A stretch of 64,000 nt of DNA from Tricholomella constricta (lineage: Eukaryota > Basidiomycota > Agaricomycetes > Agaricales > Lyophyllaceae). Both the position numbers and the translations under genes were made by a program. Below are positions 1 to 64,000 of the stretch, piece after piece (positions within the stretch are counted from its first letter, which is position 1; each line of letters starts with the position of its first letter). The notes below the pieces were generated by a model. It was not told where the DNA came from. It did not search any database and saw nothing but the letters and a program-made list of their open reading frames with translations. The stretch is from positions 1 to 64,000 of the forward strand of contig JAACJP010000073.1 of assembly GCA_013368375.1 (NCBI GenBank), written 5' to 3'.

Positions 1-357
1 TGCCTTTTGTTTGGCCGTCTTCTTTGTCTGCTTTCGTCGCGACCTCTTCTTTGCTGCATTATCGGCTTCCCGTTCTTTATCGATCTGTCGACCATATTCG
101 GCCGGAACCCGATCCCGATGTTTATTCTCCACATGCGACCACCGGAAGCTTTCCTCATGACCGTACCTGGCAGCTCGTTCACGCCAAAATGCCAGCATGT
201 CACGCAGGGTATCAAGCCGCATGTTATGAGGATCCTTAAATTCAATCCCGACTGGAAGGTACTTGGCCGGGATGAAGGACCGGGTGTGCTCCGTCACTGC
301 ACTGAACGGTGTTTGAGTCCGTAAATATCCGGAGGCCAACTCTGCGAGTGATATACG
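1..357 (-). CDS. Partial unknown host protein, 3' part, runs off left edge
   Basis: The minus strand is open from about 357 down to base 1 with no stop and no ATG at the right end, so this is an internal piece of a larger gene. The protein has a mixed, natural composition (for example AFWRERAARYGHEESFRW) and a strongly basic tail near the left edge (KKRSRRKQTKK), which could be a nuclear-localisation signal. A plausible 3' splice site (CTAAC branch-like motif, then CGCAG) ends at about 342, so an intron probably lies to the right. Retroelement F begins at 373 and probably separates this exon from its upstream exons. I do not recognise the family. Coding status is inferred from frame length and composition only. 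Confidence 0.5.
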
Positions 358-372
358 TTAGAGCCTTGCTTC

Positions 373-730
373 TGTTAGGACCTTGCGTAGCACGCTGGTT
401 GCGGAGTTATTCCGAGACCACCGAAGCGGACAGGCCTGACGTCGTCAAGGAAGACGGGCTCCGATAGGGTAATCGGAGGTCGTGAGCGTTGACGAGGATG
501 TTCACAGGAGCTTATTCGAACGAGTGAGCACAAGTGATACAATTGCGGAGCTGAGTAAACCAAGAGAGTAAGAGAGAATAAGAAACGGGAACGGGAACTA
601 GTCGTAACAAATGGTAATATCGAGGTAAAGAGTCCAACAGAGAAGTGGTTCCATATATATACAGTGGTCGTGCGTGGGAAAACGTAGTGGATGTGAGTTT
701 TAGGGGTGGTCATTAGGGGCGGTCGTGACA
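373..730 (-). repeat. LTR of element F (3' LTR)
   Basis: A 358-bp LTR reading TGTTAGGACC...GTCGTGACA on the plus strand, with TG/CA ends. It is homologous along its length to the LTRs of A (26771-27131) and B (29899-30257). It is followed at 731 by TTACCCCCTCC, the reverse complement of the polypurine tract seen in A and B. It keeps the AATATCGAGGT block that is complementary to the family's primer binding site. Confidence 0.93.
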
Positions 731-826
731 TTACCCCCTCCTCAAGCGTCGAGCCACTGAGACGCGGGGAAGCCTTCGAGTGCAAGGGGAATAAAGTCTT
801 GTGTTTCGTTTTAGCGTGTGCGCGGT

Positions 827-843
827 CACGTGAGGGACACGTG
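827..843. promoter_or_regulatory. Twin CACGTG boxes upstream of the antisense gene (copy F)
   Basis: Two CACGTG palindromes start at 827 and 838, 11 bp apart. The same pair with the same spacing occurs in copies A (27227) and B (30358). CACGTG is the classic E-box/G-box bound by bHLH and bZIP factors. A role as the promoter of the antisense gene is inferred from position and conservation. Confidence 0.5.
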
Positions 844-951
844 TGGTCTAGATTGCTTGTGGGTCCTTGTGGGTGTTTTGAGGATCTCGGAGACCGAATA
901 GAAGAAAAACTTTGGCTGTTTTTCTTTTCAATCTTCTTCTCATCCTCCTCA

Positions 952-1355
952 ATGTCAATCCCCAACCAAGGTACCACGTCCTCCGCCTCTGTCGCCCAAG
1001 TTGTACGCGATCCGGAGTTGGCGCGATTGTCCGTCGAAGATCGGGCGCGTGTGGCGTTTCTGGAAGCGCGCCAATCCGTCTCCCCGACTCCTTCTCTTCC
1101 CGGGATCGCTGTTCTCCCAGATGAGAGTGTCGAAGTCATTCCTAGGTCTTCCCCTGCTTCCCCTACGCCCCCCCTCCCTCGACTGGTTATCCGTCTTCCC
1201 GTCCGGGCTCCGCAGGTCCGTCGTTCTCGTTCGACTACTCCGGAGGCCCTCTTCGAATCTTCCAGTGATCCCGTGTCGCGTCCGGCAGCGACTTCATTGT
1301 CTTGGGGGCCTCTCCTGACCGATGCGGTTCTGGCGGAGGTGATGCGTACCGCTGT
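952..1355 (+). pseudogene. Antisense accessory gene of F, exon 1 (5' part)
   Basis: ATG at 952 begins a protein (MSIPNQGTTSSASVAQ...) homologous to the antisense gene of copies A (27354) and B (30479): a short helical N-terminus (ELARLSVEDRARVAFLE) followed by a proline/serine-rich stretch. The frame is broken at 1355 by the LTR of E; the remaining codons of exon 1 lie at 18289-18336. Only exon 1 and a scrap of exon 2 survive, so the gene is dead. Function unknown; see the intact copy at 30479-32513. Confidence 0.8.
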
Positions 1356-1589
1356 TGTAACGGTTGTACGGGGTTGGGGGATCCTTGCGAGACACCAGAC
1401 ACGTTAAGCTAGACCAATCTGTGGGATTCTGCTAAGTACGTGTACAGGGTGAAGGTGCAAAGGATTATCTAAGCATAAACTGTACAGGACATTTATATAC
1501 GCATAACAAAGATGGTCGTGCATTACCAGAAGGTAATGCCAAACAGGTCGCGTCTCAATATAGACGTATTGTAACGCGCCGTCGTTACA
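1356..1589 (-). repeat. LTR of E (3' LTR)
   Basis: A 234-bp repeat beginning TGTAACGGTTG and ending CGTCGTTACA on the plus strand. It matches 18055-18288 except at one base (CG here, TG there). The polypurine tract lies immediately to the right. On the minus strand it contains a TATATAAA box. Confidence 0.95.
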
Positions 1590-1743
1590 CACCCCCCTTT
1601 GAGATCAATGTATGATCTCAGCAGATGGATGTGCATGGTTATTATTATAAGTACAAAGCGTGAGTATACAACTCCCGCTCAATTAGTGATCGCGTATGTA
1701 TTTCGACGACTACCATGACTGTGGCGTACACTCGACGTTGTCG

Positions 1744-4391
1744 TTAAGCCTTCTCGACTACATCCATCGCATGGTCATCAGAAGCGTTAGCCTCTGATAG
1801 AAGGACCAGTGGTGCGGATGAACTAGATGGAGCAGAGGGTGCTGGCGACGTAGTGGACTCGAGAGTTGGGAGCGGAGGACCTTCCACCATAGGTGGTGGC
1901 GCAGGCGGGTCAGTGGTATCGTTAAACACCAGATCGCCGTCGTAGAGTACAGTAGCTTCGCGGTCACGTCCGGTGATGAATTTCATCGACGTGATGTCGT
2001 ATCCTACAGGGTGTAGGCCGCGAGCGTGCGCAGTGTCCAGTCCTCGCTCTTTCTCGCAGTCGAGTAGTACGTGGAGTCTAGCGATATCATCGCGGGTCGG
2101 CTGTCGCCATCCATCCCATTGAGGAATGGCTGGGGGTATCCCATAACGACATAGCCGAACAAGTCGGTCGTCATCCACATTGTCGTATAGTGTACGATCA
2201 ATTGTGGTTCCCGTATAATGCGCATCCAAGTAGTGGAGGCCGTAGGGATAGGCGTGATCAATCCAAGCGACGGGTAGTCGATTGGCTAAAAGCGTACAGA
2301 TTACGTCCGTTTCGGTTAAGTTGGCGGCATGCTCCTCAGGAAGAGCTAAGCGACCAAGGCTTGCCGTAGAAGGTAAGTGGTCGGGGATGCGATCCAATGG
2401 GTGAATGGCATTCCACGAGTCCACCGCTTCTCGATAGAGGTTCGGTCGAGCAATGATCATGGCGTATAGGCGCATGAATGCGACACGAGATGCGGCTCAG
2501 GTAGGGCTTATGGCGCGACCAAGGGCGTACCCGACCACAGTGCGGAAGTGGATCGAGAAGTTGTAGTCGATCACTAGACCGCTGTATACGTTGTCTAGGC
2601 CTGGCCTTCCGTGGTGTACAATATATTGTCCCCACACGTTGAAGTCCAGGGCTTGCGATACCGATGGTATGGGTAAACCCGCACCTCGGGTTCGAGGGTT
2701 GCGCGCTGAAGTGGACAATACTCCAGCGGGCGGTGGTAACACAGGTCGTGTCCACGCAGCGTCATCGCGTATCGATGGTTTGTGAGCCGGATCGAAGTAT
2801 TCTCGTTGAAGGATAAACTTCATAGTCCGGTCTCTGTGGGGTTCGGCGTATCGTGAAGCGATACGATAGAAGTCCCAGAGTAGGTAGTGGGCTTCCACAC
2901 GTTCGGTATCCATGTTGAAGTTATCGTCACGGAACTGAACCAGATTCGGATGTCTCGAGGGGACATAGGGAACCCGCGAGGTGCACACTTGTACAAAGGT
3001 GAACCTGTCGCATTGAACGCGGTTTTGTGTTCACGTTCGTATTCTAGGGGGCGACTAGCGCTCTGAGAGGCAAACACCGTATTACTGTACGGTGACCAGT
3101 ACAGGCGTCGGTGAAGTAGTCCACCAAACGCGTTGTGGCGTTCGGGAGTACCATTGATGTGTAGTACGCCAATAGTATCTGGAATGCGTCCGACGAATGT
3201 CTCGAAGTTATACTTCAAGCGTTCGTTGGCTTCTCGGTCTGCAGCAAGGCGGTCGCGGCGGACTGAGGCGTTGTGCTTCATTCGTAAGCTACGCTCGTCG
3301 GCGGTTTCGCTTGCTGGTTCCTCCTTCAGCGTACCGATGGCAGAGGGCTCTACAGTCTCTTGCATCGGTTCATCGGCAGGCGAGCTAGCGTCGACCAATC
3401 GTACATCGTCGACGGGCATCTGCTCGGGCACCGCAAAGGCCTGACGTATCGTAAGTACAATACGTCCAGCATCAATGTGCGGAGGTACGCCAAGAGGAAA
3501 GGGTACCTCAATAGTGGGGATCACTAGAGGTACTTTGGCGGCGCTTGTGGGCGCAGATCCTATTTCTTGCGCTGGCGCCGTGGACTGCACCGATGTGGGT
3601 GCGGTCTGAGGACCCTGCGTCCGACTACGCTTGTCGGTATAAGGCATCGCGTTCGGCGATGCGGGGCGCTTACGTAGCGCGCGTTGCAGCTCCTCGGTGA
3701 TGTGGCGTTTAGCCATAGTTTGCTGGTCAACTTCTCGTTGAAGGCGGTCAATGGTGTCGAGTAGTTGTCCTATCACGACCCTTGCCATTCCATCATGGAT
3801 GAAGTCGACTACAAAGTCGGGTGCTACTCCGACGGTCTCGAGGCGGTTGAATATACCGTCTGGGTTCGTTCCCATATTAGCATGTGGTGCGTTGCGTGGC
3901 GCAGCATGCGTACCTCGAGTATTTCCGTGAGAGTTCGAGGGATTTCCTTCCTTCTCTTTGACGGCTCGTTCACCCCCCTTTGGGCGGTGTGGTTTGTTAC
4001 CACCACGCTGGTGTGAGGGGCGTCCCATCTCGACGCTTCTGTTCTTAGCATCAGGCAGCTGTCCAGGCTCGAGTTGCCCTGCTCCATGTCCATCGACATC
4101 CATTGGGGCGTGCAGGCGCTCAACGGCGGGTCCAGGAGCAGGCGTCTCGCCTGTGGTGGAAGGATTCTGTCCTTCGAACGGCTGATAGCTTGGTACCATT
4201 ACTGGCTGGTATGCTATCGATCCAAACGACAGTGGAGACTGTGCTTGGTTTTGCGGTTGCGTAGTTTGTTGCGCACGTTGTACGCGAGGTGAATTACTCG
4301 TAGCGCTGCGGTTATTGCGACCGCGGCGTCCACGCGTTCCTCCCCCTCTTGAGTTTCCTCGAAAACTCATTGATTCTTGTCCAGATGACAT
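1744..4391 (-). pseudogene. Element E ORF3: accessory protein between pol and 3' LTR
   Basis: A sense-oriented extra ORF, about 880 codons. ATG at 4391 opens an N-terminus rich in RG/RGG (RGGGTRGRRGRNN), followed by disordered P/Q/S-rich sequence, a predicted coiled coil near residues 210-250 (LLDTIDRLQREVDQQ) and a folded C-terminal half. The frame moves by one at about 3000-3030 (4391 frame to 2988 frame), and an in-frame TGA at 2497-2499, probably a former CGA, separates the last 243 residues. No transmembrane segment or signal peptide is visible, so it is not env-like. I believe related proteins accompany other mushroom Gypsy elements, but I cannot confirm this here. Function unknown; RNA or chromatin binding would be a guess from the RGG region. 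Confidence 0.7.
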
Positions 4392-4532
4392 TAGGTGCGA
4401 TTTTTAGTGATAGTGGTAGTGCACAAGGGGGCAGAGAGAAAAATTTTCGCTCCCCCGATCGGAGCTCCACTCGATCGAAGTGATCGAGTCCAGCCACGCT
4501 GTGGCTGTGTGGCGCACATTGCATGCCACACC

Positions 4533-6157
4533 TCAGCGCAGCTTTGCGAGCTGCGATATACGCTTCACCCCCTGGAGCTCGAGGTATCTATCGAGAGCTG
4601 CCAGAGATTCGCAGTGCTCACGCGGCTCCCACGTAGTGTCCCCCAGGGACCATCGAACTTGAAATTCAATGGCGCCCTCGGACCACCTATGTCCCAGAAT
4701 CTCCTCGACGAACCACTCGTGGTCGTCTGGTGCACCAAAGTCGTAAGGCTCTGGGTGCGCTCGATTCGGGAACAGTGCGTCCTCCGTAGCGTAATACGGT
4801 CTCAGCACGGACACATGAAACTTCGCGTGTAAGCGGCGCTGCTGAAGCGCGGAAGGCAGTTCCAACGTATAATTTGACGTTTCTGGCTCTGCCTTCAAGA
4901 CACGATACGGCCCCACGAACTTGGGGCACAACTTGCGTGCTCTACCCTTTGGAAGATTTAAGTTCTTTGTAGATAGGTAAACGAAATCACCAGTGCTAAT
5001 CTTAGGATCATCACTCCGGCGTTTATTCGCATTCAGCGCTTGGAATACGCGTGCCTCGATAATAGCATCGTGGGCTTCCGCGAGATTCGAAAGGGCTTGT
5101 TCTGCGAACTGGCGAATACCCCGAGGAATCACATTATCACTGCGAATTTCCTTGATCATGGAGGGCATGTATCCGCTGTTGAGTTCGAATGGCGCGTATT
5201 TGGTTGTCTCCGATATACTCGCATTAAGTGCGAACTCGGTCATATCTACGCGATCGACCCAGTCTTTCTGGTCGTGGCGCACCACAGTACGGAATATTTG
5301 TCCGATACTGCGGTTTGCACGCTCAGTCTGTCCATCCGTTTGAGGATGAAACGATGTGGACATGAGCAGTTTCGATCCAAGGATCTTGTGAAGTTCTCGC
5401 CACCATTTGGAGGTGAACTTCGAGTCCCTATCGCTCACGATGGAACTAGGAAGACCATGCAGACGAACAATCTCGCGCATGTATATCCAGGACAATTCCG
5501 ACGCAGTCATGCGCGTATGTACTGGAATTAAATGCACCATGCTCGTCATGCGGCACATAATAACCCACAGGTAATTATAGCCTTTTGATTCAGGGAACGG
5601 GCCTATAAAGTCCGTTCCAATGGAGTCCCATGGTTTAATGGGCACTGGTAGCGAATGTATTTTGCCAGCAGGTTTTTGATTCAAACCCTTGGCTCGCTGA
5701 CATGACTCACAAGTTTGACAGAACTTGCGAACTTCTGCGGTAATGGTGGGCCACCAGTACCAGCGTCGGAGGTATTCCGTGGTACGCCGGGCTCCAAAGT
5801 GTCCAACGGACGTATGTGCTTGTTCTATGAGTTGAGTGATCAATTTACGATCACGAGGAACACATAGAACTTCTACGCCGGCTGGATTCGTTGTCCAAAT
5901 TAACGCATCTCGGTGTGTAAAATGCGTGAATTCACCGGGTTTGTCCATTATTACCGTGAACAATTTATCGGTTTTGTAACCTTTCCGTACTACCTCCAGG
6001 AATGAAGCATCGCCATTCCGTGGGTGTGGGTCTGGACGCAGCGCAGGTGCGGGCTGTTGAAACAATGCCTCGCCCAACGTTTGTTCGCGTTCTGAAGTAG
6101 CCCCATCCGGTTGTTGACCGGTCGAGGAATCAGACTGTACGGTAGGTTGCTGAAACT
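4533..6157 (-). pseudogene. pol: Element E pol, 3' half: integrase and chromodomain
   Basis: This continues the frame of the RT half at 12555-14196 once D and one copy of AAACT are removed. It contains the HHCC zinc domain (H...H in HTSVGHFGARR, then CQTCESC), the integrase core (GTDFIGPFPES, VSDRDSKFTS and the DGQTERANR glutamate, giving D,D,E), a GPY-type segment (CPKFVGPYRVL) and a C-terminal chromodomain (VEEILGHRW...FQVRWSLGDTTWEP). The stop is at 4533. The catalytic residues are intact, but the frame is split by D and upstream TGA codons. The chromodomain places E among the chromoviruses. Confidence 0.92.
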
Positions 6158-6661
6158 TGTTAGGGCAACCCTTACAGTGGAGCGCTATCGCACTGGCAAG
6201 GGGGAATCCGAAGTTATATTGATGTACAGTAACGAATGTAAGTAAGGCTTACCTGGCAAGGGGGAATCCGAAGAGAATAGTGTAAAGGATTCCCAAATGC
6301 CAGGGGGCCGACTATATACGAGTGTAGGACGTGAGGGCCGGTCCTCCAGAGTGTACTGTACATGTAATAGTAACGAATGGTGTGCGGCGCGTGTATGGAC
6401 ACGTTCCCGACGCTGTCCGATCCTCGTGGCCCAGGGTACGGGCACGAGGCGGGGCAGCCGACGTCGGGATGTCGGGTGGTCGGGATCGGCGTCGGGCGCG
6501 CGCGGGGAGTGAGGGGAAGCGACAGGAAGTGAGTAAGTATGTACACCGACGCTTGGGTCGGAGCGTCGGGTCGGGATCGCGATCGGTCAGTCAGGGGCGA
6601 GCGCGTGAGTCGGGGAACGATCTGTGAGCGTCGGAGAGCGTGAACGAGAGTTCCCCTGACA
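6158..6661 (-). repeat. LTR of D (3' LTR)
   Basis: A 504-bp repeat, TGTTAGGGCAACC...GTTCCCCTGACA on the plus strand, matching 12046-12549. The pol stop codon of D directly abuts its right edge. Confidence 0.96.
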
Positions 6662-6675
6662 TCACCCCCCCTTTT
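6662..6675 (-). other. Polypurine tract of D overlapping the pol stop codon
   Basis: On the minus strand AAAAGGGGGGGTGA runs directly into the LTR (TGTCAGGGG). The final TGA is the pol stop, so the plus-strand primer site also encodes the last Pol residues (KGG-stop). Confidence 0.85.
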
Positions 6676-9600
6676 GAATCGCAACGGCTCGGTGCGGGGT
6701 GACGGTGGCGAAGACGGCGGGGGATAGAGTGAAGATGCCACGGATGTGGCGCGCAGCATCAGGATTGTCGCGGTGGAACTTGCGAACCAGGTCGGGTGCG
6801 GCGACGTTCTCCCGGGGCTCCCACGAAGCTTCTTCATAGCCGTAGCCTTTCCACAAGATCTTGTACTGAAGTTTCTTGCGGAAGATGCGACTGTCGAGGA
6901 TTTTGTGGACTTCGTAGTGGGGTTCGTCATCGATGATGTCTGGTGGCGGCGGAGGGTCGGACTGTCGACCTTCGATTGGGTCAGCGACGGCGGGGACAAG
7001 CTTTATGACGTGGAAGACTGGGTGGATGCGTTTCATGGACTGAGGCAGCAGGAGGCGGTATGCGAGCGGGCCAACTCGCCTTTGCACGACGAAAGGGCCA
7101 AGGTAGCGATGCGATAATTTCTTAGACGGTCGGGTCGTAGAAATGTCGGTCGCGTCCAAGTACACCTTGTCACCCGGCTGGTAGTCGGGTGTCGGGGCGT
7201 GTCGCTGATTGTAATACCGCTCCATGTCGTCTTTGGCCTTTGAAAGCGCCGCCTTGGCTTCCTCCTGTGCTTCCTTCATGCGCTCCACGAACTCGTCGGC
7301 CGACTCGTTCTTGGAAGCGCCCCGACGAGGCTCGAAGCCCATGCGCGGATGCCGACCAGTGTCGAGCAAGAAAGGGGTCTGCTGTGTCGCCGAATGTACA
7401 TGGTTGTTGTAACTGAATTCGGCGTCGGGCAAGAGGTCCTCCCAGTCGTTCTGGCGCTCGTTGCAGAAGACCCGCAAGAACTGTTCCAGCTCCTGATTGA
7501 CACGCTCGGTCTGTCCGTCGGTCTGCGGGTGGTACGCCGTCGAAGCCAACAGCTTGATACCCAGGAGTCGGTACAGTTCGCGCGTGAATTCGGCGACGAA
7601 CTGTGGACCTCGATCGGAGACAAAGGCATCTGGGAGACCGTGGAGCTTCCAGACGTGGCGACGGTAGAGGTTCGCGGCTCCCAAGGCCGAACAGGTCGTG
7701 TGCGATGCGATGAAATGCGCGCGCTTTCCGACCGAATCTACGACGTTCATGATCGCGTCGTGGCCATTGGACTCGGGGAGTTCGGTGATGAAGTCCACCG
7801 ATACGACATTCCATCGGCCTTCGGGAATTGGGAGCGGCTGCAGCTGTCCGACGGGGAGTTGGCGGCGGGGTTTTGTGCGCAAGCACATGTCGCAGGTGCT
7901 GGTGTATGAACCGATGAAGCGTGACATCTGGGGCCACCAGTAGTTGCGCGACACCAGTTCGAGCGTCTTCCAGCGACCCGGGTGACCGGCGACCTTGGAG
8001 TCATGATGCTGCTCCACAATGCGTCGGCGGAGGTCAGGAACGTTCGGGACATAGATCCGTCCACGGAACGTGAGCAGACCACCTTCCTCCCCCCACTCGC
8101 CAAAGCGTAGGGAGCGACCGGCAGTCTTGGATGCCTTGACCAGTTGTGCCGCTTTCGCGACCGCGTCCTCCTGTGCACCGTCGCGATTGCCCTTGCGGAT
8201 CGCTTTCAGCACATTGTCTTCTTCTCCGACCAGTGCCAGACCCTCGGTCGCGCGAATCGCGAAGAACTCGGGTTTGAGGAGCACAATGTCGGCATTGTCG
8301 CCACTTCCGTCGCCGTGATCAGCGCGACGCGACAGGGCGTCGGGTTTGCCCATGCTGCGTCCCGGACGGTGGTGGAGGGTAAAGTCGAAGTTGGCAAGGT
8401 AGAGCGACCAGCGGGCTTGCCGCCGATTGAGTTTCTTCGCGGTGAGGAAGTACTCAAGGTTCTTGTGGTCGGTCAAGATCTCCACCTTGTGCTTTGCGCC
8501 TTCCACAAAATGTCGCCACTCCTCCAGAGACCGGATGATCGCCAGCATCTCCTTGTCGTGGATCTCGTAGTTCCGCTCGACTGCGTTCAAGCTCTTCGAG
8601 TAGAACGCGACCGGGTGCCACTTGCCATCGGACGGCGACTCTTGCGACAGGACCGCGCCCGTCGCGAAGTCGGACGAGTCAGCTTCGATGCGGTACGGTC
8701 GGTCGTCGTCGGGGAATGCAAGCACCGGTCGCGACGTGATCGCAGACTTCAGGAGGTCAAAGGCCGACTGCTCCGATGCTTCCCAGCGCCAGGCAACGTC
8801 CTTGCCCGTCAAATCAAACAGGGGTCGGGCGTGGTGCGAGAAATCCTGGATGAACCGTCGGTAGAAATTGGTGAAGCCCAAGAACGCTTGCACCTCTTTC
8901 TTGTTCCTCGGCGCCGGCCACTCCGACACTCCAGCGACCTTGACCGGATCCATTTCCGCTTGCCCGTGCGAGATGATCAGCCCAAGATACTCGACCTTGG
9001 TCTGTTCAAACTCGCATTTCTCGGGTTTTAGGAACAACTTATGTTCGCGGAGTCGGTCCAGCACGAGTCGCGCGACCCGACGGTGTTCCTCGAGAGTCTT
9101 GGTGTAAATCAAGATATCGTCGAGGTACACGCAAACAACACCCTCGGCGATCAGATCGCGGAAGATGTCATTCATCATGGTCTGGAATGTGGCGGGGCTG
9201 TTCGTGAGGCCGAAGAACATGACGAGCGGCTCGAAGAGACCGCGGTTCGTCCGAAACGCCGCCTTCCACTCGTCGCCTTCCTTGATCCGAACATTGTTGT
9301 ACCCCCATCGGACGTCCAGCTTGGTGAAGTACCGCGCGCCGCGGAGGTTGTTCACCAGTTCGCTAATGAGCGGCAGTGGGTACCGGTTCTTCACCGTCAG
9401 CGCGTTGAGCGTCCGATAGTCCTGCACCAGCCGGAGCGCACCATCCTTCTTCTTGATGAAGAACACTGGCGAAGCCATGGGCGACTTCGACGGACGGATC
9501 CGACCCGACTCGAGGTTCTCCTTGAGGAACGCATCGAGCTCGACTTGCTCCGCCGGCGACAGTGGGTAGACTTTGGTGCCGGACGGCGAAGCGCCTGGCT

Positions 9601-10687
9601 CCAACTCAATCGCGTGATCCCACTGTTTGCGATCGGGGAGTTCGTCGAACGCGACCTTGGAGAAAACGTCCTCAAAGTCGTGGAGGTGGGTCGGAACGGC
9701 GTCGCGGAATGACTTAGGCGCAGAGTTCGCGGCGTGCGCCTCAGCGAGTCGCTGCGATGTCGTTTGACTGGCGCGAATGTGCATTTCGGTCGGAGGGGGG
9801 TGGATCGCAGTCGCAAAGATGCGATCGCCGTTCAGGAAGGTCTCCACCAGGAAGTCGTCCGACTCTGGATCGGGTTCCTCCATGATCGGAGTGTAGGGGA
9901 GGAACTCGTCGGTGTCGGAGTCGTCTTCGACGTAGGGGCAGGTCGGGGCTCGCAGGTCGGGCTCGACTGTCGGGATGCCTTCCGCCCGACAAGCCCGAAT
10001 GGCGGCTCGCAGCTTGGTGCGTGAACGACGCTCCTCCTTGACTTCAACCTTGCAGGTGTCGCAACGTGTCGGCGCTCTACTCATTTTCACCTTTCCCGTT
10101 GCCCAATCAATGTCGGGGTTGTGGTCTCGGAGCCAGGTGAATCCGAGAATGAGATCCTGCTTTCCAATACCCGCGACCGCGAACAGAACGCGCTCGGAGT
10201 GACCGTCGTAACGTAAGACTGCGTCCACGACGTATTCAATGGCACCCGCCTCATTAGGGGTTCCGTCAACATTGTAGGCACGTGTCGGGCGATTCAGCCG
10301 TCGCGTCTTCAGCTTGTGCTTTTCAACGAAGGCAGTGTTGATGAAGCAGGCCGATGCCCCGCTGTCAACGAGGGCAGCGAGCGAATGCGTCTCTTGGGTG
10401 TCGGTGGTCTCGAGCTCGACCTTGAGCGACAGGGATAAGGAGTCGGGGGAGGCGGCGATCACGAAGCGACGGGGCAGTCGCTTTTCCCAGCGCGGTAGTC
10501 CGCGACGCGACGGTACAGTCGGCTCGGTCGGAGCGACCGAAGGAGATGGCGTTTGGTCAGGAGAGGATTGTACGTCTTCGTCGATTGGTTCACCCGTAGA
10601 AGTAGCAGCAATATTAAGTATACTGGGGTACTCTACAGATAGGGGGGCGAACCGATTACGACTAGACAACGGGGGCGTACTTTTCAC
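6662..10687 (-). CDS. pol: Element D Pol polyprotein (protease, RT, RNase H, integrase, chromodomain)
   Basis: Pol of about 1340 residues. Order with approximate positions from 10687: retropepsin (LAALVDSGASACF, near 108), reverse transcriptase (YLDD near 520), RNase H (EADSSDFATGAVL), HHCC zinc domain (near 900), integrase core (VDFITELPES; VSDRGPQF; DGQTERVNQ; D,D,E), GPF segment (HRYLGPFVVQRR) and chromodomain (VHKILDSRIF...WKGYGYEEASWEP, near 1260-1310). The frame is -1 relative to gag and is open across the gag stop, so 10687 (a GTG) is not a real start; Pol is presumably made by -1 frameshifting. The stop codon TGA is part of the polypurine tract, and the next base is the LTR. All key residues are present. 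Confidence 0.95.
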   Translation of the reverse strand: MKSTPPLSSRNRFAPLSVEYPSILNIAATSTGEPIDEDVQSSPDQTPSPSVAPTEPTVPSRRGLPRWEKRLPRRFVIAASPDSLSLSLKVELETTDTQETHSLAALVDSGASACFINTAFVEKHKLKTRRLNRPTRAYNVDGTPNEAGAIEYVVDAVLRYDGHSERVLFAVAGIGKQDLILGFTWLRDHNPDIDWATGKVKMSRAPTRCDTCKVEVKEERRSRTKLRAAIRACRAEGIPTVEPDLRAPTCPYVEDDSDTDEFLPYTPIMEEPDPESDDFLVETFLNGDRIFATAIHPPPTEMHIRASQTTSQRLAEAHAANSAPKSFRDAVPTHLHDFEDVFSKVAFDELPDRKQWDHAIELEPGASPSGTKVYPLSPAEQVELDAFLKENLESGRIRPSKSPMASPVFFIKKKDGALRLVQDYRTLNALTVKNRYPLPLISELVNNLRGARYFTKLDVRWGYNNVRIKEGDEWKAAFRTNRGLFEPLVMFFGLTNSPATFQTMMNDIFRDLIAEGVVCVYLDDILIYTKTLEEHRRVARLVLDRLREHKLFLKPEKCEFEQTKVEYLGLIISHGQAEMDPVKVAGVSEWPAPRNKKEVQAFLGFTNFYRRFIQDFSHHARPLFDLTGKDVAWRWEASEQSAFDLLKSAITSRPVLAFPDDDRPYRIEADSSDFATGAVLSQESPSDGKWHPVAFYSKSLNAVERNYEIHDKEMLAIIRSLEEWRHFVEGAKHKVEILTDHKNLEYFLTAKKLNRRQARWSLYLANFDFTLHHRPGRSMGKPDALSRRADHGDGSGDNADIVLLKPEFFAIRATEGLALVGEEDNVLKAIRKGNRDGAQEDAVAKAAQLVKASKTAGRSLRFGEWGEEGGLLTFRGRIYVPNVPDLRRRIVEQHHDSKVAGHPGRWKTLELVSRNYWWPQMSRFIGSYTSTCDMCLRTKPRRQLPVGQLQPLPIPEGRWNVVSVDFITELPESNGHDAIMNVVDSVGKRAHFIASHTTCSALGAANLYRRHVWKLHGLPDAFVSDRGPQFVAEFTRELYRLLGIKLLASTAYHPQTDGQTERVNQELEQFLRVFCNERQNDWEDLLPDAEFSYNNHVHSATQQTPFLLDTGRHPRMGFEPRRGASKNESADEFVERMKEAQEEAKAALSKAKDDMERYYNQRHAPTPDYQPGDKVYLDATDISTTRPSKKLSHRYLGPFVVQRRVGPLAYRLLLPQSMKRIHPVFHVIKLVPAVADPIEGRQSDPPPPPDIIDDEPHYEVHKILDSRIFRKKLQYKILWKGYGYEEASWEPRENVAAPDLVRKFHRDNPDAARHIRGIFTLSPAVFATVTPHRAVAIQKGG

Positions 10688-10689
10688 CC

Positions 10690-10705
10690 GTTGTGCGACT
10701 AAAAA
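10690..10705 (-). promoter_or_regulatory. Candidate -1 frameshift site at the gag stop of D
   Basis: Gag ends GAT TTT TAG. A T TTT TAG run would let the P-site tRNA slip back by one base, continuing as TTA GTC GCA in the pol frame. Pol is in the -1 frame and open here. The heptamer is not the textbook X XXY YYZ, and I did not find a clear downstream stem, so the mechanism is uncertain. Confidence 0.4.
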
Positions 10706-11919
10706 TCCTCTTCCGTGGCCAAGGCGGTCGGGTCGGCCGACTCGGGAGTCGGGTCAGCTGGGATCGCATCCTTGCGCGCCAGTAGCTGCATGATCAGCTC
10801 ATCCAGTTCCTCTGGCATGACGTGGCGCAGGTCAAAGCGCTTTGGGCAGTCGCGCCAGAAGTGCCCCGGCTGCTTGCATCGACGACAGGTGTCGTCCTGA
10901 ACAGGACGTCCGCGGAGCCGGTCGATGTCCATAGGGACACCTGGGGGAAGAGACGGCGTCACGGGCGTGCTGAGAGAGTGCGCCGGTGCCGACACACGAA
11001 CGGGAGCGGTCGGTGGGGCAGTGGTTCGCCATCGGAGCATGGGCGCGACCACAGGCATCGGAATGGGGGCAGTCGGGCGACTCGCAGTCGGAACTGTCGG
11101 AGCCGACCGACGGTGGAAGTCCTCCTCGGTCCTCATGATGAAGTCCTGGGAGCGGGCAATCGCTAGCCAGTCCTCAATCTTGGAGTCGTCGGGCCGACCC
11201 GTGGTGATGCTCCCAAGCCTCCTTGAGAGCTTCGGGTCCATGCCCCGACGGAATTTGAGGACCAGATGGCGGCCGTCTGGGTAGTCGGCCTTGATCCACA
11301 GCGCCTTGAACGAGTCGATGTACTCGTCGATGGTGCGCCCATTCTGGAAGTACGCTGTCGACTCAAGGGTGAGCGCAGCGTCGGCGACTTCGTCGAACAG
11401 GAAGAACTCCTTCTCGAAGTTCGACGCGAAGTCCTTCCAGGTCGGGAATGCGCGCTTTACCGACCCATACTGAAAGACCCGACCGACGAAGTCGGCGGCG
11501 CGACCGTGTTGCATGTATGACAACACCCAGCTGATTCGGGCGTGGTCGTCGGCGAACTGTCCGACGCTCAGGGAGAAGTAGAGCTGGCACGCGTTCCAGA
11601 AGGCGCGGCCGCCCGATCGAGCGCCGTCGTACACGGGAGGGGGCGACGGCCGAATGTGCGATCCCGATCGCGGAAGGGGAGGGGACGTCGGCAGGGGCTG
11701 CGCCGGCGTCGCGGGGGTCGTAGGTGCTGCTGGGGAGGCAGCGGAGGGGTTCCCCAAAACGATGGTATCTAAAAGAGCGGCGATGCGGTCCATGGTGGCC
11801 GAGTTGGTGGTGTTGGATTGTGAGAGAGCCGACATTGCGGTTTCAAGGCTCACCAGTCGTTCCTCTGGCGTGAGCGCAGCAGGAGACGGAGGCGTGTCAA
11901 ATTCACCGAAGTCGGACAT
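10699..11919 (-). CDS. gag: Element D Gag (capsid and zinc-knuckle nucleocapsid)
   Basis: A 406-residue Gag with ATG at 11919, 126 nt inside the 5' LTR. The order is a short coiled N-terminus (LVSLETAMSALSQ), a P-rich linker, a retrotransposon Gag/capsid domain at about residues 95-255 (AFWNACQLYFSL through RRLGSITTGRP), a second linker, and one CCHC knuckle (CRRCKQPGHFWRDC; C-x2-C-x4-H-x4-C) near residue 350. It assembles the virus-like particle and binds the genomic RNA. The size is typical for chromovirus Gag. Expressed from the same transcript as pol. Confidence 0.93.
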   Translation of the reverse strand: MSDFGEFDTPPSPAALTPEERLVSLETAMSALSQSNTTNSATMDRIAALLDTIVLGNPSAASPAAPTTPATPAQPLPTSPPLPRSGSHIRPSPPPVYDGARSGGRAFWNACQLYFSLSVGQFADDHARISWVLSYMQHGRAADFVGRVFQYGSVKRAFPTWKDFASNFEKEFFLFDEVADAALTLESTAYFQNGRTIDEYIDSFKALWIKADYPDGRHLVLKFRRGMDPKLSRRLGSITTGRPDDSKIEDWLAIARSQDFIMRTEEDFHRRSAPTVPTASRPTAPIPMPVVAPMLRWRTTAPPTAPVRVSAPAHSLSTPVTPSLPPGVPMDIDRLRGRPVQDDTCRRCKQPGHFWRDCPKRFDLRHVMPEELDELIMQLLARKDAIPADPTPESADPTALATEEDF

Positions 11920-12030
11920 CTCGAGACGGGACTGGGCGACGATCGGAGCAGGCGCGCGCTGGACGGGTTGCGTGTAGCAGACACGTGTTTCGGCGCGGAG
12001 GCTGATCGGTCGGTTTCGTCGGGTCTCCGG

Positions 12031-12043
12031 TTTACACTATTCT
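12031..12043 (-). other. Self-priming primer binding site of D
   Basis: Two bases inside the 5' LTR, the minus strand reads AGAATAGTGTAAA. This is the exact complement of 13 nt in the LTR (sense TTTACACTATTCT, 12174 down to 12162), 32 bp downstream of a TATATA box. No tRNA-type TGG start is present. The arrangement matches Tf1-like self-priming. Confidence 0.7.
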
Positions 12044-12045
12044 GC

Positions 12046-12549
12046 TGTTAGGGCAACCCTTACAGTGGAGCGCTATCGCACTGGCAAGGGGGAATCCGAA
12101 GTTATATTGATGTACAGTAACGAATGTAAGTAAGGCTTACCTGGCAAGGGGGAATCCGAAGAGAATAGTGTAAAGGATTCCCAAATGCCAGGGGGCCGAC
12201 TATATACGAGTGTAGGACGTGAGGGCCGGTCCTCCAGAGTGTACTGTACATGTAATAGTAACGAATGGTGTGCGGCGCGTGTATGGACACGTTCCCGACG
12301 CTGTCCGATCCTCGTGGCCCAGGGTACGGGCACGAGGCGGGGCAGCCGACGTCGGGATGTCGGGTGGTCGGGATCGGCGTCGGGCGCGCGCGGGGAGTGA
12401 GGGGAAGCGACAGGAAGTGAGTAAGTATGTACACCGACGCTTGGGTCGGAGCGTCGGGTCGGGATCGCGATCGGTCAGTCAGGGGCGAGCGCGTGAGTCG
12501 GGGAACGATCTGTGAGCGTCGGAGAGCGTGAACGAGAGTTCCCCTGACA
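12046..12549 (-). repeat. LTR of D (5' LTR)
   Basis: The partner of 6158-6661, identical as far as can be read. It contains the minus-strand TATATA at 12206-12201, and the predicted transcript start and primer segment at 12174-12162. Confidence 0.96.
12162..12206 (-). promoter_or_regulatory. D LTR core promoter and 5' primer segment
   Basis: A TATATA box on the minus strand (12206-12201) lies 32 bp upstream of the 13-nt segment complementary to the primer binding site. This spacing predicts that the transcript begins at or very near the segment, as self-priming requires. Confidence 0.6.
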
Positions 12550-12554
12550 AAACT

Positions 12555-14196
12555 CTTCCAGGATAGCGGCTTCGATTTCTCGATCCTCACGTCGTTCCTG
12601 GAGGCGGCGACTACGCCTCACTTCCACGTCCTGCATGGCTCGAATTTCAATAACTCGTTCAGCCACTTCTTGCAGTCGTGAAGGTGGGAGATCCTCTCCG
12701 TCTGGATCTATTCGCGCGTCAGCGCGTACATAGTCGTTGACGCTCTGCACCTCATTAGGTGCATCTCCTTCAAAGTAGCGGGATAAGCAATCAGCTACTT
12801 TGTTCAGTTCTCCTTTTACATATGTAATGTCAAAGGTGAACCGAGACATATAATCATTCCAGCGTCGTTGACGCGGTGACAGATTTACTTGAGTTTTGAA
12901 GAACTCTAGCGCTTTATGGTCTGTGATTACATGAATATTGTAACCAACCAATTTATCTTCCCATTTTAATAGGGCTTCTAGAATCGCAAGAGTTTCGAGC
13001 TCGTGTACAGCATAATTTTGCTGAGCGCTCGTGAACTTCTTCGACATGAACCCAGCGGGCCGACATGTCTGCCAAGTGGGTCCTTGGCCGTACATGGCTC
13101 CGACGCCGGTCTTCGAGGCATCGCATATAAGCCATATAGGGTCTTTATTCTTAACGTCTATAGGCTGTATGACTGGTGTCCTACAACATATTTGTTTTAT
13201 CATTTGAAAACACCGATCATGGATTGGTCTCCAATGAAACGGCAACCCGTTTTGCGTCATGGACATGAGGGGTCCCGTATACGCAGTAATATCAGGTAGG
13301 AAGTTACCCAAGTAATTTACTAGTCCGACGAACCGCTGAATATCATTATATGATCGCGGTGTTCGCCATTCGCGTATGCGGCTTAGTTTATCGACATCAG
13401 GGTGTATACCGCGATCGTCGATAATGTGTCCAAGGCAATCAACGCGTTCAGCGTATAATTCGCATTTCTTCCATTTCAGATACAAAGAAGCAGCTCTGAG
13501 TCTCTCGAATACTATTCGTAGGTGTTTCTCATGCTCTTCTATCGATTCTGAAAAGATAAAGATATCATCCAGGTAGACATGCATGAATCTACCAATCAAG
13601 TCTCGAAAGGTTGACGTCATGAGTCTCTGGAATGTGGCAGGTGCGTTGCAGTCACCTATCTGCATTATATTGCTGACATAGGTGCCGGCGATAGTTGCAA
13701 AGGCTGTTTTATGTACATCCTCTGGTCGTATACGCACTTGCTCATAGGCGTCGGTTAGATCAATTTTTGATCTAATCTTTGCCCGTGCCACATCTTCCCG
13801 AATAATTTCTTGATCGGGTAGTGGCGTCACGTCTTTCACGGTGTTATCGTTTCGTTGACGTGCGTCGAGTGCAGTTCGTAGCGAACCATCTTTCTTCGGT
13901 ATGCACAGTAGTGGGGCTGCTTGGCTGACGGACTGTGGCTCCCACCACTTAGCATCCACATAGCGGTTTATCTTCGCGTGGAATTCTTCTCTCAGCGAAT
14001 TTGAGCACCGCGGTAAGTGATAGTGATACCGTGCATTCTCATCGATTAAATGAATCTCATGGTTAACTTCCCTCCACGGTGGTAACGTGTTAGGAGTTCC
14101 GTTCACCATATCTTGGAATTCATCATGCCATTGCTGACGTAGGCGGGGATAATCTTCAGTAGTGAGTTTACTTTTGATTTTTGTATTCCCATCCTT
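12555..14196 (-). pseudogene. pol: Element E pol, 5' half: reverse transcriptase and RNase H
   Basis: RT motifs in order: PLLCIPKKDGSLRTALDAR, KIDLTDAYEQVRI, the GDCNAPATFQ finger, MHVYLDDIFIFS (YLDD) and LGHIIDDRGIHPD. RNase H: LICDASKTGVGAMYGQ, LETLAILEAL, ITDHKALEFF, NKVADCLSR. The ORF then enters an acidic/basic linker and is cut by the LTR of D at GAAGAG-TTT. Removing D rejoins the frame to 6157. The ATG at 14109 is internal: the frame is open back to a TGA at 14200-14202. In related fragment G this region has no stop, so the TGA is probably a mutation. Confidence 0.92.
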
Positions 14197-14199
14197 TCG

Positions 14200-14796
14200 T
14201 CACTTCCCTTTCGCGGTTGGTTTCTCATACCTATCGCGGAGGGCTTGTATCCGTTCTTCCGTCTCATCTGGTACTTCCAGTCGTACTTGCCGTGACTGTG
14301 GCGTACTTCCTGTAGTACTACCAGCTATTGTCCCGACGTATACTGACGGTTCGGATATCTCGTCTGGGCGCGCATCGCGATATATCTCGCCTTGAGGCGC
14401 TTGGACTCGCATATATGCACGCATGGACGCAATTACCTCGTTCCATTCAAATGGCATTCGAGGATCGTACGCCCAATCGACGTGCGGATGTGGTACAGGT
14501 CGATCCCAAAATGTTCGCTTGGGTTTCTCCTGCGCCACTTGTGGCGACACTTGTGGTTCCGGTAATTCTACCTTCTCCTCAGTGCTATCCAAATTATCGA
14601 TTTGCGAAGATTTGGGTTCTTTGTGCTGCATTTTGTGCGTTTTGTCTTTCTTTTCATACTCGGTTGACCCTTTCTCCCCCTGAAGAGTATCTATATACTC
14701 TTCCTCGCTCATCAGTAGACATGGCGCGTCCGATGGAAGACTATGCATTTTGTGCACCTCTTCCTCCGGAACGTCTTCTACTGTGACTCGTGGGAG
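14200..14796 (-). pseudogene. Element E gag-pol linker segment
   Basis: Same reading frame as gag-pro upstream and RT downstream, bounded by TGA stops at 14797-14799 and 14200-14202. The protein is charged and low in complexity at first (TEYEKKDKTHKMQHKE), then folded-looking (VDWAYDPRMPFEWNEVIASM). Both TGA codons precede C and would be CGA before a C-to-T change. The whole gag-pro-pol was therefore probably one frame, or is expressed by TGA readthrough. No enzyme motif is visible. Confidence 0.65.
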
Positions 14797-17700
14797 TCAA
14801 TCCCGGGGTTTATCCGTGGTACGATAGCGGCGCAGCCGTCCATCAGTATCCCGGAGGTCTACCTTCGTGGCTTCGGTTGATACACCGTTGACCACAACTG
14901 TATTCGTCGCGAAATCAAGGATAACTCCATGCTTTCGCATAAATGGTGTACCGATAATCATATCATATCGGTCAAAGTTTGCTATATTGACATACAGCAT
15001 TTCTTCAGATCCGTGTGTTTTAACTAATGCATCAGACCCAAAGTTCACTGTCGAGCGACTTCCAATCGTTCCCAATTGCAGCGTTATCGGTGCATCCAAC
15101 GGATACACGCGCAGTCCCGCTACCTGGGAGAATGCCGGGGTTACGCCCGTTGTGGTACTACCCGAGTCCCATAGCGTCCACGCGTCGTGTCCGCCTACAT
15201 TGACATATGTGGCCAAACACTCCTTGTCGTCACGCTTATGCACTGGGCGAGCCTTAGCTACTTTCGATGCGCGAAGATGTACTTTGCGCATCTTTATCTG
15301 GCGAGTTTCGTCCAACGGTAATTCCGTTATCGCCCTCAGGACTTCAGTCTCGCTGTCTCGGGAGTAGTAGTCATTATCATAGACTTCGACCTCAATGAGT
15401 TCATCGCTGTCGCTGTCTACCAACGACTCAGGTGGATTATCCGCTTCATTAGCAGAGGTATGTCCACTCTCGTCATCAGCCTCATTCTCCTGATCCATGT
15501 CCGAATCATCGTCCTCTTCATCAACTGCGGTCCGAGCTGCTCGTATCTGAGCACGCACGGGGTACGGTTTCTGTTTACATTCTCTCGAGTAATGACCTTT
15601 CTTTCCGCATTTGTAGCAGATGACATCTGCCGCTGGTAACGGATTCGGTGTCGGAGATGAATGCAGTTGGGGGCGTTCCAACTGTCTATTGGGTGGCGCA
15701 CCCGAGTTCGGGTCAGGGCGTGCTTGCACTCCCACCTTTCCTCCTCGTCCACGCAGTGGCGTAGCCACCACTCTCGCGTGTAGTCCTCCTGCTAAGGCGG
15801 ACTTGCGAATGAAAGTGGTACCGATTCGCCCACCTCCGCGGGGCCTCGAAGATGTTACTTCGGGATTCCGGCGCGAACGACGGCGTGAGTTTCGAGCAAG
15901 GTAGTGCGCAGCTGTCTTAGAGGCAGACTCATACGCCTTCGCCTCGGAGACAAACTCATCGACTGTATTTATCTCAGGTGACAATCCACCTTCCTTAATT
16001 AGGGCGACGAGCATATCTTTGGGTATACCTTCCAGGAAGGTATCACGCACGGTGTATTTGTCTGGGAACACAGCCATATTTTGTGCGTGGTCCATGAGCT
16101 CGTCATAAAACCCTTGAACTCCGATGCTCTCATTATAAGTAGCATCGTAGAAGTCCTCTCGTGCATCCTGCATTGTTGACGGCTGTACAAAGCGATCATA
16201 CAATCCAAGAATGACGTCTTCAAACGTCCAATGGCGTTGACGACGGTTTACATGAACGACGTGGCGCTGGTACCATGTCTTAGCTTCTCCTCTGAGAAAC
16301 TCTGGTACAACGAGCACGCGTTCACGGTCGCGTTCATCGCCACCATACTGGCATGCGGCTAAATGAACGCACACGTCCGTTAGCCACCTTTCAAGGTCGC
16401 TAAACTTGGTTCCTCCAGCGTATGGAGTTATAGTTTTGGACGCGTCAGATCGCCTCAATTTACTACCCTCGGAAAGTTGCAAGCGTGTACCGAGTTGTTC
16501 TTCTAGCAGCGCTTTCAAGTGTACATGCATAGAATCTCGGTGTTGTTCCACAGCTTCAGCGACTCCGGGGTTTCGGGAAGTTGACCGCACTTGCGGAGGC
16601 ATCGAGAACCCACGCCCAGGGGTTTCACTTGGTCTACCTGGGTTTCGTGATATAGGGTTCACGACGCTCATTCCCCTACCGCGTCCACGAGCATTGGTAA
16701 AATGCGTACGAACTACGGGAGTCTCATGAGGAGGTCGATCTCTAGCAAATGTTTGCTGTTGATCACGTCCCTGCAGGTGCTCATCGTAGGGGGCACTCTG
16801 CACATTATTATCCTGTTCGTGAGGTTGTCCAATCGACTCGAAATAAATGCTCTTCATTTGGTCGACGGGCTGACGTCCGATAAAGATCACTCCCTGGTCA
16901 TCGTAAACTGAATGACCCTGTTGCTGCAAGTCTCGATCCCGCTCGCGTTGGAGGGCGACTCTGTCTGCCCACGAGTCTGCCATTGGGTATCGACGGGATG
17001 CATTCCCAGGGACTTGTATCACAGGCGGTGATGTCTCAGTCGTGAACCGTAGTGTTTGAGCAGGCGCAGGCCTTTCCTCAATCGGTTTGACGCCGTCGTG
17101 TGTTTCATCCACACGATCCTCGATTTTTACAGGCGTGGTGAGCACAGGGCCGATGCTGTCGGCTGCTTGTGTTGTTCCTACTGTTGCTTGCGGAGCTTTC
17201 GGTGTCGAAGACCTCGATGCTTCCAAGACAGTGGCCATAGAATAGTTATCTATTTCGAAGCGAATGCCTTCGATAACTAGCTTTACGAATTCGATACTGT
17301 TCGTATCAGGCTCCGTGTCCATGATCGCACAGTGTACGTAGGCGGAGCCTAGCGCGTTCTCATTCATCTGAGTACGTCGACTAGCGTCTGGGACCATCGA
17401 CTGGTATTCTGACCAGTAGAGGTGCACCTGACGCTTGAGGAGGGGCGAGAACCTGAAGATGTTCAGGGTCCCGGTGTCCGATTCTGCCGTCGAGCTGACA
17501 GGTGATAACGCCCGTCGTCGAAGGTACGCACTCGTAACCGACTGGTTATCTGTGTTGGCGTGTACCGGGGCTTGTACCGAAGACTGTGGCACAGCAGTGG
17601 GGGCCGGGGAGGCGGCGTACGCGGCGTACGCTTGTTGCAGAGCCAATCGTACGGGGCCATCGTCCGATGCATGTCTAAGACTCGCATCTTCAGCAGTTTC

Positions 17701-17940
17701 GACCCCCAGAGTGCCTAACCTTGCGGCTGGGCGCTCTGTGGCGTGCATTGATAGTAGCTCCAGGCTACTTACCGCTGTTGGTCCCTCTGCTGCTGCTACA
17801 CCTTGCCCAACTTCGTCCAAACGACGTTGAGGCGGCACATAGGCTATAGGAGGTCGCGGTACTGGCGGATCGACGATAGATTGTATCGTTGGTGTGTTTT
17901 CAGCGCTGGTAGCGCTCGGTGGCACTCGCTTTGGATCCAT
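14797..17940 (-). CDS. gag-pro: Element E Gag-protease fusion
   Basis: A 1047-residue ORF with ATG at 17940, 114 nt inside the 5' LTR. A long disordered N-terminal third is followed by the retrotransposon Gag domain (about residues 490-700; LRGEAKTWYQRHV, FYDATYNESIGVQGFYDEL), a basic RG-rich stretch, a CCHC knuckle near 770 (CYKCGKKGHYSREC), an acidic D/E-rich linker, and a retropepsin near 925 (LWDSGSTTTG; flap and MIIGTPFMRKHG-type C-terminal motif). This is unusually large for Gypsy Gag. It ends at a TGA followed by C, with the frame open beyond. Confidence 0.9.
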   Translation of the reverse strand: MDPKRVPPSATSAENTPTIQSIVDPPVPRPPIAYVPPQRRLDEVGQGVAAAEGPTAVSSLELLSMHATERPAARLGTLGVETAEDASLRHASDDGPVRLALQQAYAAYAASPAPTAVPQSSVQAPVHANTDNQSVTSAYLRRRALSPVSSTAESDTGTLNIFRFSPLLKRQVHLYWSEYQSMVPDASRRTQMNENALGSAYVHCAIMDTEPDTNSIEFVKLVIEGIRFEIDNYSMATVLEASRSSTPKAPQATVGTTQAADSIGPVLTTPVKIEDRVDETHDGVKPIEERPAPAQTLRFTTETSPPVIQVPGNASRRYPMADSWADRVALQRERDRDLQQQGHSVYDDQGVIFIGRQPVDQMKSIYFESIGQPHEQDNNVQSAPYDEHLQGRDQQQTFARDRPPHETPVVRTHFTNARGRGRGMSVVNPISRNPGRPSETPGRGFSMPPQVRSTSRNPGVAEAVEQHRDSMHVHLKALLEEQLGTRLQLSEGSKLRRSDASKTITPYAGGTKFSDLERWLTDVCVHLAACQYGGDERDRERVLVVPEFLRGEAKTWYQRHVVHVNRRQRHWTFEDVILGLYDRFVQPSTMQDAREDFYDATYNESIGVQGFYDELMDHAQNMAVFPDKYTVRDTFLEGIPKDMLVALIKEGGLSPEINTVDEFVSEAKAYESASKTAAHYLARNSRRRSRRNPEVTSSRPRGGGRIGTTFIRKSALAGGLHARVVATPLRGRGGKVGVQARPDPNSGAPPNRQLERPQLHSSPTPNPLPAADVICYKCGKKGHYSRECKQKPYPVRAQIRAARTAVDEEDDDSDMDQENEADDESGHTSANEADNPPESLVDSDSDELIEVEVYDNDYYSRDSETEVLRAITELPLDETRQIKMRKVHLRASKVAKARPVHKRDDKECLATYVNVGGHDAWTLWDSGSTTTGVTPAFSQVAGLRVYPLDAPITLQLGTIGSRSTVNFGSDALVKTHGSEEMLYVNIANFDRYDMIIGTPFMRKHGVILDFATNTVVVNGVSTEATKVDLRDTDGRLRRYRTTDKPRD

Positions 17941-18054
17941 CGCAGATAGATCTTCGTTTCAGGGTTGTGGTGATGGTGATGGCGCTGATAAGCGAGTCGA
18001 CGTCGAAGATAGAGAGCAGTTAAGCAGATAGCAAAGCTGGGTAGCTTAAAAAAG

Positions 18055-18288
18055 TGTAACGGTTGTACGGGGTTGGGGGATCCTTGCGAGACACCAGACA
18101 CGTTAAGCTAGACCAATCTGTGGGATTCTGCTAAGTACGTGTACAGGGTGAAGGTGCAAAGGATTATCTAAGCATAAACTGTACAGGACATTTATATACG
18201 CATAACAAAGATGGTCGTGCATTACCAGAAGGTAATGCCAAACAGGTCGCGTCTCAATATAGACGTATTGTAACGCGCCGTTGTTACA
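18055..18288 (-). repeat. LTR of E (5' LTR)
   Basis: The 234-bp partner of 1356-1589, differing at one base (TTG here against TCG). The 114 nt between it and gag hold the leader. No TGG-type primer site is obvious: the adjacent minus-strand sequence is CTTTTTTAAGCTACCC. Confidence 0.95.
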
Positions 18289-18477
18289 GCTGTGCGGGTT
18301 CCTCCCTCTTTGGCCTGGTGTGAGGCGCACGGACCGGTAAGTGTCGTCTTTCATTTGCGATCGGGCTAGATCTTTCAGCTGATTCTTCTTTTTTGGGGTC
18401 TTTTGCTAGTGTGATCGATGTCGGGAACGTCGGTAGCCTTGTCGTTTCCAGGAGGTTCGTCTCCGCGGGACCCTGCC
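18289..18477 (+). pseudogene. Antisense accessory gene of F, end of exon 1, intron 1, start of exon 2
   Basis: This resumes F after E. Exon 1 ends at 18336 (GGACCG/GTAAGT). A 115-nt intron runs to 18451 (TTTCCAG), and exon 2 begins GAG GTT CGT CTC CGC, exactly as in copies A and B. Homology stops at about 18477, where F is truncated. The splice sites are conserved although the copy is dead. Confidence 0.8.
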
Positions 18478-18715
18478 CAAAGAACCGGAAGCCAATTCCA
18501 AAGGCACGCAGGAAATGAATTGATACTTTGCTTACATGTTGGAGCTTTCTCATTACAATGGCATTATATTTTGGACAAATTACAGATGACAATGTTTCAA
18601 CAAAAAAGGGAGTCCGGATGTACAGTATAAGTGTTGGATGTACAGTATCCATGGTATCTACATTTGACCAAAAAAGGTTTGTGCCCTGCTCAAGCCTTGG
18701 AATCCGGCTTTTCCA
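18478..18715. other. Unassigned sequence between F and the next gene
   Basis: AT-richer DNA with no convincing ORF. It includes a short direct repeat of ATGTACAGTAT-like sequence near 18618-18650. It probably holds the 3' untranslated region of the minus-strand gene that ends at 18716. Confidence 0.4.
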
Positions 18716-21142
18716 TCAGTTGAGGAGTGGTGCTCCGTGTCCGATGCATGGGCTGTCCTTCACTGTCCAAGAGGGGGGAGCTGCTGACGGGCTCCGGCTC
18801 CGGCTTCGGCTTCGGCTCTGGGTTCGCTCCAGTGGGGGTGCAAGCAGTAAGGTAGGAGCCGCTTGCACTGGCTCGGGAGTTGGGGGGACAACGTTCACCG
18901 CAATGGGCGCAGCGGGGGACCTTCCATTGGATGATGATGGCGAGGACCCATACGTCCAAATTGCCTCAATGGGGGGGGGTGAGGCAACTCGGGTCCGGGA
19001 TCCGTATGTCCGGACTGCAACCGGGCGTGAAGCAACCATTGGAGTCGCACTGCCTGCCATTGTGGCACCTGCTGTTGACAGGTCAACGTCGACGCTGGCA
19101 GGCATCGCAGCCAGTCCACTGTCATCCATGGCAGGGGGGCCCTGGGGTGCGGTCTCGACTCCAGCCGCTGGTTCTGCCATGGGGGCGGGCTGAGGACCGG
19201 AGGACTCTTCAACCGGCATCGCTTCGACAGAAACATCCATCTCACACTCCACCTGCATCATTTCTGACTCCAGCTGGGCAGGCTGGGATGAGGGAGCAGG
19301 TGCAGCAGATTTCGTGGCGGCGGGGTCGGGACCGGATTTGGGCCCGGGTCCGGGTGATGGGGCAGCCTCAGTGCTTAGGGGGGAGAGGTGTGGTCGGGGA
19401 CTTCCACCTGCAAGTGATGAAGCCAATGGCAGTTCCGCCTGCTCCCAACGGATTGCAGCTTGTGCTGCAGATTCCTCCATGGCTGACACATCCATGTCCC
19501 AGTCATGTTCTGCAACGTGGGCCTGGAGGAATTCCTCCCGTTCCCGCTCCCGCCTGTCCAATTTTTGGTGCACCTCCTCTACGGTGAGGCATCCCTCGCT
19601 ACGGAGCCAGGCATGAAAGTGCTCCCAGTGCGCCCCGTCCCGTTGCTCCCCAGCAATGCGGCAGTCATCCAACTCCCACCGGAACTTCTTCTGCACCTCG
19701 AACATCATCCGAATGTCCTGCACCCGCTTGCTATGCTGGATTTCCAGCTGCTCCACCCGTCGGCTCAGTTCCTCCAGTGTGGGGGACGTTGACGGTCCCG
19801 ATTCTGCGAGGGCTTCAACCCGGCGTGCTAGGTCCACCAGCCGTGCAGCATCGGAGGGAGCGGTGGGCTTCCCGGATCCGGATGGTGGTGGGCGGATAAC
19901 CCGAGGGCCTCCGGACGGACCCGCTGCTACTTTGAAGGTTAGTTTTCAAACAGAAACGAAAAAGAGTCAGACTTTACCTGCTGACTCTGGTACAGCGGCC
20001 ACTGTCCTCTCCTTCCTCCTTGGTGGACCCATGGCACGCAACCGGATGGAGTGCTCACAGGCGCATTTCTGCACCTGGCACCCAATGCAAACATATCCGG
20101 ATCGCGGCCGGACGCACCGGATGTTCTTCACGGTGCATCGCCGGCATTGGGTCCGGTACTCCTGCCCAGGGAGTGTTTCCCGGACCTCAATTTCGTGGTC
20201 CTGTGGAAACGGGTCCACTGTGGGCTCCGCCGAAGGTCCTTCGTCGGCTGCCAGTTCCGTAAAGGTCTTGGACTTCTTGGTGGCACAAGGCTGGGCCCGA
20301 TCTGTAGGTGCTTTCCGTTTCCGGTCGGGTCCGGGAACGGCGGCGGAGGAGGGGAGGCAAGTTGTGCCCCAAATGCTGGGCTGAGCGTCGGGCTGCGCTC
20401 ACGATCTGGTGGCAACGGGGTGCCCACGCGGGTCATGCGGCTTGTGCGGGTCATCTGAGCCTTTCTTTGGACGCCCCCTGCGGTCATCAGGTGAAGGGGG
20501 GGGGACTGGTGATCACGCTTCCGACGCGGTTCCTTCTTTATTTTTCGGTCCCCCGGATCCGGTATTGTAACGGCATTTGTTGTCTGCTTCCACCTTGGCT
20601 GAGGTTTGGGGCGGGCAGGCACAGGGGTTCCTGTGGGAATGGGGGACGGGGCAGGTCGGGAAAAGGGGGCAGGCGTGGGTGCAGGTGCGGGGGATGGGGC
20701 GGGTCCGGGAAGGGGCAGCGAGGCCGGTACGGGTTGCGGAACCGGACTCGTCGGCTGAGGCACCGGGGCAGCTATTGGGAGGCGAGGGGAAGTGGTGTTC
20801 AAAGCTGGTGGTGGTGCTGCCAGCCCCCCCAAGCGTACTGAAAGCTCAGTAATCACCTGGTCCAAAGTAACCTCCCCAGCAGTGAGTAATTTTAATATTG
20901 GGAGTGCCCGCGCAATCTGCGACTGCTTCCGGGCCTGTATGATTTTGGCCGGTGCTCCCTGAAACCTTGGCCACAAGTCTCTCTTGAAAATCACGTTGAT
21001 CAGCTTATTACACCTGAGGAACTTGAGAACTAACCGCTCTGTCAAAAAGGCTGGTGAGCCCGAGTGCATTGCGGTATCGGACACACTCCCGGAGCTCTGC
21101 GTCGATGATGTTCAGTGCAGTGATCAGACGTTGGGAATCCAT
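18716..21142 (-). CDS. Cysteine-motif, AT-hook-like, coiled-coil protein (multi-exon, possibly broken)
   Basis: Best reading: ATG at 21142 (MDSQRLITALNIIDAELREC), a 55-nt intron (GTGTAA to TTTCAG), then a proline-rich region. Next come an AT-hook-like segment (RRGRPKKGS), a cysteine cluster (CRRCTVKNIRC then CIGCQVQKCAC) and a 51-nt intron at 19977-19927 (GTAAAG...TAG). The last exon holds a coiled coil (LARRVEALAES, then LEELSRRVEQLE) and an acidic/proline-rich tail to 18716. Two problems: the frame changes at a run of nine G (20496-20504), and the frame carrying the cysteine cluster has a TGA at 20401-20399, possibly a former CGA. It is either a pseudogene or has an intron I did not resolve. 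The function is unknown; nuclear DNA binding is an inference. Confidence 0.55.
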
Positions 21143-21357
21143 TGTTGATTAAATGCGGATTGACTCGGATTGATCGCAGGAGCGGGAAGATATCAGACGT
21201 AAACGGATCACTAGCAAAAGTTATGGCAGGAGGTGAAATTTTTTTCAACATGTGTCATGTGACCGGCAAGTGCGCTTCTTTTTCCCAGCACATGTCCGGG
21301 AGGGATCTCTCCGCTTACCGGATCGATCAGATATCCAGCCTCTCACTATCGATCATT
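21143..21357. promoter_or_regulatory. Shared 215-bp divergent promoter region
   Basis: The minus-strand gene starts at 21142 and the plus-strand gene at 21358, so one short interval must serve both. It contains CATGTGTCATGTGACCGG and CCGGAT-type motifs that also recur in the repeat array at 22116-22750. No TATA box stands out. Confidence 0.4.
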
Positions 21358-21991
21358 ATGGCCCCTTCTTCAAAGCAATCTGGGACCCAACGACAAGCCC
21401 AACCCAAGCCCCAATCCTCCTTGTCCAATACCAAATCACCTGCTGTATTACAATCCGGTGGACCCGAAGTCTCTTGGCCGTCTTCCCGGGCTGTGCCTCC
21501 CGGATTTACTCCATTCACCACCCCGGATGGCACCTTCATTATCCCGAACCACCTTGTGCCAGCCACAAGGCTGCAATTATTAGCAGATTTTTTTAAACAG
21601 AATCCCCCACAGGATGAAAGCACAGAAGTGAGTAAGCAGCTTACAGAGTTTCCTGTAATCTCCTCATCATTATACCCAGCCTATTCAATATAGCGGATCC
21701 GAACACTATCCGCTCGGTGCGGCAAACGTCCAATCCGAACCCGATCCCGTACGTCATTCTGCTAATCCATGGTTTATCTGCTCAATCACGCGCCTGCAGC
21801 CGCTGACTGAGCAAGAAATCGTGGATATGCATGCGGAAGTCCTGGCGGTGATGGACCAGCAGGAAATTTCTTACTCTGCTGCAGCGCTGCAGCTTTACTA
21901 TGCTGCCGTTGCAAGGTTGGAGAGTGACAGTGGTGCCGAGACAGCATTCGGCAATATCCTCAATCGGTTGAATCCTGCCACACATAAGTAG
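21358..21991 (+). CDS. Two-exon unknown protein, 193 aa
   Basis: ATG at 21358. Exon 1 (21358-21627) is joined to exon 2 (21680-21991) by a 52-nt intron GTGAGTAAGC...TACCCAG; the phase is kept and the protein stays open to TAG at 21991. The N-terminus is Q/S/P-rich and disordered. A conserved-looking segment (FTTPDGTFIIPNHLVP) precedes the splice. Exon 2 encodes a mostly helical C-terminus (LTEQEIVDMHAEVLAVMDQQ, then AALQLYYAAVARLE). I do not recognise the family. Its divergent, closely spaced partner suggests joint regulation. Confidence 0.55.
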
Positions 21992-22115
21992 ATCTAACAT
22001 TGTATAATTGGATATGATTGCAATGCATTGAGATATTCCTTTGATCTGCATGAAAAAACAACAAAGTGGGGCTACCCTGGATTGTAGGAATAGCATCCGG
22101 ATTGCATATATATTG
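21992..22115. other. Downstream flank of the 193-aa gene
   Basis: AT-rich sequence with no ORF. It presumably carries the 3' untranslated region and leads into the tandem array. Confidence 0.35.
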
Positions 22116-22750
22116 TCTGCCGGGTTGGTGCCAGTGTTCCGGATTGGTATATTGCCTGTCCGGCTATGCTGTCAAATTTGTGTATCCACAATTGACAGTC
22201 AAAAATACTGTCCCGGACTGCATTAAGCGGTTCCGGATTGAATATTCACCATCCGGATAGGCTGCCGGATTGGTGCCAGCATTCCACATTGGTATATTGC
22301 CTGTCCAGATATGCTGTCAAATTTGTGTATCCGCAATTGACAGTCAACAGTACTGTCCCGGACTGCATTAAGCGGTTCCGGATTGAATATTCACCATCCG
22401 GATAGGCTGCCGGATTGGTGCCAGCATTCCACATTGGTATATTGCCTGTCTGGATATGCTGTCAAATTTGTGTATCCGCAATTGACAGTCAACAGTACTG
22501 TCCCGGACTGCATTAAGCGGTTCCGGATTGAATATTCACCATCCGGATAGGCTGCCGGATTGGTACCAACGTTCCGGATAGGTATATTGCCTCTCTGGAT
22601 ACACTGTTAAATTTGTGTATCCGCAATCGATGGTCAAATATGCTGTCCCGGACCGCAGGAAGCGGGTCTGGATTGAATATACTGCAGGAAGCGGTTCCGG
22701 ATTGAATATACACCTTCCGGGACGGCAGACGGTTTGGTACCATCATTCCG
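22116..22750. repeat. 145-bp tandem repeat array, about 4.3 units
   Basis: Units start at 22116, 22261, 22406 and 22551; the second and third are nearly identical, and the fourth is diverged and followed by a partial unit to about 22750. Each unit contains GCCGGATTGGT, AAATTTGTGTATCCGCAATTG and AAGCGGTTCCGGATTGAATA. Short ATCCGG/CCGGAT elements recur on both strands. No protein is encoded. Confidence 0.9.
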
Positions 22751-22945
22751 GATCCGTAGTCAGCTGTAGTGAATGCTCAGGTGGGTCACAGCGAGCACTT
22801 TATTGTCGTTAATGGTGGTACACTGTATCTAGTTCGCTACTCTGTTGACAATGACACACTGTGAAGGTGTCCACTACGACACAGAGGACCCGCTCAATGC
22901 GTCAACTACGGTACACTGTATAGGCCCGCTAGAGCGTTGGTCACA
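22751..22945. other. Non-coding spacer
   Basis: Nothing convincing is encoded. The phrase GGTACACTGTAT occurs twice (22814 and 22910 regions), a short direct repeat. Confidence 0.4.
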
Positions 22946-23179
22946 TTACAGTGTTGTGTATGTATGTGATAATTGGGGCTGCGAGCCCATGTAAGTTGGG
23001 GGCGGGGGCACATTTTCCGCATGCCCCTGCACTCCCTCCCCACTTGAACTCGGCCCCGGGTTCAAATTTTGCTGGTCGGTGCGGCTGTCGCCGCCCCAAA
23101 TCACGTCGTTGCTGGAAGTTGGTACTTGGCTGGGGTACATGTTGGTTTGTGTTGAAAGGGTTGAAAATTGGTTGCGCAT
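22946..23179 (-). CDS. Short unknown ORF, 77 aa
   Basis: ATG at 23179 gives a 77-residue hydrophilic protein rich in S, P, G and N (MYPSQVPTSSNDVIWGGD). The amino-acid mix is plausible for a disordered first exon, and it lies just outside the pol fragment G. No homology is recognised, and an overlapping frame is equally open. Treat it as weak. Confidence 0.25.
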   Translation of the reverse strand: MRNQFSTLSTQTNMYPSQVPTSSNDVIWGGDSRTDQQNLNPGPSSSGEGVQGHAENVPPPPTYMGSQPQLSHTYTTL

Positions 23180-23268
23180 CTAGCGCCAAACATATTTAAC
23201 CTTCTGTCATAACTTTTGATGGTTATGTAATTTTCCTGATCACCATGGTCACATGACCGCGCCACATT
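23180..23268. other. Short AT-rich spacer
   Basis: No feature is seen beyond the boundary of fragment G. An LTR like that of E is not present here. Confidence 0.35.
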
Positions 23269-23724
23269 CTAGGTTTGTCGCGGTAATCTCGACGCGCTCT
23301 TCACCCCTTGCAATTCCAAGTAGCAGTCAAGTGCCGCTAACTTGTTACAATTGGTGTGCGGTTCCCAGGTGGTGTCTCCCAGGCTCCACCTGACCTGATA
23401 TTCCACAGTATTATTTTGGGTCCATCTATGGCCCAAAATCTCTTCTACGAACCATTCGTGATTATCCGGCGCCCCAAAATCGTAGGGCTCCAGATGAGTT
23501 CTATTAGGGAACATCGCATCATTCATTGCGTAGTATGGCCGCAACAGCGATATATGAAATGTTGGGTGTATCCGGCGCTCCATGAGCGCCGTAGGTAATT
23601 CCAACGTATAGTTTGACGTGTCTGGCATGGCCTTCAGTACTTTGTAGGGCCCGACGAATTTCGGGCACAATTTACGGGCGCGTCCCTTGGGAAGGTTCAA
23701 GTTCTTGGTGGATAAATACACCAA
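23269..23724 (-). pseudogene. Fragment G integrase C-terminus and chromodomain
   Basis: This continues the integrase of 23850-25472 after a TGA and a frameshift. It carries the GPY segment (CPKFVGPYKVLK) and the chromodomain (VEEILGHRWTQ...YQVRWSLGDTTWEP), both close to E at 4533-4950. The ORF ends at 23269. Decayed. Confidence 0.85.
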
Positions 23725-23849
23725 GTCACCCTCCTTTATTTCTGGACCAGCGGATCGACGCCTGTTTGCCTCGCCATTTGAAATACGCGCGCTTCAATTA
23801 TAGCGTCATGTGCCTCCGCTATGTTCTGCAATGCGCGTTCAGCGTACTC

Positions 23850-25472
23850 TCAAATTCCCTTCGGTATTATGCTATCTGAGCGTATCTCTTTCAACATGGA
23901 CGGCATGTATCCATTATTAAGCTCAAATGGAGCGAACTTGGTGGTAGCCGATACACTCACATTTATTGCGAACTCAGCCATGGGTATATGATCTACCCAA
24001 TCCTTTTGGTCATGCCTCACAACGGCACGAAATATCTGGCCAATACTATGATTGGCTCGCTCCGTCTGTCCATCCGTCTGAGGATGGAAAGATGTTGACA
24101 TTAGGAGCTTAGCTCCTGATAATTTATGTAGTTCGCGCCACCAGCGCGAAGTAAACTTAGAGTCTTGATCGCTTACGATCGAGCTTGGCAGGCCATGTAG
24201 CCTGACGATCTCCCGTAGATATACCCATGATAATTGGGCTGCTGTCATAGTCGTATGTATGGGTATCATATGCACCATACTCGTCATACGACAAATTACT
24301 ACCCATAGATAGTTATATCCCTTTGATTCTGGAAATGGACCGATAAAGTCCATTCCGATAGAGTCCCAAGGCTTAGTTGGTACTGGCAGGGAGTGTAGTT
24401 TCCCTGATGGTTTCTGATTCGACGGCTTGATCTGCTGGCAGTATTCGCACATTTTACAAAATGTACGCACGGTAGTGGCTAGTGATGGCCACCAATACCA
24501 TCGTCGAATATATTCAGTAGTCCGTTCGGCACCGAAATGGCCCATAGTTTTATGGGCTTGCTCAACAATTGACGTGATGAGCTCAGGTTCTCGCGGTATG
24601 CATAGAACGTTATCATTTATAGTGTTCGTGGTCCAAATGAGATTGTCTTTCGTGGTGAACGTACAAAAGTCCTTCGGGTTAGCAAGAATAACTGAAAATA
24701 GTTTATCCTTTGGGTATCCAAGGATAACGTTATGACGGATCTTTTCATCCATTTTGTCTGGGGGAGGAGCAACTGTGTCCCTTCCGAGGACAATATCTCC
24801 GACCGTACGTTCCCGTTCGGTTGGACTCATGCTTTTCTGAGGGTGTGAAGATGGCCCAGATGCGATACTTGGTGACACATCCTCCATTATCTGAGCTTCG
24901 ATATCTCGATCCTCCTGGTGTTCTTGAAGATGCTTGCTTCGACGTATTTCTATGTCTTTCATCGCTCGAATCTCAACTACTTTTTCCACGATTTCATGGT
25001 ATCGTGGTACTGGTAGATCTTCACCAGTAGGATCGATTCTAGCATCTGCAGCTACGAAGTCGTGGACGTCGTAATGACCTTGATGGTTATCGCTCTCGAA
25101 GTATCGCGATAGACAGTCGGCAACTTTATTCAGTTCGCCTTTCACATAGGTAATGTCGAAATTAAATCGCAACATGTATTCCATCCATTGACGCTGCCTA
25201 GGTGATAAATTCACCTGGGTCTTAAAGAATTTGAGGGCTTTGTGGTCGGTAATAATGTGGATTTTATAGCCCACAAGTTTATCCTCCCACTTAAGTAGTG
25301 CTACGAGAATAGCTAAGGTCTCGAGTTCATGCACAGCGTAATTCTGCTGTGCATTAGTGAATTTCTTGGACATGAATCCAGCCAGCTGAGCTTGGATCCC
25401 TTGACCATACATCGCACTGACGCCTGACTTGGAGGCGTCACATATAATCCAAATCGGTTCGCCTGTCTTCAA
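23850..25472 (-). pseudogene. Fragment G RNase H and integrase
   Basis: It contains RNase H (IICDASKSGVSAMYGQG, ITDHKALKFF), a linker, the HHCC zinc domain (HKTMGHFGAERT, CKMCEYCQQ) and the integrase core (GMDFIGPFPES, VSDQDSKFTS, DGQTERANH). It stops at a TGA (23850) where E reads on with an arginine (CGC) at the equivalent place. Confidence 0.88.
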
Positions 25473-26582
25473 GTTGAATCGGCCGAATAATTGGTGTTGT
25501 GCAGCATATATGCTTTATCATTTCAAAGCATCGTTGATGAATTGGTCTCCAATAAAATGGCGACCCATTCTCGGTCATCGCCATTAATGGCCCAGTATAC
25601 GCGGATATATCTGGGAGGAATTGACCCAGATAATTAACCAATCCAACGAATCGCTGTATATCGTTGTAATTCCGTGGAATCCTCCAATCACAAATCCGTG
25701 CCAATTTATCGGCGTCGGGATGAATTCCTTGGTTGTCAATTATATGACCAAGGCAATCGATGCGATCCGAATATAGTTCACATTTCTTCCACTTCAGATA
25801 AAGGGACTGTTCGCGTAATCGCTCGAACACTACTCGAAGATGATCTCATGTTCTTCGATGGAGTTCGAGAATATGAATATGTCGTCCAAGTATACATGCA
25901 TAAACTTCCCAATGACATCCCGAAAAATTGACGTCATTAATCATTGAAATGTTGCGGGGGCATTACAGTCCCCAATCTGCATTATGTTGCTAACATACGT
26001 TCCCGCTATCGTTGCAAAGGCGGTCTTCTGTATGTCCTTCTCGAGGATGCGTACTTGTTCGTACGCATCCGTTAAGTCAATCTTTGATCGTATCTTCCCT
26101 CTGGCAACATCCTCGCGAATGACTTCTTTGTCATTACGCTGCCGTGCGTCCAAGGGTGTTCTCAGGGAGCCATCTTTTTTCAGGATACATAGCAGCGGCG
26201 CTGCTTGCTTCACCGAACGAGGCTCCCACCATTTAGAGTCTGTATACCAATTGACCTTCGCGTAGAATTCCTCGCGAAGGGACATTGGACACCTCGGCGC
26301 GTGGTACTGGTACTGTTTCTCATCGTCAATGAGAGTAATCTCGTGATTGACTTCCAGCCAGGGTGGTAACTGTTGTTTCGTACCACCCACCATATCTTCA
26401 AATTTGTCATGCCATTGCTGGCGAAGTCGCGGATAATCTTCCGCGGTAAGGCCTCCATTGGGTGCCTTACCTTTTCCATTAACCGTTCTTGCAGCGCGGA
26501 TGTGCGCTGTGTCTTTATTGCTGGGTTTAACATCAAACCTAGCTCGTAGTTTTACGAGAGCAAAGTCACTCTCATCCTTCAC
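25438..26582 (-). pseudogene. Fragment G reverse transcriptase, in two frames
   Basis: 26582-25941 holds the RT N-terminal motifs (CILKKDGSLRTPLDAR, KIDLTDAYEQVRI, GDCNAPATFQ). A TGA follows at 25941. The YLDD segment lies between, and 25830-25438 holds the thumb side (LGHIIDNQGIHPD). A frameshift near 25840 separates them. There is no stop at the site homologous to the E TGA at 14200. Confidence 0.85.
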
Positions 26583-26770
26583 TGGTAACCGTTAAACTTT
26601 CGGCTTTTAAACTTTGAAAACTTAATACTTTAAAGTGAAGTTGAATCGCTGTTGTCACCAGATGGAGATGGCCAAGCAGGCCCTTGCCTTGACTTGGTTG
26701 AGGGTGCAGATGGCAGAAAAGTGATGTATTGCTCTGTTGAAATGTCCAAAAGCATATTACTGTGACTAAG
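26583..26770 (-). other. Host flank left of element A with a 46-codon ORF tail
   Basis: AT-rich sequence. From the insertion site of A (26770) the minus strand is open for 46 codons to TAA at 26630, with a serine-rich end. It may be the end of the gene whose upstream part is the BED-like fragment at 46545-47064, since A inserted between them. The frame across the junction is not proven. Confidence 0.3.
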
Positions 26771-27131
26771 TGTTAGGACCTGTGTAGCACGCCGGTTACA
26801 GAGTTATTCTGGAACCACCGAAGCGGACAGGCCTGACGTTTGTCAAGGAAGACGGCCTTCGAAGGGATGTTCAAAGGTCGTGAGCATTGACGAGAGTGTT
26901 CACCGGGGCTTGTTTCGAACGAATAAAGCACAAGTGATACGATTTGTAGAGCCGAGTAAACTGAGAGAGTAAAAGAGAACAAGAAACGAGAACGGGAACT
27001 AGTCGTAACAATTGAGTAATATCGAGGTGAAGAGTCCGAAAAGAAAGTGGTGCCATATATATACAGTAGACGTGCGTGGGAAAGCGTAGTGGGTGTGAGT
27101 TTAGGGGGGGTCGTTAGGGCCGGTCGTGACA
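26771..27131 (-). repeat. LTR of A (3' LTR)
   Basis: A 361-bp LTR, TG...CA, followed by TTACCCCCTCC (the reverse complement of the polypurine tract). On the minus strand it has TATATATA and the ACCTCGATATTA block downstream. Confidence 0.95.
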
Positions 27132-27226
27132 TTACCCCCTCCTCAAGCGTCGAGCCACTGAGACGCGGAAAAAGGTTCGAATACGGGGAGTGTGGCGGTT
27201 GTTTTCTTTTTTGGGTCGTACGCAGT

Positions 27227-27243
27227 CACGTGAAGGGCACGTG
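27227..27243. promoter_or_regulatory. Twin CACGTG boxes upstream of the antisense gene (copy A)
   Basis: CACGTG at 27227 and 27238, spaced 11 bp, 110-130 bp upstream of the antisense ATG. The spacing is conserved with copies B and F although the surrounding sequence has changed. Confidence 0.5.
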
Positions 27244-27353
27244 CAGGTCTAGATCAATTGTGGGTCCGTGTGGGTGATTTGGAGGATCTCGGAGATCGAA
27301 AAAGAGGAAAATTCTGGCTGTCTTTCCTCCTCCATTTCTTTTTTGTCTTCTTC

Positions 27354-29348
27354 ATGTCGTCGTTCAAACAAAATCCCGCGTCCTCCGCTTCTGTTGCCCA
27401 AGTTTCGCGCGATCGGGAGTTGGCACGTTTGTCTGTCGAAGATCGAGCGCGTGTGGCGTTTCTGGACGTTCCCCGACCTGTTTCCCCGGCGCCCTCTCTG
27501 CCTGGAATCGCCACACTTATCGATGGGAGTGTCGGGATGGTCCCCGAGTCCTCCCCTGTTCCTCCCCCACGTCCTGATCCCCGTCTCACCATTCGTCTTC
27601 CTATCCGATCTCGACAGATCCGGCGCCCCCGTTCTACCACTCCTGAGGCCGAGTTCGAAATGGCTAGTGATCCTGTATCGTGTCCGGCGGCCACCTCCTT
27701 ATCCTTGGGGCCTTTGTTGACGGATGCAATTTTAGCGGAAGTGTTGCGTACTGCTGTGCGGGCTCCTCCTTCCTTGGCGTGGTGTGAGGCGCATGCGCCG
27801 GTAAGCGTCGCCCTTCTTCTTGTGATCGAGCCCAACATTTCAGCTGATTCCGTTTCGTGGTCTTCGTTAGTGTGATCGTTGTCGGGAGCGTCGGCTGTTT
27901 TGTCGGTTTCAGGAGGTTCGTCTTCGCGGGACCTTGCCCTGTGTCGATTGCCGTGCGGCGCACTCCTTGTGTTTGCTTTCGTTAGACCATGCCCTAGAAG
28001 TGGCGGCTAGGCAGTTGGGCATCCCTTTGGCCTGGCTCCAATCTCGTGCCGAAGGGTTCTCTTTCACTCGTACTGGTGTTGCAATGTCCTTCACCAGTAT
28101 CCGTCGCGCCTTGCGTTTGCCGCTCCCGCCTCCTCTTCCCGCCGTCTCTTCGTCCGTTGAAGGGTTTGGCTCCGTTCCCGTTCCTCGTGCTTCTCCCCCC
28201 CGTGCCATTTTTCGCGGTAGGCGAGGACAGGGTCGGAGGTCTGTGCCTGTCGGTCGTGGAGGTGCGCACCTGTCCGTTCAGGAGGTGCGCCCTTTGTCCC
28301 TGCCTCAATCTCCTTTGCCCTCCCCCGATGTGTCCGTTTCTCCTGTTCCGGTTCATCGTCTGGAGGCTGCCAGGCGTGCGGTGTCTCCGGATTCCCCTTT
28401 AGCTGGTCCAGAGCCTCTCTTTTTAAAGAGTTCGTCTGAATCGGTCTCTCCCTCACCGGTTCTGCACCAGGCTTCCCCTCCTGCTATGTTGATTTTGTCC
28501 CCCCCCCGCTGCTCCTGCTCTTCTTGCTCCTTCGCCTGAGGAGCACCTTTGTCTTCGGCGCCTCTATGACCAGGAGGTCGCGCGTGCGCAGGCTTTGTCC
28601 ATCCAGGTAGAGCGTCTCCAGGCCGAGGGCGAACACAACAAAGGTCGTTTTCGCGGAGTCCTAGCCGAACTCGCCGACGAGCATGAACGTTTCCTTCATC
28701 TGCAGGCGCAGACATCGAGTGCCGTGGAGGTCGTCGACGTCGATCGTGACGCCGAGGTCGAGGATCTGCGGATGGAGGTTGCGGGTCTTGAGGATGATGC
28801 GGGTCTGAAGGGGCACATCGTCCATCTCCAGGAGGTTCGGGACTATTGGCGTGGTCATGCCTTGGACCTTCGCACTCGCACCGATGGTGAGTCTTTCCTT
28901 TGTTTTCTTTCGTTCTCTTTTTTCACCTCCGGAATTTGTTGTAGCCCTTGACCTTGCGCGTGTTGCCTTCGCATCAGATATGTATGTTGCGGATGGCGCT
29001 CTGCGTCGCGCCCTCGTCGAGATGGAGGCGTCGCCGATCCGGGATATCGTCGACGCCGCTCACAAGATTCTTGAGCAGCATTCTCTTCGCGAGCTTTTTC
29101 GCCCTCCCATCGATCCCGAGTCCCCTTTTCCTGCCTTCGAGCATTTCCTTGCTCTTCATCGTCCATCTCTCACTTGTGAAGACGCTCTTGCTGAGTTCGT
29201 GTCCCAGTCTCAATTGATCGCCGATGACGAGCAGGACATCGCGTCGATGTGTCCTCTGGAGGTAGGGTTGGTTGGGGAGGTGGGGGATGGGCGTGAGGAC
29301 AGTTCCTCTGCCAGTGCAGGTCCCTCCAAGCGTCGTCGCATCGAGTAG
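27354..29348 (+). pseudogene. Antisense accessory gene of A (three exons, one frameshift)
   Basis: Exons 27354-27800, 27913-28886 and 28945-29348 match copy B in intron position, phase and nearly in length (112 and 58 nt). Exon 2 opens EVRLRGTLPCVDCRAAHSLC. It continues with a proline-rich region, then a coiled coil (VERLQAEGEHNKGRFRG); exon 3 ends SASAGPSKRRRIE. A run of nine C (28499-28507) has one base too many compared with copy B and shifts the frame, so this copy is probably inactive. Most differences from B are conservative in protein terms, consistent with past selection. Confidence 0.75.
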
Positions 29349-29560
29349 ACGGTCTTTTTTGCGGTGTCTTGGACTTCCTTCATTTCCTTTGCTAAATATT
29401 TACACTTGAAGTTCGTTTTTTTTTTATTTTTTTATTTTTGATATCGTTTTTCCTTCGTAATGTTGTTGCCAGGTGGTACGAATACATATAACACAGTTTG
29501 TCTTCTTGAAATGGATTTGCGTAATTTTTCGTGATGTGCATGAGTGTTCGTCGAGTCGTT
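29349..29560. other. Convergent 3' interval of A between antisense gene and pol
   Basis: A 212-bp AT-rich spacer where the two convergent genes end. It has T-rich runs (29415-29440) that may serve as polyadenylation context. No ORF. Confidence 0.5.
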
Positions 29561-29898
29561 TTAAATCGTGGGGTCCCGTGGCTTTCTTGGGAAAAGTCGG
29601 TGGAATTCGAGGGCCATGTCTTTTGCTCCTTCTATATTCTCCGCTGGTTCCCAGGTATCGTCTTCGGGGCCGTACCCTTCCCATCGTACCAAGTAGAGGA
29701 CGTGTTTCCCTCGTGTTCGGGAATCTAGGATTTGTCCCACTTCGTAGTGTTCTTCGCCCTCGACTTCGATCGTCTGCGGAGGTGGTTTTGATTGTCCGCG
29801 GAAATTCTCGTGTTCGTGCTCCTCGAGTAACTTGACGTGGAAGACGTTGTGAATCCCTTTCAGTGTTGGAGGTAGTTCCAGTCGATACGCATGGCTGG
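29561..29898 (-). pseudogene. Element A pol C-terminus: chromodomain (left of B)
   Basis: The last 112 residues of the A Pol: HNVFHVKLLEEHEHEN, then the chromodomain (VGQILDSRTRGKHVLYLVRW, YGPEDDTWEP). The frame is cut at 29898 by the LTR of B; the upstream part resumes at 40142. Target duplication GCTGG. Confidence 0.92.
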
Positions 29899-30257
29899 TG
29901 TTAGGACTCTGTGTAGCACGCCGGTTACAGAAGTGTTCTGGAACCACCGAAGCGGACAGGCCTGACGTTCGTTGAGGAAGACGGCCTTCGAATAGGATAT
30001 CCGGAGGTCGTGAGCGTCGACGAAGGCGTTCACGAGAGCGTTTACGAGAACGTGTGAAGCTCAAGAGATACGAGTGAAAGAAACAGAATAGATTGAGAGT
30101 GGAAAAGAAACCGAGAACAGAGACTAGTCGTAACAATAAGCAATATCGAGGTAAGGTGTCAAAGAAGAAAGTGGTGTCATATATGTACCGCGGACGTGCG
30201 TGGGAAAGCGTAGAAGGTGGGAGTTTTAGGGGTGGTCGATTAGGGACGGTCGTGACA
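29899..30257 (-). repeat. LTR of B (3' LTR)
   Basis: 359 bp, identical on reading to 39783-40141. It is followed by the polypurine tract complement TTACCCCCTCC (30258-30268). Confidence 0.96.
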
Positions 30258-30268
30258 TTACCCCCTCC
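30258..30268 (-). other. Polypurine tract of B
   Basis: GGAGGGGGTAA on the minus strand, directly next to the 3' LTR. The same tract occurs in A (27132) and F (731). Confidence 0.85.
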
Positions 30269-30357
30269 TCAAGCGTCGAGCCACTGAGACGCGGGGCAGC
30301 TTTTCGAATGCAAGGAGAGTAAAGTTTTTTGTGTTTTTGTTCTCGCGTGTGCGCGGT

Positions 30358-30374
30358 CACGTGAGGGGCACGTG
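30358..30374. promoter_or_regulatory. Twin CACGTG boxes upstream of the antisense gene (copy B)
   Basis: CACGTG at 30358 and 30369 (11-bp spacing, one helical turn), about 105-120 bp upstream of the ATG at 30479. Candidate upstream activating site for the antisense gene. Confidence 0.5.
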
Positions 30375-30478
30375 CGGTCTAGATTGTTTGTGGGTCCTTG
30401 TGGGTGTTTTGAGGATCTCGGAGACCGAATAGAGAAAATTCCAGTTGTTTTTTCCTCTTCCAATCCTCACTTCTCTTC

Positions 30479-32513
30479 ATGTCGAGGTCCCACCAAGATT
30501 CCGCGTCCTCTGCCTCCGCTGCCCGAATTTTACACGATGAGGAATTGGCGCGCTTGTCCGCTGAAGATCGAGCGCGCGTCGCGTTCTTGGGCGTGCCCCA
30601 ACCTGCTTCTCCCACTTCCTCTCTACCTGAGATCGTCACTCTTATCGATGGGGGCGTTTCGACGATCCCTGACTCTTCCCCTGCTCCCTCTACGCCCCCC
30701 GTCCCTCGTCTCACCATCCGTCTTCCTAACCGATCTCGACAAATCCGGCGTCCTCGTTCCGTCACTCCTGAGGCCGAGTTTGAACTGGCTAGTGATCCTG
30801 TATCGCGTCCGGCGGCCACCTCCTTATCCTGGGGGTCGTTGTTGACGGATGCGATTTTGGCGGAGGTGTTGCGTACCGCTGTGCGGGTTCCTCCCTCCTT
30901 GGCATGGTGTGAGGCGCATGCGCCGGTAAGTGTCGCCCTCCTTCTGTGATCGAGTCGATCGCTTTAGCTGATTCCGTTTTGGGTTCTTCGTTAGTGCGAT
31001 CGTTGTCGGGGGCGTCAGCAGCCTTGTCAATTTCAGGAGGTCCGTCTTCGCGGGACCCTGCCTTGTGTTGATTGTCGTGCGGCGCACTCCTTGTGCTCGC
31101 TTTCGCTCGATCATGGCCTAGAAGTGGCGGCTAGGCAGTTGGGCATCCCCTTGGCGTGGCTTCAATCCCGTGTCGAAGGGTTCACTTTTTCTCGTACTGG
31201 TGTCGCGATGTCCTTCGTCGCCATCCGTCGTGTCTTGCGTGTGGCGCCGCCTTCTTTTCAAAACTCCCTTGTCTCCGTGCCCTCTGCGGAGGTCCTTTCC
31301 CTGACTTCGTCTTCTGGTGATGAGGCCGCCATGAGCGTTAGCCGTGTTTCGCCTCCACGCGCCATTTTTCGAGGTACCCAAGGGCAGGGTCGAAAATTAG
31401 TGTCTGTTAGTCGTGGGGGTGGGCGATCTGGTCTGCAGGGGCTGGGGAGGCGGCCTTCGTCCGTGTCTCGTTCCCCTTCCCTTTCTCCCACGGCGCCGAC
31501 TTCTCCTCTTTTGGCCCCTCCTTTGTCGGGCGCTACGCGCGCGGTGTCCCCCGATACTCCCCCTGTCGAGCCTCTCTTTTTAAAGGGCTCGTCTGTTTCG
31601 AATTCTCCAATGCCAGCTCTTCCAGCTCTACAGTCTTGTCCTCCCTCCATGTTGTTGTCGTCCCCCCTCGCTACCCCTGCTCCTTCTGTTCCTTCACCGG
31701 AGGCGTTCCTCCGTCTCCAGCGTCTCTACGACCAGGAGGTCGCGCGTGCTCAGGCCCTTTCATCCCAGGTTGAGCGTCTCGAGGCCGAGGGTGAACGCCA
31801 CAAAGGTCGTTTTCACGGAGTCCTATCCCAACTCGCCGACGAGCGTGAACGTCTTCTTCATCTGCAGGCGCAGACATCGCGTGCCGTGGAGGTCGTCGAT
31901 GTCGATCGTGACATTGAGGTCGAGGATCTGCGGATGCAGGTTGCGGGTTTTGAGGATGAGGTCGCTGGTTTACAGGGGCACGTTGTCCATTTGCAGGAGG
32001 TCCGGGACTTTTGGCGTGGTCATGCTTTGGACCTTCGCCTTCGCGTCGATGGTGAGTTCTCTTCCATTCCCTTTGTTTTCTCTTTCCCTCTTTCTGAAAA
32101 CTGTCCTAGCCCTTGACCTCACGCATACCGCCTTCGCGTCCGACATGTTCATCGCGGATGGTGCTCTGCGTCGCGCCCTCGTCGAGCTGGATGTGTCGCC
32201 AGTTCGAAGTATCATCGATGGCGCCCACAAGATTCTGGAGCGGCACTCGCTCCTTGAGCTTTTCCGTCCTCCTGTCGATCCCGAGGTTCCTTTCCCTGCG
32301 TTTGAGCACCTCCTTGCTCTTCACCGCGCCTCACTCACTCGTGAAGACGCTCTTGCCGAGTTCGTATCCCGGTCGCAGTTGATTGCCGATGACGAGCGGG
32401 ATATCGCATTGATGCGTCCTCTGGAGGTAGGGTTGATTGGGGAGGTGGGGGTTGTGGGCGGGGAGGGTTCTTCTGCTAGTGCAGGTCCCTCTAAGCGTCG
32501 GCGCATTGAGTAG
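30479..32513 (+). CDS. Intact antisense accessory gene of retrotransposon B, 621 aa, three exons
   Basis: Exons 30479-30925, 31037-32051 and 32110-32513; introns of 111 nt (GTAAGT...TTTCAG) and 58 nt (GTGAGT...CTAG). The phases join to one frame ending at TAG 32513. The protein has a short helical N-terminus (EELARLSAEDRARVAF) and a P/S/T-rich stretch. A cysteine motif (CVDCRAAHSLC, C-x2-C-x6-C) starts exon 2, then a helical segment, long disorder and a coiled coil (EVARAQALSSQVERLEAEGE to about LQEVRDFWRGHALDLR). Exon 3 is helical and ends in a basic, NLS-like SKRRRIE. It faces pol tail to tail. Introns can persist because the gene is antisense to the genomic RNA. Function unknown; a nuclear regulator is an inference. 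Confidence 0.75.
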
Positions 32514-32598
32514 TCTGTTCCTTCGGCGGTGTCTTGGTCTTGTGCATTTTATTTTGCTCAATATTTACAGTTTGAAGTTCGTTAGTTTTTCTTGATAT

Positions 32599-32631
<33 letters not shown>

Positions 32632-32728
32632 CTTGTGATGTTGTTGTCTTGGTGGTCGGTGTACATATAGAACAGAGTTCGTCTCCTTGGGAGATTTGCA
32701 TAATTTTCGTGATGTGCGTGAGTGTTCG
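32514..32728. other. Convergent 3' interval of B, with a 31-T run
   Basis: The spacer between the antisense stop (32513) and the pol stop (32729). It contains T31 at 32601-32631, which is poly(A) in the sense of pol; C has no such run at the matching place. No gene. Confidence 0.7.
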
Positions 32729-35700
32729 TTAAATCGTGGGGTCCCGTGGCTTTCTTGGGAAAAGTCGGTGGAACTCGAGGGCCATGTCTTTTGCTCCTTC
32801 TATATTCTCTGCTGGTTCCCATGTGTCGTCTTCGGGGCCGTACCCTTCCCATCGTACCAAGTAAAAGACGCGCCTCCCTCGTGTCCTGGAGTCTAGGATT
32901 TGTCCTACTTCATAGTGCTCTTCGCCCTCGACTTCGATCGTCTGCGGAGGTGGCTTTGACCTTCCTGGGAAGTTCTCGTGTTTGTGTTCTTCGAGTAATT
33001 TGACGTGGAAAACATTGTGAATTCCCTTCAATGCCGGAGGTAGTTCCAGACGGTACGCGTGGCTGGAGATCTTCTGTAGGATTTTGAAGGGGCCCAGTCT
33101 CCGGTGGTCCAGCTTTTTGGAGGGGCGTTTCGTTTTGATATTCCGGCAGTCAAGCCATACCTCCGTTCCTACGGCCCAGTCTGGTGTAGGGTCCCGTTTC
33201 TTGTCCGCAAATCGTTTGTAGGCTTCGTTTGCGATCTCTATCTCTTGGCGGAGGTAGTCCTGGAGGGTCCGGAGGTCGACGGCTACCTCCTGGGCTTCCC
33301 TTGCCGGTATGTCTTTTATAGAGATTGTCAGGCGGGGGTGATAGCCTTTGTTCGCAAAGAAAGGAGAGACTCCCGTGGTTGAATGGGTCGTATTGTTATA
33401 CGTGAATTCCGCCAGTGGGAGCTGTGTTCGCCAGTTGGTCTGGAGGTAGTTCACGTACATCCGGAGGTACTGTTCCAGTGTCTGATTTACTCGTTCCGTC
33501 TGGCCGTCGGTCTCCGGGTGATACGCGGTCGAAAGGTTCGATTTGATGTCCAGGGCTTTGCACAGCGAGCTCCAAAAACGGGAGACGAAGAGAGTGCCTC
33601 TGTCGGAGATGATGTCATCGGGTAATCCGTGCTTGGAGAAGACGTGTTCTAGGAACAGTTGTGCGAGCTCCTTCGCTGTGTCCGTTGTGTGACAGGGTAT
33701 GAAGATGCCTTGTTTTGTGAGGCGGCATACTACGACCAAGATGGCGTCGTACCCATCCGATTCCGGTAATTCCACGATGTGGTCCATAGATATGGAGGCC
33801 CACGCCCGTCGTCCGATCTGAAGCGGTTTCAGCAATCCATATGGGCTGTGGCGCGGGACCTTCGCTCTTTTGCAAGTGTGGCAACTTCGGACGTATCGGG
33901 TGACCTCCTTCCGTAATCCGGGCCAGAAATAAGTCCTCATGATGAGTTGTGTGGTCTTTCTGATTCCTGGATGTCCACGTAGTTTGTGATCGTGATGTTG
34001 CTGCAGGATGTCGAGGCGTAACCTGGAATGGTTCGGTACGTAGATTCTTCCGTCGCGAAGGAGTAGCTTGTGGTCGTCGGATAGTGAGAACGCGGAGGAC
34101 TCGTCTCCAGGTTTGGGTGCGTATTTCTCGAAGAAGTCATCTCGGGGTGCATTACGAACGTTGTTCAACAGGAGTTGTTCGTTTAGAATTAGGGATGCGT
34201 TCAACCGTTCGGGGGGTATGATGATGCGGTTATTGAACGAATTATGATCCTGTTCGAAACCCTTCTTAGGATATACGTCCGCTCGTCGTGTGAGGGCATC
34301 TGGCTTCGCTCCTAGTCTTCCCGGTCTGTAGTTTATTTGGAAGTCGAAGTTCGCCAGGCATTCCGACCATCGTGCTTGTCTGCGACTGAGTTGCTTGGTC
34401 GTGGAGAAGTACTGTAGGTTGTTGTGGTCGGAGTACACTTGAATGCGGTGGGGGGATCCCTCGAGGTAGGCTCTCCATTGTTTAAACGCTTCAACGATCG
34501 CTAGGAGCTCCTTATCGTAGATGTCATAGTTGAGCTCCGCGTCTATCATGGTTCTCGCATAGAAGGCGACGGGACGTAGGTCTTGCGATGTCTCGTCGAA
34601 TTGGGAGATGATTCCTGCTATGGCAAAGTCGGAAGCATCGCACTCTAGTATCACCGGTAGTTGAGGATCGAAGTGTCGTAGGATGGGTGCGGAGGAGAAT
34701 GCTTTCTTCAATAGCTCGAAAACTCCTTCGCATTCGGAATCCCATTTCCAGATTGTGTCCTTTTGCGTGAGTTTGTTTAGCCTCTTCGTTATGCCCGAGT
34801 AATTGTCGATAAACCGCCGATAGAAGTTTGCAAAACCTAGGAAATATTGGAGTTCCTTGACCTTCGTCGGTCTAGGCCACTTCCGGATCGCGTCGACTTT
34901 TCCTGGATCCATCTTTACTCCGCCAGGGGATACAATGACGCCTAGATACTCGATCTCCGTAGTGTGAAACGTGCATTTCTCCGGTTTCGCATGAAGGTTG
35001 TGTTTCCGGAGCCTCTCGAGGACCTTCCGAACATGTCCGTGATGTTCCTCTAAGGTCTCCGAGAAAACCAGAATGTCGTCGAGATAGATCACTACGAACA
35101 CGTCGTTCATGTCGTGGAAGATGTCGTTCATGAAGTGTTGGAACGTCGCGGGTGAGTTTGTCATGCCGAAGGGCATTACCAGGTATTCGAAAAGTCCATA
35201 ACGAGTGCGGAAGGCTGTCTTCCATTCGTGTCCCGGAGCTATGCGGACGTTGTTGTAGCCCACTCGGAGGTCGATCTTCGAGTATACTTTTGCTTTTTGA
35301 AGTCGGTCTATGAGGTCTCCGATCAGAGGTAGAGGGTAACGGTTCTTCTTGGTGATCCGATTTAATCCTCTATAGTCCACGCATAACCGGAGTGATCCGA
35401 CCTTCTTCTTTGCGAACAGTACCGGAGCTCCCGCTGATGAACTCGAAGGTCGGATGAACCCTTTACCGAGCATCTCGTCGATGTAATCCTTCAATGCTTT
35501 CAACTCCAGTTCGGACATGTCGTATATCTTTCCGAAGGGAGGCGACCTCCGTTTCCGGGTTGGTTTCCTCTTCTTCCTGTGTTTCTGTCGTTGGGGACGT
35601 TGCGGATTTCCGTTTGGGATGAGGTTTGAATTTGGACCTCGGAACGTTTGGAGGGAAGTAGTTCGGTGGGGGTGGTTTTCGGGTGCATTTCCGTCCCGTT

Positions 35701-36908
35701 ACCTCCTCTGGCGACTCGGTTGTCGGTGTTGGTACTTCCTCTTGGGGTTCGTTGGTGTTTGGGCGGGTGTCTTCCTCCTTCTTGATGTCGTTGGAGGTGT
35801 CTTTCTGGTCGTTATCGTTGTCCAGGATGTCCCTGAGGAGGGGTTGTTTTTCCGAAAGGGGGTTGGCTGGTTTCGGAGCTTCGACGTCTTCCTCCTCCTC
35901 AAGGGTCACGGTTCCCCATTGCGTCTTTTGGGAAAGCGATATCGCGGCTAGTCCTGCCCCTTGTTCCATGGTCATGGACATTTCCCGCCAGTCGATGTCC
36001 GGATTTACTTCCCGTAACCAAGGTAATCCAAGCACTACTGGTGTGGCTGGATGTAACTGTGTTATGAGGAGGTCGACCTTATACTCTAGTCCGTTCTCGA
36101 GTTTGATCTTTTCGGGACTATGGTGTGAAATGGCTCCGCCTCCGCTGGGGTTTCCGTCGAACAGTTGTAAGGTCATGGGGTTGGCGAGAGGTTCCGGCTT
36201 CGTACACGAGGATTTTGTTATGAAGTTGCCCGCCGCCCCACTATCAATAAGTGCCCGTAGACGCGTTGCAGATCCCTCCAACTGTACTTCGATCGTGAAG
36301 GAGCGAGCCGACCGCGAGGGTAAGCGTTGAGCTCCTGTACCTGTTGTTGTTGGAGCGACTTCCTTTTTTCTTCGGAGGTCCGGTAGTGATCCTTCGATTT
36401 TGCCGTTTGACCCCCGTCGTAGCATGATGCAGAGGTCTTTCCAATTTATGCGGGGGTTGACCTCCTTCAGCCATGATAGTCCCAGTACTATCGTTGCTGT
36501 CTCGTGGAGTTTCGTTATGAGGAATCTTATCCTCTGAGTGGTGCCGTCGCTGAATTCGACGTCGTTGGTGGTATAGTGTGTGATTTTGCCTGATGCGGAG
36601 AGTTCTCCGTCGAATAGGCAGAGGTTTATTGGGGGGTTGAGCTCCTCAAGGTGGAGCCCACGTGATGTCGCCATGACGGAGTCCATGAAGTTGTCGGTAG
36701 CTCCGCTGTCGATGAGCGTGTTTTCGGGATCTTCTCCTCCTCCGTTTGGCGTGAGGTGTATTAGGAATGCCAGTGACGAATGGGAGGAGAGGGTTACTGT
36801 GCGGGTGTCCGTTGTCGATAATGCCGTTGCGCGTAGTTTAGTGTTAAGGTCCGGTTTTAGGTCTTCGCGATTCAGAGCCCGGGCAAGTCCTGAATCGCCC
36901 CCGCGTTT
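32729..36908 (-). pseudogene. pol: Element B pol, defective (323-bp deletion)
   Basis: It follows the frameshift signal at 36911-36905 in the -1 frame. 36686-35463 encodes the two tandem retropepsins (second: ALIDSGAAGNF); 35518-32729 encodes RT (YLDD), RNase H (ECDASDFAIAGI), zinc domain, integrase and chromodomain. Compared with C, 323 bp of the linker between protease and RT are missing (junction near 35545), which shifts the frame and separates the halves. The RT carries KKKVGSLR, as C does, where A has KKKDGSLR. Otherwise the enzymes look complete. Confidence 0.92.
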
Positions 36909-36911
36909 CCC
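36867..36911 (-). promoter_or_regulatory. -1 ribosomal frameshift signal of B
   Basis: Minus-strand GGGAAAC at 36911-36905, then a 6-nt spacer and the inverted repeat GCGATTCAG / CTGAATCGC (36898-36890 with 36875-36867). Same as in C. Confidence 0.75.
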
Positions 36912-39753
36912 TCTTCTGTCTTGTGATGGAATTCGAAGATGTCGTCGCCGATGAGGTAGGTGGCTCTGCCCATGGCGTTTGCTGTTGGGCAGTCGCGCAT
37001 CCAGTGTTCCAGGTCACCGCATAGGATGCAGGCCTTGTCTCGAATTCGTTGTTGCTTTACGTCTTCGTCGATCTTCACCCAGGGGCGTGTTGACTTCTTG
37101 AACCCGAAGTTGTTGGCTTGTAGGGCCTCCTCGTCGTCCCATGCGATTTCCTGGTCTTGCGCCTTACCTTCCCTACCTGAGTCCGGGTCCTGATCATGAC
37201 TTTCGGCGTTCAAGCGTGCGTTCCTGTTCCCTTGAGCCGTTTGCGGCGTCGTGCGGCTTGCGGGTCCGGCCGAAGGTCCCATCGGAGGTCGTGCGGAGGT
37301 GTTGGGGGCGTTCGCGTTATTCGCCCAGAGGGGTTTGTAGGACTCTGGATTTTCTATGCGATGTTCCCAGTACCTCCGATCGATTTGAGTGACCAGATCT
37401 CGGTAACCTTCGTAGGTTTCGGGGCTTGGTGTGATGGCCAGGACGTTGAGGATTCGCGGGGGGAGCACTTTCCGGAGTGTGAACTGCAGCGCTACCCAGT
37501 TCCAACCTGTTTCGTACGCTTCTTGTTCGAACTTGACGATGAATGCTGTGAACTTTTCCCAGTCCTTCATTTTCAGTCGCGAAATGTTGTTCTCGGCTTC
37601 CACTCTCGAGTTCGGTATTCCGAAGCGTGATCCTAGTTCGTGTACGAATCCTTCCCAATTCGTGAACATTGGGTGTTGGGGGTTGTACGTGAGTTGCAGT
37701 CGAAAGTAGTCCATAGCTCCGTCCTTTAAGTAGGAGCTCGCGAATGACACCTTCAGGTGGTCCTGTTCGTAGGTGATCGCCTTGGCTTGAAACATTACTA
37801 GGCATTCCGTGACGAAGGTCTTCCATCTCCTCGGTTCTTTTCCCGTGAAGTGGTCCGGTTTCCTGATGTCGATCTTCGATTCCAGGTTTAGGAGGTGCCG
37901 ATACTGTTCCGGGGTCAAGTTTTGGTTTGGGCCTAAGAATTGTTGCGGTGGAGGTGGGGGTCGTTGGGGGTTTGCGAAGTGGCCTCCCCCTTGGTTTCCG
38001 GGCGGGCCTCCTCCTCCTCCTCCTCCGTGACCTCCCCCTCCCCATCCTGGGCCTCCTCCTCCCCATCCGGGACCTCCGTGGCCTCCCGGGCCTCCTGGTC
38101 CTTGTGGTGGTCCGTATCCTCCGTGACCTCCCCCTCCTCCAGGACCTCCTGTTCCTCCGGGGCCGTTTCCCCAATAACCTCCTCCTCCCCCTCCTGGTCC
38201 TCCGGGACCGTTTCCCCATTGAGATCCTCTCGGGGTAGGTGGTCCCGAAGATCCCGGAGGTGGTTGGGGCTGTGGAGGTGGTCCGTTGTACTGAGGGATT
38301 GGTCGTCCGCCGGGTATTGGTGGGGCTGGTCCGCGGTTGTAGTCAGTTCTGTATTGTTCGAACTGGGGGAACTGTTGTTGGGTCCCTTGCCTTCCTTCGA
38401 GGATGTTCACATTTTGACCGGGGCTGGGGTCCGCTCCGAGTCCCCGTCGTTCTCTTGGGGAGATGGGGCGTGGGCCTTGCGGTGACCTCCTGTTCTGAGT
38501 CGCCAGGTGAGGTGGTGTTTGGCGCCAGTCTTCTCGTGTCCTTGGGGGTGCTCCTCCTTCTTCCCGGTTTTCTTCGCGTAATTCGTAGCTATGAGTGTAC
38601 GATAACGGCGTTGGGACTCCTTGTTCCGACGGAGGTAGGGGAATATTCTCGGGTTCCCTCTGAGGAGCTCCTTCTTGTCTTGCGGAGGTCTGTTGTAGGC
38701 CTTGAAAACCCGAGTTTGGCCTGGAAAACGGTCCTTCGAAAGAGGGATTCTCTTCGGGGATCCTTTGCAAATTGTGGGCTCCCCAGAACCCGAACGTCGG
38801 AGCTCTTCGAGTGTCCGCCCCCAGCGTGATGGTGGGTTCGAACCTTTCTTGACTAGGAGTTGCGTTTCCTTGGTTCATCCTCCGAAGTAGAGCAGAGGCC
38901 GACTGCGTATTGACGGTGCTCGTCGCTCGTGGAGGTTCCTCGAATCTCATTTCGATTCTGGAGGGAATTGGTTCCTGAATTGGCATGTGGAAAGAACGTC
39001 CCGCGCTTTGGGGGTCGGAGAATCTTCTTTCGTCGTTGGATGTCTGGATTTCCCCAGCCAGAGCGCGCAACCTTCGTTCGTTTCCCCCCATTTGTAGCAA
39101 CACCGTCAGTTGTGGGGGCAGTCGATGGGCTTCGTGCAGTTGTACGGTCGACAACACGAGATTGGCCCATTGTTCAGGTGTCCTGGGTTGGTGGTCCATC
39201 CCCATGGTTTCGACCAGGAGCTCGTGCGCTTGACGTGAAAACTCCTCTCGCGACATGCGGAGCTCGTATAGTATCCGCTCGTGGTCTGAGCCGTGCAGGA
39301 AGGGGTTTTGTTGTCGAGCGAATTGTCCCTGTGCCTCCTCCCGCGCCCTATCCCTCCTTTGGAACATCTCCGGGTTCCTCAGTCTGTCGTAGTACGACCC
39401 GGGAGTCTGGTTACTCGATGGCGGAGGTCCGGAGGTCGTTGTTGATGGTGGTAAGGGGGATAGTTGGGGGTAGCGAGTTGATAGGACGGGTTGAAAACGT
39501 TTGAGGGGGTTCGGGGTAGGGGTCGTCGAGGGTCTTGACTGACAGAGGAAAAGTCCCCCTCATGTTGACCGGGTTGGAAGATCTGTTGTTCCAGCCTGGA
39601 CCTGTTGGGTCCGAAAGTCCCTTGCATCGGAGGTCCTGTTGAGGCAGGGGAAGTTTCGAAAGGTGGTGGTGAAGGTCTCCTTTGAGTGAAGGAAGGACCT
39701 TCGAAGTTTTGATAGCGGATGGTTGTGTTGGGCTCCACTATCGTCGAGGACAT
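36872..39753 (-). pseudogene. gag: Element B gag, one-base frameshift
   Basis: ATG at 39753. The first about 100 residues match C, then a C6 run is C5 (near 39460), which shifts the frame. The remaining Gag is open from 39367 to 36872 and includes the Gly-rich segment, the capsid domain and the CCHC knuckle (CILCGDLEHWMRDC). It would need the missing base to be functional. Confidence 0.9.
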
Positions 39754-39770
39754 GTCCGGTGGGTGGGAGG

Positions 39771-39781
39771 ACCTCGATATT
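39771..39781 (-). other. Self-priming site of B
   Basis: Minus-strand AATATCGAGGT one base inside the 5' LTR. It is complementary to the 11-nt LTR segment at 40036-40026, about 31 bp downstream of a TATA-like CATATATG. Confidence 0.7.
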
Positions 39782-39782
39782 A

Positions 39783-40141
39783 TGTTAGGACTCTGTGTAG
39801 CACGCCGGTTACAGAAGTGTTCTGGAACCACCGAAGCGGACAGGCCTGACGTTCGTTGAGGAAGACGGCCTTCGAATAGGATATCCGGAGGTCGTGAGCG
39901 TCGACGAAGGCGTTCACGAGAGCGTTTACGAGAACGTGTGAAGCTCAAGAGATACGAGTGAAAGAAACAGAATAGATTGAGAGTGGAAAAGAAACCGAGA
40001 ACAGAGACTAGTCGTAACAATAAGCAATATCGAGGTAAGGTGTCAAAGAAGAAAGTGGTGTCATATATGTACCGCGGACGTGCGTGGGAAAGCGTAGAAG
40101 GTGGGAGTTTTAGGGGTGGTCGATTAGGGACGGTCGTGACA
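39783..40141 (-). repeat. LTR of B (5' LTR)
   Basis: 359 bp, the partner of 29899-30257. It carries the TATA-like box and the primer segment in the minus sense. Confidence 0.96.
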
Positions 40142-43100
40142 GCTGGAGATCTTCTGCAGGATTTTGAAGGGGCCCAGTCTCCGATGGTCCAGCTTTTTGG
40201 AGGGGTGTTTCGTTTTGATGTTCCGGCAATCGAGCCATACCTCCGTTCCTACGGCCCAATCTGGTGTAGGGTCGCGCTTCTTGTCCGCGAATCGTTTGTA
40301 GGTTTCGTTTGCGATCTCTATTTCTTTGCGGAGCTACCTCCTGGGCTTCTTTCGCCAGTATATCTTTTATAGAGATTGTCAAGCGGGGGTGATAACCCTT
40401 GTTCGCGAAGAAAGGGGAAACTCCCGTGGTCGAATGGGTCGTATTGTTATACGTGAATTCCGCCAGAGGGAGCTGAGTTTGCCAGTTGGTCTGGAGATAG
40501 TTCACGTACATCCGGAGGTATTGTTCCAGTGTCTGATTTACTCGTTCCGTCTGGCCGTCGGTCTGTGGGTGATACGCGGTCAAAAGGTTCGATTTGATGT
40601 CCAGCGCTTTACATAGCGAGCTCCAGAAACGGGAGACGAAGAGGGTGCCTCTGTTGGAGATGATGTCGTCGGGCAGTCCGTGCTTGGAGAATACATGTTC
40701 CAAGAATAGCTGAGCAAGTTCCTTTGCTGTGTCCGTTGTGTGACAGGGTATGAAGATGCCCTGCTTGGTGAGGCGGCATACTACGACCAGTATGGCGTCG
40801 TACCCATCCGATTCCGGTAATTCTACAATGTGGTCCATGGATATGGAGGCCCACGCCCTTCGCCCAATCTGGAGTGGTTTCAATAATCCGTATGGGCTAT
40901 GGCGTGGGACCTTCGCTCTTTTACAGGTATGACAGCTTCGGACGTATCGAGTGACCTCCTTCCGTAATCCGGGCCAGAAATAAGTCCTCATGATGAGTTG
41001 TGTGGTCTTTCTGATCCCTGGATGTCCGCGCAGTTTGTGATCGTGATGTTGCTGCAGGATGTCGAGGCGTAATCTGGAATGGTCCGGTACGTAGATTCTT
41101 CCGTCGCGAAGGAGTAGTTTGTGATCATCGGATAGGGAGAACGCGGAGGTCTCTTCTCCGGGTTTGGGTGCGTGCCTTTCGAAGAAATCGTCTCGGGGTG
41201 CGTTCTGGACGTTGTTTAGTAGGAGCTCCTCGTTCAGTATTAGGACCGCGTTCAATCGTTCGGGGGGTATGATGATGCGGTTGTTGAAAGAGTTGTGATC
41301 CTGCTCGAAACCCTTCTTTGGATACACGTCCGCTCTTCGCGTAAGGGCGTCTGGCTTCGCTCCCAGTCTTCCCGGTCGATAGTTTATCTGGAAGTCGAAG
41401 TTCGCCAGGCATTCCGACCATCGTGCTTGTCTGCGACTGAGTTGTTTGGTCGTGGAGAAGTACTGTAGATTGTTGTGGTCGGAGTACACTTGAGTGCGGT
41501 GGGGGGATCCCTCCAAGTAGGCCCTCTATTGCTTGAATGCTTCCACGATTGCTAGGAGCTCCTTATCGTAGATGTCATAGTTGAGCTCCGCGTCTATCAT
41601 GGTTCTCGCGTAGAAGGCGACAGGACGTAAGTCTTGCGATGTCTCGTCAAATTGGGAGATGATCCCTGCTATGGCGAAGTCGGAAGCATCGCACTCTAGT
41701 ATCACCGGTAGTTGCGGATCGAAGTGTCGTAGAATGGGTGCGGAGGAGAATGCTTTCTTTAGTAGTTCGAAGACTCCTTCGCATTCGGAATCCCATTTCC
41801 AGATTGTGCCCTTTTGCGTGAGTTTGTTTAGCCTCTTCGTTATGCCCGAGTAATTGTCAATGAACCGTCGGTAGAAATTTGCAAAGCCTAGGAATGATTG
41901 GAGTTCCTTGACCTTCATCGGTCTAGGCCACTTTCGGATCGCGTCGACTTTTCCTGGGTCCATTTTTACTCCGCCGGGGGATACGATGACGCCTAGATAT
42001 TCGATCTCCGTGGTGTGAAAGGTGCATTTCTCGGGTTTCGCATGAAGGTTGTGTTTCCGGAGCCTTTCGAGGACCTTCCGAACATGTCCGTGATGTTCCT
42101 CTATGGTCTCCGAGAAAACCAGAATGTCGTCGAGGTAGATCACTACGAGCACGTCATTCTTGTCGTGGAAGATATCGTTCATGAAATGTTGGAACGTCGC
42201 AGGTGAGTTTGTCATGTTGAAGGGCATTACCAGGTATTCGTAAAGTCCATAGCGAGTGCGGAAAGCTGTCTTCCATTCATGTCCCGGAGCTATGCGGACG
42301 TTGTTGTAGCCCACTCGGAGGTCGATCTTCGAGTATACTTTCGCTTTTTGAAGTCGGTCTATGAGGTCTCCGATCAGAGGTAGAGGGTAACGGTTCTTCT
42401 TGGTGATCCTATTTAATCCTCTATAGTCCACGCATAGCCGGAGTGATCCGTCCTTCTTCTTTGCGAACAGTACCGGAGCTCCTGCTGACGAACTCAAAGG
42501 TCGGATGAACCCTTTACCGAGCATCTCGTCGATGTAATCCTTCAATGCTTTCAACTCCAGTTCGGACATGTTGTATATCTTTCCGAAGGGAGGGGTAGTG
42601 TTTTCATCGAGTTCCACTGTGTGATCGTAAGGTCGGTGTGGGGGGATGGTTTTCGCTTCGCCCGCTGAGAATACGTCTTCGAAGTCCCTGTACTCCAGAG
42701 GTACGACTTCCTCAAAGATTTTCTTTTCTGTTTTTGGTTGCTTGGGTTCGTCGTCGGAGGTGTTATTGGCATGGAGGTGTTCTTCCTGTTCGGTGGGGGA
42801 GATGTGTAGTTGGAACGCTGTAGCTCCGTCCCTGATGAGGTTCGCGAATGGCACTGCTCCGATCAGGCGGATGTTTTGTGTTTCGACATCCTCTTCTCCC
42901 TCTCCCGTTTCGTCTTCAACCTCCGTTTCCGGGTTGGTTTCCTCTTCTTCCGTGGTGCCGTCACTGAATTTGACGTCGTTGGTGGTATAGTGTGTGAATG
43001 ATTTTGCCTGATGCGGAGGGTTCTCCGTCGAATAGGCAGAGGTTTATTGGGGGGTTGAGCTCCTCAAGGTGGAGCCCACGTGATGTCGCCATGACGGAGT

Positions 43101-43260
43101 CCATGAAGTTGTCGGTAGCTCTGCTGTCGATGAGCGTGTTTTCGGGGTCTTCTCCTCCTCCGTTTGGCGTGAGGTGTATTAGAAATGCCAGTGACGAATG
43201 GGAGGAGAGAGTTACTGTGCGGGTGTCCGTTGTCGATAATGCCATTGCACGTAGTTTAGT
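40142..43260 (-). pseudogene. Element A pol (right of B), multiply broken
   Basis: 40142-41516 carries integrase and RNase H; 41526-42854 carries RT (YLDD, with the normal KKKDGSLR); 42961-43245 carries the first retropepsin. Damage relative to C: a 29-bp deletion near 40335, TGG to TAG at about 41523, loss of about 960 bp that removes the rest of protease 1 and all of protease 2, a 4-bp insertion near 43005, and the protease motif DSG changed to DSR. The copy cannot produce Pol. Confidence 0.93.
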
Positions 43261-43289
43261 GTCAAGGTCCGGTTTTAGATCTTCGCGAT

Positions 43290-46171
43290 TCAGAGCCCGG
43301 GCAAGTCCTGAATCGCCCCCGCGTTTCCTTCTTCTGTCTTGTGATGGAATTCGAAGATATCGTCGCCCATGAGATAGGTGGCTCTGCCCATGGTGTTTGC
43401 TGTTGGGCAGTCGCGCATCCAGTGTTCCAGATCACCGCATAGGATGCAGGCCTTGTCTCGAATTCGTTGTTGCTTTACGTCTTCGTCGATCTTCACCCAG
43501 GGGCGTGTTGACTTCTTGAACCCGAAGTTGTTGGCTTGTAGGGCCTCTTCGTCATCCCATGCAATTTCTTGGTCTTGCGCCTTACCTTCCTTACCTGAGT
43601 CCGGGTCCTGATCATGACTTTCGGCGTTCAAGCATGCGTTCCTGTTCCCTTGAGCCGTTTGCGGCATCGTGCGGCTTGCGGGTCCGGCCGAAGGTCCCAT
43701 CGGAGGTCGTGCGGAGGTGTTGGAGGTGTTCGCATTATTCGCCCAGAGGGGTTTGTAGGACTCTGGATTTTCTATGCGATGTTCCCAGTACCTCCGGTCG
43801 ATTTGGGTGACCAGATCTCGGTAACCTTCGTAGGTTTTGGGGCTTGGTGTGATGGCCAGGACGTTAAGGATTCGCTGGGGGAGCGCTTTCCGGAGTGTGA
43901 ACTGTAGTGCTACCCAGTTCCAGCCTGTTTCGTACGCTTCTTGTTCGAACTTGACGATGAATGCTGTGAACTTTTCCCATTCCTTCATTTTCAGTCGCGA
44001 AATGTTGTTCTCGGCTTCCACTCTCGAGTTCGGTATTCCAAAGCGTGATCCTAATTCGTGTACGAATCCTTCCCAATTCGTGAACATTGGGTGTTGGGGG
44101 TTGTACGTGAGTTGTAGCCGAAAGTAGTCCATAGCTCCGTCCTTTAATTAGGAGCTCGCGAATGACACCTTCAGGTGATCCTGTTCATAGGTGATCGCCT
44201 TGGCTTGAAACGTTACTAGGCATTCCGTGACGAAGGTCTTCCATCTCCTCGGTTCTTTTCCAGTGAAGGGGCCCGGTTTCCTGATGTCGATTTTCGATTC
44301 CAGGTTTAGGAGGTGTCGGTACTGTTCCGGGGTCAGGTTTTGGTTTGGGCCTAAGAGCTGTTGCGGTGGAGGTGGGGGTCGTTGAGGGTTTGCGAATTGG
44401 CCTCCTCCCGGATTTCTGGGTGGGCCTCCTCCTCCTCCTCCTCCGTGGCCTCCTCCTCCCCCTCCGGGACCTCCGTGGCCTCCCGGGCCTCCTGGTCCTT
44501 GTGGTGGTCCGTATCCTCCGTGACCTCCCCCTCCTCCAGGACCTCCTGTTCCTCCGGGGCTGTTTCCCCAATAACCTCCTCCTCCCCCTCCTGGTCCTCC
44601 GGGGCCGTTTCCCCATTGAGTTCCTCTCGGGGTAGGTGGTCCCGAAGATCCCGGAGGTGGTTGGGGCTGTGGAGGTGGTCCGTTGTACTGGGGGTTCGGT
44701 CGTCCGCCGGGTATGGGTGGGGCTGGTCCGAGGTTGTAGCCAGTTCTGTATTGTTCGAACTGGGGGAATTGTTGTTGGGTCCCTTGCCTTCCGTCGAGGA
44801 TGTTTACGTTTTGACCGGGGCCGGGGTCCGCTCCGATTCCACGTCGTTCTCTTGGAGAGATTGGGCGTGGGCCTTGCGGTGACCTCCTGCTCTGATTCGC
44901 CAGATGAGGTGGTGTTTGGCGCCAGTCTTCTCGTGCCCTAGGGGGTGCTCCCTCTCTTTCTTCCGAGTTTTCTTCGCGTAATTCGTAGCTGTGGGCGTAC
45001 GACAGTGGCGTTGGGATTCCCCGTTCCGACGGAGGTAGGGGAATGTTCTCAGGTTCCCTCGGAGGTACTCCTTCTTGGTTTGCGAAGGTCCTCTGTGGGC
45101 CCTGAAAACCCGAATTTGGCCTGGAAAATGGTCCTTCGACAGAGGGGTTCTCTTCGGGGATTCTTTGTAAGTTGTGGGCTCCCCAGAACCAGAACGTCGG
45201 AGCTCTTCGAGCGTCTGTCCCTGGTGTGACGGTGGGTTCGAACCCTTCTTGGCTGGGGGGTGCGTTCCCTTGGTTCATCCTCCTGAGTAGAGCCGAAGCT
45301 GTCTGCGTATTGACAGTGCTTGTCGCTCGTGGAGGCTCTTCGAATCTAGTTTCGATTCTGGAGGGAACGGGCTCCTGAATTGGCATGTGGAAGGAACGTC
45401 CCGCGCTTTGGGGGTCGGAGAATCTTCTTCCCTCGTTGGATGTCTGGATTTCTCCAGCCAGGGCGCGTAACCTTCTTTCGTTTCCCCCCATTTGTAGCAA
45501 CACCGTCAGTTGTGGGGGTAATCAATGGGCTTCGTGCAGTTGCATGGTCGACAACACGAGGTTGGCCCATTGTTCCGGTGTTCGGGGTTGATGATCCATC
45601 CCCATGGTTTCGACTAGGAGCTCGTGTGCTTGTCGTGAAAACTCTTCTCGCGTCATGCGGAGCACGTAGAGTATCCTTTCGTGGTCTGAACCGTGTAGAA
45701 AGGGGTTTTGTTGATGAGCGAACTGTCCCTGTCCCTCCTCTCGAGCCCTGTCCCTCCTCTGGAACATCTCCGGGTGCCTCAACCTTTCGTAGTACGACCC
45801 GGGAGTCTGGTTACTTGAAGGCGGAGGTCCGGAGGTCGTTGCGGATGGTGGTAAGGGGGGATAGTTGGGGGTGGCGAGTTGGTAGGATGGGTTGAATACG
45901 TTCGAGGGGGTCCGGGGTAGGGGTCGTCGAGGGTCCTGACTGGCTGAGGAAAAGTCCCCCTCATGTTGGCCTGGTTGGAAAATGTTGTGTTCCAGCCTGG
46001 ACCTGTTGGTTCCGAAGGTCCCTTGCATCATGTGTCCTGTTGAGGCAGGGGAGGTTTCGAAAGGTGGTGGTGAAGGTCTTCTTTGTGTGAAAGAGGGACC
46101 TTCGAAGTTTTGATAGCGGACTGTGGTGTTGGGCTCCACTATCGTCGAGGACTTGTCCGGTGGGTGGGGAG
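43290..46171 (-). pseudogene. Element A gag, broken
   Basis: Homologous to the Gag of C throughout. The initiator ATG is AAG. A TGA at 45522-45524 replaces the CGA of C, and a TAA near 44145 replaces a TAC. The slippery site is A GGA AAC instead of G GGA AAC, which would abolish slippage while leaving Gag unchanged. Capsid domain and CCHC knuckle remain recognisable. Confidence 0.92.
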
Positions 46172-46182
46172 ACCTCGATATT
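46172..46182 (-). other. Self-priming site of A
   Basis: Minus-strand AATATCGAGGT next to the 5' LTR. It is complementary to the LTR block ACCTCGATATT as read in the 3' LTR. The 5' LTR copy has a G-to-A change in this block (ATATCAAGG on the plus strand). Confidence 0.65.
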
Positions 46183-46183
46183 A

Positions 46184-46544
46184 TGTTAGGACCTGTGTAG
46201 CACGCCGGTTACAGAGTTATTCTGGAACCACCGAAGCGGACAGGCCTGACGTTCGTCAAGGAAGACGGCCTTCGAAGGGATGTTCAGAGGTCGTGAGCGT
46301 TGACGAGAGCGTTCACCGGGGCTTGTTTCGAACGAATAAAGCACAAGTGATACGATTTGTAGAGCCGAGTAAACTGAGAGAGTAAAAGAGAACAAGAAAC
46401 GAGAACGGGAACTAGTCGTAACAATTGAGTAATATCAAGGTGAAGAGTCCGAAAAGAAAGTGGTGCCATATATATACAGTAGACGTGCGTGGGAAAGCGT
46501 AGTGGGTGTGAGTTTAGGGGGGGTCGTTAGGGCCAGTCGTGACA
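46184..46544 (-). repeat. LTR of A (5' LTR)
   Basis: 361 bp, the partner of 26771-27131, with six transitions between them. Confidence 0.95.
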
Positions 46545-47064
46545 CTAAGCAGCCAAAACCGCTGCCAAACAATGCCAAACAATGCTGCCCTCTCGCATTC
46601 CAATGGCTAGAGTGCCGCATAGAGACACTCCAACGGACTGATAGACCACGAAAAACCTTGAGCTGAGGCTGTTTTATGGAATTTTCGACCTTCGTGAGCA
46701 GTCTTTTCTTTGCTGGCTTTATCACATCATCATGAGTCAAGTTATCCTCAGAATCTTCCCACTCCCTCTTTTCCTTCCCTTTCTTCAGTGCCTTCACTGC
46801 TTTTCTCATCTCGGAAGACACATTTGGGCAAGGGTTATGGCCACCCTTTCCCAGTATGTGTGCCATCATCGAGTCTTTGATGCTGAGCACACCACCAACA
46901 TTTGCTTTGCACACTGAAAACTGTGTCAAAATAATGCTCATGACATCAGGTATGTGGTACATGCCTTCAATAACCCAGGACTCTGACACTAGTTTTGGAT
47001 TCCTGTTCTCATCAAGTTCCAAGATATTGTCATCTGGACGGTGGGCCCCAATACATCCATCCAC
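46545..47064 (-). pseudogene. BED/hAT-type transposase-like fragment
   Basis: The minus-strand ORF from 47064 runs into element A. Its middle (MMAHILGKGGHNPCPNVSSE) resembles the second half of a BED zinc finger of hAT transposases and related fungal proteins (helix, H, then C-P). It is followed by a charged linker and a KVFRGL motif, which I recall from such proteins just before the DUF659-like domain. After that the frame loses sense. The upstream cysteines are not visible; an intron donor (GTAAGA) lies near 47100. The coding sequence is cut by A. The assignment rests on motif memory. Confidence 0.4.
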
Positions 47065-47115
47065 AGCAAGGTGCCGAGCATGCGATGTAGTCTATTTCTT
47101 ACCATGTATAAAGTA

Positions 47116-47701
47116 CAGTCAAAGCTGTCCTAACCCATAGCCCTTGGTGGAAGCCAAAAAGTATGGGTTATGACAGATTATGGGGTAGTACAGATGTTGT
47201 TGTAGGGTCGTCAATAAGGCCTTACAAGAACATGACCACCATTAACCTCTCAACTGTCCTCGGGCAGCCTATAATATCATCCTTACATGCCTTTATTTGC
47301 TGCTTGATAAATGCTAGGCCTGCCATGAGCATATCAAGAGGTTTTATCGACATTGTAGGTTGTCGGGAATTGCCGAGGGTCAGTCTCGGGATCCGAGGCC
47401 GTCCATATTTGGACAAACTGGTCACCTTTTCAATCCTGCAGAACGGCTGCAGGTAATACATCATTCCCTCCATCCATCTGCAGAAGGTCAGGCATTTTTC
47501 AAATCGTGGTGTACCACATTGTGGGTGATGAAAGCGAAATTTTGATGGAATTATGGGTTACAAACCCCCGGAAATCCTATAGGTTATGGGGTATGGGAAA
47601 GTGCCTCAATTTCCCTGCAAACCAAGTCGGTGGAGGCAAAAAACTATGGGTTACAGCAAATTATGGGTTAATACAGCTATGGGTTAGGACAGCTTTGACT
47701 G
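47116..47701. mobile_element. MITE of Tc1/mariner type
   Basis: Perfect 25-bp terminal inverted repeats (47116-47140 starting CAGTCAAAGCTGTCC; 47677-47701) flanked by TA (47114-47115 and 47702-47703). The 586-bp interior has no transposase; TATGGGTTA is repeated near both ends. The TA duplication and CAGT ends point to the Tc1/mariner/pogo superfamily, mobilised in trans. Confidence 0.85.
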
Positions 47702-47703
47702 TA

Positions 47704-48396
47704 AAGCCAGATTGGACTCTTTGAAGGGGGCATCACAAAGGTTTGGAGGAGATTGCGAGCGTGAAGAATACCATTTTTGACAATTTACCAATGTTCATGT
47801 ACATATGTGGCTGGCAGCTGTCCACTGCAGCAATTCATTGTTAAGGCTTAAGTAACCCTTAAGAACATACCTCAATGGATTGTAACCCTTAGCCTTAATA
47901 TGTTATTAACCTTTAAACATTTTTAACCATTCAGCCTTAGGTACAACGGTCTGTTAAACTTTATTCCAATTCCTATTTGTAGTACTCATATGCACTGATT
48001 CCTTTCTCAACAGCTTATAGGCCTCACCAAAGCCAATGATAATACTGTAAATCTCTTAGCTGGTAGCAAAGGCATTAGCTTTCCAAGCTTGATGTCACTA
48101 AATCTAACTGAACAATGTACCAGGAAAGGATTTCTAATATCATGAAGTCCGAAGAGCTTTGATGTCACTTCATTGATATACTTGTGGAAAGTTAGACAAA
48201 CCCCCAGAAAATGACTCAAACTGGGTTTTACTACTCCAGCATATGAAAAATGGCCTTGTTGCAATACGGTACAAGATACAAATATTTGACATTGTTGAAA
48301 AAATAAAACAAACAACAAAAAACAAAACAGAACATAAAAAATATCAAGCACTGTTTGATGATAAATTTGGCTTCAACTTTCAGCAAAGTTGAATAT
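47704..48396. other. AT-rich host spacer with a weak ORF
   Basis: Mostly non-coding AT-rich DNA downstream of the WD40 gene. A 114-codon minus ORF (48351-48007) has a T-rich hydrophobic start and a mixed rest (SLSHFLGVCLTFHKYINEV). I recognise no family, and it may be chance or a relic. Confidence 0.4.
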
Positions 48397-51222
48397 TTAA
48401 GGCCTAACAAATGTCATAGACCCTAAGTTTCCATAAATTATTGCAGTTCCATCTGGTCCAGTTATCACCTTTCCTCGTAGATGAGATGGTATCCAAAGAA
48501 CTCTGCTGCCTTGTTGAGTAAATAAAAAATGAGATGAATCAATAAAATGCATGTATTGCATATAAGGGTAGAGTTTCTTTCTAGATAGTGGAGAAGAAGC
48601 AGAATGAGCTTGGATGTCCCAGAAGCACATAGTACCATCTTCCAAATAAGAGGCAAGCATAGCGCCATCTGGAGAAAATGACAAAGAGGTCACTGAGTTA
48701 GCATGGCCTTGTGCAAAGCCAATAAGAGCTCCTTTCTGAACATCCCAGAGGCATACTCTTCCATTCCAGGATCCAGAGGCAAGTTTAGTGCCATCTGGAG
48801 AAAATACCATAGATGTCACTGAGCCAGCATGGCCCTTTAATGCAGAGCCAATAAGGGCTTCCTTCTGAACATTCCAGAGGCATACTGTTCCATTCCAAGA
48901 TCCAGAGGCAAGTATAATGCCATCTGGAGAAAATATCACAGATCTCACTGAGTCAGCATGACCTTTTTGTACAGGGCCAATAAGGGCTCCTTTATGAACA
49001 TCCCAGAGGCATACTGTTCCATTCCAAGATCCAGAAGCAAGCATAGTGCCATCTGGAGAAAATATCACAGATCTCACTGAGTCAGTATGACCCTTTAGTG
49101 CAGAGCCAATAAGGGCTCTCTTCTGAACATCCCAGAGACATATTGTTTTGTCATCAGAAGCAGAGGCAAGCTTAGTGCCATCTGGAGAAAATACCACAGA
49201 TGGCACTAGGTCGGCATGACCTTGGAGTGCAGAGCCAATAAGGGCTCCTTTCTGGACATCCCAAAGGCATACTGTTCCATCCCAAGATGCAGAGGCAAGC
49301 ATAGTGCCATGTGGAGAAAATATCACAGATGTCACTGTGTCAGTATGACTCTCTAGTGCAGAGCCAATGAAGGCTTCTTTCTGAACATCCCAGAGGCATA
49401 CTGTTCCTTCCGAAGATGCAGAGGCAAGCATAGTGCCATCTGGAGAAAATACCACAGATATTACTGCTTCTGTATGACCCTTCAGTGCAGAGCCAACAAG
49501 AGCTCCTTCCTTAACATTCCAGAGGCATATTGTTTTGTCTGCAGATCCAGAAGCAAGCATAGTGCCATCTGGGGAAAATACTACAGATTTCACATGAGAA
49601 TTATGACCCTTTAATGCAGAGCCAATAAGAGCTCCTGTCCAAATATCCCAAAGGCATACTGTTTCATCCCAGGATCCAGAGGCAAGCATAGTGCCATCTG
49701 GAGAAAATACTATAGATGACACTGCCTGATCATGACCTTTTAATGCAGAGCCAATAAGGCCTCCTGTCTGAACATCCCAAAGGCATACTGTTTTGTCCCA
49801 AGACGCAGAGGCAAGCATAGTGTCATCTGGAGAAAATACTACAGATGTCACTATGTTAGTATGACTCTCCAGTGCAGAGCCAATGAAGGGTTCTTTCTGA
49901 ACATTCCAGAGGTATACTGTTTTGCCCCAAGATACAGAAGCAAGCATAGTGCCACTAAAGGAAAATACCACAGATGTCACTTCTTCAGTATGACCCTTTA
50001 GTGCAGAGCCAATAAGGGCTCCTTTCTGAACATCCCAGAGGCATACTGTGTTGTCTGAAGATCCAGAGGCAAGCATAGTGCCATCTGGAGAAAACACCAC
50101 AGATGTCACGTCTTCAGTATGACCTTTTAGTGAAGAGCCAATAAGGGCTCCTTTTTGAACATCCCAGAGACATATTGTTTTGTCATCAGAAGCAGAGGCA
50201 AGCTTAGTGCCATCTGGAGAAAATGCCACAGATGACACTAGGTCGGCATGACCTTGGAGTGCAGAGCCAATAAGGGCTCCTTTCTGAACATCCCAGAGGC
50301 ATATTGTTTTGTCATCAGAAGCAGTGGCAAGCATAGTGCTATCTGGAGAAAATACCACAGATGACACTGTGTTGGTATGGCATTCAAGTACCCTTGATGC
50401 CCTTGTCCATGCTGAATAGGTACACATTACTTTTTTGTACTTCACTTGATGAAACCACTGTTTTCCCAAGGCACTGGAGACGGGACACAGGGCTAGCCCT
50501 GTATGATATACTTGAAGTGCACCCAAATTGATTGCAATTCTAGTATTTTGCATCAGTGCAATACAGTCATTTAATTGTTCTATAAGACTATTTTGACCAT
50601 TGCACTCCTAGTAGACCAGGATTTAAGTTTTTCTTATCGCAATACAGGAGTTTATTCTTTACCTTTAAAAATGTCCAAATATTATTCACAGCCTCCTCTG
50701 CCTCATAGACTTTTCCAAGCCAGCTCATAACCTCAATCCATACAGCACTTTATTTGCTAAAAAAATTGACAAGTGTTCTTCTATAATTGAGGTGTATCTC
50801 ATATCACTCTCTAGAATATGAACTGCAAAGTACTGGCATGCATATTGCAGAGATTCAGAAATGTGTTTTTCAATTCTGGCTGCTATATCAGGTACTTCTG
50901 AATTTAAAAAAGTAGTGTTTTCAATTTGACAAATGTTGTAAGTCAAATGCTCTTTCATTAGCTCAAAACATTGAATAGCAAGAATGGAGTTGTGTAATGG
51001 CAGCTTGATTTCAAACCGATCATTGGCACTTTTTGTCAAAAAGTCGAAGACTGATTTGTGGAGAAGTTGTATTGTTCCATCTTGTTCTTTCAGAACTGGT
51101 AACATTTTAGATGTTATGTACCTTACTGAAGATAAATCAACTTCTTGGCCATCTATAAGAGTCTTCCTCTCTGTTTTTGACTTTCTCTTTGCCTTTGAAA
51201 GACCCAAAAGTATATCCATAAC
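48397..51222 (-). pseudogene. NACHT-WD40 (NLR-like) gene, C-terminal half, disrupted by element C
   Basis: The exon left of C (51222-50663) encodes the post-NACHT helical region typical of mushroom NACHT-WD proteins (LLHKSVFDFLTKS; EVPDIAARIEKHISESLQYAC; then SWLGKVYEAEEAV). A 55-nt intron (50662-50608) follows, then an exon with 14 WD40 repeats of 43 residues (VFSPDGTMLASGSxDxTVCLWDVQKGALIGSALKGH type) and a C-terminal tail. One base is missing near 50735 relative to the expected frame (VLYG...WIEVMSW). Element C separates these exons from the N-terminal and NACHT part, which would lie beyond the window. Such STAND proteins act as cytosolic sensors, some in allorecognition; that role is family knowledge, not shown here. 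Confidence 0.85.
48600..50400 (-). repeat. 129-bp coding repeats (14 WD40 units)
   Basis: Near-identical units of 129 bp within the WD40 exon. Variation is concentrated at a few codons (SASDDK, SGSSDN, SVSWGK, SGSWNG and others), the surface positions that vary in concertedly evolving NWD genes. Confidence 0.85.
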
Positions 51223-51581
51223 TGTCACGACCGTCCCTAATCGACCACCCCTAAAACTCCCACCTTCTACGCTTTCCCACGCACGTCCGCGGTACATATA
51301 TGACACCACTTTCTTCTTTGACACCTTACCTCGATATTGCTTATTGTTACAACTAGTCTCTGTTCTCGGTTTCTTTTCCACTCTCAATCTATTCTGTTTC
51401 TTTCACTCGTATCTCTTGAGCTTCACACGTTCTCGTAAACGCTCTCGTGAACGCCTTCGTCGACGCTCACGACCTCCGGATATCCTATTCGAAGGCCGTC
51501 TTCCTCAACGAACGTCAGGCCTGTCCGCTTCGGTGGTTCCAGAACACTTCTGTAACCGGCGTGCTACACAGAGTCCTAACA
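51223..51581 (+). repeat. LTR of C (5' LTR)
   Basis: 359 bp, TGTCACGACC...GTCCTAACA. It matches the B LTRs except for one G-to-A change at a CpG (GTTACAACTAG against GTTACGACTAG). Confidence 0.95.
51297..51338 (+). promoter_or_regulatory. C LTR core promoter and primer segment
   Basis: TATA-like TATAT at 51297 lies 31 bp upstream of ACCTCGATATT (51328-51338), the segment complementary to the primer binding site. This spacing predicts transcript initiation at the segment, as in Tf1. Confidence 0.6.
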
Positions 51582-51582
51582 T

Positions 51583-51593
51583 AATATCGAGGT
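51583..51593 (+). other. Self-priming primer binding site of C
   Basis: AATATCGAGGT, one base after the 5' LTR, an exact 11-nt reverse complement of 51328-51338. No tRNA-type TGG is present at the LTR border. Confidence 0.75.
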
Positions 51594-51610
51594 CCTCCCA
51601 CCCACCGGAC

Positions 51611-54493
51611 ATGTCCTCGACGATAGTGGAGCCCAACACAACCATCCGCTATCAAAACTTCGAAGGTCCTTCCTTCACTCAAAGGAGACCTTCACCACCA
51701 CCTTTCGAAACTTCCCCTGCCTCAACAGGACCTCCGATGCAAGGGACTTTCGGACCCAACAGGTCCAGGCTGGAACAACAGATCTTCCAACCCGGTCAAC
51801 ATGAGGGGGACTTTTCCTCTGTCAGTCAAGACCCTCGACGACCCCTACCCCGAACCCCCTCAAACGTTTTCAACCCGTCCTATCAACTCGCTACCCCCAA
51901 CTATCCCCCCTTACCACCATCAACAACGACCTCCGGACCTCCGCCATCGAGTAACCAGACTCCCGGGTCGTACTACGACAGACTGAGGAACCCGGAGATG
52001 TTCCAAAGGAGGGATAGGGCGCGGGAGGAGGCACAGGGACAATTCGCTCGACAACAAAACCCCTTCCTGCACGGCTCAGACCACGAGCGGATACTATACG
52101 AGCTCCGCATGTCGCGAGAGGAGTTTTCACGTCAAGCGCACGAGCTCCTGGTCGAAACCATGGGGATGGACCACCAACCCAGGACACCTGAACAATGGGC
52201 CAATCTCGTGTTGTCGACCGTACAACTGCACGAAGCCCATCGACTGCCCCCACAACTGACGGTGTTGCTACAAATGGGGGGAAACGAACGAAGGTTGCGC
52301 GCTCTGGCTGGGGAAATCCAGACATCCAACGACGAAAGAAGATTCTCCGACCCCCAAAGCGCGGGACGTTCTTTCCACATGCCAATTCAGGAACCAATTC
52401 CCTCCAGAATCGAAATGAGATTCGAGGAACCTCCACGAGCGACGAGCACCGTCAATACGCAGTCGGCCTCTGCTCTACTTCGGAGGATGAACCAAGGAAA
52501 CGCAACTCCTAGTCAAGAAAGGTTCGAACCCACCATCACGCTGGGGGCGGACACTCGAAGAGCTCCGACGTTCGGGTTCTGGGGAGCCCACAATTTGCAA
52601 AGGATCCCCGAAGAGAATCCCTCTTTCGAAGGACCGTTTTCCAGGCCAAACTCGGGTTTTCAAGGCCTACAACAGACCTCCGCAAGACAAGAAGGAGCTC
52701 CTCAGAGGGAACCCGAGAATATTCCCCTACCTCCGTCGGAACAAGGAGTCCCAACGCCGTTATCGTACACTCATAGCTACGAATTACGCGAAGAAAACCG
52801 GGAAGAAGGAGGAGCACCCCCAAGGACACGAGAAGACTGGCGCCAAACACCACCTCACCTGGCGACTCAGAACAGGAGGTCACCGCAAGGCCCACGCCCC
52901 ATCTCCCCAAGAGAACGACGGGGACTCGGAGCGGACCCCAGCCCCGGTCAAAATGTGAACATCCTCGAAGGAAGGCAAGGGACCCAACAACAGTTCCCCC
53001 AGTTCGAACAATACAGAACTGACTACAACCGCGGACCAGCCCCACCAATACCCGGCGGACGACCAATCCCTCAGTACAACGGACCACCTCCACAGCCCCA
53101 ACCACCTCCGGGATCTTCGGGACCACCTACCCCGAGAGGATCTCAATGGGGAAACGGTCCCGGAGGACCAGGAGGGGGAGGAGGAGGTTATTGGGGAAAC
53201 GGCCCCGGAGGAACAGGAGGTCCTGGAGGAGGGGGAGGTCACGGAGGATACGGACCACCACAAGGACCAGGAGGCCCGGGAGGCCACGGAGGTCCCGGAT
53301 GGGGAGGAGGAGGCCCAGGATGGGGAGGGGGAGGTCACGGAGGAGGAGGAGGAGGAGGCCCGCCCGGAAACCAAGGGGGAGGCCACTTCGCAAACCCCCA
53401 ACGACCCCCACCTCCACCGCAACAATTCTTAGGCCCAAACCAAAACTTGACCCCGGAACAGTATCGGCACCTCCTAAACCTGGAATCGAAGATCGACATC
53501 AGGAAACCGGACCACTTCACGGGAAAAGAACCGAGGAGATGGAAGACCTTCGTCACGGAATGCCTAGTAATGTTTCAAGCCAAGGCGATCACCTACGAAC
53601 AGGACCACCTGAAGGTGTCATTCGCGAGCTCCTACTTAAAGGACGGAGCTATGGACTACTTTCGACTGCAACTCACGTACAACCCCCAACACCCAATGTT
53701 CACGAATTGGGAAGGATTCGTACACGAACTAGGATCACGCTTCGGAATACCGAACTCGAGAGTGGAAGCCGAGAACAACATTTCGCGACTGAAAATGAAG
53801 GACTGGGAAAAGTTCACAGCATTCATCGTCAAGTTCGAACAAGAAGCGTACGAAACAGGTTGGAACTGGGTAGCGCTGCAGTTCACACTCCGGAAAGTGC
53901 TCCCCCCGCGAATCCTCAACGTCCTGGCCATCACACCAAGCCCCGAAACCTACGAAGGTTACCGAGATCTGGTCACTCAAATCGATCGGAGGTACTGGGA
54001 ACATCGCATAGAAAATCCAGAGTCCTACAAACCCCTCTGGGCGAATAACGCGAACGCCCCCAACACCTCCGCACGACCTCCGATGGGACCTTCGGCCGGA
54101 CCCGCAAGCCGCACGACGCCGCAAACGGCTCAAGGGAACAGGAACGCACGCTTGAACGCCGAAAGTCATGATCAGGACCCGGACTCAGGTAGGGAAGGTA
54201 AGGCGCAAGACCAGGAAATCGCATGGGACGACGAGGAGGCCCTACAAGCCAACAACTTCGGGTTCAAGAAGTCAACACGCCCCTGGGTGAAGATCGACGA
54301 AGACGTAAAGCAACAACGAATTCGAGACAAGGCCTGCATCCTATGCGGTGACCTGGAACACTGGATGCGCGACTGCCCAACAGCAAACGCCATGGGCAGA
54401 GCCACCTACCTCATCGGCGACGACATCTTCGAATTCCATCACAAGACAGAAGAGGGAAACGCGGGGGCGATTCAGGACTTGCCCGGGCTCTGA
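51611..54493 (+). CDS. gag: Element C Gag, 960 aa
   Basis: ATG at 51611 is 30 nt after the LTR; this start is chosen because upstream in-frame codons lie in the LTR. The order is a long P/R/Q-rich N-terminus, a helical block (MFQRRDRAREEAQGQFARQ to VLLQMGGNERRLRALAGEI), a disordered region, then a striking Gly/Pro-rich segment at about residues 510-600. The capsid domain is at about 630-800 (KPDHFTGKEPRRWKTFVTE; SRVEAENNISRLKMKDWEKF), and one CCHC knuckle near 912 (CILCGDLEHWMRDC). It forms the particle and binds RNA. The length is large for Gypsy Gag. The ORF ends within the frameshift stem. Confidence 0.93.
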   Translation: MSSTIVEPNTTIRYQNFEGPSFTQRRPSPPPFETSPASTGPPMQGTFGPNRSRLEQQIFQPGQHEGDFSSVSQDPRRPLPRTPSNVFNPSYQLATPNYPPLPPSTTTSGPPPSSNQTPGSYYDRLRNPEMFQRRDRAREEAQGQFARQQNPFLHGSDHERILYELRMSREEFSRQAHELLVETMGMDHQPRTPEQWANLVLSTVQLHEAHRLPPQLTVLLQMGGNERRLRALAGEIQTSNDERRFSDPQSAGRSFHMPIQEPIPSRIEMRFEEPPRATSTVNTQSASALLRRMNQGNATPSQERFEPTITLGADTRRAPTFGFWGAHNLQRIPEENPSFEGPFSRPNSGFQGLQQTSARQEGAPQREPENIPLPPSEQGVPTPLSYTHSYELREENREEGGAPPRTREDWRQTPPHLATQNRRSPQGPRPISPRERRGLGADPSPGQNVNILEGRQGTQQQFPQFEQYRTDYNRGPAPPIPGGRPIPQYNGPPPQPQPPPGSSGPPTPRGSQWGNGPGGPGGGGGGYWGNGPGGTGGPGGGGGHGGYGPPQGPGGPGGHGGPGWGGGGPGWGGGGHGGGGGGGPPGNQGGGHFANPQRPPPPPQQFLGPNQNLTPEQYRHLLNLESKIDIRKPDHFTGKEPRRWKTFVTECLVMFQAKAITYEQDHLKVSFASSYLKDGAMDYFRLQLTYNPQHPMFTNWEGFVHELGSRFGIPNSRVEAENNISRLKMKDWEKFTAFIVKFEQEAYETGWNWVALQFTLRKVLPPRILNVLAITPSPETYEGYRDLVTQIDRRYWEHRIENPESYKPLWANNANAPNTSARPPMGPSAGPASRTTPQTAQGNRNARLNAESHDQDPDSGREGKAQDQEIAWDDEEALQANNFGFKKSTRPWVKIDEDVKQQRIRDKACILCGDLEHWMRDCPTANAMGRATYLIGDDIFEFHHKTEEGNAGAIQDLPGL

Positions 54494-54498
54494 ATCGC
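54454..54498 (+). promoter_or_regulatory. Canonical -1 ribosomal frameshift signal at the gag/pol junction
   Basis: Slippery heptamer G GGA AAC (54454-54460) in exact gag phase, a 6-nt spacer (54461-54466), then a 9-bp perfect stem GCGATTCAG (54467-54475) with CTGAATCGC (54490-54498) and a 14-nt loop that includes GCCCGGGC. The gag TGA lies inside the 3' arm. Pol is the -1 frame and open from 54352. Confidence 0.85.
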
Positions 54499-57400
54499 GA
54501 AGACCTAAAACCGGACCTTAACACTAAACTACGCGCAACGGCATTATCGACAACGGACACCCGCACAGTAACCCTCTCCTCCCATTCGTCACTGGCATTC
54601 CTAATACACCTCACGCCAAACGGAGGAGGAGAAGATCCCGAAAACACGCTCATCGACAGCGGAGCTACCGACAACTTCATGGACTCCGTCATGGCGACAT
54701 CACGTGGGCTCCACCTTGAGGAGCTCAACCCCCCAATAAACCTCTGCCTATTCGACGGAGAACTCTCCGCATCAGGCAAAATCACACACTATACCACCAA
54801 CGACGTCGAATTCAGCGACGGCACCACTCAGAGGATAAGATTCCTCATAACGAAACTCCACGAGACAGCAACGATAGTACTGGGACTATCATGGCTGAAG
54901 GAGGTCAACCCCCGCATAAATTGGAAAGACCTCTGCATCATGCTACGACGGGGGTCAAACGGCAAAATCGAAGGATCACTACCGGACCTCCGAAGAAAAA
55001 AGGAAGTCGCTCCAACAACAACAGGTACAGGAGCTCAACGCTTACCCTCGCGGTCGGCTCGCTCCTTCACGATCGAAGTACAGTTGGAGGGATCTGCAAC
55101 GCGTCTACGGGCACTTATTGATAGTGGGGCGGCGGGCAACTTCATAACAAAATCCTCGTGTACGAAGCCGGAACCTCTCGCCAACCCCATGACCCTACAA
55201 CTGTTCGACGGAAACCCCAGCGGAGGCGGAGCCATTTCACACCATAGTCCCGAAAAGATCAAACTCGAGAACGGACTAGAGTATAAGGTCGACCTCCTCA
55301 TAACACAGTTACATCCAGCCACACCAGTAGTGCTTGGATTACCTTGGTTACGGGAAGTAAATCCGGACATCGACTGGCGGGAAATGTCCATGACCATGGA
55401 ACAAGGGGCAGGACTAGCCGCGATATCGCTTTCCCAAAAGACGCAATGGGGAACCGTGACCCTTGAGGAGGAGGAAGACGTCGAAGCTCCGAAACCAGCC
55501 AACCCCCTTTCGGAAAAACAACCCCTCCTCAGGGACATCCTGGACAACGATAACGACCAGAAAGACACCTCCAACGACATCAAGAAGGAGGAAGACACCC
55601 GCCCAAACACCAACGAACCCCAAGAGGAAGTACCAACACCGACAACCGAGTCGCCAGAGGAGGTAACGGGACGGAAATGCACCCGAAAACCACCCCCACC
55701 GAACTACTTCCCTCCAAACGTTCCGAGGTCCAAATTCAAACCTCATCCCAAACGGAAATCCGCAACGTCCCCAACGACAGAAACACAGGAAGAAGAGGAA
55801 ACCAACCCAGAAACGGAGGTCGAAGATGAAACCGGAGAGGGAGAAGAGGATGTCGAAACACAAAACATCCGCCTGATCGGAGCGGCGCCATTCGCGAACC
55901 TCATCAGGGACGGAGCCACAGCGTTCCAACTACACATCTCCCCCACCGAAAAGGAAGAACACCTCCATGCCAATAACACCTCCGACGATGAACCCAAACA
56001 ACCAAAGACAGAAAAGGAAATCTTTGAGGAAGTCGTACCTCCGGAGTACAGGGACTTCGAAGACGTATTCTCAGCGGGCGAAGCGAAAACCATCCCCCCA
56101 CACCGACCTTACGATCACACAGTGGAACTCGACGAAAACACTACCCCTCCCTTCGGAAAGATATACGACATGTCCGAACTGGAGTTGAAAGCATTGAAGG
56201 ATTACATCGACGAGATGCTCGGTAAAGGGTTCATCCGACCTTCGAGTTCATCAGCGGGAGCTCCGGTACTGTTCGCAAAGAAGAAGGTCGGATCACTCCG
56301 GTTATGCGTGGACTATAGAGGATTAAATCGGATCACCAAGAAGAACCGTTACCCTCTACCTCTGATCGGAGACCTCATAGACCGACTTCAAAAAGCAAAA
56401 GTATACTCGAAGATCGACCTCCGAGTGGGCTACAACAACGTCCGCATAGCTCCGGGACACGAATGGAAGACAGCCTTCCGCACTCGTTATGGACTTTTCG
56501 AATACCTGGTAATGCCCTTCGGCATGACAAACTCACCCGCGACGTTCCAACACTTCATGAACGACATCTTCCACGACATGAACGACGTGTTCGTAGTGAT
56601 CTATCTCGACGACATTCTGGTTTTCTCGGAGACCTTAGAGGAACATCACGGACATGTTCGGAAGGTCCTCGAGAGGCTCCGGAAACACAACCTTCATGCG
56701 AAACCGGAGAAATGCACGTTTCACACTACGGAGATCGAGTATCTAGGCGTCATTGTATCCCCTGGCGGAGTAAAGATGGATCCAGGAAAAGTCGACGCGA
56801 TCCGGAAGTGGCCTAGACCGACGAAGGTCAAGGAACTCCAATCTTTCCTAGGTTTTGCAAACTTCTATCGGCGGTTTATCGACAATTACTCGGGCATAAC
56901 GAAGAGGCTAAACAAACTCACGCAAAAGGACACAATCTGGAAATGGGATTCCGAATGCGAAGGAGTTTTCGAGCTATTGAAGAAAGCATTCTCCTCCGCA
57001 CCCATCCTACGACACTTCGATCCTCAACTACCGGTGATACTAGAGTGCGATGCTTCCGACTTTGCCATAGCAGGAATCATCTCCCAATTCGACGAGACAT
57101 CGCAAGACCTACGTCCCGTCGCCTTCTATGCGAGAACCATGATAGACGCGGAGCTCAACTATGACATCTACGATAAGGAGCTCCTAGCGATCGTTGAAGC
57201 GTTTAAACAATGGAGAGCCTACCTCGAGGGATCCCCCCACCGCATTCAAGTGTACTCCGACCACAACAACCTACAGTACTTCTCCACGACCAAGCAACTC
57301 AGTCGCAGACAAGCACGATGGTCGGAATGCCTGGCGAACTTCGACTTCCAAATAAACTACAGACCGGGAAGACTAGGAGCGAAGCCAGATGCCCTCACAC

Positions 57401-58959
57401 GACGAGCGGACGTATATCCTAAGAAGGGTTTCGAACAGGATCATAATTCGTTCAATAACCGCATCATCATACCCCCCGAACGGTTGAACGCATCCCTAAT
57501 TCTAAACGAACAACTCCTGTTGAACAACGTTCGTAATGCACCCCGAGATGACTTCTTCGAGAAATACGCACCCAAACCTGGAGACGAGTCCTCCGCGTTC
57601 TCACTATCCGACGACCACAAGCTACTCCTTCGCGACGGAAGAATCTACGTACCGAACCATTCCAGGTTACGCCTCGACATCCTGCAGCAACATCACGATC
57701 ACAAACTACGTGGACATCCAGGAATCAGAAAGACCACACAACTCATCATGAGGACTTATTTCTGGCCCGGATTACGGAAGGAGGTCACCCGATACGTCCG
57801 AAGTTGCCACACTTGCAAAAGAGCGAAGGTCCCGCGCCACAGCCCATATGGATTGCTGAAACCGCTTCAGATCGGACGACGGGCGTGGGCCTCCATATCT
57901 ATGGACCACATCTTGGAATTACCGGAATCGGATGGGTACGACGCCATCTTGGTCGTAGTATGCCGCCTCACAAAACAAGGCATCTTCATACCCTGTCACA
58001 CAACGGACACAGCGAAGGAGCTCGCACAACTGTTCCTAGAACACGTCTTCTCCAAGCACGGATTACCCGATGACATCATCTCTGACAGAGGCACTCTCTT
58101 CGTCTCCCGTTTTTGGAGCTCGCTGTGCAAAGCCCTGGACATAAAATCGAACCTTTCGACCGCGTATCACCCGGAGACCGACGGCCAGACGGAACGAGTA
58201 AATCAGACACTGGAACAGTACCTCCGGATGTACGTGAACTACCTCCAGACCAACTGGCGAACACAGCTCCCACTGGCGGAATTCACGTATAACAATACGA
58301 CCCATTCAACCACGGGAGTCTCTCCTTTCTTTGCGAACAAAGGCTATCACCCCCGCCTGACAATCTCTATAAAAGACATACCGGCAAGGGAAGCCCAGGA
58401 GGTAGCCGTCGACCTCCGGACCCTCCAGGACTACCTCCGCCAAGAGATAGAGATCGCAAACGAAGCCTACAAACGATTCGCGGACAAGAAACGGGACCCT
58501 ACACCAGACTGGGCCGTAGGAACGGAGGTATGGCTTGACTGCCGGAATATCAAAACGAAACGCCCCTCCAAAAAGCTGGACCACCGGAGACTGGGCCCCT
58601 TCAAAATCCTACAGAAGATCTCCAGCCACGCGTACCGTCTGGAACTACCTCCGGCATTGAAGGGAATTCACAATGTTTTCCACGTCAAATTACTCGAAGA
58701 ACACAAACACGAGAACTTCCCAGGAAGGTCAAAGCCACCTCCGCAGACGATCGAAGTCGAGGGCGAAGAGCACTATGAAGTAGGACAAATCCTAGACTCC
58801 AGGACACGAGGGAGGCGCGTCTTTTACTTGGTACGATGGGAAGGGTACGGCCCCGAAGACGACACATGGGAACCAGCAGAGAATATAGAAGGAGCAAAAG
58901 ACATGGCCCTCGAGTTCCACCGACTTTTCCCAAGAAAGCCACGGGACCCCACGATTTAA
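54457..58959 (+). CDS. pol: Element C Pol polyprotein with two tandem retropepsins and chromodomain
   Basis: About 1500 residues, read from the -1 slip. Approximate positions: protease 1 Asp at 67 (LIDSGATDNF; ends GLSWLKEVNPRINW), protease 2 Asp at 222 (LIDSGAAGNF; ends GLPWLREVNPDIDW), acidic linker, RT with YLDD near 716, RNase H near 865 (ECDASDFAIAG), HHCC zinc domain 1080-1125, integrase D,D,E at about 1150, 1209 and 1245, and chromodomain 1435-1482 (LVRWEGYGPEDDTWEP). The in-frame ATG at 54679 lies after protease 1's active site, so it cannot be the true start. The RT has KKKVGSLR instead of the usual KKKDGSLR (56287). No stop codons. Confidence 0.94.
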   Translation, partial: KRGGDSGLARALNREDLKPDLNTKLRATALSTTDTRTVTLSSHSSLAFLIHLTPNGGGEDPENTLIDSGATDNFMDSVMATSRGLHLEELNPPINLCLFDGELSASGKITHYTTNDVEFSDGTTQRIRFLITKLHETATIVLGLSWLKEVNPRINWKDLCIMLRRGSNGKIEGSLPDLRRKKEVAPTTTGTGAQRLPSRSARSFTIEVQLEGSATRLRALIDSGAAGNFITKSSCTKPEPLANPMTLQLFDGNPSGGGAISHHSPEKIKLENGLEYKVDLLITQLHPATPVVLGLPWLREVNPDIDWREMSMTMEQGAGLAAISLSQKTQWGTVTLEEEEDVEAPKPANPLSEKQPLLRDILDNDNDQKDTSNDIKKEEDTRPNTNEPQEEVPTPTTESPEEVTGRKCTRKPPPPNYFPPNVPRSKFKPHPKRKSATSPTTETQEEEETNPETEVEDETGEGEEDVETQNIRLIGAAPFANLIRDGATAFQLHISPTEKEEHLHANNTSDDEPKQPKTEKEIFEEVVPPEYRDFEDVFSAGEAKTIPPHRPYDHTVELDENTTPPFGKIYDMSELELKALKDYIDEMLGKGFIRPSSSSAGAPVLFAKKKVGSLRLCVDYRGLNRITKKNRYPLPLIGDLIDRLQKAKVYSKIDLRVGYNNVRIAPGHEWKTAFRTRYGLFEYLVMPFGMTNSPATFQHFMNDIFHDMNDVFVVIYLDDILVFSETLEEHHGHVRKVLERLRKHNLHAKPEKCTFHTTEIEYLGVIVSPGGVKMDPGKVDAIRKWPRPTKVKELQSFLGFANFYRRFIDNYSGITKRLNKLTQKDTIWKWDSECEGVFELLKKAFSSAPILRHFDPQLPVILECDASDFAIAGIISQFDETSQDLRPVAFYARTMIDAELNYDIYDKELLAIVEAFKQWRAYLEGSPHRIQVYSDHNNLQYFSTTKQLSRRQARWSECLANFDFQINYRPGRLGAKPDALTRRADVYPKKGFEQDHNSFNNRIIIPPERLNASLILNEQLLLNNVRNAPRDDFFEKYAPKPGDESSAFSLSDDHKLLLRDGRIYVPNHSRLRLDILQQHHDHKLRGHPGIRKTTQLIMRTYFWPGLRKEVTRYVRSCHTCKRAKVPRHSPYGLLKPLQIGRRAWASISMDHILELPESDGYDAILVVVCRLTKQGIFIPCHTTDTAKELAQLFLEHVFSKHGLPDDIISDRGTLFVSRFWSSLCKALDIKSNLSTAYHPETDGQTERVNQTLEQYLRMYVNYLQTNWRTQLPLAEFTYNNTTHSTTGVSPFFANKGYHPRLTISIKDIPAREAQEVAVDLRTLQDYLRQEIEIANEAYKRFADKKRDPTPDWAVGTEVWLDCRNIKTKRPSKKLDHRRLGPFKILQKISSHAYRLELPPALKGIHNVFHVKLLEEHKHENFPGRSKPPPQTIEVEGEEHYEVGQILDSRTRGRRVFYLVRWEGYGPEDDTWEPAENIEGAKDMALEFHRLFPRKPRDPTI

Positions 58960-59144
58960 CGAACACTCACGCACATCACGAAAATTATGCAAATCTCCCA
59001 AGGAGACGAACTCTGTTCTATATGTACACCGACCACCAAGACAACAACATCACAAGAAAATATCAAGAAAAACTAACGAACTTCAAACTGTAAATATTGA
59101 GCAAAATAAAATGCACGAGACCAAGACACCGCCGAAGGAACAGA
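58960..59144. other. Convergent 3' interval of C
   Basis: A 185-bp spacer between the pol stop and the stop of the antisense gene. It is A-rich, without the 31-nt homopolymer seen in B. Confidence 0.5.
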
Positions 59145-60455
59145 CTACTCAATGCGCCGACGCTTAGAGGGACCTGCACTAGCAGAAGAACCCTCCCCGC
59201 CCACAACCCCCACCTCCCCAATCAACCCTACCTCCAGAGGACGCATCGATGCGATATCCCGCTCGTCATCGGCAATCAACTGCGACCGGGATACGAACTC
59301 GGCGAGAGCGTCTTCACGAGTGAGTGAGGCGCGGTGAAGAGCAAGGAGGTGCTCAAACGCAGGGAAAGGAACCTCGGGATCGACAGGAGGACGGAAAAGC
59401 TCAAGGAGCGAGTGCCGCTCCAGAATCTTGTGGGCGCCATCGATGATACTTCGAACTGGCGACACATCCAGCTCGACGAGGGCGCGACGCAGAGCACCAT
59501 CCGCGATGAACATGTCGGACGCGAAGGCGGTATGCGTGAGGTCAAGGGCTAGGACAGTTTTCAGAAAGAGGGAAAGAGAAAACAAAGGGAATGGAAGAGA
59601 ACTCACCATCGACGCGAAGGCGAAGGTCCAAAGCATGACCACGCCAAAAGTCCCGGACCTCCTGCAAATGGACAACGTGCCCCTGTAAACCAGCGACCTC
59701 ATCCTCAAAACCCGCAACCTGCATCCGCAGATCCTCGACCTCAATGTCACGATCGACATCGACGACCTCCACGGCACGCGATGTCTGCGCCTGCAGATGA
59801 AGAAGACGTTCACGCTCGTCGGCGAGTTGGGATAGGACTCCGTGAAAACGACCTTTGTGGCGTTCACCCTCGGCCTCGAGACGCTCGACCTGGGATGAAA
59901 GGGCCTGAGCACGCGCGACCTCCTGGTCGTAGAGACGCTGGAGACGGAGGAACGCCTCCGGTGAAGGAACAGAAGGAGCAGGGGTAGCGAGGGGGGACGA
60001 CAACAACATGGAGGGAGGACAAGACTGTAGAGCTGGAAGAGCTGGCATTGGAGAATTCGAAACAGACGAGCCCTTTAAAAAGAGAGGCTCGACAGGGGGA
60101 GTATCGGGGGACACCGCGCGCGTAGCGCCCGACAAAGGAGGGGCCAAAAGAGGAGAAGTCGGCGCCGCGGGAGAAAGGGAAGGGGAACGAGACACGGACG
60201 AAGGCCGCCTCCCCAGCCCCTGCAGACCAGATCGCCCACCCCCACGACTAACAGACACTAATTTTCGACCCTGCCCTCGGGTACCTCGAAAAATGGCGCG
60301 TGGAGGCGAAACACGGCTAACGCTCATGGCGGCCTCATCACCAGAAGACGAAGTCAGGGAAAGGACCTCCGCAGAGGGCACGGAGACAAGGGAGTTTTGA
60401 AAAGAAGGCGGCGCCACACGCAAGACGCGACGGATGGCGACGAAGGACATCGCGA
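59145..60455 (-). pseudogene. Antisense accessory gene of C, exons 2 (part) and 3
   Basis: Exon 3 is 59548-59145; the 58-nt intron 59606-59549 (GTGAGT...CTAG) is as in B; exon 2 runs up from 59607 to 60455, where the LTR of H cuts it at the GCGATG codon pair. The protein is nearly identical to copy B across the coiled coil and the SKRRRIE end. Exon 1, intron 1 and the cysteine motif should lie beyond H, outside the window. Confidence 0.8.
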
Positions 60456-60645
60456 TGGAGTAGGCCCGATTGGCCTGGTGCTTCTGACTCGGAATGGACT
60501 TGTGATTGGCTCGAGGAGATCTTTCAGGATCTCCCCCGAAGTCTACATAAGGCTGACTAATCCTCCGAAGGTGTTGCCAAACAGGTGCAAACAACGCCTT
60601 TGCAGTCTCTCGTGCTATTGGAGTGGCGCTGGCGCGCCTACTCCA
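60456..60645 (-). repeat. LTR of H (3' LTR)
   Basis: 190 bp, beginning TGGAGTAGGC and ending GCCTACTCCA, a perfect 10-bp terminal inverted repeat including TG/CA. It is followed on the right by TGTGCCCCCTCCAAA, whose minus strand TTTGGAGGGGGCACA is the polypurine tract. The partner LTR is outside the window. Confidence 0.82.
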
Positions 60646-60701
60646 TGTGCCCCCTCCAAACCAAGCGACGTCCTCGTCGCGTTTTCCCAGCCATCTCCAC
60701 C

Positions 60702-63700
60702 TCACTCGTCCTCCCCATCCGTTTCCCAGCCGTCCTCGTCGTCCCCGCACCTATCTGCCTCCACCGCCCTCTCCTCGGTTCTCGCCCTCTCCATTCCCTC
60801 CTCTGCCTCCCTCGCCATCACCTCTGCTTGTGCCGCCTCTAATGCCGTACCCGCCTTCGGTGTAAATCCCCTCAACCGCCGCGCGCTAAACCTCCCTTCG
60901 AGCGCCGTGCCCTCCAGTGTTGCCAGCCTGTAGGAGTTGGCGATGCGTTCCGTTACCCTGCAGGGTATTGACCACTTCGGTAGTAACTTGCGGTCGGTCT
61001 TGAATGTATAGTCTAGGTCGTTCCTGTAGACCTGTACCAGCTGGCCTCTCTCGAATACAACTTCTCCCTGTGTTTCCGCTGCCACCCGCTTATCAAACGC
61101 CGCCTTCCGTTTCATGGCGTGTGCTACCGCGGCGGCATAGCCGTCCAGCCTTTGCTGCGCCGTGTAGGCGAGCTGCGTGGTGACGTCATCGGTCTTGAGG
61201 ACTGACGTGCTGTCTTCCGGTAGTGTTTTCGGAGTGCCTATCACCAGGCCCAGGAGTAATTCCTTCGGCGTGTGGTTGAAGGCTGGCAAGAGCCTCCAGT
61301 TGAGTATTCGTACAGCCTCGTCCAGGTGCCGCGGCCACGTCTTGGGCAGGTCTGCGACTGACATGGCGTCGTATTCGTCCTCGTCTAAATCGGGAGCGCA
61401 GAGTCTTTTCAAGACATGTAAAAGGATCTTGTTCGTACCTTCGACCAGCCCATTCACCCAAGGTGAGTAGGCCGCCACGACATGCGTTTCCGTGCCCCAC
61501 TTTCCGCAAAACTCCTTCACCTCCTTGTTATTGAAGTGTCGCCCTCCGTCGACCATAAACGTTTCCGACGGGGCGAAGTCCTGGAATATGCGACTGAGGG
61601 AATCGATGGTCGTCTTCGCCGTGCCTGCCGTTTTGAATTTGTGGACCCACACGTGCTGCGAATATGTGTCGAGGTAGACGCCCAGGGTGTGGAACCCGCC
61701 CGTGCCCGTTGGCAGTGATAGGTAGTCGCCAACCAGGAGTTCGAAGGGGTGTCGTCGTGTTATTGGGTTCAAGAGAGAATGGAGGTGCGTACCACCGAAG
61801 TTCTTACATTTCCCGCACCCCTTGATGCCCTCCATTATGGAGGCATCGAGCCCCGGGCTCCATATCGTGTCGGTCAGCCGGCGCTTGATAGCGTCCCGGC
61901 CCCAGTGCCCCCCTCGACTGTGTTCGTCGCGCGCCAGCGCTATGGCCTCGTCCCTCGTGACGCATTCCACCCTCGCTCTTGCTCGCGCCTTGGGCCCTCC
62001 CCCAACCCTGTATAGGCGATCGCCCTCTACCATGTACCCCATCGCGCGGTGCCGCGCCCTCCGTCGTTCCTTCGTGGTCTTCCCCACGTCGAGTTCATGT
62101 AGCGAGTCCAGTACCTCCATGAACATTGGTTCCCCCGCAAACCGATGGCGTAACGCGTCGAGGTCCGAGCACTCCGCGACCCGAAAGATGTCGTGGACGA
62201 GGCCTGTCACAGCCTCCCAGTCCTCGCTCACCGACCACTCGCTACCGTCGCCCTTCTCGTTCTGCGTGCCCTCCTTCGCCCTACTTAGTCCGTCAGCCAC
62301 GACGTTGGTCCGTCCTGGCACGTGTCTCACGTCCACGATCTGGTGGGCGAGAATGCCGTCGCGCCAGCGTGCATGCGTGGCGCTAAGTTTGTCATTCGTG
62401 AGCACGTCGCGTAGCGCCTGACAATCCGTCACCACTTCCACAGGGAAGCCCCACACGATGTCGGAGAACTTGTCCAGCGCAAATTTCAGCGCAGCGAATT
62501 CTAGCAAAAAGGGTTTGTACTTCCCTTCCGCCCGCGAGGTTCGCTTCGATGCGAAACCAAGCGGGTGCAGCTTCGTGACCTTCTTCCCCCCCGGTAGCTC
62601 CGTCGTGAACCGCTGCGCCAGCACAGCGCCGAAGGCGTCCTGACACCCATCGCTAGTGATAATGAAGTGTGTACCGTCCCACTTCGGCGCTCGTAACACC
62701 GGCTCCGATGTCAATAGTCTTTTCAATTCAACGAAGGACTTATCGTGCTCAAGTGTCCACTTGTCAGCGAGTTTCCAGTTTAACATCGTCTTCCGATAAA
62801 CCGACTTGGAGCATCCTGGTGGCATCTCCACCTCTCGTAGCAGGTCCCGCAAGGGCTTTTCCACCAGGGCGTATCCCTTGATGAGGTCTCTGAACCAGCC
62901 GGTTAGTCCCAAGAAAGCGGCTAGGTTCATTGCGTCCTGGGGGTTCTTCCAGTTGACTATCGCGGTTAGCTTCGTGAGGTCTGGTTGCACCCCCTCCCTG
63001 CCGACTGAGGCGCCAGCGAAAACTCCCGATGAAACGAAGAACTCTGACTTGGCCGCAGAGATTGAGAGCTTCTTCTCGCGTGCCCTGGTAAAGAGCATCG
63101 TCAGCTTCCGAATCATCTCCTCAAACTCGTTCGCTGCTATTCCGCCGTCGTCGACGAATAACTCGATGACTTCCTGTGCCAGTAGGTCATGCAAGCATTC
63201 CGCTGTTACGTTTGCGAATGTTGATGGCGCTCCCGTGAGGCCGAAAGGCATGCGTCGGTACCAGAAGTACCCGTGTCCTTCGACGTAAAACGCCGTGTAA
63301 GGGCGCGATTCCTCCGCCATCTCCACTGCATAGAACCCCGACGCGAAGTCGAAAAGCGATAAACAACGGTGGCAACTCAGCTTCTGTTGCTTCATCCGTA
63401 TATCGCCCTGGGGCATTGGTGCGATCTCGGTGACCCTGTTGACTTCGCCAAAGTTTTGACAAATGCGCCATTTGGGTGCGCCCGAAGCTTTCTCGTCGTC
63501 TGGAGTTGGTTCGCTTCTCGGCGCGACTTGGAATTGAGGGTCAAAGCCGTTGACGACGCACTGCTCGTTGACCCTCTGCTTCAGTTCTTCGAGTGTGAGA
63601 CCCACGCCCTGGTGTGCCTTCTGCGGTAGGGTGGTTGGCGAAACACATTTTACGTCGTTGGGGCTGCAGGCTTCGATGATGCCCGCCTCCAACATCTCGT

Positions 63701-64000
63701 CGATCTTTTCATGGAGGTACTGTCGCTGGGGCGGTGTGAGTGGTCTCTGGCGGATTTTCGATGAGAACTTAGCATCGGGCGGCACATTCAACCTGTGCAC
63801 CGCCCCATCCACAGTGAGCACCTCCCCGACGGACAGTGCGAATACATCAGCGTATTCGGCGATTAGTGCGCGCACTGCCGTACGCTCCTCACTAGAGAGA
63901 TCGTCGCCGATCTTGACGCTCCGCAGCACTTCCTCCACCCGCTCCGGCTTGAACAGGTCCGATTTCCGTGTGAAGATCCCCGCAGCGTCGTGCCGGAAGT
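60702..64000 (-). CDS. pol: Element H Pol (RT, RNase H, integrase), partial
   Basis: Open from the right edge to TGA at 60702, more than 1095 residues. The order is a protease-RT linker (EEVLRSVKIGDDL), RT with fingers (MPFGLTGAPSTFANV) and catalytic FVDDGG where most relatives have YLDD, RNase H (ITSDGCQDAFGAVLAQ; VVTDCQALRDVL; NVVADGLSR) and the integrase zinc domain (HSRGGHWG...CGKCKNFG). The core follows (VGDYLSLP; VDGGRHFNNKE; GLVEGTNK; D-35-E spacing), then a basic C-terminal barrel (LPKWSIPCRVTERI) and an acidic tail. No chromodomain. No stops, so it may be intact; the N-terminus is outside the window. Confidence 0.92.
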   Translation of the reverse strand, partial: FRHDAAGIFTRKSDLFKPERVEEVLRSVKIGDDLSSEERTAVRALIAEYADVFALSVGEVLTVDGAVHRLNVPPDAKFSSKIRQRPLTPPQRQYLHEKIDEMLEAGIIEACSPNDVKCVSPTTLPQKAHQGVGLTLEELKQRVNEQCVVNGFDPQFQVAPRSEPTPDDEKASGAPKWRICQNFGEVNRVTEIAPMPQGDIRMKQQKLSCHRCLSLFDFASGFYAVEMAEESRPYTAFYVEGHGYFWYRRMPFGLTGAPSTFANVTAECLHDLLAQEVIELFVDDGGIAANEFEEMIRKLTMLFTRAREKKLSISAAKSEFFVSSGVFAGASVGREGVQPDLTKLTAIVNWKNPQDAMNLAAFLGLTGWFRDLIKGYALVEKPLRDLLREVEMPPGCSKSVYRKTMLNWKLADKWTLEHDKSFVELKRLLTSEPVLRAPKWDGTHFIITSDGCQDAFGAVLAQRFTTELPGGKKVTKLHPLGFASKRTSRAEGKYKPFLLEFAALKFALDKFSDIVWGFPVEVVTDCQALRDVLTNDKLSATHARWRDGILAHQIVDVRHVPGRTNVVADGLSRAKEGTQNEKGDGSEWSVSEDWEAVTGLVHDIFRVAECSDLDALRHRFAGEPMFMEVLDSLHELDVGKTTKERRRARHRAMGYMVEGDRLYRVGGGPKARARARVECVTRDEAIALARDEHSRGGHWGRDAIKRRLTDTIWSPGLDASIMEGIKGCGKCKNFGGTHLHSLLNPITRRHPFELLVGDYLSLPTGTGGFHTLGVYLDTYSQHVWVHKFKTAGTAKTTIDSLSRIFQDFAPSETFMVDGGRHFNNKEVKEFCGKWGTETHVVAAYSPWVNGLVEGTNKILLHVLKRLCAPDLDEDEYDAMSVADLPKTWPRHLDEAVRILNWRLLPAFNHTPKELLLGLVIGTPKTLPEDSTSVLKTDDVTTQLAYTAQQRLDGYAAAVAHAMKRKAAFDKRVAAETQGEVVFERGQLVQVYRNDLDYTFKTDRKLLPKWSIPCRVTERIANSYRLATLEGTALEGRFSARRLRGFTPKAGTALEAAQAEVMAREAEEGMERARTEERAVEADRCGDDEDGWETDGEDE

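Follow-up and report, generated by a model that had tools for sequence, protein, structure and literature searches.

A spliced antisense gene, most likely for a zinc-cluster-like protein, carried between pol and the 3' LTR of a Ty3/Gypsy chromovirus of Tricholomella constricta

The Ty3/Gypsy chromovirus described here as element B, from the fungus Tricholomella constricta, carries a three-exon gene between its pol and its 3' LTR, on the strand opposite to pol. This gene is a standing accessory gene of the element and not a chance ORF. Judging from its sequence, its product is most likely a zinc-cluster-like, putative DNA-binding protein. The gene is a fungal counterpart of the antisense aORFs of plants.

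Element B lies on the minus strand of the window (that is, the whole 64,000-nt stretch of DNA that was analysed), nested inside a related element, A. The 3' LTR of B (29899-30257, minus strand) and its 5' LTR (39783-40141, minus strand) are 100% identical, and the LTRs of A (26771-27134 and 46184-46547) are 98% identical. By reading, the repeats flanking A are CTAAG, and those flanking B are GCTGG with one extra T on the left. The pol of B (32729-35518, minus strand; the ORF ends at 32729) is a single ORF for RT, RNase H, integrase and chromodomain, with Pfam matches to RVT_1, RT_RNaseH, Integrase_H2C2, rve (below its cut-off), SH3_Tf2-1 and Chromo; the order RT-RNase H-integrase and the C-terminal chromodomain place B among the chromoviruses. 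The element also contains a protease region (35463-36686, minus strand), in which the Pfam aspartyl protease matches lie near their cut-offs, and an 831-aa ORF in the gag position (36872-39367, minus strand) without a Pfam match.

The antisense gene occupies positions 30479-32513 of the plus strand, in agreement with the first-pass annotation, which had placed a three-exon gene there from the letters alone. It encodes 635 aa in the following exons: (i) exon 1 (30479-30925; 447 nt, 149 codons), whose start and donor are conserved across copies; (ii) exon 2 (30995-32051; 1057 nt), which carries the zinc cluster, a Ser/Pro-rich linker and the long-helix region; and (iii) exon 3 (32110-32513; 404 nt), which contains the conserved C-terminal part and the stop. 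Intron 1 (30926-30994; 69 nt, GTAAGT...TTAG) and intron 2 (32052-32109; 58 nt, GTGAGT...CTAG) are both GT-AG introns on the plus strand. The 621 residues originally proposed for the product correspond to an acceptor at 31036, with exon 2 starting at 31037 instead of 30995, and this model loses 14 residues, CDRCRGRQQPCQFQ, and with them the N-terminal half of the zinc cluster. We prefer the acceptor at 30994, and hence the 635-aa model, because (i) the annotated T. constricta protein P0001 uses its equivalent; (ii) the sequence CTGAT, presumably a branch-like site, precedes it in intron 1 of 4/5 representatives of the protein clusters described below (TTGAT in the fifth, L037); and (iii) in the 42 nt concerned the sequence varies but the Cys residues do not, their codons alternating between TGT and TGC. 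A sense-strand env-like ORF was considered for the same region and rejected: the sense stop-to-stop ORFs (251 aa at most) differ in place and length among the five cluster representatives, and none is common to them by place and length.

The B protein is arranged as an N-terminal region, the six-Cys cluster, the Ser/Pro-rich linker, the helices, the conserved C-terminal part and a basic end. The cluster (30995-31096, plus strand) reads CDRCRGRQQPC-x12-CVDCRAAHSLC, its six-Cys pattern being found in 46/46 intact copies; the C-x2-C-x6-C motif noticed initially is present, but it is only half of this C-x2-C-x6-C-x12-C-x2-C-x6-C arrangement. The spacing in the B gene fits the fungal Zn2Cys6 rule (C-x2-C-x6-C-x5-12-C-x2-C-x6-8-C), as it does in all 46 intact copies, and in 2,000,000 random placements of the 8 Cys of the protein the spacing class of the cluster appeared 0 times. 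Pfam support for the putative zinc cluster is marginal. With the Zn_clus profile (PF00172; cut-off 21), full-length B scores 8.2 bits and full-length P0001 15.5, and a genome-wide search listed 43 matches (30 above the cut-off on their own), none of which, compared by eye, falls on a copy of the antisense gene. On four 70-aa fragments the same profile scored 16.6-22.2 bits, only 1/4 being above the cut-off of 21, and the alignment covers no more than profile positions 13-35. When the PDB was searched with a profile of the cluster, two weak rows and no zinc-cluster chain came back. All these results count against our best explanation. The UniRef name of P0001 is, for its part, Zn(2)-C6 fungal-type domain protein.

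Downstream of the linker, two long, coiled-coil-like helices are predicted at 31700-32051 (plus strand), approximate limits mapped by eye onto B from the AlphaFold2 model of P0001, in which they span residues 372-430 and 440-499 with a pLDDT of about 55-77. That model is mostly unreliable (mean pLDDT 41.3, and about 30-40 around the zinc cluster), a point that must be set against our best explanation. The protein ends in the basic stretch GPSKRRRIE (32484-32510, plus strand), conserved as GPSKRRRI[ED] in 41/46 intact copies and taken by us to be NLS-like. A coiled coil and an NLS-like end had both been proposed in the first-pass annotation, and the predicted helices and the basic C-terminus agree with it. 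In Pfam scans at E <= 10, no bZIP family was listed; nor was TRP28 (PF04195), under HMMER filters that drop most very weak matches.

The 44-Mb genome of T. constricta contains at least 43 matching pieces of the gene by DNA search and at least 101 by protein search. Seventy-one loci were fetched which, minus the window copy (L001) and the repeat fetches L044, L051, L052 and L055, leave 66 loci. All six exon borders could be projected in 62/66 copies, and GT-AG is found at both introns in 62/62. The spliced frame is uninterrupted in 46/66 copies, corresponding to 36 distinct proteins that form five clusters at 93% identity; these intact copies have an exon 1 of 441-453 nt, an exon 3 of 404 nt, and introns of 58-75 and 52-60 nt. 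Across copies, exon lengths stay in frame while intron lengths drift. The six Cys are invariant in 46/46 intact copies, although at five of these positions the codon alternates between TGT and TGC, and exon 2 keeps the six-Cys pattern in 15/16 of the copies that are projected but broken.

The position of the gene within the element is constant, as had been expected. Among the 64 loci with both gene ends, a chromovirus pol lies on the opposite strand 202-232 nt past the stop in 58, and an LTR lies 217-227 nt ahead of the ATG in 59. Five of the six pol misses have flanks shorter than 200 nt and the sixth, L036, is a truncated copy with pol inside the projected stretch; four of the five LTR misses likewise have flanks shorter than 200 nt, and L031 has no LTR in 360 nt. 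For L068 and L070, the fetched flanks contain both pol and LTR. A search with pol listed 150 rows (700 candidates, 147 scored); 40 of them belong to a related family (43-46%) and 9 are pieces, and the remaining 101, family places 74-100% identical, were used. The gene adjoins pol in convergent orientation at 101/101 of these places, among the matches listed (89 by coordinates and 12 by reading the fetched flanks, some genes being in pieces). Homologues occurring only as host genes, the outcome that would speak against an accessory gene, were looked for and not found: there is no element-free relative among the 66 distinct loci.

In the window itself, homologues had been reported in elements A, C and F, and all three are there. 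In element A (27354-29348, plus strand), the exons lie at 27354-27800, 27871-28886 and 28945-29348, with the exon layout of B kept and the frame of exon 2 broken. The homologue in element C (59145-60455, minus strand) is truncated at its 5' end, with exon 1 missing and exon 2 deprived of its beginning; what is left of exon 2 lies at 60455-59607, and exon 3 at 59548-59145. In element F, exon 1 (952-1356, plus strand) is cut at 1356 by an insertion of about 16.9 kb; the stretch 18285-18478 (plus strand) continues through the rest of exon 1 and intron 1 into exon 2, with no further match past 18478.

The gene is under purifying selection between subfamilies. By the Nei-Gojobori method, dN/dS between clusters is 0.21 (B-L012), 0.32 (B-L028) and 0.26 (L012-L028), and 0.24-0.31 in other cluster pairs, at a dS between subfamilies of 0.43-0.85. 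A ratio near 1, which the first-pass annotation had regarded as contrary to a functional gene, is therefore not what is seen between subfamilies (0.21-0.32), the exception being the recent pair L015-L023, at 1.32 (5 synonymous and 18 non-synonymous changes), which counts against our best explanation; six recent pairs with few changes gave 0.24-0.50. In windows of 50 columns (to column 600), dN/dS is 0.08-0.22 in and around the zinc cluster and 0.05-0.14 at alignment columns 550-600 (exon 3, conserved C-terminal part), and reaches its highest values in the linker (to 0.63) and the N-terminus (to 0.66). The last 260 residues of pol show a dN/dS of 0.02-0.07 between clusters (five loci, three clusters) against 0.21-0.32 for the gene, which is therefore constrained, but less than pol. 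In each of 8 pairs compared, the majority of differences fall at third codon positions (for instance, 86/57/205 at positions 1/2/3). In those 8 pairs, identity is 64-91% in intron 1, 55-88% in intron 2 and 73-82% in exons; introns are thus not clearly faster than exons, another observation that weighs against our preferred explanation. A reading as a chance ORF is ruled out by the splice sites, the frame, the codon positions and dN/dS.

Between the 3' LTR and the ATG there is a leader (30258-30478, plus strand), which is a candidate promoter. An alignment of 8 leaders reveals conserved blocks, including a doubled CACGTG (in B, GGTCACGTGAGGGGCACGTG) and GAGGATCTCGGAGA. The LTR, in turn, contains CCG-N3-CGG inside a conserved block in 7/8 LTRs, a count made with no control; this could suit a zinc-cluster dimer and is a candidate site, to be taken as a lead.

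Not every Gypsy family has a B-type gene. Three loci (L076-L078) of a chromovirus family at 43-46% pol identity were read; L076 has an LTR-like TGTTAG...CTAACA directly after pol (by eye), and the best match to B-family proteins has an E of 1.9 in L077 and of 0.65 in L078. The neighbourhood of the L076 pol (45% identity) revealed another zinc-cluster gene, which belongs to a second Gypsy lineage (lineage 2). Its exon opens with C-x2-C-x6-C-x8-C-x2-C-x6-C (CDRCRKQGVSC...) right after an intron-like stretch, scores 14.4 bits against Zn_clus (cut-off 21), and has a resemblance to the B family that is confined to the cluster (best blastp E 0.001 against 36 sequences). A local hhalign comparison of lineage 2 with the B family gave E 0.00018 and probability 48 over 37 columns, and the global run gave nothing; common descent of both sets of zinc genes is likely, though not proven.

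The lineage-2 zinc exon has 130 match rows in the genome. Beside one of them, on the opposite strand, L091 holds the C-terminal part of another Gypsy pol, without a Pfam match, which blastp relates to the integrase parts of B (E 5.7e-7) and of the window's element at 60702-63938 (E 2.7e-7), its identification as an integrase part resting solely on these comparisons with the pols of the window. L092, which lies beside a 37% identical zinc exon, has the same pol at 91%. A search with the lineage-2 pol listed 106 rows (544 candidates, 141 scored), of which 90 were used and 16, split or incomplete, were left out; the 90 comprise 78 lineage-2 places and 12 distant pols (37-48%). Among the matches listed, a zinc exon is convergent with the lineage-2 pol, 230-960 nt downstream, at 75/78 places, and in 36/75 another zinc exon of the same orientation lies beyond the first; by the same measure, a convergent zinc exon accompanies 0/12 distant pols. 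Seen from the other side, 116/130 lineage-2 zinc rows are convergent with pol. L093 appears, by eye, to show where the upstream gene ends and where the downstream one has its ATG. For lineage 2, splicing is deduced from two places, and the genes were read in part. Pol and zinc gene are decoupled in lineage 2, and the zinc genes diverge far faster than pol: next to pols at 93% identity, zinc exons are 67% (C9:1046678 with C9:1047810) or 35% identical (C78:2138 with C78:3501).

Outside this genome, a database of some 5.8 billion proteins gave, among the matches listed down to E <= 10, only P0001 and P0002, both from T. constricta; the method requires shared 5-residue words, two of the runs stopped at a ceiling of 8000 candidates, and in one query the N-terminal and Ser/Pro-rich parts were masked as X. 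A literature search whose coverage takes in few subscription papers yielded no report of such an antisense gene in fungi, and the word "antisense" is absent from the main texts of two surveys of fungal LTR elements (PMC3248453, PMC3411680).

The closest known system is found in plants, where the aORF-3R of maize Grande (gene23), rice RIRE2 and Silene Retand lies antisense between pol and the 3' LTR and is kept in all or most copies; Grande gene23, which has its own upstream promoter, encodes a nuclear product, and Retand TRP28 is predicted to bind DNA (PMC7264820, PMC11963269). The B gene resembles an aORF-3R in lying antisense between pol and the 3' LTR and in being present in all the pol places examined, among the matches listed. 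It differs from its plant counterparts in that (i) it is fungal and resides in a chromovirus (Retand is a non-chromovirus); (ii) the B-family gene has two introns, kept in 62/62 projected copies; (iii) it encodes a zinc-cluster-like protein with predicted long helices and no TRP28 match, for which dN/dS has been measured; and (iv) a second fungal lineage has up to two such genes.

A likeness, with no shared ancestry implied, also exists to HBZ of HTLV-1, whose transcripts start in the 3' LTR and are spliced, and whose product inhibits Tax-dependent activation (PMC1459196, PMC10186651). The B gene, like that of HBZ, is a spliced antisense gene that reads away from the 3' LTR, and the HBZ product is nuclear with a dimerising coil, as is predicted for the B protein; unlike HBZ, which starts in the LTR, it has its ATG and promoter candidate outside the LTR, and its protein has no bZIP match. 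With the Zn2Cys6 (Gal4-type) factors of PF00172, the B protein shares the six-Cys spacing, a Pro before Cys4, long helices predicted downstream and, in some B-family subfamilies, an Arg-rich first loop (CDRCRTRRLSC). It departs from them in its full-length Pfam score below the cut-off, in the mid-protein location of the cluster and in being carried antisense by a retrotransposon. A further parallel comes from the VANDALs, which are DNA transposons, an element class other than Gypsy. The VANC proteins of Arabidopsis VANDALs are reported to be element-encoded and sequence-specific, with target spectra that change between related elements (PMC5735166); the likeness is one of way of working only, and no homology is claimed.

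How might such a gene serve its element? Our best explanation, to which we would give slightly less than an even chance, is that it encodes a nuclear, coiled-coil-dimerising, zinc-cluster DNA-binding factor, transcribed antisense, that controls the sense transcription of its own element. Antisense transcription would start in the leader of 220 nt next to the 3' LTR, or in the LTR, and would not depend on the sense promoter. Because the sense genomic RNA retains introns that lie on the antisense strand, such introns persist through retrotransposition; those of this gene would survive it for that same reason, the sense genomic RNA being unspliced at them. The basic tail would then direct nuclear import of the protein, the coil would allow it to dimerise, and the zinc cluster would bind to sites in its own element (LTR or leader), where the bound protein would control sense transcription. 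On purely evolutionary grounds we lean towards a positive role, in activation or anti-silencing: a gene that successful copies retain under purifying selection ought to promote their spread, and lineage-2 genes diverge far faster than pol, as would be expected of a protein that co-evolves with its target sites within each element family.

The main rival, which we consider unlikely but worth serious attention, is a repressor or copy-number controller of the own element, in the manner of HBZ. The geometry is comparable, with a spliced antisense transcript from the 3' side and, in HBZ, a nuclear product that damps sense transcription (PMC1459196, PMC10186651), and an antisense drive away from pol would permit expression with the sense promoter off. 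Fast-spreading copies, however, should lose a pure repressor, yet 101/101 pol places, among the matches listed, retain the sequence, and the comparison of subfamilies shows purifying selection on the frame. The zinc cluster might instead act after transcription or in integration, in RNA export, packaging or the chromatin targeting of the integration complex; a basic C-terminus and a coiled coil are, after all, not specific to DNA regulation. This seems to us quite improbable, given that the six-Cys spacing fits the rule for fungal DNA-binding zinc clusters and that antisense expression is an odd supply route for a factor needed together with gag and pol, even though an accessory protein of C. 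elegans Cer1 is reported to be needed for nuclear export of the genomic RNA (PMC10309623).

Still less probable is that the antisense RNA, and not the protein, is what acts, pairing with the 3' end of the genomic RNA and leading to RNAi or to blocked reverse transcription. The genome does contain Argonaute-type (Piwi-domain) matches (16 rows), and dsRNA from plant antisense aORFs is discussed in PMC7264820, but pairing needs neither the selection on codons (86/57/205), nor the invariant Cys with synonymous switching, nor the retained splice sites. Finally, the gene could be a host zinc-cluster gene captured once and carried as a passenger without a role for the element, Zn2Cys6 genes being ordinary host genes with 30 Zn_clus matches over the cut-off in this genome. 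We deem this very improbable indeed: none of the 66 distinct loci is an element-free relative, the gene is at 101/101 pol places among the matches listed, constraint is seen between subfamilies at a dS of 0.43-0.85, and a second lineage has similar genes in the same arrangement.

A broader and more tentative proposal, which we put forward as possible but rather doubtful, is that in at least two fungal Ty3/Gypsy lineages each element owns one or two zinc-cluster regulators encoded by spliced antisense genes, which would be element-inherited modules of self-specific control (anti-silencers or immunity-like repressors), diversifying or being swapped far faster than pol and deciding which family is active in which genome. 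The lineage-2 pols, about 92-93% identical to the query pol but standing beside zinc exons only about 35% identical to theirs, point to rapid co-evolution or to module exchange. Plant elements with an antisense ORF in the interval from pol to the 3' LTR have been known for years; a fungal version that is constrained, spliced and zinc-cluster-like makes the function of aORFs testable in a mushroom, with the candidate target DNA in the same element.

Antisense zinc-cluster genes are also carried by a second Gypsy lineage, in which one or two zinc-cluster exons are convergent with pol at 75 of 78 pol places; examples are L076:1085-2936, L091, L092 and L093, on contigs C19, C7 and C2. At these 78 places, the pol of this lineage is 78-100% identical to the query, taken from L091, whereas identity across the zinc exon matches ranges from 25 to 100%.

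A further zinc-cluster-like ORF (CRRCTVKNIRCVRPRSGYVCIGCQVQKCAC) lies at 19969-20398 on the minus strand of the window, with Pro-rich frames before it and a coiled-coil-like frame after it; its neighbouring ORFs, 18716-19837 and 20128-21084, have no Pfam match. Element F, which carries a homologue of the antisense gene of the Ty3/Gypsy chromovirus B, is split by a nested insertion of ~16.9 kb (1356-18288), whose 234-nt terminal repeats are 99.6-100% identical and which contains other repeats, among them one of 504 nt that is found both at 6158 and at 12046.

The annotated protein P0002 (D9615_009035) joins a Ty1/copia RT piece and the antisense zinc-cluster gene of the B family, and is probably an annotation fusion. 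Unrelated to that gene is a tandem array with a 129-nt unit at 48700-50430, within a 718-aa ORF (48397-50553, minus strand); 12 overlapping 300-nt copies occur among the matches listed.

In the B subfamily, a T run of 14-39 nt, that is, an A run on the sense strand of the element, follows pol by ~100 nt (about 32600-32631; same place in loci L003-L008), and its length differs among near-identical copies. In the related element A and five measured loci of other subfamilies, the same run is 6-10 nt long.

B and locus L012 appear to be mosaic copies, because dS between them is low (0.08-0.32) in codon columns 300-500 (about 31445-32033) and higher (0.40-1.62) in the remaining windows. These mosaics perhaps arose through template switching between subfamilies.
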